This document shows positions 1 through 64,000 of a DNA stretch of 64,000 nucleotides, piece by piece (position 1 is the stretch's first letter; each line of letters starts with the position of its first letter). The notes below the pieces were generated by a model. It had not been told where the DNA came from and made no database searches. It saw only the letters and a program-made list of their open reading frames with translations. The DNA is taken from contig CAXIWS010000864.1 in the NCBI GenBank assembly GCA_964036195.1, positions 1 to 64,000 of the forward strand, written 5' to 3'. The stretch is from Sphaerolaimus hirsutus (Eukaryota > Nematoda > Chromadorea > Monhysterida > Sphaerolaimidae). The position numbers were made by a program, and so were the translations under genes.

Positions 1-362
1 CATTTTCCTGGCATTCACAGTTGTTCATAAAGGTCTCAAAACACTGTTGGTTGCCAGAAAAGTTGCATAAAATTGACACTGGGGGTTTGCATCCACTTTT
101 TTGCACGCAAAAACGTCATTATTTCACTTTTTATAATGTCCACTTATTTTTCCGGGATCGGGATCCCGGACTTGGGAGTTTCTCGGGATCGGGATCGGGA
201 TTTGAAAATTTTCGGGATCGGGATCGGGATTGGTATTTTTTGATTTCGGGATCGGGATCGGGATCGGGATTGGGGTTTCGGGATCGGGATCGGGATCGGG
301 ACTGGTAAATCCCGGAATTTCACGGGATCCGGGATCGGGATCGGGATCCCGTTTGAACCCTA
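1..362. mobile_element. hAT-like miniature transposon with GGGATC array, cut by window start
   Basis: The right part of a non-autonomous element ending in ATCCCGTTTGAACCCTA, the terminus also found at 3280, 18019 and 20910. The interior is a degenerate array of GGGATC hexamers interrupted by short AT-rich spacers. The left end lies outside the window, so no target-site duplication can be checked here. The open frame running through it is an artefact of the hexamer (RDRDRD/GSGSGS). Confidence 0.75.
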
Positions 363-2792
363 GTAAGCACTAGGTATTTTGCAAAATTTTTGCGCGCAAG
401 CGCGCAATTTCACACACAAATTGACATTGGTGGTTGTTTTCATTGGTTTTGTTGCATTTTTAGTATCAAAACATCCAGTTCTATGTGCTACCATGGGTGA
501 ATAAGCCGACATATGTTGCTGTAATATATAATATTGAGGTAATGTGCTTCCATGTACCTCCACAGTGTGTAACTTCACTCCCAAAGTAACAACCTCCTTT
601 TATAACCTTGTTTGATCACCATTCCGTGCCAAACTTTACCTGAAGTCACGAACATTCAACTATAAGGCGATATACGAACGACATGTCAACGAAAAATGGA
701 TATTTTTGACACAAATCACCACTTATAATGCTATCCCATGGCTCCACAGCCATCATATGGTCATATTTAACATCACAGAGTATTGCCAGTGTCTGATATA
801 CCTATATATGTTGACACTAGGTCATATCTGGGAGCTTTTAAAAAAAAACGTTTTTTTTTAAAAAAAACGTGTTTTTTTTAAAAACATCGAGTTAAAAAAA
901 AACGTTTTTTTTCCAACCCTACTGAGTAGGGTTGGCACTTGATTTTTTTTGCAAGTCTGATTTTTTTATTATCAAAGGGTGGAAACTGATTTTAATTTTT
1001 TTAAATCAAAAGTCAAAATTTCACTATGTAGACTTGCACTAGGTATTTTGCAGTTTTTTGCGCGCAAGCGTGCAATTTCTCATACATGTTACCATTTGTG
1101 GTGTTTTCATGGGTTTTGGGACATTTTTAGTGTAAAATCTTCCATTTATTCATGTTACCATGCAATAATGGCCCTACACACACTAGTTTTGACCGTGACT
1201 GATGTGAAAACTGAAATGGCGACATGGCGACATCCAGCCTACTCATTTTGTATGCTTTGTGTTTAAGTTTTCAAATTTTCAAAGTTAAACTATCATTTAT
1301 TTAAACTCAAATTTAAATAAAATCAAATCATTCAACCATGATTTTTAAATTGCATTAGAAAAAATTTCAGTTTTCACACGAAGTCATGGTGAAAACTAGT
1401 ATGTGTAGGCACAATAAGCCGTGATATGATAGTGTAGTATATAATATCTAACCAATGTGCTCCAACATACTTCTACAGTGTGTAACATCACTGTCAATGT
1501 ATTAGCCTTCTTTTACAACCTTATTTAAGCACTATTCCATGCTGAACTTCACTTGAAGTCACGAACGTTTGACAAAAGGCGATATATGTAATAAGTCAAC
1601 GTAAAATGGATATTTTTGACAGAAATCACTGCTTATAATGCTATCCCATTACTCCAGTCATAATATCACCACAAGAGACATAACAATACATTGTCTGACA
1701 GAAGTTCTCAGATTGAATGTTAAAAACAGTGTCTTCCGGTATAAACATCTAAAAGAACTTGCTTTTACATATTCTATGAAAAAATATATTCACTTTTGCA
1801 AGTATTCTTACCCACTTTAATAAAATGTGCCGTACTCGGGGGGGGGGGGGGGTAAGAATAAATTTGACATATTCACATACTTTGAAAAAAACTTAGTAAT
1901 TTTAACAACTCCGACACAGAGGTGCGAGCGATAACAAGCAGACAACAGTTGCACAGCAATCGGTCAATTCTATGGCTGCGCTATCTACAATCGTGATCTT
2001 GACCAAGTATGTGACGCACGGAAACAAAATCTGTCTTTGGTTCATGTTTACACAAACACAAACCAAAAAAAATTCAGGCCATTCCGTGTTTGTTTTTTCA
2101 ACTGTTGTTTTTAGAAAAGAGCGTTTTTCAAATCAGCTGAAATTTCCAGTGGGTACTTATTCAACCCCACTTCTTTTCAAAAACAACGTCTTTTTCCACC
2201 CCTACACCCTGCACCAATTTTCTCATCACTTTCACACAATTTCAACAGACAATTTGATTTGCGGAGATCTCATTTAGATGGGAGGGAATGGACTGGCACT
2301 CTGGCTGCCGTTTTGGGTTGACTATGGTTAAAAAAGAAACAAAAAATTGGCCAAAAATAGTAAAATCGCGTGGTTAGAGCAAACAAAAATACTGCAGTAA
2401 CTTAACAGATTGCACGCGTGCTTCACGCTTGAAGCGTGCCAGCGATATTAAACGCATGCGATTTTTATTAAAAAAATGAAAAGAATGACAAGAGGAAGGG
2501 GGAAAACAAAATTCATTGCTGTTATAATGTTAAACGTTGACATATTCACAACCATCATTTCACAGTAATCGGGTGCTTTAATTATCATTGGCACGCTTCC
2601 AACGTGAGATACAAATAATCGCGCGTGCATCAAGAACCGGATTGGCCACGCGCAAACATAAACAGTCAAAAACGAACACATGACTGCCAAGTAAAAGCAA
2701 CACGCAAATTGGCACACCCCAGGCTCAATCAGGACGTAAGGCGCACCTAAGGCGCATCGTAACTACAAACCCTCGTGTAGGGCACCTCACAC
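363..2792. repeat. Gene-free stretch with two direct copies of a dispersed repeat
   Basis: No convincing gene was seen. Positions 367-746 and about 1027-1650 are diverged direct copies of one repeat. It starts with CACTAGGTATTTTGCA and a GCGCGCAAGCGCGC palindrome and ends near AATGCTATCCCAT. A third copy lies inverted at about 5388-6212. Also present are a poly-A/poly-T rich patch at 838-912 and a G run at 1839-1852. The rest is unassigned AT-rich sequence. Confidence 0.55.
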
Positions 2793-3280
2793 TAGGGTTC
2801 AAACGGGATTGACTTTTCAGTATCGGGATCGGGATCGGGATTGGTATTTTGAGATTTCGGGATCGGGATCGGCCGGGATTGGGGTCACGGGATCGGGATT
2901 GGGGTCTAGGGATAGAGATTTTGTCACTGTTCTGGCATTCACAGTTGTTCATAAAGGTCTCAAAACACTGTTGGATGCCAGAAAAGTGACATAAAATGGA
3001 TGCTGGGGGCTTGCGTTCACATTTTTGCACGCAAAATTGTCATTTTTTCACTTTTTATAATTTCCACTATTTTTTCCGGGATCGGGATCCCGGACTTGGG
3101 AGATTCACGGGATCGGGATCGGGATTTGAAAGTTTTCGGGATCGGGATCGGGATTGTTATTTTTGGATTTCGGGATTGGGATCGGGATTGGGGTTTCGGG
3201 ATCGGGATCGGGACTGCTAAATCCCGGAATTTCACGGGATCCGGGATGGGGATCGGGATCGGGATCCCGTTTGAACCCTA
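2793..3280. mobile_element. hAT-like miniature transposon (family A), 488 bp, complete
   Basis: The ends are TAGGGTTCAAACGGGAT and its inverted copy. The element is flanked by a perfect 8-bp duplication CCTCACAC at 2785-2792 and 3281-3288. An 8-bp TSD with a TAGGG-type terminus is the hAT signature. The inside is filled with GGGATC hexamers and holds no transposase, so it must be mobilised in trans. Confidence 0.9.
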
Positions 3281-3304
3281 CCTCACACCCTAATTGATTT
3301 TGGG

Positions 3305-3540
3305 CTAGCAAAAAAGGCGGCACGAGCAGTCACACTGACCATTAGCCACAGAGTGCTGCGGCTGTGGCTGCTGCTGCGGCTGCGTCGTGCCGCCGGCCGC
3401 CCCGTTCAGGTCGGAAGTCGTGTTGCGGAAGAACTCGTCGCGCTTGTTCGCGCGCCCGCTGGACATCTGCGCGTGGACTGGCGTTGAACAGTTGCGCACA
3501 GGGCACGCGAACACGTGTTGGGTGCCAAGGGCGTGCGCTG
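3305..3540 (-). CDS. GC-rich internal exon of an unidentified gene
   Basis: A GC-rich island in AT-rich DNA. On the minus strand one frame has mostly G or C in third positions and reads through a short Cys pair region (CPVRNC) into a Gln/Pro-rich tract (about residues 50-60 of the exon). A candidate acceptor CCAG lies near 3540 and a candidate donor AATG|GTCAGT near 3325. It lies downstream of, and on the same strand as, the start exon at 4330-4504, so the two are probably parts of one gene. I do not recognise the protein. Frame choice rests on codon use only. Confidence 0.45.
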
Positions 3541-3891
3541 GACATTTCGAGCACCAATGTAATATTTGATTGAATTACTACAATATTTGTAGCAATTCAA
3601 TCAAATACTACACCAAGAAAACCGACAAACGGCACGCTTATGTCTGAAGGCGATATTGACATTGCTTTTGAACATTCCATTCTTTCGGTTTTTATTTTTG
3701 TCATAATTTCGATTATTACTGACTATGTTTGAACACATTGACGTCTACCATAACGGATTATTCTTGATCTGTCAAACCCAGTTGACAGACTCCGCATTCC
3801 AGTCAACTCAAATGTATTAAAAACAGAAACATCAACATTGAAGTTTCCCGTCGTCAACTACAACAGTGTGCGTCTCCAAGTCGACAGGGCT
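3541..3891. other. Presumed intron or intergenic DNA
   Basis: AT-rich sequence without a convincing gene. A short palindrome lies at about 3562-3612 (AATATTTGATTGAATTACTA and its inverse). The last 60 bases before 3891 continue the GC-richer minus-strand coding look of the neighbouring exon, with a frame reading VDLETHTVVVDDGK. That may be the remainder of the exon split by the transposon at 3900. Confidence 0.35.
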
Positions 3892-3899
3892 CCCCAATG

Positions 3900-4329
3900 C
3901 AAGGACGTAGCCAGGGGGGGGCGGGGGGGGGCGGCCGCCCCCCCCCTTCCCGGGCCGGACCAAAAAATGTGCCAGAAATGGCACTTTCAGACAACGATTT
4001 TGTCGACAGTTTGAAAAATTTTTGCGCGCAAGAGCGCATTCTCCCTTCACAACATGTCTTTTTGGCTGACCGGTCTCCGCGGCCTAAAAGCCAGTGAAAA
4101 TGGACTAATTTCTGCCCATGTCGCTGTATATGCCTGTAAAATACAGACGTATACTGCTGTTTTGGCGCCAATGCCAACGCCAGTGGCGCCTACGAATGGC
4201 GCCAGCGCCATGGCGCCATTCCCCTACAACAGGGGTAAAATTTTAGAGGGGGGGGGCGCCGCCCCCCCCGTTCGCCGGGCTCCGTATACAATCCGCCCCC
4301 CCCGCTCAAAAATCCTGGCTACGTCCCTG
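3900..4329. mobile_element. hAT-like miniature transposon (family B), 430 bp
   Basis: Ends CAAGGACGTAGCC and GGCTACGTCCCTG are inverted copies. A perfect 8-bp TSD CCCCAATG lies at 3892-3899 and 4330-4337. The interior has long G and C runs near both ends, GCGCGCAAGAGCGC, and GGCGCCATGGCGCC-like palindromes. There is no transposase. It has landed in or right beside the coding exon at 4330-4504. Confidence 0.9.
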
Positions 4330-4504
4330 CCCCAATGGGCAGGGTCACAACGACATAGGTCACCATTTGCGCGTCGCCGCCGGCGGGCGAGATGGACTGC
4401 GCGCGGACGTACTCCGCCGACGTGAAGTTGCTGCCCGACGAGCCGAGCTGCGGCTTGGCGGCGATGTGCGGCGGGGGCGCGCGGAACGGCGCCGGGTAGG
4501 ACAT
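4330..4504 (-). CDS. GC-rich start exon of an unidentified gene, interrupted by a transposon
   Basis: The minus-strand frame starts at ATG 4502-4504 and reads about 58 codons with nearly all third positions G or C, beginning MSYPAPFRAPPPH. The Pro-rich N terminus is followed by a hydrophobic stretch MVTYVVVTLPIG that runs straight into the hAT-like element at 3900-4329. Coding-like sequence resumes on the other side of the element (about 3837-3891) in a different frame. The gene may be disrupted, or the element may be removed with an intron. I do not recognise the family. The strong GC3 bias is unlike the genes at 46-64 kb and suggests an ordinary host gene. Confidence 0.5.
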
Positions 4505-4905
4505 CGTGATTTAAGGTATTTGGGCACTTTTAGACGGCTGGATTTGGGCTGCAGTTGCCAGAGCCTAATAAATAATGGTTTTGTGGTAGATTCGGCATTG
4601 GAAGCGGGCTGGAAATTTGTGTGGAATTTTTAAAGCGTTTAAGCTGCAGTCTTAACTGAAAACTAATGTGAAAAGTGAAAACTTTAACACTGGCATCGCG
4701 AATGCTTGAAGCAAACTTATGCATTTTAAACTGATCATACCTATGCGTAGGGGTGGCCGAAAAGTTTTTTTCAACGACAGGGTTTTTTTAATTTAAAAAA
4801 AACGTTTTTTTTCAAAAACAGGGTTTTATTTTCAATCAAAACCGTTTTTTTCAAAAGCTCCCAGATATGGTTATGAGTCAACATATACAGGTATATCCAA
4901 CAGGT
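4505..4905. other. No gene seen
   Basis: AT-rich sequence with a homopolymer patch (TTTTTT/AAAAAA alternation) at 4765-4855. It would be the upstream region of the minus-strand start exon at 4330-4504. No promoter motif stood out. Confidence 0.4.
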
Positions 4906-5357
4906 CAAGGACGTACGCAGGGGGTGGGGGGCGAGGGGGGCGGCCGCCCCCCCCCCCCGTTCCCGGGCCGGACAGAAAAATTTGCCAGAAATGGCACTTT
5001 TCTGAGGCGAACTTGTAGGCACTTTAAAAAAATTTTTGCGCGCAACCGCGCAAATCCCCACCCCATTCTTTAAGATGTCTTTTCAAGCGTCAAATTGCAC
5101 TAGAAAAGTGTCAAAGAGTGCCGAAAGCGAACCTAGTACCATATATAGGTATAAAAAGATACCTATATGGTAGACGTTGGCGCCAACGCCAACGCCAATA
5201 CTGCCATGGCGCTGGCGCCTACAAATGGCGCCAGCGCCATGGCTCTATTCCTTTACTATAGGGCAAAATTTTAGGGGGGGGCGCCGCCCCCCCCCCCGTT
5301 CGCCGGGCTCCGTATACAATCCGCCCCCCCCGCTCAAAAATCCTGCGTACGTCCCTG
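4906..5357. mobile_element. hAT-like miniature transposon (family B), 452 bp
   Basis: Termini CAAGGACGTACGC and GCGTACGTCCCTG. The flanking 8-mers CAACAGGT (4898-4905) and CGACAGGT (5358-5365) differ at one position, so this insertion is older than the one at 3900. It has the same internal G/C runs and GGCGCCA palindromes. Confidence 0.85.
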
Positions 5358-5387
5358 CGACAGGTGACAGTACTTTGTGGTGTTATA

Positions 5388-6212
5388 TTTAGCCATGGGA
5401 TATCATTATACCGTATTGGCTTGTTTTGAGTGCCATGCTTGAATTGAGTGCCATGCTCGAATACAGTGCCACGGTAACTACCTTATGAAACAATACAGTG
5501 CCATGCTTGAATTGAGTGCCCCCCACACCTAAGTAATAGAAGCAAACATGACGCGGGAAACGCAGTACGTTCAAAAACGTTACTGCATGCGAGTGGCTTC
5601 TGTTCTGTCGCTTCTGTTGTTAACAAATCCAGTCGTTGTTGCATCTAATTGACGCAGCTGTTGCAATTGCACCATAATCACGCAGATGGAATCGATATAC
5701 GTACCAAAATATGTATATCGATGTCTATAATGGAATTGAAATGCCTTACCAAATAATACAGTACCATGCTCGAATTGAGTGCCATGCTCGAATTGAGTGC
5801 CACTGTATGGATGTTGTGAAAAAATACAGTGCCCGGGGTTCAAAACAAGCCAATACGGTAAGTGGTGATTTCTGTCAAAAATATCCCCTTTATGTCGACT
5901 TATTACATATATCGGCTTTTGTCAAACATTAGTGAATTCAAGTGAAGTTGGCCCTGGAATAGTGTTTAAATTAGGTTACAATAGGAGGCTAATTCATTAG
6001 AAGTGATCTTTCACACTGTACAAGTATATGGAGGCATATTGACTGGATATTACATACTACACTAACATATCACAGCTTATTATGGCACAATAGCATGGAC
6101 AAATGGAAGCTTTTACACTAAAAATGCTGCAAAACCAGTGAAAACAACCACAAAAAGTAATGTGCATGTGAAATTGCGCGCTTGCGCGCAAAAAATTGCA
6201 AAATACCTAGTG
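5388..6212. repeat. Inverted copy of the 367-746 repeat, split by a mariner-like element
   Basis: Reading right to left, this matches the dispersed repeat at 367-746 and 1027-1650. It has the ATGGGATA and CATTATA end near 5396 and the GCGCGCTTGCGCGC palindrome near 6175. The block is interrupted by the element at 5411-5858. Confidence 0.6.
5411..5858. mobile_element. Tc1/mariner-like miniature transposon with TA target duplication
   Basis: Terminal inverted repeats CCGTATTGGCTTGTTTTGA lie at both ends, and TA dinucleotides at 5409-5410 and 5859-5860 are the duplicated target. The interior contains several copies of a GAGTGCCATGCTCGAAT unit and no transposase. The host sequence on either side is the interrupted dispersed repeat, which confirms the exact insertion point. 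Confidence 0.8.
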
Positions 6213-6796
6213 CTTAGTACAAAAAATTTCGGTCAAGGTTTTTTTAAACGGTTTCAAAGGTCGGGTTTTTTAAATAAAACGTTTTTTATTTTTAAAAAAA
6301 CCTTTGAAAGAAAACCTTGGCCATCCCTACCTATGCGCGTGAAAAAAACACATTTCAGTCAAGAATGCTGCTGTAAGTGATCAGGTTTTTATAAGATATA
6401 ATAGATAGATAAATGATTCATCATGAATCATTGATAGATTATTGGCCTTTGAATCACTAGATATTATTATTTTGCGCAGTTGGGGGTATTGGCGCTCCAC
6501 ACGGTGGTCGACGCTACTTTTTAGAAGTCGATTGAGTCAACTCAGCGTCAACTGTTTTTTTCTGAGTTGACCCCGGAACCAATTTAGTTGAAATCGTGCG
6601 TACTTTTTTTGCATCAACTGAAAAATTTGGATGACAGCGATTTTTTAACGTATTTCTGCAAACGCAGCTTCAAATGCACTCTTTTCAAATCGCTAGGAAA
6701 TATTTTTGTGTGGACGCTTTTTGGATCACTGGATTGGGCATTCAGTGTTCCGCTTTTTTAGTGAATTTTGCAGCATATTCGGTTGTTGTATCATCT
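6213..6796. other. No gene seen
   Basis: AT-rich sequence with a T/A homopolymer patch near 6240-6310 and a short ATGAATCATT/AATGATTCA inverted pair near 6414-6435. No splice-supported or conserved coding frame was found. Confidence 0.4.
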
Positions 6797-7480
6797 AGGG
6801 TTAGAACAGGATCGACTTTCTCTGGATCGGGATCGCTTTGTTGATTTTCGGGATCGGTTCTTTGGAGTTTTCGGGATCGGAATCGGAATCGCTTCTGAGT
6901 TTTTGCGATCGGGATCGGGATCAGGGACGTATCCAGGATTTTTGAGCGGGGGGGGGCTGCTTGTTTACGGAGGCCGGCGAGGGGGGGGCTCAGACCCCCT
7001 TAAAATTTTAGCTACATTGTGGCGGAATGGCGCTGGCGCCATAAGTAGGCGCCATGCCATGGCGCCATTGGCGTTGGCGTCAGCGCCATGGAACGCTGTA
7101 TACGTATGTAAATATACATACAAAACAGCAAAAACACAACATTGAGTGTACTTACAACGATTTGCGGCCACACGGAGCAAATCGGATGATAATACCTCAT
7201 GTCTGGTGAAGAATGCGCGCTAGCGCGCAAAATTTTTTTACACTGACGTTGAAAAAGTCTAATTTTTCGGTCACTTTCTGGTCTCGCCCCGGGAGGGGGA
7301 GGCGCTGCAGCCCCCCCCTGGATACGGCCCTGATCGGGATTATGGTCCCGAAACCGGGTTCAGGGTTGATTTTTCGAGTATTTAGAATCAGAATCGAGCT
7401 TAAGGTCTCGGGATCGGGATTTTGAATCAAGTTTTCGGGGGGGGGGGCGGATCTGTAATTTCACTTGACAAATTTTTTCG
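6797..7480. mobile_element. Degenerate family A element with a family B element nested at 6922-7332
   Basis: GGATCGGGATC-type hexamers and a TAGGGTTAGAACAGGAT-like left end mark a decayed copy of the GGGATC family. It is split by a family B element, 6922-7332, with CAGGGACGTATCC termini and the 8-mer ATCGGGAT at both sides (6914-6921 and 7333-7340). The right terminus of the outer element is not clear. Confidence 0.65.
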
Positions 7481-7565
7481 GGGTCGTGATTAGAAAAATT
7501 TTATTGGGATCGGATATGGTTTTTGAGGTTTTTTTACCACCGATGTCCCTACCGTACTGTGGTAG

Positions 7566-7720
7566 TACGGTAATACCGTAATTCCGTCTCTGATGCGCAG
7601 GTTTGCAGCAAAATCAGGGAAATGTGCATTTGGATACACATCGAAGTGTATCCAAATGCACATTCCGCTGATGCTGCAAATCCTGCGCATCAAGGGCGGA
7701 TTACGGTATTACCGTACCTT
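7566..7720. repeat. Near-perfect palindrome at outer end of left arm
   Basis: Two arms of about 75 bases around a short loop near 7641 (ACACATCGAAGTGT centre). Each contains TGTGCATTTGGATACAC or its inverse, TGCGCA, and a terminal TACGGTAATACCGTA. It lies within 40 bases of the outer boundary of the giant repeat, and its mirror copy is at 29482-29636. Confidence 0.8.
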
Positions 7721-7739
7721 CACCTTGATGCTCAGGGAG

Positions 7740-8060
7740 CACCAGCTACTGCCGGGTGCGGGTACAAGCCCCCCGGTGCCCGAACCCCAAATTGGGTTGG
7801 GCACCGGTTCCGGCAGCGCCGTATGCCGCACGCAAAGTGCTGGGCGGAGACCCATAGGGCGCTCCGCCCAACAGGCGGCAGCCCGCTCACCGGTATAGTT
7901 CCCAGCAGGCGGGCGAATGAAAAAGCGTATTGTTCAGTGATATAAATAAAAAACGGCTACCAAAATCCTCAACCACCAGAAATCCACAAGAAATGAAAAA
8001 TTCGCACAAAGTTGCGTTTTGAGGGACCAAATGGGGGGATTAAACAAGGGTCTAGGTTGA
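7740..8060. repeat. GC-rich hairpin-forming block, no gene
   Basis: Contains several short inverted pairs, for example GGTGCCCGAACCCC with GGGTTGGGCACC, and GGCGGAGACCC with GGGCGCTCCGCCC. Both forward frames are open here and in the right-arm copy, but neither has a start context or splice signals. I treat them as chance frames in GC-rich structured DNA. Confidence 0.5.
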
Positions 8061-8067
8061 TGAAATT

Positions 8068-8560
8068 TTGCATGTGCCTAGTATTTTTGCAGTACTTGCT
8101 CATGCAACAAGCCGCATGTTTGTACTAGCTTCCATAAATTTTCTAGAAGCTGTGAAGCTACCGGCCTTTTGTAATTTCCGTCATAATTGTCAGTAGTCAT
8201 AAAAAGGTGAATTTTTCGTTTGACAAATGTGGGAGTTTCTTTTGAAGTTACATTCTGAAATTTTGCATGTGCCTAGTACTTTCGCAGTACTTGCTCATGC
8301 AACAAGCCGCATGTTTGTACTAGCTTCCGTAAATTTTCTAGAAGCCGTGAAGCTACCGGCTTTTTTTAATTTCCGTCATAAATGTCAGTTGTCATAAAAA
8401 GGTGAATTTTTCGGTTGACAAATGTGGGAGTTTCTCATGATGTTACATTCTGAAATTTTGCATGTGCCTAGTACATTCGCAGTACTTGCTCATGCAACAA
8501 GCCGCATGTTTGTACTAGCTTCCGTAAATTTTCTAGAAGCCGTGAAGGAAGCTAGCATCT
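8068..8560. repeat. Tandem repeat, about 193 bp x 2.5-3
   Basis: Three copies of a unit containing TTTTGCATGTGCCTAGTA, CTCATGCAACAAGCCGCATG and TTTTCTAGAAGC start near 8068, 8263 and 8455. The right arm has only two copies (about 28840-29135). That copy-number difference helps date divergence of the arms. Confidence 0.8.
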
Positions 8561-9886
8561 TCCGTACAATCGTAAAAAGTACGAAAACCCCAAAAATGAC
8601 TAACCAAGTGCTGTAGCCTACCCGAGCTGCACGCCGTACCCGAGCTGCACGCCGCCTGTGCCTGCATGCATGCCAAAATGAAATAAAATTACAGATTTGT
8701 TGGAATCAGTATGAATTTCGCACATAAGGAAAGGCAATCACGTAAACGTAAACGAAAGTAAACGTTTTCACAAAAATGCGTATTGTTGTTACATTGCAGT
8801 TGACATTGTCAACTTATGTCAACTGAGTTCGTTCATTTCAGCGAAACGATTGAAAGAAGCGTGTCACACATGAAAAATGCGCAAAAAGTGCAAACCCGCA
8901 AAATATATGTTTCATGGTACCATTGAAGAAACAGGCTAAGTATACACGGGCCGGTTTTTACCCAGCTGTATCAAGGTAAATACTTTGATGCGGCCAAATT
9001 TTGATGAATTTCATCTAGCAAAAAAATGGAACGTATTTACCTTGTAACAGTTGGGTAAAAACCACTACACTTTAACAGGTGTTTTTACAAATTTTTACCT
9101 TGTAAAACTTTGTACCGGTAAAATCCACGTCAACTGGACAGTTCTACTTGTTTACAAGGTAAATACAGTGAAAATGTACCTTTACCTACCTGTAGTGTAC
9201 GCACGCAATACCGTAGCTGCACGCTGTACCCGAGCTGCACGAGAAGGCACGATTTTGAACAGAAATGCATGATGTTTTTACGTTGGAGTTGACATTGTCA
9301 ACTCATGTCAACTGAGTTCGCTCATTTCAGCGAAACGATTGAAAGAAGCGTCTCACACATGAAAAATGCGCCAAAAGTGGAAACCCGCAAAATGTATGTT
9401 TCATGTTACCACTGAAGTAACATGCCTTGTATACTTGAATCGGTTTTTACGACCCTCCCTGTATAAAGGTGTACATAGCCAACAAGAAATTGGCAAGGAA
9501 TTGGCAATTTCTTGGAGGGTCCTTTGGGGAACTGGCGCTAATTTATAACCAGTTCACATTGCAGTTGACCAATTTTGTACCCATTCATAAAGTATGAATG
9601 GGTTTTCATACCCATAAGTGGTTTTTACCCAACTGTTACAAGGTAAATATACCTTGCAATAAATAATCGACATTGCGGCAAACACCATAATTTTCTTTTT
9701 GAAGGTGTGCCCCAATTTCGATCTGTACACCTTTATACAGTAGGTCAATAAAACCGATTTGAGTATTGATAGCCTGTTTCTTCAATGCTCACATGAAACA
9801 TACATTTTGCGGGTTTGTACTTAAGTGCTTTGTAAGTGGCTTTTTACCTTGAAAAGGTGTATACCTTGTAACAGTTGTGTAAAAAC

Positions 9887-10136
9887 TAGTGATGTAAAAG
9901 CGCCATGGCGCTGGCGCCTGGCGCTAGCGCCAAAGCAAAAAGCGCCATGGCGAGTTACTCATTAGCAACCATTGCATTGGGATGTGAACTAGTTGAAATT
10001 GGCTGTCGCTGTTAACTAGTGCACTTTATGAGCAGCAAACGTCCAGAAAAGCGTCATGGCGCTTGGCGCTATTTTGCTGTGGCGCCATTGGCGCTTGGCG
10101 CTTGGCGCCAAAAGTCTGGCGCTTTTTACATCACTA
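9887..10136. mobile_element. hAT-like miniature transposon (family C, GCGCCA palindromes)
   Basis: Termini TAGTGATGTAAAAGCGCC and its inverse, with a perfect 8-bp duplication GTAAAAAC at 9879-9886 and 10137-10144. The inside is almost entirely short palindromes of GGCGCCATGGCGCC type. The mirror copy in the right arm (26571-26660, duplication GTTTTTAC) has lost about 160 internal bases. Confidence 0.85.
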
Positions 10137-10410
10137 GTAAAAACTGCTTAGGGGTATGCAAACCCATTCATACAGGTATGAATGGGTAACAAATCATTGA
10201 CCAAGAAGAATCACCTTCAACAGATTCTTGACAATGGTCCTTTCATGTGTGACACATAATTGATACGGGTTTTCCCTACATAAAGTACGAAAACCTCTAA
10301 AATGACTAACCAAGTGCTGTACCCGACCCGAGCTGCACGCCGTACCCGAGCTGCACGCCGTAGCCGAGCTGCACGAGGTAAAAAGTGCTGTTGAATAGTC
10401 ATGTAAAGTG

Positions 10411-10487
10411 TACCTGTTTTTACCCAAATGTTACAAGGTAAATACCTTGAAAAGGTGTTTACCTTGTAACGTTTGGGTAAAAACCGT
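10411..10487. repeat. Foldback unit GGTTTTTACCCAAA...
   Basis: An almost perfect 75-base palindrome. GGTTTTTACCCAAATGTTAC at one end pairs with GTAACGTTTGGGTAAAAACC at the other around a CCTTGAAAAGG centre. Related units recur at about 9036-9190 and 9600-9660 and in the right arm, so this is a family of very short foldback elements. Confidence 0.7.
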
Positions 10488-10639
10488 GTATGGGTATGGC
10501 AAACCATTCATACAAGTATGAATGGATAACAAATCGTTGACAGAATCACCTTCAACAGATTTTTGACAATGGTCCTTTCATGCATGAAACATAATTGATA
10601 TGGGTTTGGGGATATTGATATTGATATGGGTTTGTGTTT

Positions 10640-10862
10640 GGGGTTTGGGTTTGGCGCTTGGCGCTAGAATGCTGTGGCGCCATTGGCGCTTCATATTATC
10701 TCCTTTGGCGCTTGGCGCTAAGGTCCAGAAAAGCGCCATGGCGCTTTTGGCGCTTAACACCATTTTGCTGGGGCGCCATTGACGCTTGGCGCCGGGGTCA
10801 GAAAAGTGCCATGGCACTTTTGTCGCTTGGCGCAAAAAGTCTGGCGCATTTTACATCACTAG
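10640..10862. mobile_element. Second family C element, degenerate
   Basis: Dense GGCGCTTGGCGC and GCCATGGCGC palindromes ending in TTTTACATCACTAGT, the inverted terminus of family C. The left terminus is unclear, merging into a GGGTTTGTGTTTGGGGTTTGG low-complexity run. The mirror copy is at about 25835-26060. Confidence 0.6.
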
Positions 10863-11243
10863 TCAAGTGATTCCATCAGAATCCATCGTTACCCGCCAAG
10901 GTAACGTTTCAATGAGGCATTGCTTACAGCCAATAACTTGCTCTTATGTGATACTTTATGTATAGATGAATATTTATTTATTTATTATATATTTTTTTAT
11001 TTCGGCACTCAAGGTATCTTTTGGAGGGGGTTTTCCATTGGAAAACCCCTAAAAACCCCACATTTTCAAGTACACAATGTGGTTTCAACTACTTATTATT
11101 TCCTTTTTGCAACATGATGACATGATGACATCATGGATAAAGAATGTCCTTGTTGAAAATGAAGCAATGCACAGAAACGCCACAACAGAGTAAGTCAGTG
11201 TTGGAACACAATGACAACGGTTTCCATATTGTGTACTAGATAC

Positions 11244-11443
11244 TAGTGATGGAATGGCGCCATGGCGCTGGCGCCCTTTAATGGCACCATTGGCGCTTGG
11301 CACCCTTTCCTGTGGTGCGTTTTGGCGCCCGGCATATTTTTGAATAGTTATTTACGCAGTGTTTTTGAATACTGAACACACAGTATTTTTTAATGGCGCC
11401 ATGGCAATTGACGCCATTTTTCCTGGCGCTTTTGCCATCACTA
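11244..11443. mobile_element. hAT-like miniature transposon (family C), 200 bp
   Basis: Termini TAGTGATGG and CCATCACTA, with flanking 8-mers CTAGATAC (11236-11243) and CTAGCTAC (11444-11451) differing at one base. The interior has GGCGCCATGGCGC palindromes. The mirror copy is in the right arm at about 25280-25475. Confidence 0.8.
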
Positions 11444-11971
11444 CTAGCTACCTATCTGTAGCTAGCTACCTACCTGTCGTAGCTGTAGCTGTACGCCGTA
11501 CCGTAGCTGCACGCCGTAGCAGACCTGCACGCCGTACCCGACTGCACTGCGTTCGCCTGCATGACAAAAATATACCGAATTAGTAAATTTCACACATGAA
11601 ATGACATCAGGAAATCAAGATTAAACGTCTGCATGAATGTGCGTATAGTTTGTATTTTGCAGTTGACATTGTCAACTGATAAATGAAAGATGAAAGCGGT
11701 CACAGATGAAACTTTGTGTTTAAAGTGGATAGAAGTGCAAAACCCGCAAAATGTATGTTTCATGGTAGCATTGAAAAAACGTGCTATGTATACGTGAATC
11801 GGTTTTTACCCAGCCTATGAAGGTGAGCACCTGGTGCTTTCCTTCATAGGTTGCAACGTATATGTTGACGTTAATTAACGTTACTTAACGTGATTATTTG
11901 AAACGACAAAAACCGGATTTTGTCGTGAATTTAATTGTGATAATTAGTATCATTAAGTATTGTGATACTTA

Positions 11972-12241
11972 ATGAGCAACGTTAACATGTTACGTACCGA
12001 ATGCGCAGTTTTCCAGCCGGTACCGCAGCCGCACGCAAATGTATCCACGCACGCTGAAACGTTCACCTGCATTGAAATTTGCAAAAATTACAAAATAGTC
12101 AGACCACCAGGCATGTATGCGGAAATGTGTATGCCGATTTTGTATAATAAAGCCCCGTTTATTGATGTCTTCATGGTAACCATGATGGGCATGCGAAAAC
12201 ACATGAGAAATGGTTGCAATAAAAATGACACGCAACAGTGA
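11972..12241. CDS. Candidate coding segment, strand undecided
   Basis: Both strands are open for 80-89 codons here and in the mirror copy at 24497-24766. The forward frame starts MSNVNMLRTECAVF. It differs from the right-arm copy by three missense changes and no stop. The reverse strand has an acceptor-like ATTTCAATGCAG|GTG near 12070 and a donor-like TTCG|GTACGTAA near 11994, which would bound a short exon. I cannot decide between them, and the function is unknown. It lies just upstream of, and parallel to, the two-exon gene at 12304. Confidence 0.3.
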
Positions 12242-12303
12242 ATCTGTTTTGAACGTTGAATAGCATGTGTCTTATTCAGTTGAAAAGTAAGTTTTAAAAA
12301 ATA

Positions 12304-12974
12304 ATGTCAAGCCAACAGAGTTTGCTGATTGATGTTTTTGGCGATGGTAACTTACTGGCACAAGAAAGCGTTTTGTGCAACATTCCTGGTGCCACTCTCA
12401 GAGCATGTAAAATGCGCTGTAAAATGTCAAGTGTCATTCAAGTGGCTGAAGCGATGTAAAATGGCATGGGAAATATTGCATTGACGCCACTTTCAACAAA
12501 CAACACATTTACACTTTACTGTGCATTTTGCATGATCAGTGAGTCACGTCAACTGATCATACTGTCACCTACCGTTTCCGCATACTCAACCAGCAGAGAT
12601 TCAGAGATCAGGTATTCAACACAAACACATTTACAGTGGTGAGCAGTACTGATAGGTAAGTTTTAAAAGGTTTGAATAGTGTAATGTTTTTAATTTTGAT
12701 CCTATCAAGTGTTTCCAGACCATAAGGACACCAAAAACGTGACAAAAAAGTAGATCCCCCACACAGCACCTGTCAACTCGCCATGACGCCTTCTACTGCC
12801 ACCCTTTATGCCAAAATGCGAATGGTGTTGCCAATGCTGCAAATTGAATGTGGGTGTGCCAATCGTATTGGCACACAGATACAGCTGCCCCTCGGTGTGA
12901 CCACAGCAACGCGACTGGCTTCGATCAAACTGCAAGATGTTGGAAGGATGTTAATTTTGACTGTCCAGTTGTGA
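12304..12974 (+). CDS. Small two-exon gene, 110 residues, unknown function (left-arm copy)
   Basis: Exon 1 is 12304-12388 (starts MSSQQSLLIDVFGDGN) and exon 2 is 12727-12974 (stop TGA 12972-12974). The exon lengths 85 and 248 sum to 333, exactly 111 codons. The junction CCTG|GT ... CATAAG|GACACC joins the frame at phase 1, so both the ATG and the stop are supported by one continuous frame. Visible features are a basic patch after the junction, a Cys pair motif ECGCANR, and a hydrophobic C terminus with no clear membrane helix. The 338-bp intron has inverted ends of the TIR-intron type seen elsewhere in the window. An equally intact copy lies at 23764-24434. I do not recognise the family. It may be an accessory gene of the repeat unit. 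Confidence 0.6.
12389..12726 (+). mobile_element. TIR-bearing intron (introner-like), 338 bp
   Basis: The 5' end CTGGTGCCACTCTCAGAGC followed by ATGTAAAATG belongs to the intron-end family described at 16965-17170. The 3' end, read in reverse, is TTGGTGTCCTTATGGTCTGG, a more diverged version. The donor is CCTG|GTGCCA and the acceptor CATAAG|GACA. The right-arm intron 24012-24349 has exactly the same length. Confidence 0.6.
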
Positions 12975-13652
12975 TTTTCAACTGGTTAAACATGTCATGT
13001 TTACCTGTTTAGTTACCATTTTTACCATTTTACCATTTGGAAACTTTGTTCACGCATCTATTCACCTTGAAACAGTTATACAGGTAAAGGTGACATTTTG
13101 ACCAATGTTAGCAATGTGGATGTTAATTATGGGTATTTATGGGTAAAAGTTACCCTCAGTTAAACGTTGATAAGTGAATGGTTGCTTAATAAAGACATTT
13201 TTTTTTCAATCATTAACGCGAAACACATTTAAGACACTGAAAGAGAACAACAACTTTAATGATCACATTAAGCTGAAAGATAAGATGAAAACAATAAAGC
13301 TACAACATGAAAGCTACAACATGAGAGCTCCAACAACACAGCATGGGTACAAGGTCTAATTTAAACACATGAAAGCCATCAAATTCGGAATATGGTCACT
13401 AAAGTGTACGGTTCAAAGGAAAGATTTTTCGGGATCGTGACAGTTTTCTGGATGGGGATTGGTATTGTAAAATCTGTAAGTGTAACTGTAAAATTGTACA
13501 TCGTGAAATCTGTAAAATGTAACCCGTTTGAACCGTACTAAATTGGAAAGTTCTGAAATTTTGCTAAATTTTGCTAAAAAATTACGAAAAGTCCTAAAAT
13601 AATTCCTAAAATTTTCAAAAAAGTGGGAAAACTGAACATAAATATTAAAAAT
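12975..13652. other. No gene seen; 3' flank between two convergent genes
   Basis: AT-rich sequence between the stop of the plus-strand 110-residue gene and the stop of the minus-strand Merlin-like gene. It contains a direct repeat of GAAAGCTACAACATGA near 13309-13325 and a decayed fragment of the GGGATC element family around 13400-13545 (GGTTCAAAGGAAAG ... GTTTGAACCGTAC). Confidence 0.5.
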
Positions 13653-15764
13653 CTAAAATTTGATCTGGCGTTTCGCTTTTTGGGCAGTTTTCACACGTTG
13701 CGACTGCAGTTGACCGAGCGGGGAACGGGGATTCGATAACTGCAAATGTTCAGTGAAGTACATAAATATGAGCAGAAGAAATATAATTTTGTCACCTTTG
13801 GAGTGCTCCGTTGTTTCATCTTCTTTTCCGCCGGAGAATTTTGCGAATCGGGGGAACACGGAGAATCGCTGGAATCATCCAGCGTGATGACAGGGGGGGA
13901 CCTGTACGGGCTGTTGCATGGATCAGGTTCCACCTTCAAGTACGCAATCGTGCTGGCGGGGCTGCAAAAATTTTTTTTGATGAATTACTAATTGAAAAAT
14001 GATCATGAGTAAAACATGTAAAACATGTAATCATGTAAAACACACCTATTCTCGAAGTCGCTGTCATTCAGGCAAACGTTGATGGATTTTTCTGGCGTTG
14101 CATTCGCGCCAGAAACGCAAGTGGTCGACTGTGCCGCCGTCGCCGCTGCCACCGCCGCTGTCGCCATCGCCGTTAAACTGCGTAGTAGTCGACTCAAACT
14201 TGCAATAGTCAAATCCCAAAAAAGTTGTCAAACGTTATGAAACCTGGTTTTGGTCAACTGCAGAACAGCGGAACTGCTGCGCTGTACGGGCACAGGGACC
14301 GGCTGTACGGGCACAGGGACCGGCTGCACGTCATCTGCCCCCAATGCGTACGGTTCATGCTGCGTGCCAGCACCCTGAATTGCAAATTTGTAATAGTTTC
14401 ATTTGCAACAATTGATCATTACAATTGTTCAATGAACGAACATCTTCAAAAAAGTCGCCGTCGTTCTGTTGTGGCTGCAAATTTGGCATATCGCCAAATG
14501 TTGCCACAGCGGAATCCCTGCGCTGCACGGCACCAGCCGCCGCCGTGACCGCTTCGTGATGTGCGCCTACCGCCGCTGAACTGTCTGGTCGGCGGTGAAT
14601 GGCAGGCGACGCAGGCACAACGGACCCGCCAACCACCACACACTGTCCAGCGGGGGGACTGCCCTCCCTCTGCTGGGACGACTCCAAACCAACTTGCGCA
14701 GCCCTTTTTGCACTCCACTGCGCAGCCAACTGAGCATTTTTGGCGCGGCGCCGGGCAGCCAAAACAGCGGTCATACATTTTTTCCTTGGACAGTCACACA
14801 GCGTGTGGAAAGACATGTCAAATGTTAAATGTCATGTTATGTTATTCAATTTTACTGGAATTTTGACACTGTCATGACATTGCACATTTTACACGGCTTT
14901 TCACGCGCTCTGGGACTGGCACCTGATGCTCCATTTTGCGGCCATTGGAATGTGCTGTCTTCGCTGAGCAGCCAGTTCAGCAGCCAAAGCGGAACTGAAA
15001 GTACAATTTTGAATTGCATATTGTGAATGTAAAGTGAAATGTAAATGTGAAATGAAACCTCGTCCTGGCGCTGCACTGCGCGGCCTTGGTGCCTGCCGGT
15101 TGCGCGGGCACTGCAAAAGCGGTATCGCTCCGCTGCGTATTGTCCAATGGAGGAACGTAAACCTAAAAAGTTTGAAAGAAAATTGTTAAACTTAATAGTT
15201 AAACTGAAAGTTGGAAAGTAACTGAATAAGTAAGGAACTTACGTCCTCCCAGTCATCACAGTGGGCCATTTGCGTGTACGGGTCCAACTGTGGCATTTCG
15301 CTAAAACCTGTCAGTTCAGGCACAGTCGGCTCAGCAGACAGCTGTGGCATGCACGACAGCTGCGACGATAATGGCGGTGCCAATTGCCGCGCCGGTGCCA
15401 AGTGACGCGCCGGTGCCAACTGCGGCGCTGGTGCCAACTGCGGCGCCTGTGCCAACTGCTGCGCCGGTGCAAAGTGCCGCCCCAGTGCCAAGTGCCGCCC
15501 CAGTGCCAAGTGCGGCGCCGGTGCCAAGTGCGGCCCCGGTGCCAACTGCGGCGCCGGTGCCAACTGCGAACCCGCTGGCATCAATTGCACTTTCGATTGA
15601 AGCATGCCTAGCTTATTCTGCAATGATAAAGTAACCCAGTATGTATAAATGTAAGGAAAAGTGTATCTACCGAGATGTACTCACATGGTGACGCTTCACA
15701 TGCTCCTTGTTAGCGTCCTTCACACGCACAGCACTGGGCGCAGCCGCCGCCGCCGCCGCCGCCG

Positions 15765-15810
<46 letters not shown>

Positions 15811-18800
15811 TTGCTTTCTCCTTTAGGCATTCCCAGACCGTGTTAAGTGACATGTTAAATGTGAAATATGAGAACAAGTGTCAATAGTCATGTAAAGTGA
15901 CATTTCACATTTTACATGACATTTCACATTTTACGTGCCATTTCACATGGTCTGCGAGTACCACCTGGCATCGTTTCCAACAGCAATCAATTGCTCCACA
16001 TTCTGCCCTTCAATTTGAGTGGTGGTCATTAACGCCACGTCGCCATCCGTCACGACCATACGGCTGTCCTCCACATGCACGACAGTGTTGTCGGCTACAG
16101 CGCGCATGATCGGTGTCCATGATCTGGCGAGGACACCGGAAGGTGCCTGTACGTAAAGTGTAAACATGTGAAATGTAAACGTGCAAAATGTAAACATGCA
16201 AAATGTAAACATGTAAAACTGATCACATAACAAAATACTAACCAGTTTGCGCCGCGCATTGGTCATGCGGCAGCCTAACTTCACCGCGTCGATGACGCGC
16301 ACCTTCCTGCCGATTTTGTTGAAAGCCGTCACCGCCAACTTTACATCGACGGGTGTACTTTCAGGCAGCGCCGGCAACAACTGTGAAATGTAAAACAGGT
16401 TACCTAGTTATGAATGTTTATGATAGAAACTGAACAGAAAATAAAGACAAACTTGTGGTTCCTTCCACGGTTATCAAACCGCTGCCGAACCAAATCCAGA
16501 AAGCTGTAGAATGTGCACTGCCTGTGCACAGCGAAGCGCCATTCGAAAACCTTCAAAAGCCCGGTGAGCAGCGGGAAAACCATGTTGCCGGCGCCGTCAA
16601 ACTTTATTTTTTCGACTTTCATTCGGCGGTTTCGTATCAGGGGGCACTAGCACACAGTGCGAAATGACATGTAAAATGTAAAATGTCAGGCAAATAGTAC
16701 AGTGTAAATGTAAAAAGTGTGGCAAAGTTGCTTTTTACAATACGTTTGACACTTTGCTTCACATTTCACATTTTACATGTCATTTCGCACTGTGTGCTAG
16801 TGGCACCAGGTTGTTCTTGAGGGGCCGCCAGATCCCTCCACCGCGTTAGTATTCCAGTTGTCCTCCCGAACAAATTCCTCGAGTGGTTTATAACCACGTG
16901 AGAATACCCGTGTTTGCGCTCCAGGTTCATGTAACCTTTCCATGCGTCGGACACAATTACAGCCCTGCGGCACTCCCAGACCCTGTAAAGAGCTCTGTAA
17001 AATGTAAAAAAACATGCAAACTGTGTAAAGTTAACTAAAATGGCTGTAAAAATGACAGAGGTAAACATTTTTTGCACAGGCAGGTAATTTTAAAATACGG
17101 CACAGCCTTTTTACAGTTTGCATTGCTTTCAACATTTTACACTTATGTTTACAGGGTCTGGGACTGTCACCTGGGAGCCACATTTGTCTTTATAATTCCT
17201 ACCAACGTTGCCTCGTCCCTCCGTTCAGTGTAGAAGAGACGCACCTGTGCGTTTTACATGTTTCTACGTTTTGACAAACAATTGCGGTGACAATGAAGGT
17301 GTTAACTAACGTCTTGCACCACGCCCTCATTCACTTCTACCATGCCAAAGCACCACGGTCCGCTGACAATGCCGCCATAATTAGAACTTCTAGGCGGAAA
17401 TTTGTCCCCACCACACAGTCTGCCCTTGCCGTTCATATTTGGCTTCCGTTTCTCTTTTAAAATGCATTCATCGACCAGGTTGCACTCCTTAACCGTGTAA
17501 AGTTACCAGTAAAACGTCAAACGTTACATCACTGCATGACACTGCATGACGGTGCATGACGTTTGACATATTTACATGCCACTTTACATGGTTCAGAAGT
17601 GACACCTGCACATGACTGCCCAGCGTGCGGCCCATTAATTTACTTTCACTCATCGTAATGCGGGCCTGTTCGACAATCTGCGGGGGGTTAACATCCGTTT
17701 ACATAATCCATTGGTTCAACCTACGGTTCAAACGGGATCCCGATCCCGATCCCGAAACCCCAATCCTGATCCCGATCCCGATCCAAAAATCTCAAAAAAC
17801 CAATCCCGATCCCGATCCCAAAATCTCAAAAAACCAATCCCGATCCCGATCCCGATCCCAAAATCTCAAAAAACCAATCCCGATCCCGATCCCGATCCCA
17901 AAATCTCAAAAATCCAATCCCGATCCCGATCCCGAAACCCCAATCCCGATCCCGATCCCGAAATCTCAAAAAGTGAATCCCTATCCCGATCCCGAAAAGT
18001 CAATCCCGTTTGAACCCTAGTTCAACCGGTCCCGATCCCGGTCCCGATTCAGAAAAGTGAGTAGGTACCTTTGAACGGTACAATAAATACTGTACAGAAA
18101 TACTGATGAAAAATACAATTTCAAATGAAAGATGGATCATTTACCTGATTATTCATTGCCATCCAATCAGAAATGGTCTGATTGCTGTTTTTGTTGATTT
18201 GGCCCCGCTTTGACTCCATACATGCGAAGCTGTCGGCCAGAAAGTCGCGCCCCATGTTGACCGCATACCCATAAACAATGAGCATGACCTGCACATAAAA
18301 ATGTTTGTGTATATGGTACAAATAGTGATATGTGTGGTTTAATTGCAAATGTACCGAACCCTGCCGCACGCTTAACGCCCGTATGATCTTGCCATCTTTA
18401 CTTTCCCAACCAAAGTACGAATTTCTCGCCAAAGATCTCACACAACGGCATTTTGTACATTTGGTACACAATTGCGGTGCAGTACGCACATCCCACAGAA
18501 GGACACCAACGCAGCCGTCTTTTGTGCACGGCCCATAGCTGTAAAAACATTATGGTGTACATTATCAAGGACGTAGCCAGGGGGGGGGGGCGGGGGGGGC
18601 GGCCGCCCCCCCCCCTTCCCGGGCCGGACAAAAAAATGTGCCAGAAATGGCACTTCCAGAAAACGATTTTGTCGCAGTTTGTAAAAATTTTGCGCGCAAG
18701 CGCGCATTTTATCGACACATAGCATATATTTACAATTGACCAGTATCCGCGGCCTCAAACCCAGTAAAAAAAACCAAAATTTCTGTCCGTGTCGCAGTAT

Positions 18801-19643
18801 ATGCCTGTAAAATACAGACATATACAGCTGTTTTGGCGCCAATGCCAACGCCAGTGGCGCCATGGCGTCACGCCTACGAATGGCGCCAACGCCATTACGT
18901 CATTCCCTTACTGCATAGGCAAAATTTTAGGGGGGGGGCGCCGCCCCCCCCGTTCGCCGGGCTCCGTATACAATCCGCCCCCCCGCTCAAAAATCCTGGC
19001 TACGTCCCTGTACATTATAGACCACTGAAAACGGTGCAAATGGCCATGAACAATTCTATCATGCTTGTAAACGGAAGGGGGGTGGGGATGTGGGGGGGGT
19101 GGGGGTGTGTGTGGGTTCACAGCGTGTCAAATTTCAGACCCACCCCAAAAATGTAACAGGAAAAATACAAAAAGTATATAACTTGAACCTTAAATTACCT
19201 TTCAAAATGGGCATTCATCTTCTTCTCCGGTTTTGGCAGCAATCCAACATCCTGTGCAAATCGAATTGCGCTCAATTCAGTGTCGAGAAATTTGCACTGA
19301 TAAAACGCGGGATTGCTCTGGTGCGTCCGCTCATGTGGCCAAAACTCGGGCCCGTCCAACACAATTTCAATCTGTAAAAAGTGTAAATTTGGAGTTGGTT
19401 AAGTTCATTTTAGTACGGGTTAGTTGAGTTGAGTTTAGTTGAGTTGAGTTGAGTTGAGGTCAGTTGAGTTCAGTTGAGTTGAGTTGAGTTGAGGTCCCTT
19501 CAGTTGAGCTCAGTTAAGTTGGGTTTGGGTTTTGGTTGGGCTTGGTTAACTGGGATCACTGAGTTACGTAAGTGGGTTGGGTTGGGTTGGGTGAAACTCA
19601 CGTCCAAAAATCCGACCGACCGCTGATACGCCGGCAGCTCCAT
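13653..19643 (-). CDS. Merlin-type (ISXO2-like DDE) transposase fused to a long Ala/Pro-rich tail
   Basis: About 20 exons: 19602-19643, 19199-19371, 18355-18538, 18145-18288, 17606-17677, 17311-17487, 17171-17244, 16807-16964, 16449-16646, 16243-16380, 15965-16146, 15685-15820, 15243-15617, 15059-15162, 14923-14994, 14442-14784, 14244-14374, 14046-14177, 13796-13961, 13653-13739. Nearly all junctions agree in phase. Exons 2-5 give AIRFAQDVGLLPK, a CTKCTKC zinc motif and TISDWM, typical of Merlin N termini. Exon 6 gives VDEC (first Asp) and GPWCFG; exon 8 gives VIVSDAWKGY (second Asp) and INHS. The third acidic residue (NTNAVEG) lies in the +1 frame, so a one-base loss near 16872 breaks the catalytic domain in this copy. 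The exon 8/9 junction is also unresolved. The tail has poly-Ala, QLAPAP repeats, VPVPVQ repeats, LKVEPDP (sumoylation-type) and VITLDDSS (SUMO-interaction-type). Family members are usually near 300 residues; this one is about 1000. Confidence 0.7.
14785..14922 (-). mobile_element. TIR-bearing intron (introner-like), 138 bp
   Basis: Donor ATCAG|GTGCCAGTCC. The inverted ends CAGGTGCCAGTCCCAGAGC and CCTTGGACAGTCACACAGC both continue into GTGWAAA and TGTMAAATG. The acceptor CCAAG|GAAAA lies at the outer edge of the right terminus and joins the flanking frames exactly. The giant repeat's right arm begins, at the assembly gap, inside the mirror copy of this intron. Confidence 0.8.
15742..15811. repeat. 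(GCC)n microsatellite coding poly-Ala
   Basis: About 23 GCC triplets with one interruption (GGCACC). On the minus strand this lies within an exon of the Merlin-like gene and reads as a run of alanines. The opposite-strand arginine run is a shadow. Confidence 0.9.
15821..15964 (-). mobile_element. TIR-bearing intron (introner-like), 144 bp
   Basis: Ends CAGGTGGTACTCGCAGACC and CTTTAGGCATTCCCAGACC are inverted copies continuing into RTGTKAA. Donor GCCAG|GTGGTA and acceptor CCTAAAG|GAG at the outer edges join phase 2 to phase 2 in frame. The interior is a run of ACATTTTACATG-like words. Confidence 0.85.
16638..16806 (-). mobile_element. TIR-bearing intron (introner-like), 169 bp, about 40-bp inverted ends
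   Basis: The two ends share an inverted match of about 40 bases beginning GCACTAGCACACAGTGCGAA. The donor is CCTG|GTGCC. The outer right edge is CCCCCTG|ATACG (no AG); the nearest internal AG is CTAG|TGCC at 16646/16647. Neither choice joins the flanking frames with a GT donor; a GC donor two bases later would. Confidence 0.75.
16965..17170 (-). mobile_element. TIR-bearing intron (introner-like), 206 bp, type example
   Basis: Ends CAGGTGACAGTCCCAGACC and CTGCGGCACTCCCAGACC both run on into CTGTAAA. Donor CCCAG|GTGACA and acceptor GCCGCAG|GGC sit at the outer edges. Using them gives a protein junction (VAP-R-AVIVSDAW) that matches the uninterrupted spacing of Merlin/ISXO2 transposases, so the element appears to be inserted into an ancestral continuous exon. 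Confidence 0.85.
17476..17605 (-). mobile_element. TIR-bearing intron (introner-like), 130 bp
   Basis: Ends CAGGTGTCACTTCTGAACC and CAGGTTGCACTCCTTAACC, then RTGTAAAG. Donor GTGCAG|GTGTCA. Collapsing the whole element gives HVQ-VDEC, the expected Merlin spacing before the first catalytic Asp, but the outer edge ends in TG. The internal AG (GGTTAAG|GAG, 17488) is also in frame and adds four residues. Confidence 0.8.
17722..18019. mobile_element. hAT-like miniature transposon (family A), 298 bp, inside an intron
   Basis: Ends TACGGTTCAAACGGGAT and ATCCCGTTTGAACCCTA with a perfect 8-bp duplication GTTCAACC at 17714-17721 and 18020-18027. Filled with CCCGAT hexamers. It lies in the Merlin-like gene's intron between exons 4 and 5. 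Confidence 0.9.
18566..19010. mobile_element. hAT-like miniature transposon (family B), 445 bp, inside an intron
   Basis: Ends CAAGGACGTAGCC and GGCTACGTCCCTG with a perfect 8-bp duplication TACATTAT at 18558-18565 and 19011-19018. It lies in the intron between exons 2 and 3 of the Merlin-like gene. Confidence 0.9.
19400..19600. repeat. GAGTT/GGGTT microsatellite in first intron
   Basis: Degenerate runs of GTTGA and GGGTT pentamers in the intron between exons 1 and 2 of the Merlin-like gene. The exon 1 donor GGAC|GTGAGT is at 19600-19601. Confidence 0.8.
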
Positions 19644-20282
19644 AAGTCCACAAAACAAAAAATCAACGAAAATCTAGAAATCTCCAACTACGGAAAAGTT
19701 AATTGACCGTGTTAATTGCAAAATAAACTATGTTAAGATAAGTTGATGGCACCGGCATTGATGATTCGTACACTTTGCAGCTGTTGCGGCTGAAAATAAC
19801 AGTTAAAGGTACTACATTTTCACCTTTATTACGACATTTACGACTACAGAGGACATGCACACTACACCCTTGGCCATGCGCACACTCGTTTTCACACAAA
19901 ATTTTGACCGAAAGAATTTCATGCAATAAAAATTCATGTGAAAAGTGCTGTGCGCATAGACATTGCACCACAAACAAAGGGGACAACAATTCACCAAAGC
20001 AAATCACGACATTAAGAACATATTTAGAAAAGAATTTTAAAAGAGAAAAATATCAGAACAAAATAAGATTCAGAAGGCTACATTCCCATGAAAAAATAAA
20101 ACTACAATTATGTCAACTACATATTCAATCACAACTTCTAATAATTAAATTCGATCACTGCTTTCAGTTCACACAACAGTTGACATAATTGCAGTTTACA
20201 CTTGGCCAACAAACGTATTTCCTCCACATACCGACAAAATTTACATCGGATCGTACAATATTGACATATTCCTACACGCATA
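19644..20282. other. Upstream region of the Merlin-like gene, no gene seen
   Basis: AT-rich sequence. A 137-codon forward frame at 19775-20188 has no splice or start support and a lysine/asparagine composition typical of AT-rich noncoding DNA. It probably contains the promoter of the minus-strand gene that starts at 19643; no element is clear. Confidence 0.4.
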
Positions 20283-20290
20283 GTTGACAT

Positions 20291-20910
20291 TAGGGTTCAA
20301 ACGGGATCCCGATCCCGATCCCGGATCCCGTGAAATTCCGGGATTTACCAGTCCCGATCCCGATCCCGATCCCGAAACCCCAATCCCGATCCCGATCCCG
20401 ATCCCGAAATCTCAAAAATACCAATCCCGATCCCGATCCCGATCCCGAAAGTTTTCAAATCCCGATCCCGATCCCGAGAAACTCCCAAGTCCGGGATCCC
20501 GATCCCGGAAAAATTAGTGGAAATTATAAAAAATGATATAATGACGTTTTTGCATGCAAAAAAGTGGATGCAAACCCCCAGCGTCATTTTATGCCACTTT
20601 TCTGGCATCCAACAGTGTTTTGAGACCTTTATGAACAACTGTGAATGCCAGAAAAATGGCCAAAATCTCTATCCCTAGAACCCAATCCCGATCCCGGAAA
20701 AATGCCTATCCCAATCCCGATCCCGATCCCGTGACACCAATCCCGGCCAATCCCGATCCCGATCCCGATCCCGAAATCTCAAATTACCAATCCCGATCCC
20801 GATCCCGATCCCGAAACCCCAATCCCGATCCCGATCCCGATCCCGAAATCTCAAAAAGTGAATCCCGATCCCGATCCCGATCCCGAAAAGTCAATCCCGT
20901 TTGAACCCTA
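20291..20910. mobile_element. hAT-like miniature transposon (family A), 620 bp
   Basis: Ends TAGGGTTCAAACGGGAT and its inverse. A perfect 8-bp duplication GTTGACAT lies at 20283-20290 and 20911-20918. Long CCCGAT arrays fill both halves, and between them is an AT-rich spacer (about 20520-20660) shared with the element at 2793 and the one at the window start. Confidence 0.9.
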
Positions 20911-21303
20911 GTTGACATTGACATAAATGTCACCTGGTTCCGATCGCATCTTCAAAGCATGTTCAAGAGATCAATTGCAATCGGAACCAGTTGACATTTA
21001 TGAAAATGTCAACTAGCGTAAGTATGTACAAGCGGAGTGAAAGGTGTCGGTATTTAAAGGAAATACGGAAACAACTACAACAATTGATTACCAAAACAAC
21101 TAAATGAGATTGATTGTAGAAAAAAACAACTAAATGAGAACTGGCAGAGATCAGAAAATCCCCCCCCCCCACACACGCATAGTTGACATTGACAGAAATT
21201 TCAACTGGTTCCAATTGCAACTCAAAGCAATGTGAAGCTTTAAATTGCTATTGGAACCAGTAGACATTTCTGTCCATGTCAGATATGCGTGTGTGGGGGG
21301 GGG
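20911..21303. repeat. Two related foldback elements
   Basis: Segments of about 20911-21012 and 21165-21303 are each imperfect palindromes. The first has AACTGGTTCC-type words (CACCTGGTTCCGAT and ATCGGAACCAGTTGACAT). The second begins CACACACGCATAGTTGACAT and ends with ATATGCGTGTGTG. The two share GGTTCC...GGAACCAG cores. No target duplication was recognised. Confidence 0.6.
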
Positions 21304-21319
21304 CAACAAACAAAACTTT

Positions 21320-21496
21320 TTACGACATGATAAAAGTCCCGATTTCGTCGCCCAAGCGAACCATTCGCACACGAAGCGGGATCTGCCTGTCAGGATCCCT
21401 GTCAGTGCCCTCGTACCTCCAAATGCGCATGCGCACGGGCACGTTGTACTCCAGGACGGCGCAGATGATATCCCTATATAGTGTGATTTTTATCGG
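21320..21496 (-). CDS. Terminal exon of an unidentified gene running into the gap
   Basis: Acceptor AAATTCAG|CCG at 21497-21499, then 58 codons to TAA at 21320-21322. Composition is well-behaved, with high GC3 and alternating charged and hydrophobic residues; it starts PIKITLYRDIICAVLEYN and ends GDEIGTFIMS. The upstream exons must lie within or beyond the 200-N gap. The protein is not recognised. It lies 1.7 kb upstream of, and parallel to, the Merlin-like gene. Confidence 0.5.
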   Translation of the reverse strand, partial: PIKITLYRDIICAVLEYNVPVRMRIWRYEGTDRDPDRQIPLRVRMVRLGDEIGTFIMS

Positions 21497-21598
21497 CTGA
21501 ATTTTTGCTAGTTGCGGTTGGGTTGGGGGTTGCGGTGAGTAGGGGGGTGACAGGGTACCAGCAAGTTGAGGGGACGGGGGGTACTGGTGAGTTCAGGG

Positions 21599-21798
21599 NN
21601 NNNNNNNNNNNNNNNNNNNNNNNNNNNNNNNNNNNNNNNNNNNNNNNNNNNNNNNNNNNNNNNNNNNNNNNNNNNNNNNNNNNNNNNNNNNNNNNNNNNN
21701 NNNNNNNNNNNNNNNNNNNNNNNNNNNNNNNNNNNNNNNNNNNNNNNNNNNNNNNNNNNNNNNNNNNNNNNNNNNNNNNNNNNNNNNNNNNNNNNNNN
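21599..21798. other. Assembly gap (200 N)
   Basis: Exactly 200 undetermined bases between the unique spacer and the right arm of the giant inverted repeat. The round number suggests a placeholder rather than a measured length. Any conclusion about the centre of the inverted repeat depends on what is missing here. Confidence 0.95.
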
Positions 21799-21927
21799 CC
21801 AGAGCGCGTGAAAAGCCGTGTAAAATGTGCAATGTCATGACAGTGTCAAAATTCCAGTAAAATTGAATAACATAACATGACATTTAACATTTGACATGTC
21901 TTTCCACACGCTGTGTGACTGTCCAAG

Positions 21928-23085
21928 GAAAAAATGTATGACCGCTGTTTTGGCTGCCCGGCGCCGCGCCAAAAATGATCAGTTGGCTGCGCAGTGGAGT
22001 GCAAAAAGGGCTGCGCAAGTTGGTTTGGAGTCGTCCCAGCAGAGGGAGGGCAGTCCCCCCGCTGGACAGTGTGTGGTGGTTGGCGGGTCCGTTGTGCCTG
22101 CGTCGCCTGCCATTCACCGCCGACCAGACAGTTCAGCGGCGGTAGGCGCACATCACGAAGCGGTCACGGCGGCGGCTGGTGCCGTGCAGCGCAGGGATTC
22201 CGCTGTGGCAACATTTGGCGATATGCCAAATTTGCAGCCACAACAGAACGACGGCGACTTTTTTGAAGATGTTCGTTCATTGAACAATTGTAATGATCAA
22301 TTGTTGCAAATGAAACTATTACAAATTTGCAATTCAGGGTGCTGGCACGCAGCACGAACCGTACGCATTGGGGGCAGATGACGTGCAGCCGGTCCCTGTG
22401 CCCATGCAGCCGGTCCCTGTGCCCGTACAGCCGGTCCCTGTGCCCGTACAGCGCAGCAGTTCCGCTGTTCTGCAGTTGACCAAAACCAGGTTTCATAAAG
22501 TTTGACAACTTTTTTGGGATTTGACTATTGCAAGTTTGAGTCGACTACTACGCAGTTTTACGAGGGCGGCGACGGCGACAGCGGCGGTGGCAGCGGCGAC
22601 GGCGGCACAGTCGACCACTTGCGTTTCTGGCGCGAATGCAACGCCAGAAAAATCCATCAACGTTTGCCTGAATGACAGCGACTTCGAGAATAGGTGTGTT
22701 TTACATGATTACATGTTTTACATGTTTTACTCATGATCATTTTTCAATTAGTAATTCATCAAAAAAATTTTTGCAGCCCCGCCAGCACGATTGCGTACTT
22801 GAAGGTGGAACCTGATCCATGCAACAGCCCGTACAGGTCCCCCCCTGTCATCACGCTGGATGATTCCAGCGATTCTCCGTGTTCCCCCGATTCGCAAAAT
22901 TCTCCGGCGGAAAAGAAGATGAAACAACGGAGCACTCCAAAGGTGACAAAATTATATTTCTTCTGCTCATATTTATGTACTTCACTGAACATTTGCAGTT
23001 ATCGAATCCCCGTTCCCCGCTCGGTCAACTGCAGTCGCAACGTGTGAAAACTGCCCAAAAAGCGAAACGCCAGATCAAATTTTAG
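21928..23085 (+). pseudogene. 3' exons of the Merlin-like gene, right-arm copy (5' part missing at gap)
   Basis: Five exons, 21928-22270, 22338-22489, 22556-22693, 22777-22942 and 22999-23085, correspond to the last five exons of the minus-strand gene and end at the same TAG. Lengths are 343, 152, 138, 166 and 87 against 343, 131, 132, 166 and 87 on the left. The differences are +21 (one extra VPVPMQ-type heptapeptide) and +6, both in frame. No stop or frameshift is visible. Upstream sequence is cut by the gap inside the preceding intron, so this could be part of an intact second gene rather than a pseudogene. Confidence 0.6.
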
Positions 23086-23763
23086 ATTTTTAATATTTAT
23101 GTTCAGTTTTCCCACTTTTTTGATAATTTTAGGAATTATTTTAGGACTTTTCGGAATTTTTTAGCAAAATTTAGCAAAATTTCAGAACTTTCCAATTTAG
23201 TACGGTTCAAACGGGTTACATTTTACAGATTTCACGATGTACAATTTTACAGTTACACTTACAGATTTTACAATACCAATCCCCATCCAGAAAACTGTCA
23301 CGATCCCGAAAAATCTTTCCTTTGAACCGTACACTTTAGTGACCATATTCCGAATTTGATGGCTTTCATGTGTTTAAATTAGACCTTGTACCCATGCTGT
23401 GTTGTTGTAGCTTTCATGTTGTAGCTTTCATGTTGTAGCTTTATTGTTTTCATCTTATCTTTCAGCTTAATGTGATCATTAAAGTTGTTGTTCTCTTTCA
23501 GTGTCTTAAATGTGTTTCGCGTTAATGATTGAACAAAAAATGTCTTTATTAAGCAACCATTCACTTATCAACGTTTAACTGAGGGTAACTTTTACCCATA
23601 AATACCCATAATTAACATCCACATTGCTAACATTGGTCAAAATGTCACCTTTACCTGTATAACTGTTTCAAGGTGAATAGATGCGTGAACAAAGTTTCCA
23701 AATGGTAAAATGGTAAAAATGGTAACTAAACAGGTAAACATGACATGTTTAACCAGTTGAAAA
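23086..23763. other. No gene seen; mirror of 12975-13652
   Basis: The intergenic spacer between two convergent genes in the right arm. It carries one more copy of the GTAGCTTTCATGTT unit than the left arm (about 23406-23440). Confidence 0.5.
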
Positions 23764-24434
23764 TCACAACTGGACAGTCAAAATTAACATCCTTCCAACA
23801 TCTTGCAGTTTGATCGAAGCCAGTCGCGTTGCTGTGGTCACACCGAGGGGCAGCTGTATCTGTGTGCCAATACGATTGGCACACCCACATTCAATTTGCA
23901 GCATTGGCAACACCATTCGCATTTTGGCATAAAGGGTGGCAGTAGAAGGCGTCATGGCGAGTTGACAGGTGCTGTGTGGGGTATCTACTTTTTTGTCACG
24001 TTTTTGGTGTCCTTACGGTCGGGAAACACTTGATAGGATCAAAATTAAAAACATTACACTATTCAAACCTTTTAAAACTTACCTATCAGTACTGCTCACC
24101 ACTGTAAATGTGTTTGTGTTGAATACCTGATCTCTGAATCTCTGCTGGTTGAGTATGCGGAAACGGTAGGTGACAGTATGATCAGTTGACGTGACTCACT
24201 GATCATGCAAAATGCACAGTAAAGTGTAAATGTGTTGTTTGTTGAAAGTGGCGTCAATGCAATATTTCCCATGCCATTTTACATCGCTTCAGCCACTTGA
24301 ATGACACTTGACATTTTACAGCGCATTTTACATGCTCTGAGAGTGGCACCAGGAATGTTGCACAAAACGCTTTCTTGTGCCAGTAAGTTACCATTGCCAA
24401 AAACATCAATCAGCAAACTCTGTTGGCTTGACAT
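23764..24434 (-). CDS. Small two-exon gene, 110 residues (right-arm copy)
   Basis: Exon 1 is 24350-24434 and exon 2 is 23764-24011, again 85 plus 248 nucleotides with a 338-bp intron (24012-24349). The start ATG, junction phase and stop match the copy at 12304-12974. At least one residue differs (GDG becomes GNG near 24393). Both copies are intact, which suggests either recent duplication or continued constraint. Function unknown. Confidence 0.6.
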
Positions 24435-26699
24435 TATTTTTTAAAACTTACTTTTCAACTGAATAAGACACATGCTATTCAACGTTCAAAACAGATTCAC
24501 TGTTGCGTGTCATTTTTATTGCAACCATTTCTCATGTGTTTTCGCATGCCCATCACGGTTACCATGAAGACATCAATAAACGGGGCTTTATTATACAAAA
24601 TCGGCATACACATTTCCGCATACATGCCTAGTGGTCTGACTATTTTGTAATTTTTGCAAATTTCAATGCAGGTGAACGTTTCAGCGTGCGTGGATACATT
24701 TGCGTGCGGCTGCGGTACCGGCTGGAAAACTGCGCATTCGGTACGTAACATGTAAACGTTGCTCATTAAGTATCCTTATCACAATTAAATTCACGACAAA
24801 ATCCGGTTTTTGTCGTTTCAAATAGTCACGTTAAGTAACGTTAATTAACGTCAACGTATACGTTGCAACCTATGAAGGAAAGCACCAGGTGCTAACCTTC
24901 ATAGGCTGGGTAAAAACCGATTCACGTATACATAGCACGTTTTTTCAATGCTACCATGAAACATACATTTTGCGGGTTTTGCACTTCTATCCACTTTAAA
25001 CACAAAGTTTCATCTGTGACCGCTTTCATCTTTCATTTATCAGTTGACAATGTCAACTGCAAAATACAAACTATACGCACATTCATGCAGACGTTTAATC
25101 TTGATTTCCTGATGTCATTTCATGTGTGAAATTTACTAATTCGGTTTATTTTTGTCATGCAGGCGAACGCAGTGCAGTCGGGTACGGCGTGCAGGTCTGC
25201 TACGGCGTGCAGCTACGGTACGGCGTACAGCTACAGCTACGACAGGTAGGTAGCTAGCTACAGATAGGTAGCTAGTAGTGATGGCAAAAGCGCCAGGAAA
25301 AATGGCGTCAATTGCCATGGCGCCATTAAAAAATACTGTGTGTTCAGTATTCAAAAACACTGCGTAAATAACTATTCAAAAATATGCCGGGCGCCAAAAG
25401 GCACCACAGGAAAGGGTGCCAAGCGCCAATGGTGCCATTAAAGGGCGCCAGCGCCATGGCGCCATTCCATCACTAGTATCTAGTACACAATATGGAAACC
25501 GTTGTCATTGTGTTCCAACAGTGACTTACTCTGTTGTGGCGTTTCTGTGCATTGCTTCATTTTCAACAAGGACATTCTTTATCCATGATGTCATCATGTC
25601 ATCATGTTGCAAAAAGGAAATAATAAGTAGTTGAAACCACATTGTGTACTTGAAAATGTGTGGTTTTTAGGGGTTTTCCAATGGAAAACCCCCTCCAAAA
25701 GATACCTTGAGTGCCGAAATAAAAAAATATATAATAAATAAATAAATATTCATATATACATAAAGTATCACATAAGAGCAAGTTATTGGCTGTAAGCAAT
25801 GCCTCATTGAAACGTTACCTTGGCGGGTAACGATGGTAAAATGCGCCAGACTTTTGGCGCCAAGCGACAAAACTGCCATGGCACTTTTCTGACCCCGGCG
25901 CCAAGCGTCAATGGCGCCCCAGCAAAATGGCGTTAAGCGCCAAAAGCGCCATGGCGCTTTTCTGGACCTTAGCGCCAAGCGCCAAAGGAGATAATATGAA
26001 GCGCCAATGGCACCACAGCATTCTAGCGCCAAGCGCCAAACCCAAACCCCAAACACAAACCCATATCAATATCAATATCCCCAAACCCATATCAATTATG
26101 TTTCATGCATGAAAGGACCATTGTCAAAAATCTGTTGAAGGTGATTCTGTCAACAATTTGTTATCCATTCATACTTGTATGAATGGTTTGCCATACCCAT
26201 ACACGGTTTTTACCCAAACGTTACAAGGTAAACACCTTTTCAAGGTATTTACCTTGTAACATTTGGGTAAAAACAGGTACACTTTACATGACTATTCAAC
26301 AGCACTTTTTACCTCGTGCAGCTCGGCTACGGCGTGCAGCTCGGCTACGGCGTGCAGCTCGGGTACGGCGTGCACCTCGGGTCGGGTACAGCACTTGGTT
26401 AGTCATTTTAGAGGTTTTCGTACTTTATGTATTAAAACCCGTATCAATTATGTATCACACATGAAAGGACCATTGTCAAGAATCTGTTGAAGGTGATTCT
26501 TCTTGGTCAATTAGTTGTTACCCATTCATACCTGTATGAATGGGTTTGCATACCCCTAAGCGGTTTTTACTAGTGATGTAAAAAGCGCCAGACTTTTGGC
26601 GCCAAGCGCCAAGCGCGCCAGCAAAATAGCGCCAAGCGCCATGGCGCTTTTACATCACTAGTTTTTACACAACTGTTACAAGGTATACACCTTTTCAAG

Positions 26700-28300
26700 G
26701 TAAAAAACCACTTACAAAGCACTTAAGTACAAACCCGCAAAATGTATGTTTCATGTGAGCACTGAAGAAACAGGCTATCAATACTCGAATCGGTTTTATT
26801 GACCTACTGTATAAAGGTGTACAGATCGAAATTGGGGCACACTTTCAAAAAGAAAATTATGGTGTTTGCCGCAATGTCGATTATTTATCGCAAGGTATAT
26901 TTACCTTGTAACAGTTGGGTAAAAACCACTTATGGGTATGAAAACCCATTCATACTTTATGAATGGGTACAAAATTGGTCAACTGCAATGTGAACTGGTT
27001 ATAAATTAGCGCCAGTTCCCCAAAGGACCCTCCAAGAAATTGCCAATTTCTTGTTGGCTATGTACACCTTTATACAGGCAGGGTCGTAAAAACCGATTCA
27101 AGTATACAAAGCATGTTACTTCAGTGGTAACATGAAACATACATTTTGCGGGTTTCCACTTTTGGCGCATTTTTCATGTGTGAGAAGCTTCTTTCAATCG
27201 TTTCGCTGAAATGATTGAACTCATGCATTTCTGTTCAAAATCGTGCCTTCTCGTGCAGCTCGGATACAGCGTGCAGCTACGGTACAGCGTGCAGCTACGG
27301 TATTGCGTGCGTACACTACAGGTAAAGGTACATTTTCACTGTATTTACCTTGTAAACAAGTAGAACTGTCCAGTTGACGTGGATTTTACCGGTACAAGGT
27401 TTTACAAGGTAAAAATTTGTAAAAACACCTGTTAAAGTGTAGTGGTTTTTACCCAACTGTTACAAGGTAAATACGTTCCATGTTGTAAACACCTTTTCAA
27501 CACCTTGTATTTGGTTCAAACCACTTACAAACCACTTAAGTACAAACCCGCAAAATTTATGTTTCATGTGAGCATTGAAGAAACAGGCTATCAATACTCA
27601 ATCGGTTTTATTGACTCAATCTGTATAAAGGTGTACAGATCCAAATTGGGGCACACCTTCAAAAAGAAAATTATGGTGTTTGCCGCAATGTGGATTATTT
27701 GTCGCAAGGTATTTACCTTGTAACAGTTGGGTAAAAACCACTTATGGGTATGAAAACCCATTCATACTTTATGAATGGGTACAAAATTGGTCAACTGCAA
27801 TGTGAACTGGTTATAAATGAGTGCCAGTTCCCCAAAGGAGCCTGCAAGAAATTGCCAATTCCTTGCCAATTTCTTGTTGGCTATGTACACTTTTATACAG
27901 GGTCGTAAAAACCGATTCAAGTATTCAAAGCATGTTACTTCAGTGGTCACATGAAACATACATTGTGCGGGTTTCCACTTTTTGCGCATTTTTCATGTGT
28001 GAGACGCTTCTTTCAATCGTTTCGCTGAAATGAGCGAACTCAGTTTACATGAGTTGACAATGTCAACTGCAACGTAAAAACATCATTTCTGTTCAAAATC
28101 GTGCCTTCTCGTGCAGCTCGGGTACAGCGTGCAGCTACGGTACAGCGTGCAGCTACGGTATTGCGTGCGTACACTACAGGTAAAGGTACATTTTCACTGT
28201 ATTTACCTTGTAAACAAGTAGAACTGTCCAGTTGACGTGGATTTTACCGGTACACGGTTTTACAAGGTAAAAATTTGTAAAAACACCTGTTAAAGTGTAG
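26700..28300. repeat. Tandem duplication of about 812 bp, right arm only
   Basis: Landmarks occur twice, for example AAAGGTGTACAGATC at 26814 and 27626 and CGCATTTTTCATGTGTGAGA near 27166 and 27984. The left arm has the segment once (about 9050-9850 region). The two copies differ by scattered substitutions. Confidence 0.75.
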
Positions 28301-29481
28301 TGGTTTTTACCCAACTGTTACAAGGTAAATACGTTCCATTTTTTTGCGAGATGAAATTCATCAAAATTTGGCCGCATCAAAGTGTTTACCTTGATACAGC
28401 TGGGTAAAAACCGGCCCGCGCTTACTTAGCCTGTTTCTTCAATGGTACCATGAAACATATATTTTGCGGGTTTGCACTTCTTTTGCATTTTTCATGTGTG
28501 ACACGCTTCTTTCAATCGTTTCGCTGAAATGAACGAACTCAGTTCACATAAGTTGACATAAGTTGACAATGTCAACTGCAACGTAACAACAATACGCATT
28601 TTTGTGAAAACGTTTACTTTCGTTTACGTTTACGTGATTGCCTTTCCTAATGTGCGAAATTCATACTGATTCCAACAAATCTGTAATTTTATTTCATTTT
28701 GGCATGCATGCAGGCACAGGCAGCGTGCAGCTCGGGTATGGCGTGCAGCTCGGGTACGGCGTGCAGCTCGGGTAGGCTACAGCACTTGGTTAGTCATTTT
28801 TGGGGTTTTCGTACTTTTTACGATTGTACGGAAGATGCTAGCTTCACGGCTTCTAGAAAATTTACGGAAGCTAGTACAAACATGCGGCTTGTTGCATGAG
28901 CAAGTACTGCGAAAGTACTAAGCACATGCAAAATTTCAGAATGTAACTTCATAAGAAACTCCCACATTTGTCAACCGAAAAATGCACCTTTTTATTACAA
29001 CTGACATTTATGACGGAAATTAATAAAGGCCGGTAGCTTCACGGCTTATAGAAAATTTACAGAAGCTAGTACAAACATGCGGCTTGTTGCATGAGCAAGT
29101 ACTGCGAAAATACTAGGCACATGCAAAATTTCATCAACCTAGACCCTTGTTTAATCCCCCCATTTGGTCCCTCAAAACGCAACTTTGTGCGAATTTTTCA
29201 TTTCTTGTGGATTTCTGGTGGTCGAGGATTTTGGTAGCCGTTTTTTATTTATATCACTGAACAATACGCTTTTTCATTCGCCCGCCTGCTGGGAACTATA
29301 CCGGTGAGCGGGCTGCCGCCTGTTGGGCGGAGCGCCCTACGGGTCTCCGCCCAGCACTTTGCGTGCGGCATACGGCGCTGCCGGAACCGGTGCCCAACCC
29401 AATTTGGGGTTCGGGCACCGGGGGGCTTGTACCCGCACCCGGCAGTAGCTGGTGCTCCCTGAGCATCAAGGTGAAGGTACG

Positions 29482-29636
29482 GTAATACCGTAATCCGCCC
29501 TTGATGCGCAGGATTTGCAGCATCAGCGGAATGTGCATTTGGATACACTTCGATGTGGATCCAAATGCACATTTCCCTGATTTTGCTGCAAACCTGCGCA
29601 TCAGAGACGGAATTACGGTATTACCGTACTACCACA
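29482..29636. repeat. Palindrome at outer end of right arm
   Basis: Mirror of 7566-7720, with the same TGTGCATTTGGATACAC arms and terminal GGTAATACCGTA. It ends about 36 bases before the outer boundary of the arm. Confidence 0.8.
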
Positions 29637-29672
29637 GTACGGTAGGGACATCGGTGGTAAAAAAACCATCAT

Positions 29673-30137
29673 CAACCTTCATTTGTTAAGGCCACACTTC
29701 GTCAAAAATTTCAATGATTACCAAAAATCATTGAAACATATTTCTTGCAGGTTCAGAACACCATGGTCAGAGTGAGTTCCCCAAATATGTTGAGGTAGAC
29801 ACTCTGAAGACTCTGAATCTGTAAAAAATATGTTTCACGATTTTTGGGGCACCCAACCAAAGTCAGCTCCAAAGGTAAAGAAACGAAGCTCATCTGCTGG
29901 GGCTGAAAATATTTTCATTTGCCAGTCCTATTGAAGAATCATTGAAACGTGATTTTTGCGGGTTCAGATTAGGATCTAAATTATTGTTCCAAAAAGGGAA
30001 TTGGCATGGATTCTTTTTCAATCCGCCATTACTCACTACCGATAATACTCCTACCCGATATGTGGTTGGAAAATAGTATTTTAAAGGAAAGCCGTTATGA
30101 AGCGAGATTTTTAAAGTGTGAAAGTCGAGAGAATTTG
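29673..30137. other. No gene seen
   Basis: AT-rich sequence with two copies of a TTTTGCGGGTTCAGA/TTTCTTGCAGGTTCAGAAC-like phrase (29740 and 29955) and ATCATTGAAAC words. It lies immediately outside the giant inverted repeat. Confidence 0.4.
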
Positions 30138-30139
30138 AA

Positions 30140-30825
30140 GGGTGTGCTTCTAAAAGTACCGATCTACAAATTTTTCAAATTTGAGTTAGGACCATTTTTG
30201 GGGTCCCCATAAAAATGCGCTTCAAAAATATATATAATATGTGGGGGGTGCGAAATTCAATTTTGAGATATGGGGGGTCGAAAAAAGCAAAAAATCGCAA
30301 AATACAGTTTTTGAAATTTTAAAATTACCGATCTACAAGCTTTTTCAGCTTTTGTGTCTTTAAAAGTACCGATCTACACACTTTTTTCAAAATTGTTCTT
30401 TTAAATGTACTGATCTGCACATTATTTTTTGTGCTTCTAAAAGTACCGATGTCAGATCGGTGTCCAGTTGCGCAAAAACTCATTTTGTGCTTTATTATTA
30501 TGGGTAAAAGTACCGATCTACAGCTTTCTGAGGTTGTGCTTTAAAAAATACCGATCTACACGCTATTACCAATTTGTTCCTTTAAAATGTACTGTACTAC
30601 AAAAATACAATTCCCTAAATTTTATATAAATAGCTAGTGCTATGTGTATAATCAATGATTATACCCATGCATGTGGATACCCAACAATATGGCCGAAATA
30701 CCCTTACCCAAAATTCCCATACCCAATACCCATGTATGGGTATTGCATGCTCCTAACTTTCAATCGCGATTATCTTAAAATCGATTTTTTGTAGATCGGT
30801 ACTTTTAGAAGCACACCCTTCATTT
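30140..30825. mobile_element. TIR element full of AAGTACCGATCTACA motifs
   Basis: The ends carry GAAGGGTGTGCTTCTAAAAG then TACCGATCTACA, in inverted orientation at about 30138-30170 and 30793-30826. Inside, the word TACCGATCTACA recurs in direct orientation about six more times at irregular spacing (near 30326, 30370, 30514, 30551 and degenerate copies). There is no coding frame. No target duplication was identified, so the class is unknown. Confidence 0.65.
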
Positions 30826-31525
30826 TATTCATTTAGGTACACTTTAACGTTTTATTAAGGCGAGCCAAGTTTATTCCATTTAGGTAAATACAATTACTTA
30901 TGTCTAAAATTTAAATTTGGCAGCAAAGATTCCATTCCCAGTTTATTTTATTCATTCTGACCAGTATGTATGGAAAAAAAGTTTTTTGGCTCAGTGCCAA
31001 CGTTTCATCCGCGTTTGAGCGCGCTAGAAACTACGTGTAAATTTCAGTCAACTGTCTTATACGTGGAATCGTATAGGAAAAAGTGTCTATCCAGTTTAGG
31101 CTCGATTTATCAGGTAGGGTTCGAACTAAACCCTATAGCTGCAGGGTTCCAACGGAACCGTATTTATGACTGTATTTTTCTTTTACTCAGGTCTGGAACT
31201 GAGGCGTTGGGATAGGAAAAGAACAACGTTTCAAGGAAAAGTGTTCCGGATAGATAACAGTAAGTCAACGGGTGTTAAGTAGAATTTAATAAAATTGCTC
31301 TTGGAACCTCCTTGGTTTTCGGAATTTAGTGAAATTCATTTTGGTTAAATAATCTGATCGTTTGTTTTATATCCTTTTGTAGATATTTTATCTGAGTGAG
31401 TAAACTCCGATGAATGCAACGCTGCTCACGTGAAAATATCGAATTCAAACATTCACAAATAGATATTTTTTGCTCAAAATCAGCAATTTTTATGACATTT
31501 TCACCTTCCAAATCAGTTATTTATG
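30826..31525. other. No gene seen
   Basis: AT-rich sequence. A forward frame at 30970-31215 lacks splice or homology support. There is a short repeated phrase ACGTTT and TTTATTCATTTAGGTA near 30820-30890. Nothing else could be supported. Confidence 0.35.
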
Positions 31526-31528
31526 TGT

Positions 31529-31737
31529 AGTGATGGAAAAGCGCCATGGCGCTGGCGCCTGGCGCTAGCGCCAAAGCAAAAAGCGCCATGGCGCTTGGCG
31601 CTAAAACGCTCTTGCGCCATTGGCGCATGGCGCCGGGATCTGAGAAAGCGCCGTGGCGCTTTTGGCGCTTGGCGCCATATTCTGGTGGCGCTATTGGCGC
31701 CTGGCGCTGGCATTTAAACTAGCGCCAAAAAAGCGCC
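31529..31737. mobile_element. Family C element (GCGCCA palindromes)
   Basis: The left terminus TAGTGATGGAAAAGCGCC matches family C. The interior consists of GGCGCCTGGCGCTAGCGCC-type palindromes ending near GCGCCAAAAAAGCGCC. The right terminus is atypical and no duplication was found, so the copy is probably truncated or rearranged. Confidence 0.6.
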
Positions 31738-31837
31738 AACCATGATTATAAAATTCTTATGATTCGGTGCAAATAGACAAGCCAGTTGATCAATTTTGAG
31801 AATTACTGAATAAATATTGATAAATACATATAAGGGT

Positions 31838-32019
31838 GTCGTGTATCGATGACTTTTCGTGTATGACTTTTCGATATCGATATTCGATATTTTTTTCTGA
31901 AACTCGATATTCGATATCGATACGATATGGACCCTTGATATCGATATTCGATATGAAAAAATAGTCAATATCCAATATTCGATATTCGATACGATAAATA
32001 TATCGTCCCAGCCCTAGTG
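31838..32019. repeat. CGATATTCGATATCGATA array 1
   Basis: Interleaved CGATAT/CGATATTCGATAT words, ending TCCCAGCCCTA near 32015, an end resembling family A (GAACCCTA). Confidence 0.6.
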
Positions 32020-32039
32020 TAAGGGAACATTTACCGTAT

Positions 32040-32465
32040 ATCCTCGAATAAGACCCCCCCCCTTGAATAACCCCCCCTTGAATAACTCCCCACCCTTGAA
32101 TAACTCCCCCTCAAAAACACTGACGAAAAAAAACCTCCCCCGCCCCTTGAATAACTCCCCACCCTCGAATAACTCCCCACCCTTGAATAACTCCCCCTAT
32201 GATGAATGGACAAGATACTGCAAGAAGTGAAAAAAACGAAGTACAAATGCAGTGCTGTGTATGAGACAAAAAATACAAAAGGATATTAGCCTACGCAGCG
32301 GAAGCAGGATGCAGTGTGTATTTTATGCATTGTATACACACCTATCTACCTGCAAGTTTTCCTGAAAGTTATGATGAAAAAAAAACTCCGCCCCTTGACT
32401 AACTCCCACCCTTGAATAACTCCCCCCTCAAAATCTCTGACGAAAAAATAACTCCCCGGGAGACT
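32040..32465. repeat. CCTTGAATAACTCCCC tandem repeats
   Basis: Two blocks (32040-32195 and 32385-32465) of a degenerate 16-18 base unit CCTTGAATAACTCCCC, separated by AT-rich sequence. Related CCCCTCGAATTATCTCCCCC words recur near 55860-56060, and GGGGAATTATTCAAGA words at 57165-57215. Confidence 0.7.
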
Positions 32466-32532
32466 TATTCAATGATATACGGTATATAAATAAAATATTG
32501 ATTAGGTTAAATATAAAATATTGATTGGCATT

Positions 32533-32770
32533 AGGGTTCAAACGATATCACTTTTCGATATCGATATTCGATATTTTTTCAAAATTTTCGATATCGATAT
32601 TCGATATTCAATATTTTTTCAAAATTTTCGATATCGATATTCAATATTCGATAGTTTTTCGAAATTTTCGATATCGATATTCGATACGATATGGACCCTC
32701 GATATCGATATTCGATATTCGATACTAAAAAATGGTCGATATTTGATATCGATATTTTCGATATTCGATA
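32533..32770. mobile_element. Family A end with CGATATTCGATATCG array instead of GGGATC
   Basis: Starts TAGGGTTCAAACGATAT, the same first 13 bases as the GGGATC elements, then CGATATCGATATTCGATAT repeats. The right end is unclear. The shared terminus suggests one transposon family carrying two different internal hexamer-type arrays. Confidence 0.55.
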
Positions 32771-33225
32771 TTTAGCTTTTGGTATAGCAAGGCATATTTC
32801 AAGCAGCATGTTGTATTTTCATATGGTTGCAAACATGGTTGATTATCTCTTTACTGAAAAGTACAATTGATTTTAACAAGGTTTACAATGGTCAGAATGA
32901 AAAAATCGAAGAAAAAACATGACGAATCAAATTGTATCAGACAAACAAAAATTGGTAGATATAACAATTCATACTTATGCCCCAATTGTTTAAGGGCATG
33001 TTGCAAAAAAGCAGCATTTCAGCATTTTCTGGCTTCAAATATGAGGTAGGTAGTTCAGTAGGTATGTGGCCAAACCAAATACAAGAAATGTGGAGTAAGC
33101 ACTCCAACAAAGATAACGTTAAATACTTTACTTTTACTCATCAACTTAGATACTATAAGCAAATCAAATTAATCACAAATATCTCAAAACAAAAATAATA
33201 ACTTAATTAAGGACATTATACAGGT
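32771..33225. other. No gene seen
   Basis: AT-rich sequence. Two short overlapping forward frames (32867-33049, 32977-33198) have no splice support. One contains LCPNCLRACC, but nothing else suggests a zinc-finger protein. Confidence 0.35.
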
Positions 33226-33430
33226 TCGATATATCGAAAATATGGTCGATATTCGATATCGATATTCGATATTTTTTCAAAATTTTCGATATCGATATTC
33301 GATATTCGATATTTTTTCAAAATTTTCGATATCGATATTCGATATTTGATATTTTTTCAAAATTTTCGATATCGATATTCGATATTTGATATTAAAAAAT
33401 GGTCGATATCCGATATTCGATACGATATAA
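33226..33430. repeat. CGATATTCGATATCGATA array 3
   Basis: Three to four copies of an approximately 49-base unit, CGATATCGATATTCGATAT plus TTTTTTCAAAATTTT. It abuts the foldback element interrupted by the BEL/Pao insertion. Confidence 0.75.
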
Positions 33431-33436
33431 GCAGTA

Positions 33437-33726
33437 TATAGGGGCCTTTTAACCTATGGGGAAGAGGGTGTGCGCTACACTCGTTCCGAGTAAAGAAAAA
33501 AGTGGTTTATGGTATTATTTTTTCCGGAAAGTGTCCGGATTATTGAAACTTATGTCCCCAAAGTGGGACTTATGTTATTATGACGTCATAGTTGTTGACG
33601 CAAGATTGGGTTACGGTAGCGACGCGAGAATTGAGTGTTGACGCAAGATTATATGGGGGGGGGTTGACGCAAAAGAATGCGACGCAAGATTATTGCATGA
33701 GTATTATTGCGTCGCTGTATCCAAAT
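33437..33726. mobile_element. Left part of a TIR element split by the BEL/Pao insertion
   Basis: The first 55 bases (TAGGGGCCTTTTAACCTATG then GGTGTGCGCTACACTCGTTCC-type sequence) are mirrored at 46408-46470. Inside are several TTGACGCAAGATT words, mirrored as TTGCGTCGC and TTTTGCGTCA near 46338-46370. Joined, the interrupted element would be about 450 bp. Confidence 0.7.
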
Positions 33727-33731
33727 CTTAT

Positions 33732-35031
33732 TGTGATGAAGCCACCGAAGTCAGCGTCTTCTACCACCGAATCCGGCTGCTTCAAGACCGTAGTGAGAAA
33801 CGGCCTTTAGAGTGGTTGATTTCCCGTTGTTGCCGAACGTCCACTTGTCGACAGCCAAGTTGAGTTTATTTCGTAGTTGTGTGTTGAAAAAAAGGGGTTC
33901 GAATTGTTTCAGGTACTTTATTTCGATCAGATACAGCGTGTTACAAAAGCGCAAAGTCTAGCGAGCTTCCTAATCGAAGTTTCTATCGCTAGCTTATTTT
34001 CGTTCAGTAGCTTGGGGTCCGCAGACTGAAGTAAAAACTTCCAAAGTAGCTAAGACACGGAAATCACGTATAGAAAAACAGTTACAGTAATTTTCTAATA
34101 CAAATGCACAAATAAGTCACAAATGTAACAATAAGACACATTTTACCGAAACAGTTGGCTTATTTTACGCGTGCATACATTCAAATAATTATGGTAAAGA
34201 AATACCAGGTACAAATTGGGTTAATAGAAAACTATTAATCTTACGAGGTGCGAAGTCGGCAAACTTGGCCGATTTACTAATTTGCTTCAATTTGTCAGAA
34301 AACATTGACGCACATTGGAACTAATAAAATAGGGCTTGAAACTGTAAATAGTAGTGTAAATGTTCCTAATGACATAAATAGAGCAGGGTATATTCGATAT
34401 AATAATAATAATCACTCCTGGAAACGTATATTTCATAATTGGCAAATTGGGACTTATTCGAGGTAAATGGGTATATTAATTGAGCAGGGTCTATAATATA
34501 TTCGGCTTGAGCAGGGTATTAAATATTAAGTAAATATAAATATAAGTTGTGAGCAGGGTTACAATAATTATGCCTACGCGAAGGGCTTCGTAAATACATA
34601 CAGTGAATGCTAGTTGCATACAGGGCACTATTTCTCCATTAGGACGCTGGCCTAGATAATTACGCAGCACGTAAATATTTACAAGATTTGACTTTTGTAA
34701 ACTGCAAGTAAACTAGGTAAATGTATATATAATAATAATCAGAAAATTACGGCGAGTTGAATGAGCCTAATTTCATATTAATACACCTAATAATAACATA
34801 TTTGACCTTTTGACCTAAACATTTCACATAAACCTATCAATAACCTATAAAATGCTTTCCTAATTGAATATTCTCCATGGATACGTAATAAGTATAGGAA
34901 TTACAATTTGCGTGGTAAATAAATATAGTGCATGAAAAGTAAATTAGTGCAAATAAATAAATGTGCGAATATGAGCCTAATTATCAATTCTCTGTATTTC
35001 TTTATCCATCCATTTTGCCACGGTCAGCACA
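33732..35031 (-). mobile_element. 3' LTR of BEL/Pao element, 1300 bp
   Basis: Plus-strand reading TGTGATGAAG...GTCAGCACA. Same length as the copy at 45005-46304, and identical wherever I compared them. The 5-bp target duplication CTTAT lies at 33727-33731 and 46305-46309. No convincing polypurine tract was seen just inside it (35032-35054). Confidence 0.95.
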
Positions 35032-35073
35032 CTCCGGGCGGAAGAGTTGCTGCACCCCGTTGTTGCAGCAACG
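35032..35073. other. Spacer between BEL/Pao ORF stop and 3' LTR
   Basis: Forty-two bases where a polypurine tract is expected. On the coding strand it reads as pyrimidine and GC-rich, with only short purine runs (CCCGGAG next to the LTR). Confidence 0.6.
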
Positions 35074-38000
35074 TCACATGCTGGTGGTGGTGGGCGCCAA
35101 AGTGATGAGTGGCGTTTCCACAGTCGCCTCGGTGGTGAACGTGGTCGTGCGCGAAGTCGTGGGTGTGCGTGAAGTTGCAGGTCCAGTTGCTGGTGATGCC
35201 AACGCCGACCTAGCCTGATGATGAAGCAGGTAGTTGCCCGTGTCGCTTCCTGCGCGTTCGCGTGTGGTGAATTTGCGGATATCAGGCATGTGAACATTGT
35301 CTCTGTTCCTGGCTCTGACTTGTCCCTCATCAGCTGAACTTTCATCTGGCTGAACGTATGCTGATAGTGACTTTGCCATTCTGTCCTCTGTTTCTGCTCT
35401 CCTGGCAAATCTGACGGACTGTGTTGAGTTGGATCTGGCTCTCCTTTTGATTGCTGGTCTCAACTCTGTCTTGCGCACTTTTCTCTGTGGATAATTGGTC
35501 TCTTTCTGAGTTGACTTCTTGATAGTGTATCTGACGGCTCTGAAGCATAGCCATATGCATTTGAATGGACACACTATGCATTTCCATATGCATGTGTATA
35601 CGCATGGTGGAATCACTGGTTTCCCTGTGGCAATTCTCCAATTGTACCACAGGTATCCTGCAGCAACAATTCCAGCTACCAGGATTGTGATTCCCAGCAG
35701 TATTGCGATTGTGTTGATGATCACTTGAAAGGGTCCTTTCAGCATTCCTCCCATAAAGTTGGTGTACCCTTTTGATACTCCAGATATATAATGACCATAT
35801 GCTTTGCCGATTCCTGCTGCTGTCTGTCCAATTCCAGCTCCAATGCCTTCTATTGAATTTCTGATCACTCTGGGATCCAATGACATGTCTGCTGTGTAAT
35901 CAATCAACTGATTCTGCACATGCTCTAAATTCTGTAGTCTCTGAATCTGGCCTCTGACATCCATGAAATTGGTCGCTCTGTTGACAATGTTGGTGAACAG
36001 GTGAGGCGCATCAAACGTGAAGGCCTGCCACTGTCCTTTCCATGTCATTTCAATTGGCGTCTCTGTGACATGCACCATTCCATGTGCGGACTTCCACTGT
36101 CCATGTTCATTTCTGTACAGGTGCGGTGTGGTGTGGCTGCAGTCCTCTTCTGGTGATTTCTCCACCAAGTCTCTGCTGCCTGGGCTTTTGAACCACAAGG
36201 GCCCGCCTTTGTCCAATCTCATTGGTGTGTACTTGTAACATGTCTCTCCCACCTTTCCTGTCTGATAAATTATGTATGGCTGCACTTCCTTGCATTCCCA
36301 AAACATAATTGCTTCTCCAGCCCATTCTGCATGAACATCCTGTCTTCCCAGCATGGCTCGAATCCCCAGTGTTGGATCGATGCGGAAAAGCTGAGTCAAC
36401 ATGTCCAGTTGGTTCTTGCGAAGTTGACATAATTGATGCCATACAATCGCAAATTGTGCCTGAGTCATCTTTCTGACCACATGTTGCAGGAACTGAAACT
36501 TGGAGTTTCTGTCGTCCAATCTGGCATACAATGTTCCACTGATTGTCGATTCTCTTGCCTCCACTATCTTTCCTGGCATTGCCCATTCCACAGGCACATC
36601 TTCTCTTCTGTCAAACTGGATGAATACACCTCCTTGATCGGTATAGTATGTGTCTCCCGGAACACATTCTGAACCAATTGGTCTCTTCGTCTTGTTGCTG
36701 TGGGAGTATGCTGCTTGCAATTTTGATACAATAATTGTCTGGCCAGATATCTCTGATTTGAATCTGCCAATTCTCTCATATGCACATTGATGTTTGAAAT
36801 TCTCCGTATCCCACACTGTGATTCCATAATTGTGGTCTCTGCAATGTCCCATCATGGCTCTGCACTGGCTGAAATCTTGTAAGTCGCTGATTACAGTCTT
36901 TCCATCGAGTGAAGCCACGGTTCCTTCTTCCATGTAGAAGTTACTGACGACATTCTCTTTGTCATGGCAACACCATGAATATTCCACTTTCAAGGTTTGA
37001 TTGGTTGTCCACACTCTGGGCTCCATTTCCACCAAAGGTGTTCCTCTGAACATCTTGTGAATTCTTGCATAGTTACAGGCTACCACGCCAACTTGCTGGT
37101 ATTTCTCGAAATTGCCTGTAATGCCTTTCGCTCCCCAGAAACTGGTGTGTGTGATGATTTCTTTGATTCTGATGTAGCATCTGTATGCTTTCTCTTTCTG
37201 TGGAATCTGTCTCTGTGCGTAAAGTGTAACTTTCATTGCCTTGACAAAATTCCTTGGTGGGATATGGCACTGCACTTCTTCAGGAACTGTAAGCGCATGT
37301 CCATGCCTTCCACTGGTGCAAATCTGATACTTCTGGCTTTGTGAATTGATCACCTGTTCCACAGGATGATCCTTGATTGCGTCTTTGAATCTCTCATAAG
37401 TCTGCATTTCTCTGACAGATTTTGGTGGCCATTCTGAAGGCAAAGGCGGCAATCCATGATGCGCTGCCAATGATGGTGGCCTTACTGTCGAGGTTTCTAG
37501 AATGTATGTTCTAGAAAATACTTCGCTGTAAGCCTTGCCGGCTTCTCTCAGGGTTGCTGACTCTGACATGCCTGTCAGCATCAATATCATACACAGCATT
37601 CCAATCACCAGACTGCTGGTGGTTGCTGTGGCCTTCCCTGTTGCACTTCTCAGGACTCTATCCGATGCTGAGTTCCTCTGAGCAGGGTTTTGTACAGAGT
37701 CTCTGTTCGAGCTCTGATTTCTGACATGTTTCTGGACAATTGCTGGGTCCAGTAAATCCACTTTGACTGTCACTGCTGTCTCTGGGATATCCATTGTCTT
37801 TGAATTGATTTCCAGCGGATACAATTGATTGAGTGGTCTGCTGACCACATTTCTGTTGGCAGTTCTGACTTTTGCTGAGCGAATCTGTCCATCTTTGCTG
37901 GGCTCTAACTGCTCGATGCGACCCATCTTCCATGCACCTCTGGGCATGTTCTCTTCATAAATCAGCACAACTTCATTCACTTTGGGTTCTTGAGTCGCTG

Positions 38001-41000
38001 TCAATCTGCCATGTTTGTGTGTCACCTGAGTTCTTTCCCTCAAGCTTGGGATATACTCTTGATGCCACAAGTCCCAGAACTTATCCAAAGTTTGCTGGGT
38101 TGTCTCCCAATATTTCTGCAGTTTCGCTGCGTTATCCATTCTGGGCACAAATTCTCCATCTTTGTCTGCGTCAAACTGTGGTGCTCCAATCTGACCCTCC
38201 CCTGTCAGGAAATCTTTTGGCGTCAGCACTCTGAGGCTCTTTACATCACCATAGATGTAAGAGATTGGCCTGCTGTTGATCACTGCTTCAACTTCTGGCA
38301 GAAGTGTCAACAATTCTTGCAGGGTTAACATTCTGTGCCCCACAGCTGCCTTGAAATGTTTCTTGGTGATACCCACCATTCTCTCATAGACTCCTCCCTG
38401 CCATGGTGCCATAGGAGTAGTCATGTTCCATTGGATTTGTTGCTGTGAGCAGTAAGTCTGTACTGCTCCACTTTTGACCATTTCTGACCATTCCTTTCCA
38501 ATATTAATGGCCTTGTCCGTGCTTGTGCTGAGCACTTTCTCTGTCAATTTGAATTGCGTCGCATTGTCTGAAATAACTGCTTCAGGCTTTCCACGCCTAG
38601 CGATGAATCTCCTGACTGCATTCAGGAATTCCTGTGCTGTCATGTCCAGCACACTTTCCAGGTGAACTGCACGTGTCACCATACATGTGAACAAACAGAT
38701 CCACATTTTCCTGTGATCTTTGTCCACTTTGTACCAAACTGGTCCCAAATAATCCAAGCCCGTGTACTGGAACGGTCTGGCTCTCTGAACTCTGGTTTCT
38801 GGCAAATCTGGCATTGGTGGAAGCTGGTACGGCTTTGCTCCCAATTTCTTACAGGTTGGGCAGGTTCTCGTCACATTGTAAATCACCCGTCTGCCCTGTG
38901 TAATCCAGTACTTTTGTCTGATCGCTGCCAATGTATGTTGCACTCCTGCGTGCATCAACTTCTCATGCTGGTCTCTGACGATCAGCTGAGTCACTGTAGC
39001 CGTTGCTGGCAACAGTATGAGTGGTACTGTGACCTCCTGTGGGTCTGTATGCTCCATTCTGCTGTGGCACTTCAGGATTCCATCCTGATGCATCTGCACA
39101 TTGAGCCATTTGATCAACTGCTGGTCTGCAGCTGTTTTCTTGCTATTCTGGCTACCTCTGCTGTGGCCTGTTGCCAGAATCTCTGCCACTCCTTTGTAAT
39201 GATTCTGTTGCGTCACTTTGATCCAGTATTTCAATGCAATTTCTCTTTCTTCAATGCTGATAATTCCCTGTGGTTTCATTGTTCCACAGATACTTTCCAT
39301 GATTTCTGACAATCCATTCTGACTGTCATTTTTGCTGCGTTTTTTGTGCATCTGTCGCACAAATCTCATCACGTATACTGTTGCATCCAGTAATTTCGTC
39401 AGTGATGAGAATCTCTGAATCTCAATTCCCAATGGGTTGCTTTGCTTGCTTTCATCAGCTTGCACACTGCTGGCATCTGGGTCACTGACCACTTGCTGTG
39501 TGGCGCCCAGGTAAATTGGACTGGCTTTTGGGGACTTGAGTTCTTCTTTCTTGATTTCTGCCATTACTTTTGGCGTGACTGGCTCCACTTTCGGCTCTGG
39601 CCACTCTCCAGTCATTAACCATTCTGGCCCCTTCCACCACAGGTTACTGCCTTCCAACTCTGACATATTCATGCCTCTTGTGGCCATGTCAGCTGGGTTT
39701 TCCAGTCCTGCGATGTGTCTGATGTGCATGTTCTCTGTCTCACTCTGAATTTTCCTGATTTCATCCAATCTGTTCTTGACAAAACATGCCAGTGGCTTCG
39801 CTGTTGTCAGCCACTTCAGACAACAGGTTGAATCTGACCATACAACTGTTTGACTGAATTTGACGTCCTTGAGCTCCTTGTGAATGAATTTCGACATTCT
39901 GCTGCCGATCAACATTGCTAACAATTCCAGCCGTGGAATTGTCACTTCTGGTTTCTTTGGAGCGAGTCTCAATCTGGAGTACAGCAGGCTTGACGTGCCG
40001 CTGTCATTTTCTGTTTTCTGGCATATGTATGCCGCTGCGCTGTATGCCATTGCTGAGGCATCGACGAAAATGTGCAGTTGTGCATCTGCACCACTCTGAT
40101 AATTCAAATTTCTGTTGAACTTGATCTGTCCAACTTTGAGCAATTCTGTCTCTAATTGCTGCCAAATTGCTGTCTGTTCCTCAGACAGGGGATTATCCCA
40201 CTCTTTGGCACTTGGTCCTGAATGCCATAACGTTTGCAAAAATCTCTTTGCTGACAGTAGGACAGGACTGACGAGTCCCATTGGATCAAAACATCCCGCA
40301 GTCACCTTTGCAACTGTCCTTTTCGTGGGAAGTTTGATTTTCTGGTCAGTTTCTGATAATTGCGATTGCTGGACTGTCTTTGGCGTTTTCAGCCACATCT
40401 GGTCGCTCTCTGTGTCCCATTTCATTCCTAGGACTGTTGTGACAATTTCCTTGGCCACATCTGACTCTGCCAATTGCCAAGTAAAGCTCTTATTGTTGCT
40501 GTTCCATTCTCTTAGATTCATCTGTGCCTCTGTGAACAGCACTTTGGATTCCTGGTACAATTCGATTGCTTTCTGCTCTGTGTCCACACTGAGGATCAAA
40601 TTATCCACATACAGATTTTCATCGATCAATTTTGCATTTTCTGTGCCAGCTTGATTCAGGTGGTATCTGACTGTCAGCGCCAGCAGCGCTGGACTGCAGA
40701 TTATACCAAATGGCACTCTGGCAAATCTGTAAATCTGAATGTTGTCTTCCATGGATGGTTTCGTGGGATCCTTGTACCACAGAAATCTTGTCACGTCTCT
40801 GTCACTGTCCTGCAGACTGATCTGCAGAAACGCTTTCTCTATGTCTGCGACCAGTGCAGTTCCATACAATCGGAATCGCATCAGCATCCCTACCAGCTGT
40901 GGTAGTATGACTGGACCGCGGTACATGCATTCATTCAAGCTTGGCATGCCTGGCGGTTTTGCTGAGGCATCATATACCTCTCTGACCTTTGTGGTAGTTT

Positions 41001-43776
41001 TCTCTGGCGTTATCACTGGTTGATGAGGCAAAATATGGAACTTTCTGCCATCCATAATATCCTCTTGAACCTTTTCAATGACTCCTTGCTCCTCTTGTGC
41101 TTTCATGATTGCCTGAATTTTCTCCAATAATTCTGGGTCTCTCTTGAGCCTGTTGGTGAGGTACCTGAACCTCTTGAACGCCATTGCTTTGTTATCTGGG
41201 AGTTCATGCAAATTCGGTTTGTACATGAACTTTACAGAGTACCGTCCATCTGGGTTTCTCTGTACATTCTCATTGAATTGCTTGATGGCCTCATCATCCT
41301 CGACGAGGTCTGGCTGGTCCATTATGCCAATGGTATCCAGTCTGTCCATATCTTTGACATTTGGTACAGGAGCAATTGACAACGGTGCTTCCTCGTACCA
41401 CTTTTCTCTCTGAATTTGATGCACAATTGTGTTGACCACCACCGGATATGCACCATCCGTGGTCCATTGATTTCTGTTGCTTGTCAGCTGCCCACCTCCC
41501 ATCAGCAATCCCAATTCTGATGGAATGACATACAATCCTGACGGAAGTCTGGTGGTGCTGGTGTTTCTGGACATCAAGTCCCAGAAATAATTCAAGCCCA
41601 CTATAATGTCTGGCTTGAACTTGCACTCTGTCCCTTTTTCCTTGGGAATTCTGTCTGCAAAGTAACTCTCATCCGGGAAGTACTTCTGCAGGTACTTTTC
41701 GTCCTGTTCTGACACAGGCACTTTGACTTGTTCTGTGGTCAACGTCGGGACCACATCTGCCACCATTTCCACTTTCTGGCCATTTCTAAGCCGCATTCTG
41801 AATTCCACTTGCTGTACTACTTTATAGTGCGGCTTTTCATTTCCGAATGTGTACACCTGGATGTGGTGTTCACCTGTACTCTTCAAATTGAGTTTCTTGG
41901 CCACTCTCTCTGACATGTACGTTCCCTGGGACCCTGTGTCCAGGAACGCTTGAATCTGTAGTGGTGGCTGTTCAGGCTCCATCTCTGTATCCACTTCTGA
42001 AGCTTCAATCACGGTTCTGGCTGTCATCAGCATTGACATATTCCTGTTTACTGACAGGTTCACTGACGTATTCTGTTGCTTTGTATTTGGTTCTGTAACC
42101 ACTGTGCTGGATATGGTTTCTGTCTCTACCATGTCTGGTCCAGCTTCTTCCACAGTGACACAATTCACTGTGGCCTTTCTTTGTTGACTCTGTGCTGGTC
42201 GACCGGCCGTCGGCACAGACTTTCTGCCATTGTTTGCTGATTGCTGGCCACTCAGTTGACCATTTGCTTTGAATGCTGGAATTTGCCGTCCAGCGTTTCC
42301 ATTGCCATTGTCACCAAATTTCTCTGGGCACACCGCAGTGTGGTGCCTATTGGACTTGCAATAGAAGCAACTTCTCGTAAATTGACATTGATTCATGTAA
42401 TGCCCTTTCTGCAGGCATCTCAGGCATCGCTCTGCCTTTGACAAAATCACCCTCCTTTCTCTGGCAGTTTTGAACTTTGGACACTTATCATTAAAGTGTA
42501 ATTGCTGTGTGTCATTGCAGAACACACACGGTCTCCCAGGATTCATGAATCCAGCCTGTGGTGCACTCTGACCATTCTGGATCACAGACATGCTCCCTGT
42601 GCTGGTCCTAGGATTCTCTGGCCCTCTAAATCGATTCCCATTGCCTTGGAACCGATTATTGAATTGCTGTGCGCGGGGATTATTCCCGTATCCCTGGCGC
42701 GATTGCTGAACTGGTGCCTCAGTTTGCTGTGCGTGCTGTACAGCCTCACTGAGCGCTAGCTGTTGGCCAAACAGCTTTCTGAATTTTTCCACCGTCAAGG
42801 CTTCCTCAGTTCCCTGTTCCTTCTGGATTTCTCTGAGAACCTCGGGTGGCACTTTCTGTTGCAGCTGGCTCAACAGCATTGGATGTTCCACTGATTCGCC
42901 CAGTGACTCCAACTGCTGGAGCAGCCTTTCAATTGCATCAAACAAAATTCTCATATCCTGACAGGTATTCCTGGCCTGTCGCAACTTCATGATATTACTC
43001 ATCAGCGTGTTTCTGACCACAACTGGCTGGTCATATCTCTTCTTGAGCATTGCAATTGCGGGTGCATAATTCTCTGCTGTCACACTCAATCCACTGATCA
43101 TGCCAAATGCTGAGCCTTTCAGCAAGCTCCTTAAATATGAAAACTTGGAAATGTCCTCCAAATCTGTCCGATTGTGAATGTGGGATTCGAACATTTGCCA
43201 CCATGACCGAAATTTGACAATTTCCCCAGTAAACTGTTCCACTTCCAGTTTCTGTAATTTGACGCTTTTTGCTGTGGTTGCATTGGTTGAACTGGCCCCC
43301 GGAACAGCTCCCTGAGCTGTCAGAGCCATCTGAGCAGCCATTTGCTGTATGAATGCTGTATTGACTTCATACATGGTATTTCCGCTCTGTTGCTGGATCA
43401 TGTCTTGCAACTCTTCGATGTACACATTCATGGCTACCACTTTCTGTGTCACCAAGTCTGACATATTTGCATATTCTTCATATGAGTCTTGGTATATCTT
43501 CTGTTCTTGTTCCATCTGATCGGGTTCGTCAATGTCTTTGACGATATCCCTCCATGCGTCAAATTGAGTTTTCACTGCATTCATTGCACTTTCCAATTTT
43601 GCACCCTCCTGTTTGACAGATGCAATAACTCTTCTCATTTCTGTTCTCTTTTCTTCCTTTGTTGCTCCCGCAAATAACTCTGGGTCATATTTGGCAAATT
43701 CTCTTGCCAATCTGCTTTCCACCCTGTGCTTTGCTGGCCCCAGGGTCTTTCTGATGTGACCCGTTGGCGAAACCAT
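35074..43776 (-). CDS. BEL/Pao gag-pol-env-like polyprotein, single intact frame
   Basis: 2900 codons from ATG 43774-43776 (AAAATGG context) to TGA 35074-35076. Approximate order: gag region with coiled-coil N terminus (1-400), Cys/His knuckles (CLRCLQKGHYMNQC, about 450-490), aspartic protease DTGSQG (about 613), reverse transcriptase with YVDN (about 1058) in place of YMDD-type, RNase H VDAS (about 1240), integrase HHCC (about 1605-1645) and core with LDYLGP, ISDNATQFK and YERMV (about 1675-1800), then a DUF5641-type end (WDLWHQEY). After it comes a hydrophobic signal-like segment (about 2060), a Cys-rich ectodomain, and a membrane helix (about 2690-2715) with a 200-residue basic tail. This is the layout of env-bearing BEL/Pao elements. 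I could not assign the envelope to a known glycoprotein group. No stop or frameshift interrupts it. Confidence 0.93.
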   Translation of the reverse strand: MVSPTGHIRKTLGPAKHRVESRLAREFAKYDPELFAGATKEEKRTEMRRVIASVKQEGAKLESAMNAVKTQFDAWRDIVKDIDEPDQMEQEQKIYQDSYEEYANMSDLVTQKVVAMNVYIEELQDMIQQQSGNTMYEVNTAFIQQMAAQMALTAQGAVPGASSTNATTAKSVKLQKLEVEQFTGEIVKFRSWWQMFESHIHNRTDLEDISKFSYLRSLLKGSAFGMISGLSVTAENYAPAIAMLKKRYDQPVVVRNTLMSNIMKLRQARNTCQDMRILFDAIERLLQQLESLGESVEHPMLLSQLQQKVPPEVLREIQKEQGTEEALTVEKFRKLFGQQLALSEAVQHAQQTEAPVQQSRQGYGNNPRAQQFNNRFQGNGNRFRGPENPRTSTGSMSVIQNGQSAPQAGFMNPGRPCVFCNDTQQLHFNDKCPKFKTARERRVILSKAERCLRCLQKGHYMNQCQFTRSCFYCKSNRHHTAVCPEKFGDNGNGNAGRQIPAFKANGQLSGQQSANNGRKSVPTAGRPAQSQQRKATVNCVTVEEAGPDMVETETISSTVVTEPNTKQQNTSVNLSVNRNMSMLMTARTVIEASEVDTEMEPEQPPLQIQAFLDTGSQGTYMSERVAKKLNLKSTGEHHIQVYTFGNEKPHYKVVQQVEFRMRLRNGQKVEMVADVVPTLTTEQVKVPVSEQDEKYLQKYFPDESYFADRIPKEKGTECKFKPDIIVGLNYFWDLMSRNTSTTRLPSGLYVIPSELGLLMGGGQLTSNRNQWTTDGAYPVVVNTIVHQIQREKWYEEAPLSIAPVPNVKDMDRLDTIGIMDQPDLVEDDEAIKQFNENVQRNPDGRYSVKFMYKPNLHELPDNKAMAFKRFRYLTNRLKRDPELLEKIQAIMKAQEEQGVIEKVQEDIMDGRKFHILPHQPVITPEKTTTKVREVYDASAKPPGMPSLNECMYRGPVILPQLVGMLMRFRLYGTALVADIEKAFLQISLQDSDRDVTRFLWYKDPTKPSMEDNIQIYRFARVPFGIICSPALLALTVRYHLNQAGTENAKLIDENLYVDNLILSVDTEQKAIELYQESKVLFTEAQMNLREWNSNNKSFTWQLAESDVAKEIVTTVLGMKWDTESDQMWLKTPKTVQQSQLSETDQKIKLPTKRTVAKVTAGCFDPMGLVSPVLLSAKRFLQTLWHSGPSAKEWDNPLSEEQTAIWQQLETELLKVGQIKFNRNLNYQSGADAQLHIFVDASAMAYSAAAYICQKTENDSGTSSLLYSRLRLAPKKPEVTIPRLELLAMLIGSRMSKFIHKELKDVKFSQTVVWSDSTCCLKWLTTAKPLACFVKNRLDEIRKIQSETENMHIRHIAGLENPADMATRGMNMSELEGSNLWWKGPEWLMTGEWPEPKVEPVTPKVMAEIKKEELKSPKASPIYLGATQQVVSDPDASSVQADESKQSNPLGIEIQRFSSLTKLLDATVYVMRFVRQMHKKRSKNDSQNGLSEIMESICGTMKPQGIISIEEREIALKYWIKVTQQNHYKGVAEILATGHSRGSQNSKKTAADQQLIKWLNVQMHQDGILKCHSRMEHTDPQEVTVPLILLPATATVTQLIVRDQHEKLMHAGVQHTLAAIRQKYWITQGRRVIYNVTRTCPTCKKLGAKPYQLPPMPDLPETRVQRARPFQYTGLDYLGPVWYKVDKDHRKMWICLFTCMVTRAVHLESVLDMTAQEFLNAVRRFIARRGKPEAVISDNATQFKLTEKVLSTSTDKAINIGKEWSEMVKSGAVQTYCSQQQIQWNMTTPMAPWQGGVYERMVGITKKHFKAAVGHRMLTLQELLTLLPEVEAVINSRPISYIYGDVKSLRVLTPKDFLTGEGQIGAPQFDADKDGEFVPRMDNAAKLQKYWETTQQTLDKFWDLWHQEYIPSLRERTQVTHKHGRLTATQEPKVNEVVLIYEENMPRGAWKMGRIEQLEPSKDGQIRSAKVRTANRNVVSRPLNQLYPLEINSKTMDIPETAVTVKVDLLDPAIVQKHVRNQSSNRDSVQNPAQRNSASDRVLRSATGKATATTSSLVIGMLCMILMLTGMSESATLREAGKAYSEVFSRTYILETSTVRPPSLAAHHGLPPLPSEWPPKSVREMQTYERFKDAIKDHPVEQVINSQSQKYQICTSGRHGHALTVPEEVQCHIPPRNFVKAMKVTLYAQRQIPQKEKAYRCYIRIKEIITHTSFWGAKGITGNFEKYQQVGVVACNYARIHKMFRGTPLVEMEPRVWTTNQTLKVEYSWCCHDKENVVSNFYMEEGTVASLDGKTVISDLQDFSQCRAMMGHCRDHNYGITVWDTENFKHQCAYERIGRFKSEISGQTIIVSKLQAAYSHSNKTKRPIGSECVPGDTYYTDQGGVFIQFDRREDVPVEWAMPGKIVEARESTISGTLYARLDDRNSKFQFLQHVVRKMTQAQFAIVWHQLCQLRKNQLDMLTQLFRIDPTLGIRAMLGRQDVHAEWAGEAIMFWECKEVQPYIIYQTGKVGETCYKYTPMRLDKGGPLWFKSPGSRDLVEKSPEEDCSHTTPHLYRNEHGQWKSAHGMVHVTETPIEMTWKGQWQAFTFDAPHLFTNIVNRATNFMDVRGQIQRLQNLEHVQNQLIDYTADMSLDPRVIRNSIEGIGAGIGQTAAGIGKAYGHYISGVSKGYTNFMGGMLKGPFQVIINTIAILLGITILVAGIVAAGYLWYNWRIATGKPVIPPCVYTCIWKCIVCPFKCIWLCFRAVRYTIKKSTQKETNYPQRKVRKTELRPAIKRRARSNSTQSVRFARRAETEDRMAKSLSAYVQPDESSADEGQVRARNRDNVHMPDIRKFTTRERAGSDTGNYLLHHQARSALASPATGPATSRTPTTSRTTTFTTEATVETPLITLAPTTTSM

Positions 43777-44986
43777 TTTTGCTGATGAATTTTCCTTCAC
43801 TGTTTCTCTTTATAGTGCGTCGCCTGTGACGCTTGGGACGCTTCTCTGCGTCTTTCTGTGTAGTGCTCTGTGCACCACGGATTTGTTGTGCCACGCACAA
43901 TACCAATGCAGTCCTACAGGCCCCTGACGTGTTCTCACGCGTTGACCTTTACTGCACTGGCACCAGGTGTGTTCCTAAAGCCCCTGACGTGATTGTTTAC
44001 ACGCGTTGACTTCAACACACCGGTCAAATCCACCTGGACAATAAACAAGTTCTTTGCCCAGCAGTGTGCGCCCAAAGAGGGTCCGTACACACTCTTTCTG
44101 AGCGCTCTGGCGCTCTTTCTGGCACGCCTGTGTGCCTTGTGACCACGCCGGCCACTTGCTTTCCTGAGCGGCTCCTGTGCTGCTATGCGCAGTGCTGCGC
44201 TTGCCGTGTCGCCTGTGACACGTTTCTGTGCACTCTGGTGCACTCTCTGATTCTGGGCAGTGTTTCTGTACACTGCTCTGCAATTGCACCTGTGCAATGC
44301 AGAATTCTAGCACTTTTGCGCTGTCTGATCTGATGGTACCGAGCAGGCACAGCGTGTATATTTGATGGGAGCTCCGCAAAGCCCCTACACGCTACCAAGT
44401 ATCCTAATACTTGGTTTTCAAATCCACTCTCTGTCAGCTACAGCCCTCTGTCAGCTACAGCCCTTTGTACACTGATACCCCTACTTTTGCACTTCCGAGG
44501 TATGAGTCCACTCTTACCCAGTGGAGCGAGGGACCTCCGCGAATGCCCAAAAAACAGCCCTTTGACTAGCGTGGCTTTGTGGCGATCCTGTCTCCGTCAG
44601 GTCACCCTCCCTCGGCATAGGAAGGACGTGCGAGCGGTCACTGGCGTCCGAATGTACAGGAGCGTCCAGCGAAAGTTTGACCACCGTCCGACAATGACTC
44701 CTTGTCAAATGCCGGTGCCGCCCAGCGTCTAGCACCTTGCCAGAACACTGGTGAAAGCTGCCTGAAATCCTGACAGGCTTGTCAGAACTCCAGTGTCCTC
44801 CGCGCGTGAGCGTAGAACCGCTCCCAGGATGTAGACAGGAGTGCCGTGACTTTGGCACAATGCTGTCTGCAAATCAACGGCCAACGCTCAGCCAAGGCCA
44901 ATTGATGTTCAGCAGGACTTTTGAAGTTCTGCCAACTGCCGCACAATGTCCGTTCCGGCTTGGTGATAGCACAATGTCATGCAATC
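43777..44986 (-). promoter_or_regulatory. 5' leader of the BEL/Pao element
   Basis: About 1.2 kb between the primer site and the polyprotein start. It is richer in short GC words than the rest, with repeats of GCGCTCTTTCTG and CTGTCAGCTACAGCCCT. It would contain packaging and dimerisation signals; none can be defined by eye. Short frames in it are not supported. Confidence 0.6.
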
Positions 44987-45004
44987 ACCCTGCTCGCTGC
45001 GCCA
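44987..45004 (-). promoter_or_regulatory. Primer-binding site, tRNA-Ser(UGA)
   Basis: The plus strand ACCCTGCTCGCTGCGCCA matches the 3' end of animal tRNA-Ser(UGA) including CCA. The element strand therefore begins TGGCGCAGCG directly after the 5' LTR, an 18-base complementary primer site. Confidence 0.85.
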
Positions 45005-46304
45005 TGTGATGAAGCCACCGAAGTCAGCGTCTTCTACCACCGAATCCGGCTGCTTCAAGACCGTAGTGAGAAACGGCCTTTAGAGTGGTTGATTTCCCGT
45101 TGTTGCCGAACGTCCACTTGTCGACAGCCAAGTTGAGTTTATTTCGTAGTTGTGTGTTGAAAAAAAGGGGTTCGAATTGTTTCAGGTACTTTATTTCGAT
45201 CAGATACAGCGTGTTACAAAAGCGCAAAGTCTAGCGAGCTTCCTAATCGAAGTTTCTATCGCTAGCTTATTTTCGTTCAGTAGCTTGGGGTCCGCAGACT
45301 GAAGTAAAAACTTCCAAAGTAGCTAAGACACGGAAATCACGTATAGAAAAACAGTTACAGTAATTTTCTAATACAAATGCACAAATAAGTCACAAATGTA
45401 ACAATAAGACACATTTTACCGAAACAGTTGGCTTATTTTACGCGTGCATACATTCAAATAATTATGGTAAAGAAATACCAGGTACAAATTGGGTTAATAG
45501 AAAACTATTAATCTTACGAGGTGCGAAGTCGGCAAACTTGGCCGATTTACTAATTTGCTTCAATTTGTCAGAAAACATTGACGCACATTGGAACTAATAA
45601 AATAGGGCTTGAAACTGTAAATAGTAGTGTAAATGTTCCTAATGACATAAATAGAGCAGGGTATATTCGATATAATAATAATAATCACTCCTGGAAACGT
45701 ATATTTCATAATTGGCAAATTGGGACTTATTCGAGGTAAATGGGTATATTAATTGAGCAGGGTCTATAATATATTCGGCTTGAGCAGGGTATTAAATATT
45801 AAGTAAATATAAATATAAGTTGTGAGCAGGGTTACAATAATTATGCCTACGCGAAGGGCTTCGTAAATACATACAGTGAATGCTAGTTGCATACAGGGCA
45901 CTATTTCTCCATTAGGACGCTGGCCTAGATAATTACGCAGCACGTAAATATTTACAAGATTTGACTTTTGTAAACTGCAAGTAAACTAGGTAAATGTATA
46001 TATAATAATAATCAGAAAATTACGGCGAGTTGAATGAGCCTAATTTCATATTAATACACCTAATAATAACATATTTGACCTTTTGACCTAAACATTTCAC
46101 ATAAACCTATCAATAACCTATAAAATGCTTTCCTAATTGAATATTCTCCATGGATACGTAATAAGTATAGGAATTACAATTTGCGTGGTAAATAAATATA
46201 GTGCATGAAAAGTAAATTAGTGCAAATAAATAAATGTGCGAATATGAGCCTAATTATCAATTCTCTGTATTTCTTTATCCATCCATTTTGCCACGGTCAG
46301 CACA
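45005..46304 (-). mobile_element. 5' LTR of BEL/Pao element, 1300 bp
   Basis: Same length and same ends as the 3' LTR at 33732-35031. The short frame inside both LTRs (MRFCNTLYLIEIK...) is a coincidental ORF present in both copies. Together with the intact polyprotein this indicates a recent insertion. Confidence 0.95.
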
Positions 46305-46309
46305 CTTAT

Positions 46310-46470
46310 GGTAGTGTTGGGGGGGGGGAAGATGTTTTGCGTCGCTACCGTAACCTAGTTTTGCGTCATGGTTAAGTGATTGAAAACAGGGGAATTTTGT
46401 GTTTGGGTGGGGACTTTTGGAACGAGTGTAGCGCACACCTTATTTCCTCATAGGTTCAAAGGCCCTGATA
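46310..46470. mobile_element. Right part of the TIR element split by BEL/Pao
   Basis: Mirrors 33437-33660: GCGTCGCTACCGTAACC, then GGAACGAGTGTAGCGCACACC and CATAGGTTCAAAGGCCCTGA at the end. See the left part. Confidence 0.7.
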
Positions 46471-46738
46471 GGTAATTTTTGTGGCTTTTTTTATGGAATG
46501 ATAGAAGAGGCATTTTTTATTGAAATATTGATAGGCAAAAAAATACAGGCCAGACGATGGCATTACATGCATTTTTTCACAGATTTTTTCTGAAAATCAC
46601 TAGACACATTCTCCAAATATTTGGACTTTGTCTGGGTGGATTTTGAAACTGCAAATTTCTGCACGGTACATTTGAATGCGGCCTCATGCATTCTGCGTGG
46701 GGTGGGCGGAGCGTATTTGAATTTTTAAATACGGTATA

Positions 46739-47056
46739 TTATAAAGGTAGTACATTATGCATGAGTCCCGACCTTTTTTGAATTTTGTCATGCCTATGGT
46801 GTTCGACAAGAGGGGTGGTTATTTTTCTTTTTTGGGCAGAATTGCCTTTTTCTACAAGTTTGTCGACATGACGCCAATTAAATTGCACAAAGGGAAGCAA
46901 TTCCCTCGGTATTTTCAGGGGCTCATGCGAAAAGCACCCTGTGCAAATCAGATATGGGACATGTAGCATGGGCCGATTTTTCTTGGTGCCCTCACAATAC
47001 TTGCACCTGGAAAATTGGGGGGGTGAAAATGAGTTTTTATAATGGAAATGATTCAT
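46739..47056 (-). CDS. Possible small zinc-ribbon protein, 105 residues
   Basis: An open frame starting at ATG 47054-47056, overlapping by two bases the stop TGA of the upstream gene. It has a paired-Cys motif, RCKYCEG...LICTGCF (about residues 17-40), and a basic, His-containing C terminus. The Cys pattern recalls zinc ribbons at the C termini of some DDE transposases, but no other transposase feature is present. Eukaryotic genes rarely start this way; it could be a further exon of the upstream gene or a chance frame. Confidence 0.35.
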   Translation of the reverse strand: MNHFHYKNSFSPPQFSRCKYCEGTKKNRPMLHVPYLICTGCFSHEPLKIPRELLPFVQFNWRHVDKLVEKGNSAQKRKITTPLVEHHRHDKIQKRSGLMHNVLPL

Positions 47057-47467
47057 AAATAAGTGGGATTATCAACTGACGTGTGGATAATTTCACCGTT
47101 TTCCGTAATCACACACTGATTTTTGAGTGTGAAGTTCATGAAATTGTCCATGGACCGCCTATTTTCCGAATTTTCTGCCAATTCATTGCGGTCCAATATT
47201 TTCAAAACTTTGCAAGACCAGCCGACAATATTGTCGGGCATGTCTCCTGCACATGCAACGTTTACACGGTTTTTATTTTGTGGCGGGTGTAACCTTGGTG
47301 ATGTTAAAAGAGAACAAACTTGTAAGATATTCTGCATCGATATAGTGTCGACACCTTTGTGCAAAATCAATGACTGTTTCTCTTGATTTTGCAGGGTCGT
47401 CTCTATATATGGGGTGTGTGAATGCAAAATCCATGTTTTCCGGTATTTTTATTCTAAATTTGGGCAT
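47053..47467 (-). CDS. Two-exon gene, 113 residues, unknown function
   Basis: Exon 1 is 47320-47467, starting MPKFRIKIPENMDFAF; exon 2 is 47053-47246. A 73-bp intron GTTTGTTC...GTGCAG joins phase 1 to phase 1 (148 plus 194 nucleotides, 114 codons). The product is hydrophilic with a conserved-looking block NIVGWSCKVLKIL. No domain is recognised. It follows the gene at 47584 by only 117 bp on the same strand, as in compact virus-like gene clusters. Confidence 0.55.
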
Positions 47468-47583
47468 GGTTTTGCCATCTCTAAGGGGGCTGGGGCGGCG
47501 GCGTCCCAGCAAATATAAATCTGTTTGAGCGAATGCGAAAGAAAATGAAAGTGTAAAACATGGGGGGCAGTGAACAATAAAAA

Positions 47584-48202
47584 CTAACTATCTTGATCGT
47601 GCAATAATTTTTTGACACAGGTGGAAATTAGTGTGTCAATTTGCGATGGTGTGAGTGTCAGTCCTAAGTGTTCCATGAATCTTTTTGGAACATAAATATT
47701 CACTTGGGTCTGTTGCACATCCTCTGCAACCACCGTTTTGAAAATCTGAAAATTCCCCCCACATACCGCAGATGACACAAGGACGACCGATGTGATGAAG
47801 AACGAGCGAACAAACCTCTATCTGCACGGCCATGCCATTATGCTCCAGCTGTATTTTGCCCGTGTCGGGCAGGATAGTGGATTGGATTGTGGCCTGGGGG
47901 TGGTCCCAAATCCTATAAAATGTCAAATAAAGTGTCAAAATTCATGTAAAATATCATGTAAAATATTACATTTCATGATTTTTGCCAATAAAACAGGTAA
48001 ACTTTCATGAAAAGTGACATTTTCATGACCTTTTACATGACTTTTGACACTTTGTTCCACGTTTTACAGGGTTTGGGACTGTGACCAGGCTATAAACAGC
48101 TGTTTTGAGAGGCTGTTCATGGAAAGTGAGAGGTTGTGATTCCTCATCTTTATGTAGTTGGGATTTGGATTTTTTGTTAATGTACAATTTCAGTGATGTC
48201 AT
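47584..48202 (-). CDS. Three-exon gene, 118 residues, unknown function
   Basis: Exons 48086-48202 (ATG 48200-48202, MTSLKLYINKK), 47816-47893 and 47584-47745 total 357 nucleotides, exactly 119 codons. All three junctions are phase 0. The first intron is a TIR-bearing introner-like element. The product is a small, mostly soluble protein with an amphipathic C-terminal half (VPKRFMEHLGLTLTPSQIDTL). I do not recognise a family. An upstream non-coding or coding exon is possible because an acceptor-like CACCAG|G lies near 48221. Confidence 0.55.
47894..48085 (-). mobile_element. TIR-bearing intron (introner-like), 192 bp
   Basis: Ends CTGGTCACAGTCCCAAACC and CCTGGGGGTGGTCCCAAATC continue into CTRTAAAA and AAAGTGTCAAAA (about 40 bases of imperfect inverted match). 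Donor AGCCTG|GTCAC and acceptor CCCCCAG|GCC at the outer edges, phase 0 on both sides. Confidence 0.85.
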
Positions 48203-48329
48203 TTTGAAATGGGCCACCCTGGTGTAGTTTTGTACATCGAAAGTTTTCCTATGTGCGAAAATGTAACTGAACGGATCATGTTTTTTACCGGCAATCTTCT
48301 GTAGGTTTTTGCGAAAAATTCAATATGGC

Positions 48330-48880
48330 GGACTTTTTGTCGGAGGGGAGGGGTGGTAAAATTGCAACGGTCCGTCTCGTCAACTTTGTGCATCAGATTG
48401 CTTTAGGGAGGGGGGTGTTGCAAAAAACAGGTTTACCTGTCATGGAAAGATTGGAAATGTTTGGGGCGTACTGCGCGCTGCGCTCGCTCAACTGCGTTAC
48501 AAGTTATAATTAGGTTTGTTTTGGTAAACTATATGTCTTTGTGTTTAGTCCAACCAGGAGCCACGTTAATTTTGTCCTTTTTGGGGGTAAAACTGTTTTG
48601 TATGATTTTTGTAAAAACCTAATGTACATCAAAAATACAATGTTCTGACATATAAGTCCATTATTATTGATTTCATCATATCTTGTTAACATTGCTTCAA
48701 AAATAATGGGCAATTTAAAATGGATTAACTTTTAAAAACGTAGGTTTATGTGGCCTTGAGAACGCTCCATTTTGGCGGGTGATAGGGCGGACAAATTACA
48801 TGACTTAATAATGTGACAGGTCCGCAAAGTTGACGAGACGGACCGTTGCAATTTCCTCACCTCCCCCACCCCCCACAAAA
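48330..48880. repeat. Inverted repeat element, no gene
   Basis: A 40-base block around GCAACGGTCCGTCTCGTCAA at 48341-48389 recurs inverted at 48822-48866. The intervening 430 bases are AT-rich without a coding frame. Probably a miniature transposon, with ends and duplication not defined. Confidence 0.6.
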
Positions 48881-49024
48881 ATAACTTTGTCGGTAAAATC
48901 TGATTAAATGTCATAGAGCATGATATGGCCTTGACGCCATCAAGTTTCGATACCTTCTAATGTCCCCGCCCATATGCATACAATGTCATTGTAATTAAAG
49001 CTACCTCTATCGCATCTATTGAAA

Positions 49025-49187
49025 ATGCCCCCATGGGATATTATTTTTCCATGTCGATGTTTGAGGTGGGCTAGATTGTAGTATTACCCAATGTAAACAA
49101 ATGTCAATTCCATATATAAATAATGATTGAAACTAGGTATACTGTTTAAAACATCAACATTGAAAAATAATATCCCATGGGGGTATT
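49025..49187. mobile_element. Small foldback/miniature element
   Basis: GCCCCCATGGGATATTATTT at 49027 and its inverse at about 49152-49186 form ends of about 33 bases on a 160-bp AT-rich element. No duplication was recognised. Confidence 0.65.
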
Positions 49188-49499
49188 TTGATGAAAAAAG
49201 ATATGTGCTGGAAATCTGGCTTTTGCTGGTTGATTTTCGGCCATAGTGTAGAAACAAACGTATGTTGTTAACGTTTTAAATTACATCGATTACATCCAGT
49301 GAAAACGTTTTTACTTGCATTTTATAAAGACGATAAAAATGTTTTAAATAAATAAATAAATAAAATCATCGATAAAACGGTTTTTGTAGACTTAAAATGT
49401 ATTTAATATGTTTGCTTGTTTTTGTTTCGCTGTGATGTTTTTCAAAGTCAATTGAATAAGATATCTGTTAAAATTGTGAGAAAAAAATCAAGCAAATAT

Positions 49500-49690
49500 G
49501 TTATAAAGACAACGACGAAAAACGCGGCAAACTTAAGCAGCTGACTATAAAAATATGTGTAAAAAGACATCTGAAAAACGCACCGAACTTAAAGCAGCTG
49601 ATTATAAAAATATTTGTAAAAAGACATCTGAAAAACGCACCAAACTTAAAGCAGCTGATTATAAAAACACATGTAAAATGACATCATTAT
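49500..49690. repeat. Tandem repeat, about 58 bp x 3
   Basis: Three units containing AAACTTAAAGCAGCTGA, TTATAAAAA and AAAAAGACATCTGAAAAACG. Confidence 0.75.
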
Positions 49691-50510
49691 GAACATGTTA
49701 AGAGGTTAGAAAAAGAACGTATTTACGTTTACGTTTCTGGTAAACTTTTTTGTTTCTGATGTTTATATTTTTTATGTATTTTCAGAAATCAAGAGTTTTT
49801 TTAATTGACACTTGTAAAAAAAACGTAAAATTAGAAAACGTTTACGTTTACTTTTGAATGTTCGACGTTTTGGAATAAACTGTGGTAGGGGTTTAGCGCG
49901 CTTTGGTGAAATATAAGGTTTGACTGGTATTTTTGGGGGGATATTTTTCAAAATTTTTGGCTGTTGAAATAATAACCGGTTTTTGAAAAAATCGTACCCC
50001 CCAAAATAAGACAAAATTAGTAAACAGCTCAAATCAGACGGTATTTAAGGGCCTGTCGACGTCGATGGGCGGCACAGTGTCACTTTGGGCTGGCGGTGCA
50101 GTGGAACCTCGACCATTTCTGCATTAAGGTGTAGAGAAAGGTGATTGTTCCTACACATGTTTATTTCCACATTTTTTCTAAAAGCTTAAAAATGAGCTTT
50201 AAATGTGTTTGTGTTTTCCACAATTAGTTTCGGTCAACTATGATGATCATCTCATTGTAGAAAACTCAAATGTATTTTAAGCTGATTTTTGAGTTTTTGA
50301 AAAATCATGTGAAAACTGATGTATGTAGGTACAATATGATGTTGATATAAGTGATTTTCACATGGTTTCTCATATTGATTTAGAATCATATACAAGATTT
50401 TTTCACAGACCGTTGGAATTTTGATTTTCTTCATTCATTGCCTCCACATACATGCGATTCATGTTCATTATCACTTCGGCCCTCATGTCGTTTTTTTGTT
50501 TTTGCGCCGC
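49691..50510. other. No gene seen
   Basis: AT-rich sequence with repeated ACGTTTACGTTT words near 49720-49850. A minus-strand frame at 49772-50032 has no support. Confidence 0.35.
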
Positions 50511-50519
50511 CCGGTAGGA

Positions 50520-51155
50520 AGGAGATTCCTGAATGTTTGGGGGGTTTTAGGGGGTTGTAGGCCGATTTTTTACCTCGGGGGTCGATAGATAGGTGAACGG
50601 TCTCCGGGATAGATAGATAGCGGGGCGGTTTGGGGGGAGGGGGTTTTAGGGGGTTGTAGTCCGATGTTTTACCTCGGGGATTGATAGATAGTTGAACAGT
50701 CTCCGGGATGGATAGATAGCGGGGCGGTTTGGGGGGAGTGGGGTTTTAGGGGGTTGTAGGTCGATTTTTTACCTCGGGGGTCGATAGATAGCTGAGCGGC
50801 CTTCGGGATAGATAGATAGTGGGGCGGTTTGGGGGGAGGGGGTTTTAGGGGGTTGTAGGCCGATTTTTTACCTCGGGGGTCGATAGATAGGTGAACGGTC
50901 TCCGGGATAGATAGATAGCGGGGCGGTTTGGGGGGAGGGGGTTTTAGGGGGTTGTAGTCCGATGTTTTACCTCGGGGATTGATAGATAGTTGAACAGTCT
51001 CCGGGATGGATAGATAGCGGGGCGGTTTGGGGGGAGTGGGGTTTTAGGGGGCCGTAGGCTGATGTTTTATCTCCGGGGTCGATAGATAGGTGAACGGTCT
51101 CCGGGATAGATAGATAGCGGGGCGGTTTGCGGGGTTTTAGGGGGTCGTAGGCCAA
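50520..51155. repeat. Minisatellite, about 99-bp unit with three-unit higher order
   Basis: Six units of about 99 bp containing GGGATAGATAGATAGCGGGG, GGTTTTAGGGGGTTGTAGG and TTTTACCTCGGGG. Variants recur every third unit (units 1 and 4, 2 and 5 are nearly identical), so a block of about 297 bp was duplicated. Confidence 0.85.
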
Positions 51156-51422
51156 AAAGTTTCCATATAATATCTGAATTAGGTAAACTAACGGTCATGC
51201 TTGTTGTTGGTACCTGAAAGGTACTGTCAAAAGCATCGTTCACCCTTTCGCTCACCGTCGACGTTGGCACGTTTTGTCTACGTTTTTTCAGAATGTATAC
51301 ACTGTGAACATGATACTCATAGGGCGAATATGTTTTATGTCTCATATTTGAAGTGTGCCAATGATGATGAAAGATGTAGTTTTGTATAAAAGCTGATACA
51401 TCGAATGTTTACATATAGAAAC

Positions 51423-54400
51423 TCACAATTGCGCTCTTTCTGGGTCATTGGCCACATTTCTATATCCTTTCACATATATTTTATATCCAAAAAACATGCC
51501 AATGGTGAGGACCAGGGGTGAGTCCCAGGTCCTGTAAAGTGTGAAGTAAAGTGTGAAATGTAAAGTCAAATGCAAAGTCTATGTTTATCAAAATAAAAAT
51601 GATGTTTTTTATTGCTGAACTTTGCATGATGACATTTTACACTTTTCTTTACATATTACAGGGCTTGAGACTGTTACCAGGGTGCTGCAGCCAAATAGAA
51701 GGATAAAACCAAGCATAATCATTTGGTTCTGAAAAGTTGAAGTGCAAGATTATGTTTTATTTTTAGATGTTTTTTACATTTACCAAATTACTTTGTGCAA
51801 ATGCGCGATTTTGCCATCCAGTTCCACACAAATAGTATTTTCGAATGTGACCATTTTCTCTTCAAAACTTTGTCTGATTGTGTTTTCTTTCATACCATGG
51901 GACATTTTTTCAGTGACCTTTGACATGCCCAGTGGGTTTTCAGTGACTTTTGACATGTCCAGTGGGTTTTCAGTGACTTTTGACATGTCCTGTGGGTTTT
52001 CAGTGACTTTTGACATGTCCAACAGGTTTTCAGTGACGTTTGAGATGCCCTGTGGTTTTTCTAAAGAGGTTTTTGTCCCCATATCATTCATCATTTTCAG
52101 TGAAGGCAGTTTGATGCTTTCTGTTTGGTGCTGTGTTTTGGTCAATGTGCTAGGTATCACTGTGGAAGTTATAGATACTGCATTCATTGTGGGCTTTTCT
52201 GTCACACTTGTTAAATATTGCACAATGCCATCCATTTTGTTTCTTATTTTTTCAAATTCATTTGCCCACAATTTGTCGCATGTGCATTCCAGCTGTGTTT
52301 TGAAAGCAACATTTTTTGTGGGAAAAATAAATAAATGTGAAATGTGTAGACCTTTGCCATTGTGGTTTTTAGTTCCAAAAAGCCATCACACATGGATGTA
52401 AATGTACATTGTACTGTGTGATTCACATATTTAATGTTTTCATTCATAGAAATCTGCAAATGTTCAATGCTATGTTTGTAGATGGTGCTTTCATACAAAG
52501 TTTAAATAAAAAAATACCATGCTGTTTTGGACATTCCTATAATTCTCTGTCAAGTGAGATGTTATTGGATTGATGTGTTTTTCAAAGATCCTTTCAATTT
52601 TATCCAAATATGTCTGCATTTTGTTTTCCAATGTCTGAATTTTGTTTTCCAGTCTCTCATAGTACATACCATGGTCCTATAAATTAATAAAATTAAAATA
52701 GGGATCTCATTACATTGTATTTATAAAAAAATATATACATACCAAGGTTGCAGCCACTGTTGGAGAAGTGCCAATATTGTTTTGCACCTGCAACTTTTCC
52801 ACAATGTGCACAGCATGTTTTTCCATCATGGTTTCAAGTTTGTTTTCAATGTTAGATTCCATTGAATTAACATTTTTCAAAATGTTAGCATCACTGCTTA
52901 TCAATTTTGTCAGCTTTTCCACAATGTGCACAGCATGCTTTTCCATCATGGTTTCAAGTTTGTTTACAATGCTAGATTCCATTGAATTAATGCTTTTCAA
53001 AATGTTAGCATCATTGTCTATCAATTTTGCCACTTTTTCATTGCCACTTATGCATTTATTTGAAATCTGGGGACCACTTTCACATGTGATAAAATGAAAA
53101 TCAAAAAGTAAACGTAAGATGAAAACATATATAAATGGTCAAAAAGTTTTTTTATTTGCCTTTTGACCATTTATATATGTTTTCATCTTACATTTACTTT
53201 TTGATTTTCATTTTATCACATGTGAAAGTGACACCTGCTCAACTGTACCCAAAAGCTGCTTAGAGATGTGGTCACTGTTTTGATTGGTGCTGGTGCAATT
53301 TGAATTTTTTTCCAGCAATTTTATGCTGCTTTCCATCTTTAACAGAATGTTGCTTTCAAACTGCTTTAGTTTTTCATGTGTTTTGACACTCTCCCCATCA
53401 AGTAGTGTGGAAATCTGTTTGTCTAAGTGGCATTTATCTGCTTTTTCAATAATAGACATGTCAAAATTCTTGAGTTCATCCAGTTTTTTCATTTGCTCAA
53501 CATGTTGAGTGACCATTTGTTTTTGTTGTGTTGAAATGGCACTTTGTATTTTTTCCATACCTTCACATGTGTGTACCTACGATTGACCAAAACACATACC
53601 ATTGCAGTGAAAATCCACAATCTAAAAACTAAATTAAAATAAACAAACTGCTTTAGACATTGTCACAGTGTCTCCTGGCATTGTCACATAATATTCCATG
53701 TCATATTGGATTGTTGGTGTTGTTCTTCTCAGTGGGGTGGTTGTGCTGCCAGGTGGGCCGGTGGTGCTGTCAGTTGAGTCGATTGTGCTAGCAGGTGGGG
53801 GTACAGTGCTAGCAGGTGTTGATGTTGGCCAGGTGTCCAGTTTGAACGGCAGGTGTGTGGAGGGTTTTTCGGGGTTGTCGGTTTTGCATTCTATCAGAGT
53901 GTTCGGTCCAATGCTGGAAATATGCGGTCTATTTCGAGGAAATACGGTAGGTAGGTGAAAAATAAAAACCCTGGGGCTTATTTCTAGGAAATACGGCAGG
54001 TAGGTGAAAATTAAAAACCCTGGGGCTTATTTCAAGGAAATACGGTAGGTAGGTGAAAATTAAAAACCCTGGGGCTTATTTCGAGGAAATACGGTAGGTA
54101 GGTGAAAATTAAAAACCCTGGGGCTTATTTCGAGGAAATACGGTAGGTAGGTGAAAAATAAAAAACCCTGGGGCTTATTTCGAGGAAATACGGTAGGTAG
54201 GTGAAAATTAAAAACCCTGGGGCTTATTTCGAGGAAATACGGTAGGTAGGTGAAAATTAAAAACCCTGGGGCTTATTTCGAGGAAATACGGTAGGTAGGT
54301 GAAAAATAAAAACCCTGGGGCTTATTTCGAGGAAATACGGTAGGTAGGTGAAAATTAAAAACCCTGGGGCTTATTTCGAGGAAATACGGTAGGTAGGTGA

Positions 54401-54998
54401 AAATTAAAAACCCTGGGGCTTATTTCGAGGAAATATGGTAGGTAGGTGAAAAAATAAAACGTCTGGGGCGCATTTCGAGGAAATATGGTAGGTAGGTGAA
54501 AAAATAAAACGTCTGGGGCGCATTTCGAGGAAATACGGTAGGTAGGTGAAAAAATAAAATGTCTGGGGCACATTTCGAGGAAATACGGTAGGTAGGTGAA
54601 AAAATAAAATGTCTGGGACGTTTTTCGACATTCGAGGATTTACACTATCGTTTTTGAAACATAAAAAATAGAATTGGGACGGTTTCAGAGGTGGGGGAGG
54701 TCTCAAAGGGGGTACTTTTTCAAGAAAATGAATCATGACGTTGTTCATGGCAAAATTAAAAAAATCCAAAAACCACATAAAACACAAAACACATGTAAGA
54801 CACCTACCGTGGTTTCAACTGCACATGTAGATTGCAAAATTCTGCAGGTAATAGCAGCTTGCGGGCCACACCCCACTCGCTCTTTATTCGGTCAACTCTG
54901 AAGTTCCCTTTTGTGAAACTTTCGCTGGAACACTGTATTACCCCTGTCGAGTTGTCGGGGCACTGGCAAAACGTACAAATGCTCTGATATGCTGCCAT
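51423..54998 (-). CDS. Coiled-coil protein with Cys-rich head, Thr-rich stalk and C-terminal membrane segment
   Basis: Ten exons: 54808-54998, 53649-53913, 53600-53621, 53235-53560, 52743-53066, 52518-52676, 52352-52453, 51792-52292, 51678-51728, 51423-51512. The total is 2031 nucleotides, exactly 677 codons, with junction phases consistent throughout. Residues 1-65 carry CTFCQC-type cysteines and an NST sequon. Residues 80-150 are Thr/Ser/Pro-rich, like a mucin stalk. Residues 155-480 are long heptad repeats with two near-identical copies of LETMMEKHAVHIVEKL. Next comes a tandem MSKVTENPLD repeat (near 570), and then a hydrophobic helix (about 635-660) with a short charged tail. There is no N-terminal signal, so it may be tail-anchored. 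Two introns are introner-like. Overall shape resembles a stalked surface protein, but no family is recognised. The final junction needs a non-AG acceptor. Confidence 0.6.
51513..51677 (-). mobile_element. TIR-bearing intron (introner-like), 165 bp, splitting a membrane helix
   Basis: Ends CTGGTAACAGTCTCAAGCC and CCAGGGGTGAGTCCCAGG run on into CCTGTAA and AAAGTGTRAAATG. Collapsing the element joins CTG to GTC in frame and restores one uninterrupted membrane segment. The flanks CACCCTGGT and CACCCCTGGT look like a target duplication. The outer 3' edge is TG, not AG; the nearest AG (TTTACAG|GAC) would shift the frame. Confidence 0.8.
53067..53234 (-). mobile_element. TIR-bearing intron (introner-like), 168 bp, near-perfect palindrome
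   Basis: Ends CAGGTGTCACTTTCACATG and CTGGGGACCACTTTCACATG. The inverted match extends about 75 bases on each side, so the intron is almost entirely a hairpin around AAAAAAACTTTTTGACC. Donor GAGCAG|GTGTCA and acceptor CCCCAG|ATT at the outer edges, phase 0. Confidence 0.9.
53930..54640. repeat. 49-50 bp minisatellite in the first intron of the coiled-coil gene
   Basis: About 14 copies of a unit containing GAGGAAATACGGTAGGTAGG, TGAAAAT and CCCTGGGGCTTATTTC. The last copies (from about 54440) switch to a GTCTGGGGCGCATTTC variant. On the minus strand each unit contains CCTACCTACCGTATTTCCTC; the open minus-strand frames are repeat artefacts. Confidence 0.9.
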
Positions 54999-55008
54999 GG
55001 TGTAGCCT

Positions 55009-55466
55009 ATGTTTTTCAAAATTTCGAAATATTTATGGGAAGAATGCCAAAAGTAAAAAAAACGTACCCAACAGGGTCAAAGCGGTAAAAAATATCGGCC
55101 GGTACATTTTTTAGAAACTTTGATTGTATTTAAGATTTGTTTGATGTTTAGTTTTGTATTCCGGAAAAAACGTATTTGTGGCGTTTCTTTACAGCCGATA
55201 AAACCGGTATTTGAAAATTGTTTTTATTTTCGTTGAGCGAAAGCGAGGTTTGTTTAGGATACTTGTCATTACATAGTACATTTGTCTGTAGGTATGTTAC
55301 ATTCCTTTTTTGAGCGAAAACATTCTTACATATTCATTGACATTATATTTATTATCTGGTTTAGTTATTCTACGTTTTGAGTGGGGTGAGCATATGTGAC
55401 TTGTTTTCTAAGGGTTTACAGAACACTCCATTCTTCCCATAAATATTTCGAAATTTTGAAAAACAT
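55009..55466. promoter_or_regulatory. Mirrored 5' regions of two divergent genes
   Basis: A 38-base block including CCCATAAATATTTCGAAATT precedes both start codons in opposite orientations (55009-55046 for the minus gene, 55429-55466 for the plus gene) and continues into similar coding sequence. The 380 bases between form a head-to-head intergenic region that probably holds both promoters. No TATA box is obvious. Confidence 0.6.
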
Positions 55467-58400
55467 GGGCTACACCATGACAACATATGAAAGTGTTTGT
55501 ACGGATTGTCTGTGTCCCGTCAATTCGACAGAGGTAATACAGTGTTCCAACGAAAGTTTTTAGAGAGAAAACAGTGTGAAAAAGGCAGCATTAATCATCG
55601 TTTATAGAGAAAAAATGTGAAAATGTGACAATAATCATCGTTTATCGTATTAACCCCTCGAAATACCATCCTAAAATTCAGCTGAGAACATAATAAATAC
55701 CCCCCCCCTTTAAAAACCCCCCTAAGATTGAGTATAAAGAAAACGTACATGATGAATACTACAGTTTTTGATCTGTACAATGTAGAATACATGTTAAAAC
55801 TGATGATTAAGTGATGTTAGGGAAGGGTTTATGGGGAAATTTCCGAAAATTTCTGGCGAAATAATAAACCCCCCTCGAATTATCTTCCCCCTCAAATTTT
55901 GCTGGTGAAATTATGGGGAATTTCCGAAAATATCTGGCGAAATAATAAACCCCCTTTGAATTATCTCCCCCCCCCCCTGAAATTTTGTTGGTGAAATTAT
56001 GGGGAATTTCCGAAAATTTCTGGCGAAATAATAAACCCCCCTCGAATTATCTCCCCCCTCAAATGTTGCTGGTGAAATTCAAAGTAATGTAGTATATGTT
56101 TTTACAACTTTTTTATAATTGTGAATGTTTTGAGAGAAAAAACATGTTTTTTAAACATTGAAAATCAACAATTGTTAACATTTGGGATGGAGTATGTACA
56201 TATCACAAACAACTTTCAGGTTTCCGACTGGCACACGCCTGTACAATCTGGATGATAGTAGCAGCAGGCAAAAGCTCTTGTTTGAGCTTATAACACTCGA
56301 AGACAGTCAAACCTCGCAGGGGTTGCTGGGGGTTTTCAGCGAAGCATTCAAGGAGCTGTACTTGCAGTTTGGCACTTCAAAGGTGGAGCAGACTGGCAGC
56401 AAGAAAAGTGAAGTTCAGAAACACAAAAGCAAGGCTAGTTTTTATTTTTAGCTCTTGTGTAATTGTGAAAAGGTTTCTTTTTTCTTTTGAGATTGTGTTT
56501 CGAATATGTGGTGTTTACTGAGCAAAAATAAGCTCTGGGGGGTCTTATTTGTGAATATGTGGTGTATAACATTGTGCAAAATATTGCAGACACCTGACAT
56601 CATCGATTCTGCTGGATCCACCAGCACCAAACCTATCAGCAGCACCCCCAATACCCAACACGCACCGGCGCGAACGTATGCTGCTGTTGTTGCAGCTAAT
56701 CACACTGCTAAAGCATCTACAGGTGGACCACTGTCCACTTTCTGGAAGCCAGGTGGGTTGGAATATGGCACTTTTGCAGTGTTTTGGCCTGTGTGAATGT
56801 TTGATGTTTTGGTAACACAAATTCATTAGTCCCCCTTTTTTGCACAGGCCCGACAGCTGTCAAGCCGGTGGTCAAAGCTGGGATCTACACCCCCCCCTGT
56901 GCTGACGAGCAGCCACCAAGAAGGCCAGAGCTCCTGGCACAGACCGAGCTGGAGCAAGTGAAGCAGGTGGACGGGTCTGCTGCCCTGTGTGGTCGCAGAC
57001 GCGGACGTGGACGTGGGCGTGTGTCAACTGTGGACATACCCATAGCAAGGTTGGTGGGGGTGGCTTCACAAATAAGACCCCAGGGGGTTATTTTTACTCA
57101 ACCACATGCCACAACATGTAAGATCCCCCGGGGCTTTATTTCATTACTTTTCAGGGGAATTAGTCAGGGAATTATTCAAGAGGGGAATTATTCAAGAGGG
57201 GAATTATTCAAGAAGTGGAATTATTGAAGTAAATGTGGCAAATAAAAGTGTAAACATTCTTGTACAAACATAGGGTGCTTGTTGCTGACGTTCAACGCGT
57301 ACCGCCATCGCCAGCAATCGAAAAGGTCAGGGATTTCAGGCCTGTTCCCAATGTTCTGCCACCCACGACACGGTCAAGTAGCACTGGTGGACAGAAGCCA
57401 GGGTTGGTCATTTTTATTTATGTTTGGTAATGTTGCTGTTGAATGTCACATTTTTTGTGGATTTGCTATGGTCTGCCAGCGAATGCCAATATGTTTTTTA
57501 TCTCTTATCCCCCCCCCCCTTTCACACAGACACAACCAAGGTGGCCATATCACTACCTACAGCCAACAGCCAATCCTTACAAGTGGGACACCTGTGCCCG
57601 GAATCTGCAGCTGTGCTGGCCAGAACAGCACCACCGAATGCCACCAGGTTGAATGTGGAGCAAAATCTGGGCAGTCAGACAGAAGTGGTGACCACGTCAG
57701 TGACAGTAATTACAGAGATCGTGGATCGACACGTGGACAATCAGCAACTCAGACCACTCAGATTCAGGTGCCCTCCTGGCAGCAGACCCCCTCCTTCCAG
57801 CAGGCCACAATCACCAGACAAGGACACAATGGTCAGAACAAAAAGGACACAAAGACAGGACACCGATCCGGAACGGCTGAGGAGATGGCAAGATGGACAG
57901 CCCCCACCCCCCCAGGTTTGTGGTTTTTTCATGTTTTTATTGTGATTTGTGTATGTGTGTGTGCGAAACAATTACTTTTTCCATTGTCCATTCCCATTCC
58001 CCCCCACACACAGCAACGATTGAGGGAGACCAGTTCAACGGTTGTGGTGACAACATCAAGGCCAAATCTCACAAGAGAAAGACTAGTGCGGGTTCAAGAG
58101 AGAGTGCTGGAAGAAGAAAGGAGGGCAGATGTAGTGGAGCAGGTTTGTTTTTCCATCACTTTTTTCTTCACATGTTCAACACTGAATCTGTTAAGACATT
58201 TTTTGTGACTGTGCTTTTCATTTTGCAGAGGAACACACCGGTCAGCAGCGACGACACATCGGTCGACAGCAACCCAGCCACCCAGATGGACACAGCAACA
58301 GCAGACAGCCACCAGAAACAGAAGGACAGTGGCTGCACCTTGGTTTGTTGATGTTTTTGTTGACATTCTTGTTTTGTCGTGAAGATGGTTGTGAAGATGG

Positions 58401-61400
58401 AAATGTGCTATGTTTTTTGTACTTTGATTCAAACCCCCCCACACCCCCCCTGTGCAGACGTCATCAACGACCCCAGCTGTAGTCCCACAGGCCCAGGTAG
58501 AAACCCCAATGGACACAACGTCCCAGGAGACAGAAGGTCAAGCTGCACAGATGGAGGTGGACTCAAAGACAAAGGTATGTTGATAAGAGGGTTGTTTTTA
58601 TGTTTGTGTGGTACCGTTTTACATACCATGGGATCGTACATATTACATATGGTGCTTTTCACATCTTGAGTGGGTCATACATATCACATGTCGTCGTGTT
58701 TTTGGCGTTTTAGGGGGGCACACATATCACATATTAAACGATGACTGTAAAATAATCTCACCTCCCACCCCCTTATAGGCACCCATGGAGGTGGAAAAGC
58801 AGCTCCCAGTAGAGGCCATTCCACTACCACCAGACACTCTCCAACAAAGGCCAATAGTGGCAGACTGGCCAGCCAGCACATCAAAGGCAGTGGTGCCAGT
58901 GGTACCGACTCCATCACAGGCACCGGCTGCACCACAGGCACCGGCTGCACCACAGGCACCGGCTGCGCCAGAGGCACCGGCTGTACCAGAGACACCGGCT
59001 GCACCACAGACACCACAGGCACCGGGTGTACCAGAGGGACCACAGAGACCACAGCCGCCGGGTGCACCACAGAAACCACGGGCACCACAGAAACCACGGG
59101 TACCACAGGTAGGACGGGCACAGCGGGCACCACAGACGCCACATGGACCGGTAGCAAAGAAAAGGAGGTCAGAACTGGAGGTGGTGATTGTGGGGTCTCC
59201 ACCACCAAAGTGCCTACCAGGAATGACGGTTATGCAAACATGGAGAGTGAGGGGGTTGAACGCAATGACCCAAGCATACAGCAGCACCAGCACCAGCACC
59301 AGTGGCCTGTTGAATGCCCCAAAAATGGAGCAGAGACAATTGAAAAGGGTCACAAATGCAGACAACGCAGTGATATGCGTCAGGAAAAGGCTGTTCACCT
59401 CACCGCAGAAGGGGGGTCAGCCCGTGCCAAAGCATATGAAGAAGCATCAGTGGCGTGGCAAATGGGGCTGGACATCCAGCGACAGCAGCTCAAGCAGCAA
59501 AAGCAACAGTTCACCACAGTCGCAGACAGCCAGAAAGAAGCGCAGGTGCAAGAAGTGCAAAGCAACAGCCAGCAGCACCAAGAGCAGTCGCAACAGTTCC
59601 CCATCACCACAAACATGCTTGCTGAAGCATGTCAACTCAAAGCTGGAACTAAGGCAGCTGGAAAGAAAGGCAGCAAACATGGTGATGGACAAGGAACAGA
59701 CAGGGTCAGCACAGTGCTCTCCAGCGAAAGGTCAGGACCAACAGGTGACAGTGGCCACATCGTCAAGAAGCGCAGAACAACAGTTGGATCTGGACAGCCT
59801 GCCAATGGAGATGGAGAAGATCAGGGAGCTGCTACAGGTGAACGAGACGGTCCAGTTGGAGCTGTGTCCACGCATGCGACAGATAGCACGAGAGCACCTC
59901 CAGCTACCTCCTCTAAAGAAGCTGGAGGAGATGCTGGTGGAAGAGGCAAAGCAAATGCCGGACATGGATACAACAGTGCCAGTTCCCAACAAGTGTCCAG
60001 GGGGCGATCTAGACAGTGTGATAACGTCAATAGAGGAAGATGTAATCTGGCAGCTGCTGGGTCTGAACCAGCTCACAGACAATTTGCCAGTTATGACCAG
60101 TCCACTGCGTCAGGTGGGTTTGATGGTGGGGTTTGTATTTGAAGTGGGGTGAAGTGGGGTGAAGTGGGGGGTGTGATATCAGAAACAATGTTTTTTCCAA
60201 TGCATGTCAGAAACCAAATAGTCAATGTAAAATCAATGTGAAGCTGTCATGGTCAATTCTTTTTATTCACTTTGCAGGTGGCACGACGCAAGCTGGAAAT
60301 GGTTGGCGCAGTGCCAGCTGCCGACCAGTGAGGGAAAGCAATCAAGAATACCAGGACCGTATGTCCACTTTTATAAGATGGTGCTGTGAGAAGGGATATA
60401 TGGCAACAATGCCTCCAATGTCGATGGCTCAAGCTGCCCATCTTGTGGCATTGGGTGGTGGACAGTCAATTCCACCTACTCCAGTATTCGTGCCACACCC
60501 ATTCGTGTCAATGGGACCACCAAGGTTCCCAATGCCATCACCACCAAGGTTGCCAATGGCACGACCAACTTTGCCAGTGACACCACCAATGTTGCCAAGT
60601 TGCCAGTTGCCACACCTGCCAGAGCCACATGTGCCCGTTGATCCATCTGCCCACTCTTTGCCAGAAACCACCACCACCACCACCACGAGAAACTATGCCA
60701 CGATGACCAGCAGCAGCAGCAGGTCCAGTAGCTGTGCTGCCACCACCAGGGCAGAACCTGTGACTGAGCCTGGGGCCGGCTGCTCAACTGGACCTACACA
60801 AGGAATGGCAGCCCTTCTGGAGCCTCTGTCAGGGGTGCCAGATGTGCCAAGGGATCCAACGGGCAGACCGATGTACGAGCTGATCACTCCACCACCCCAT
60901 GGCAGAGCTGAGTTGGGGGTTTCCGTTTCCTCCATCCCTGAAACAGCACAAGAGGGGGTGGAAAGGCTGAGGGTAGAGCCAGGGCAAGAGCCCACCGTTC
61001 AACAACAAATAGCCCAGCGCATAAACATAATCGAAAATGTGAACCTTGCTAGGGCTAAGGAGGTTGTGCGCGAGTGTGTGCTCGAAGCAGACAGACAAAT
61101 GCTGGCCACAGCCTTGGCTTTGACAGCCTATGGCGGCATGCTGCGCGCCATTGACATTGAGCGGAATGCTTTGCCGTTCGATGCACTGTTCCGGGAGTAT
61201 GAGGGTGTGGATCCAGAGCCACAAAAGTACATTCTAATGTTTGAACTAAACGGCAACCTCGTGCGCACTCAAACGAGACACACAACCGACCCCCAGGTTG
61301 TTTCCACCGCAATGTGCACCCACTTGAACAGTGGCTTCCCAGTTAGACTACAGCGCATCATGTCAAGGGGCAGAAACAGAATACAATCCATGAGCGAAAT

Positions 61401-62361
61401 CCATGTTGTGTTTAGGCAAAATGTGGATTTGAATGGGGCTGACATGTCGGGCACATTTTTGACAAAGGACTACCTAGGGCGCGAGGGGCATGGGCCATCG
61501 GCCTTAATGTACACAACGCTATATGCACGCGCGCGCAGGGGTTTTGGCAACCCCCCAAAACCCTTGGACACATTGCCAACGGTCCAATGGGTGCCCGATC
61601 CAAAGACTGGACAAATGCGCATCAAAGTGGATGGCTATGTTGGTTATCTATATATGCATACAATAAATATGGGTGATGGGTTTAATCACTACTCAAATTC
61701 ATAACCCCCCCTTGTAGATCCCCCGGAACAAGTCCGTGACCGAGTTGCAGTACGCCTTCATGGAAAAGTTGCAGGCGGATGGCACAGTGGCACCGCCGTC
61801 GAACGTGGACGAAATGGTGATGGCCAAACTGCTGAAGTGGAGAAAGGTGGAAAAGTTGATTGCGCGCGTGCTCTGCATGACGGTCAACCCCACCCAGGTG
61901 CCACAGGTGCCCCTGAATCCTGCCTATCGCAGGGGTGCCAACTCGGGCAGTCCAAACACAAAGGGCTATGTACCCCCCCCATGCGAACAGGGCAGTAGCA
62001 GTGGGACATATGTAGAGGGGGGGGAAAGACCAAAGGCCACAAATGGCTATGAATTTTGGAAAAATTGCAGGTACTTTTGTAATGGGGTTTTATGGAAAAC
62101 GTTTTGATTGTTTGGAGACAAAAAAAACTTTTGTGGGGTTCGATGAAAAAACTTTCAAAATTGTGGGATCTGACAAAAAATTCCAAATTCATAATCTGAA
62201 ATCTGTTTTTGTCTATTTTGGAAACAATACTTTTTGCTTGAAGGTTCTGCAACACCACCGAGGCCACGCACCACCTGTTCCTGCGCTGTGCGCACTGCGA
62301 GTGCGAGGGTCACCTGACTGTATCCCCAGAGACCTGCATGGAGCTGTGCAGGACCATGTGA
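55465..62361 (+). CDS. Large multi-exon gene (about 1500 codons), virus-like cluster, unknown function
   Basis: A possible first exon near 55465-55533 resembles the start of the divergent gene (CTDCLCPVNST); its link to exon 2 is unresolved. Supported exons: 56220-56433, 56590-56752, 56848-57049, 57274-57402, 57530-57915, 58014-58142, 58229-58342, 58458-58574, 58779-60117, 60278-61638, 61718-62070, 62244-62361. The last four total exactly 1057 codons. One intron would be GC-AG (AAG|GCTAGT at 56433). The junction 57402/57530 is uncertain. Features in order: RGRGRGR basic patch, charged helix LVRVQERVLEEERRADVV, APAAPQ repeats, KKRR and RKKRRCKKC basic clusters with Ser runs, a Pro-rich segment, then a compact globular region (about 60990-61700) and a C-terminal Cys/His cluster THHLFLRCAHCEC. 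The basic clusters suggest nuclear or nucleic-acid binding. No family recognised. Confidence 0.55.
55640..56090. repeat. CCCCTCGAATTATC tandem repeats in upstream intron
   Basis: Three copies of a unit of about 95 bases containing GGGGAATTTCCGAAAAT, TCTGGCGAAATAATAAACCC and GAATTATCTCCCCCC. Confidence 0.8.
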
Positions 62362-63162
62362 AATGTACCATAGAATATGAGCTTATTTGATGTACAGCTA
62401 TATACCAAAATTGTGCACAGCTATGTGACAAGGTATCTGTAAAAAATGTGTATCTGTAAAAAATGCCCCCCCTTGGGTTATCTGTACAAAAAAGTATGTC
62501 AACTGCTTTATCTGTAAATATGAATGTCAAGTTCACTTTTAACATGTGGCACATGTAACTTATCGCTACACTTATTCTTTCAATGTGCCTTGACAAAACA
62601 GCATACCTCATGAGATGGTGTTTTGAGTGAGGTATGTTTCAAAGAATGTAAAGAGAAAATATATATAAAAAATATAAAATAAAAAAAACAAATTCATCAA
62701 ATATATTTTTCACAAAAAATACAAAAATAAAAAAAAATATTGGCACCTTTTATTTATTTTTCACAAAAAATACAAAAATACCAAAAAAACAATAGCACCA
62801 TTTATTTATTTTTCACAAAAATACAAAAATACCAAAAAACCAATGGCACATTTATTCATTTTTCGCAAAATAAAAAAATGCAAAAAAACATTGTCTATTT
62901 TTTTATTCTCGCTGAGTGAGTGAGTGAGTGAATGTAAAAGTGAGCTCATAATGTGCACAGACAAAAAAAAACAAGCACATTGAGCTCACACCAAAAAAAT
63001 TAGATTAGCTAGTTGTTGACTTAGGTGTTGTTACTCTAGGTGTTGTTATTATTGTTGTTGTGATAATGGGAGGAGAAAAAATAAAAATTGTTATCTGTTA
63101 GTTGCTGCTGTTTTATTGATACAAATTAAAAAATCACATTGAAACACAATCACAGTTTATCA
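62362..63162. repeat. 3' flank between convergent genes, AT-rich tandem repeats
   Basis: Between the stop of the large plus-strand gene and the stop of the capsid-like minus-strand gene. It contains 3-4 copies of a unit TTTATTTTTCACAAAAAATAC (62690-62880) and a GAGT run at 62914-62930. No gene. Confidence 0.6.
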
Positions 63163-64000
63163 CTATGCATGGACTTGTTGAGTGTAAATGGTGTTGGTAG
63201 GGTCTGAAATAGTGAAATAGACGTTTGTGAAAATAACATACAAGTGTGAATATAACACACTGTGAAAATGACACATAGTGAAAATGACATACCGATTCTC
63301 AAGAACGCGTCGTTTATTAATAATGTATATAATATCACACCACCCCGGGGTATGGGCTTGGCAAATGTCAAATTGAGAAAAGCATCACCAGTATTCAGAG
63401 CCTCCCAAGTATTGCTGAAAATGGAAAAATTACATTAAAAATGGCATTTTTTTGACTCGTTTAGCTACATATAACATACCTGGTGACCTTATCATTGCAC
63501 AAGCTTATACATACAAAGAATTGACATGTTGTAAACTTTATCATTGTCAACTCATTTTGTACGGCTGTCCAGTTTTCAATTAAAGAATAACATTCTCTGA
63601 AAATGTCTGAGCTGTTTGCCATATTCCAATTGAATCGCAATGGCCTGTTTGGACATAGTCGTGAGCCTATTTGGACAGATAAGTCAGACACATACATTGG
63701 TATGTAGTTATGCCTAGGTTCATCTGTTGACTGGGGATTAGCTGCATCGGTTTTAGTCATTGCAATTATTAATCCTCGAGGTAGCTTCCCCACCTACAAA
63801 AAATAAAAAATTTAAAAAAAAAATTTTTTTAATTTTTTTTTTCAATTTTTTTTAAAAACTAGCCTGGGTTCCTAGGGCAATGGGAGGCGCAGCGCGAGCT
63901 CCTTCAGTTAAAAATATCTATATGTCATTTTCACAAGTGTTGTATGTGATAAAACACAAACAGAAAAAATGAGTAGCCAATGGTCATTTTTTCTATTTTT
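63163..64000 (-). CDS. Polinton/Maverick-type major capsid protein, C-terminal exons (5' end outside window)
   Basis: Exons 63480-63793, 63293-63414 and 63163-63203 (stop TAG 63163-63165) join in phase 2 and phase 1. The pattern matches the second jelly-roll domain of capsid proteins from Polintons, adintoviruses and their host-annotated relatives. A strand pair LPRGLIIAMT is followed by a YVSDLSVQIG strand with CPNRPLRFNW. Then come a short helix-like ECYSLIENW and the closing signature LNLTFAKPIPRGG...ILYTLLIND ending FLRID. In that family the last strand ends in a similar EID/RID. The N-terminal jelly roll and any upstream exons lie beyond 64000; 63794-64000 looks intronic. It faces the large plus-strand gene tail to tail. 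Assignment is by memory of the family pattern, with no search. Confidence 0.65.

Follow-up and report, generated by a model that had tools for sequence, protein, structure and literature searches.

Palindromic elements next to CWG trinucleotides, some of them within two gene models: a candidate introner-like transposon family

Introners with TIRs and TSDs are already described, with 548 families in 175 of 3,325 genomes, copepods included (PMC9860276, in the part of the survey drawn on here). NuwaI transposons make CWG duplications and have TIRs that usually begin with GGG; in the consulted part of their description they are recorded from animals only (PMC4482050). The literature coupling introners with Harbinger consists, in the excerpts at hand, of a fungal study of intron gain and loss. 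Paired-end introns with unusual borders are reported from diplonemids (PMC12621601, in part).

Here we describe nine hairpin elements of 130-206 bp in a window of 64,000 nucleotides (the whole stretch of DNA that was analysed). One complete and one partial extra copy lie in an inverted duplication (Table 1). The elements are palindromes with flanking repeats and unequal tips. Five of them sit inside two gene models, and removing these restores the reading. Judging from the sequence, we lean somewhat towards an introner-like role, that is, a non-autonomous palindromic transposon family at CWG sites that may be able to act as introns. It is the best single reading because the GT end lies on the sense side and the elements are positioned in reading frames.

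Table 1. Elements, gene models and ordinary introns in the window. Slash and full stop set off the flanking trinucleotides.
Feature	Positions	Strand	Sequence or basis
Hairpin element	12389..12555	+	CTG/GTGCCA ... GTCAA.CTG; left end 31.1 bits without training, fold, right end
Hairpin element	14785..14922	-	CAG/GTGCCA ... TGTCC.AAG
Hairpin element	15821..15964	-	CAG/GTGGTA ... GCCTA.AAG
Hairpin element, in transposase reading	16638..16806	-	CTG/GTGCCA ... GCCCC.CTG
Hairpin element, in transposase reading; example of the earlier note	16965..17170	-	CAG/GTGACA ... TGCCG.CAG
Hairpin element, in transposase reading; the first catalytic D follows directly	17476..17605	-	CAG/GTGTCA ... GCAAC.CTG
Hairpin element	47894..48085	-	CTG/GTCACA ... 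ACCCC.CAG
Hairpin element in gene 2, within predicted membrane helix	51513..51677	-	CTG/GTAACA ... CACCC.CTG
Hairpin element in gene 2	53067..53234	-	CAG/GTGTCA ... GTCCC.CAG; best palindrome, poorest match to family ends
Identical duplicate of 12389..12555, within inverted duplication	24183..24349	-	same 167 bp
Partial copy of 14785..14922	21799..21925	+	interrupted by assembly gap 21599-21798
Gene 1 part, IS1595/ISXO2-like transposase reading	16470..17700	-	PF12762 match, tblastn, frames
Gene 1 ordinary short intron	17245..17310	-	GTTAGT...ACAG, without inverted ends; 66 bp
Gene 2 model, coiled-coil-like protein, membrane helix at C terminus	51439..53780	-	532 codons open to stop
Gene 2 ordinary intron	53577..53648	-	GTTTGT...TAG
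Gene 2 ordinary intron	52677..52742	-	GTATGT...TAG
Gene 2 ordinary intron	52293..52517	-	borders frame-chosen
Gene 2 ordinary intron	51729..51791	-	GTAATT...CAG

The eight minus-strand elements share one layout: C(A/T)G, then GT and an end near GTGNCAGTCCCAGACCCTGTAAA, with the mirrored end opposite. An earlier note on this DNA had listed nine segments with inverted ends after C(A/T)G and GT. Eight of them hold. The ninth, 12389-12726, was drawn too long: its palindrome closes at 12555, with CTG on both sides, and the duplicate of the corrected element is 24183-24349 rather than the proposed mirror 24012-24349. The end consensus given in that note, with up to three mismatches, matches 4 places in the window, where 0.01 are expected. 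A repeat finder also detects inverted arms in the cluster at 14.8-17.1 kb.

We trained an end matrix (a 26-bp profile) on 16 ends and scored every element after removing it from the training. Seven of the eight elements reach 14.4-34.5 bits at both ends; the best place in the window outside the elements reaches 15.3 bits, scored with the full matrix. The ends of 53067-53234 are weak (10.3 and 6.8 bits), and this element is linked to the family mainly through its palindrome and its first nucleotides. The left end at 12386 was outside the training set and has 31.1 bits. Scanning the window with the matrix reveals no further pair of strong ends. At the lowest threshold a paired-end search yields 23 pairs, 11 of them the elements and duplicate copies; most of the other 12 are the same ends recombined or places beside the N run. 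The same search in four shuffles gives 4, 0, 0 and 1 pairs. A cruder search, for GT...AG segments whose ends are inverted, is uninformative, because its 16 pairs are at the level of five shuffles (6-13) and include just two elements. In viral contigs the end consensus was found 0 and 0 times; a shorter pattern gave 86 stretches, with two weak end pairs that we take as chance. The window holds nine similar copies whose likeness extends up to both borders, as in introners (strong leave-one-out ends in 7 of 8). It also holds the TIR and/or TSD signatures found in some described families, as palindromes and as CWG repeats that are exact in five of nine.

All nine elements fold into a long hairpin, leaving 0-6 nucleotides unpaired at the 5' end. 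The two arms of one element resemble each other (mean likeness 0.80, 8 comparisons) more than arms of different elements do (mean 0.67, 112 comparisons that are not independent; rank test p 7e-6). The ranges overlap, and 4 of 8 within-element values fall below the largest between-element value of 0.77. The arms match best in 53067 (0.98) and 16638 (0.91). Their tips are nonetheless unequal (left GTG, right GGG), and since they differ despite the best arms, the inequality may stem from the source element.

The left flank is CAG in five elements and CTG in four. On the right, from 14785 through 53067 and lastly 12389, we read AAG, AAG, CTG, CAG, CTG, CAG, CTG, CAG and CTG. The two trinucleotides are identical in 5/9 elements and differ by one base in 4/9, after the register on the right was chosen by eye. 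A CWG flank, which a duplication of the NuwaI kind would leave, is present on the left in 9/9, on the right in 7/9 and identically on both sides in 5/9. Four of the nine right tips start with GGG. Together with the neighbouring BEL/Pao retroelement, the CWG repeats and the GGG tips fit a non-autonomous PHIS/NuwaI-like element, and from these we infer PHIS/NuwaI as the transposase class. Neither a PHIS DDE transposase nor a Myb/SANT protein was noticed in the stretches of the window that were scanned.

The sequence supports two gene models around the elements, where the earlier note had spoken of five gene copies. Gene 1 reads as a transposase when 17476-17605, 16965-17170, 16638-16806 and the intron 17245-17310 are removed and two frameshifts of one base each, both between 16965 and 16806, are bridged with X. 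Residues 58-164 of this spliced, frame-joined reading match PF12762 (DDE_Tnp_IS1595) with 39.7 bits at a cut-off of 27; the only junctions within the match are that of 16965 and that of the ordinary intron. Pfam finds no family in the three plain frames of 14.3-19.3 kb. A tblastn search of the reading against plasmids (IS1595) gives 41 records. Residues 3-201 of 207 are covered in 23 of the 30 rows listed, and the identity is 26.5-27.9% among the matches listed. A protein search with the spliced transposase gave 79 candidates, none at E 0.001, and a PDB sequence search gave none. Three elements lie in the transposase reading, where the earlier note had counted two.

Four bacterial proteins align across the junctions of gene 1. 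The 16965 junction is inside an ungapped stretch. The 17476 junction (VQ/VDEC) aligns at the catalytic D, with a 16-column gap that starts two residues earlier. After the 16638 junction there are about 10 extra residues. At 14995-16450, ordinary gene 1 introns without inverted ends (for example 16147-16242) share TTTACATTTTGCATG-like words with the hairpin elements; judged by these words, they could be decayed older copies.

The reading of gene 2 requires the removal of four ordinary introns, with borders chosen to keep the frame, and of two hairpin elements, around both of which the frame remains open. A protein search found no homologue of gene 2 among 3928 candidates. In the plain frames of 46.3-54.7 kb, Pfam gives one match, below cut-off. 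The repeats within gene 2 give no sign of purifying selection (pN 0.143, pS 0.092). Satellite arrays adjoin the gene at 53930-54609 (49-bp units, about 14 copies) and 50540-51134 (99-bp units, 6 copies).

The main and serious rival to the introner-like reading starts from such features. Plain palindromic MITEs, never spliced, may occupy CWG sites both within an old copy of the transposase and elsewhere. GT at one tip would then be a mere family feature, and the interrupted genes would be dead or mis-modelled. The two frameshifts in gene 1 fit this explanation, as do the missing homologue of gene 2 and the lack of a sign of purifying selection in its repeats. The open reading of 532 codons in gene 2 argues against it. 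On the assumption that element 51513 began with identical arms and that gene 2 has decayed freely ever since, the expected number of stops is about 6.5 and the probability of none is 0.001. For smaller arm divergences of 0.05, 0.10 and 0.15 the probability of none becomes 0.28, 0.09 and 0.03. All in all we consider unspliced MITEs less likely than the introner-like reading.

Further evidence for unspliced MITEs comes from the putative donors. At positions +3 to +6 (RAGT) the nine elements have 11/36 matches, which is the chance level (11.25 expected); seven ordinary donors from the same genes have 20/28. Such weak donors suit MITEs that are not spliced. The GT itself is less simple to read. 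T stands at position 2 in 9/9 left tips and 2/9 right tips (p 0.002). Since GT served to choose and orient the elements, this pattern is in part circular, and to that extent it too suits unspliced MITEs. With orientation left free, the probability that none of nine elements would be without T at both tips is 0.23.

In five elements, three in the transposase and two in gene 2, the coding strand was judged independently of GT. All 5/5 have the GT end towards 5' in the sense direction, for which chance orientation gives 1 in 32, and this speaks against unspliced MITEs. T at position 2 occurs in 5/5 of their left and 1/5 of their right tips (p 0.048). Around the eight minus-strand elements, sense frames are also more open than around control CWG/GT sites (p 0.029 for means, 0.007 for logs, with the retroelement and the elements excluded from the controls), in a test whose elements are not independent, as five of the eight are clustered close together. 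Antisense frames are no more open than controls (p 0.66). An initial test whose controls included the retroelement reached no significance (p 0.33). The earlier note held that these are introns that are TIR transposons. The presence of inverted-repeat elements in genes is supported, and a role as introns is plausible, given the sense-side GT in 5/5.

The 3' ends are divided. AG is present at the precise end in 5/9 elements (AAG, AAG, CAG, CAG, CAG), and CTG in 4/9 (16638, 17476, 51513 and 12389). This corrects the earlier note, which had placed several acceptors at the mirrored end. Five of nine is the rate that random choice between CAG and CTG targets would give; AG is not enriched at the precise end, a further point for unspliced MITEs. 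In 16638 the frame is preserved by an AG 9 nt inside the 3' end; 17476 has two such AGs, 9 and 12 nt from the end. In 51513 the sole AG nearby is 19 nt inside and puts the reading out of frame. When 51513-51677 is removed precisely, the highest hydropathy over 21 residues is 2.29; left unspliced it is 1.96, and use of that inner AG gives 1.68.

Removal might be guided by the hairpin and independent of AG, with the stem joining the borders and the cut made at the CWG repeats. This would account for the CTG-ended copies, whose precise excision yields the expected readings, including the membrane helix at 51513, and it agrees with the long hairpins of all nine elements and their few unpaired 5' nucleotides. 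Paired-end introns with unusual borders are described, in the sections of the sources used, from Amoebophrya (PMC7789003) and euglenids (PMC4770533). Against this stands that every palindromic MITE would fold likewise, that GT is retained as in spliceosomal introns, and that the same genes contain ordinary GT-AG introns. The pairing register of euglenids, CAG/CTG at +4 to +6 and -8 to -6, is also absent: none of the nine donors has CAG at +4 to +6. CAG lies one position past that register in 4/9 left ends. We hold hairpin-guided removal to be improbable. In an animal it would mean a structure-guided intron class beyond the protist groups known for such introns, and to that we give equally little credence.

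Restoration of the frame does not show splicing, because the frame returns automatically once an insertion and one target copy are taken out. Excision could also act on DNA, programmed or driven by a transposase, and would precisely re-create junctions at direct repeats. A ciliate is reported, in the part of the study used here, to eliminate DNA derived from MITEs (PMC9942856). The ordinary introns and the nearby BEL/Pao retroelement, which suggests an animal, speak against excision from DNA, no excised copy was encountered, and we regard this reading as very improbable.

The BEL/Pao retroelement at 33732-46306 looks complete. Its open frame of 2911 aa (35074-43809, minus strand) ends in a Monjiviricetes/gB-like fusion glycoprotein domain. 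It is flanked by 1302-bp repeats; these are 100% identical, so the insertion is probably very recent. BEL/Pao elements with chuvirus-type glycoproteins are known from arthropods (PMC7642597, PMC10084718, both in part). A protein search with the RT region gave 827 matches. Among the 120 listed, identity is 38-48% and there is no close relative; those listed with an organism name are from animals, bar a few bacterial MAGs.

The inverted duplication consists of 10883-14913 and 21799-25836, which are 98% identical, and its inner end abuts a run of 200 N. It probably represents two haplotypes or a scaffolding artefact, and the 27 substitutions between its copies are uninformative on selection. A plus-strand open frame of 513 codons at 60163-61701 has no Pfam match above cut-off. 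Pfam finds nothing in the plain frames of 56.7-63.3 kb and only matches below cut-off in further pieces. Rfam at gathering threshold and ARAGORN each give 0 matches.

For the introner-like reading we propose the following course. Copies of a non-autonomous palindromic DNA transposon of PHIS/NuwaI type would insert at CWG and duplicate it. The left tip would place GT immediately next to the duplicated CWG. The second CWG would follow the right tip, which is often GGG and reads as C-rich sequence in the sense direction. In an exon, a sense-direction insertion at CAG would produce CAG/GT...CAG and so provide both splice sites, and splicing would regain the original exon. Copies at CTG sites would need an inner AG or would splice poorly. 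The copies would thereby behave as introners. We infer both the splicing of the elements and the creation of introns by their insertion.

If the elements are spliced, their tips differ exactly where a donor and a pyrimidine-rich acceptor are required, and the remaining palindrome is symmetric. This would be a direct view of a transposon fitted to become an intron. It would further connect introners, in what is probably an animal, with a named class of target site (CWG, PHIS/NuwaI). The 4/9 copies without AG bear on what the hairpin contributes to removal.

The comparison with known systems is made with the cited papers as far as their consulted parts describe them. In the introner elements of Amoebophrya, too, inverted repeats pair the ends, the borders carry short direct repeats, and the border dinucleotides vary. 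They differ in their host and in that no family-specific inverted repeat was detected in them, whereas the ends of the hairpin elements share a consensus (PMC7789003). The nonconventional introns of euglenids likewise have a stem that joins the ends and weakly conserved borders; their CAG/CTG pairing position is unlike that of the hairpin elements, whose host is probably an animal (PMC4770533). Larvacean AG/AC introns (PMC13326754) were set aside, because the hairpin elements have GT.

The earlier note considered the family possibly new. Introners with TIRs and TSDs are on record (PMC9860276), so that what we provisionally call new is this family, not the phenomenon. The described TIR/TSD introners are, like the hairpin elements, short non-autonomous inverted-repeat elements in genes that duplicate target bases. 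The hairpin elements are known from the sequence of one window and their splicing is putative; their CWG target, the unequal GT and GGG tips and a palindrome of nearly full length set them apart (PMC9860276). In the introners of Chrysochromulina sp., which are without TIRs, one splice site comes from the element and the other from the duplicated target, and the hairpin elements would match this arrangement (PMC9860276). With their flanking CWG repeats and GGG right tips (4/9), the hairpin elements resemble NuwaI/PHIS transposons, which make a 5'-CWG-3' duplication and have TIRs that often start with GGG; unlike NuwaI/PHIS, the hairpin elements are short palindromes, and their left tip is GT where NuwaI has GG (PMC4482050).
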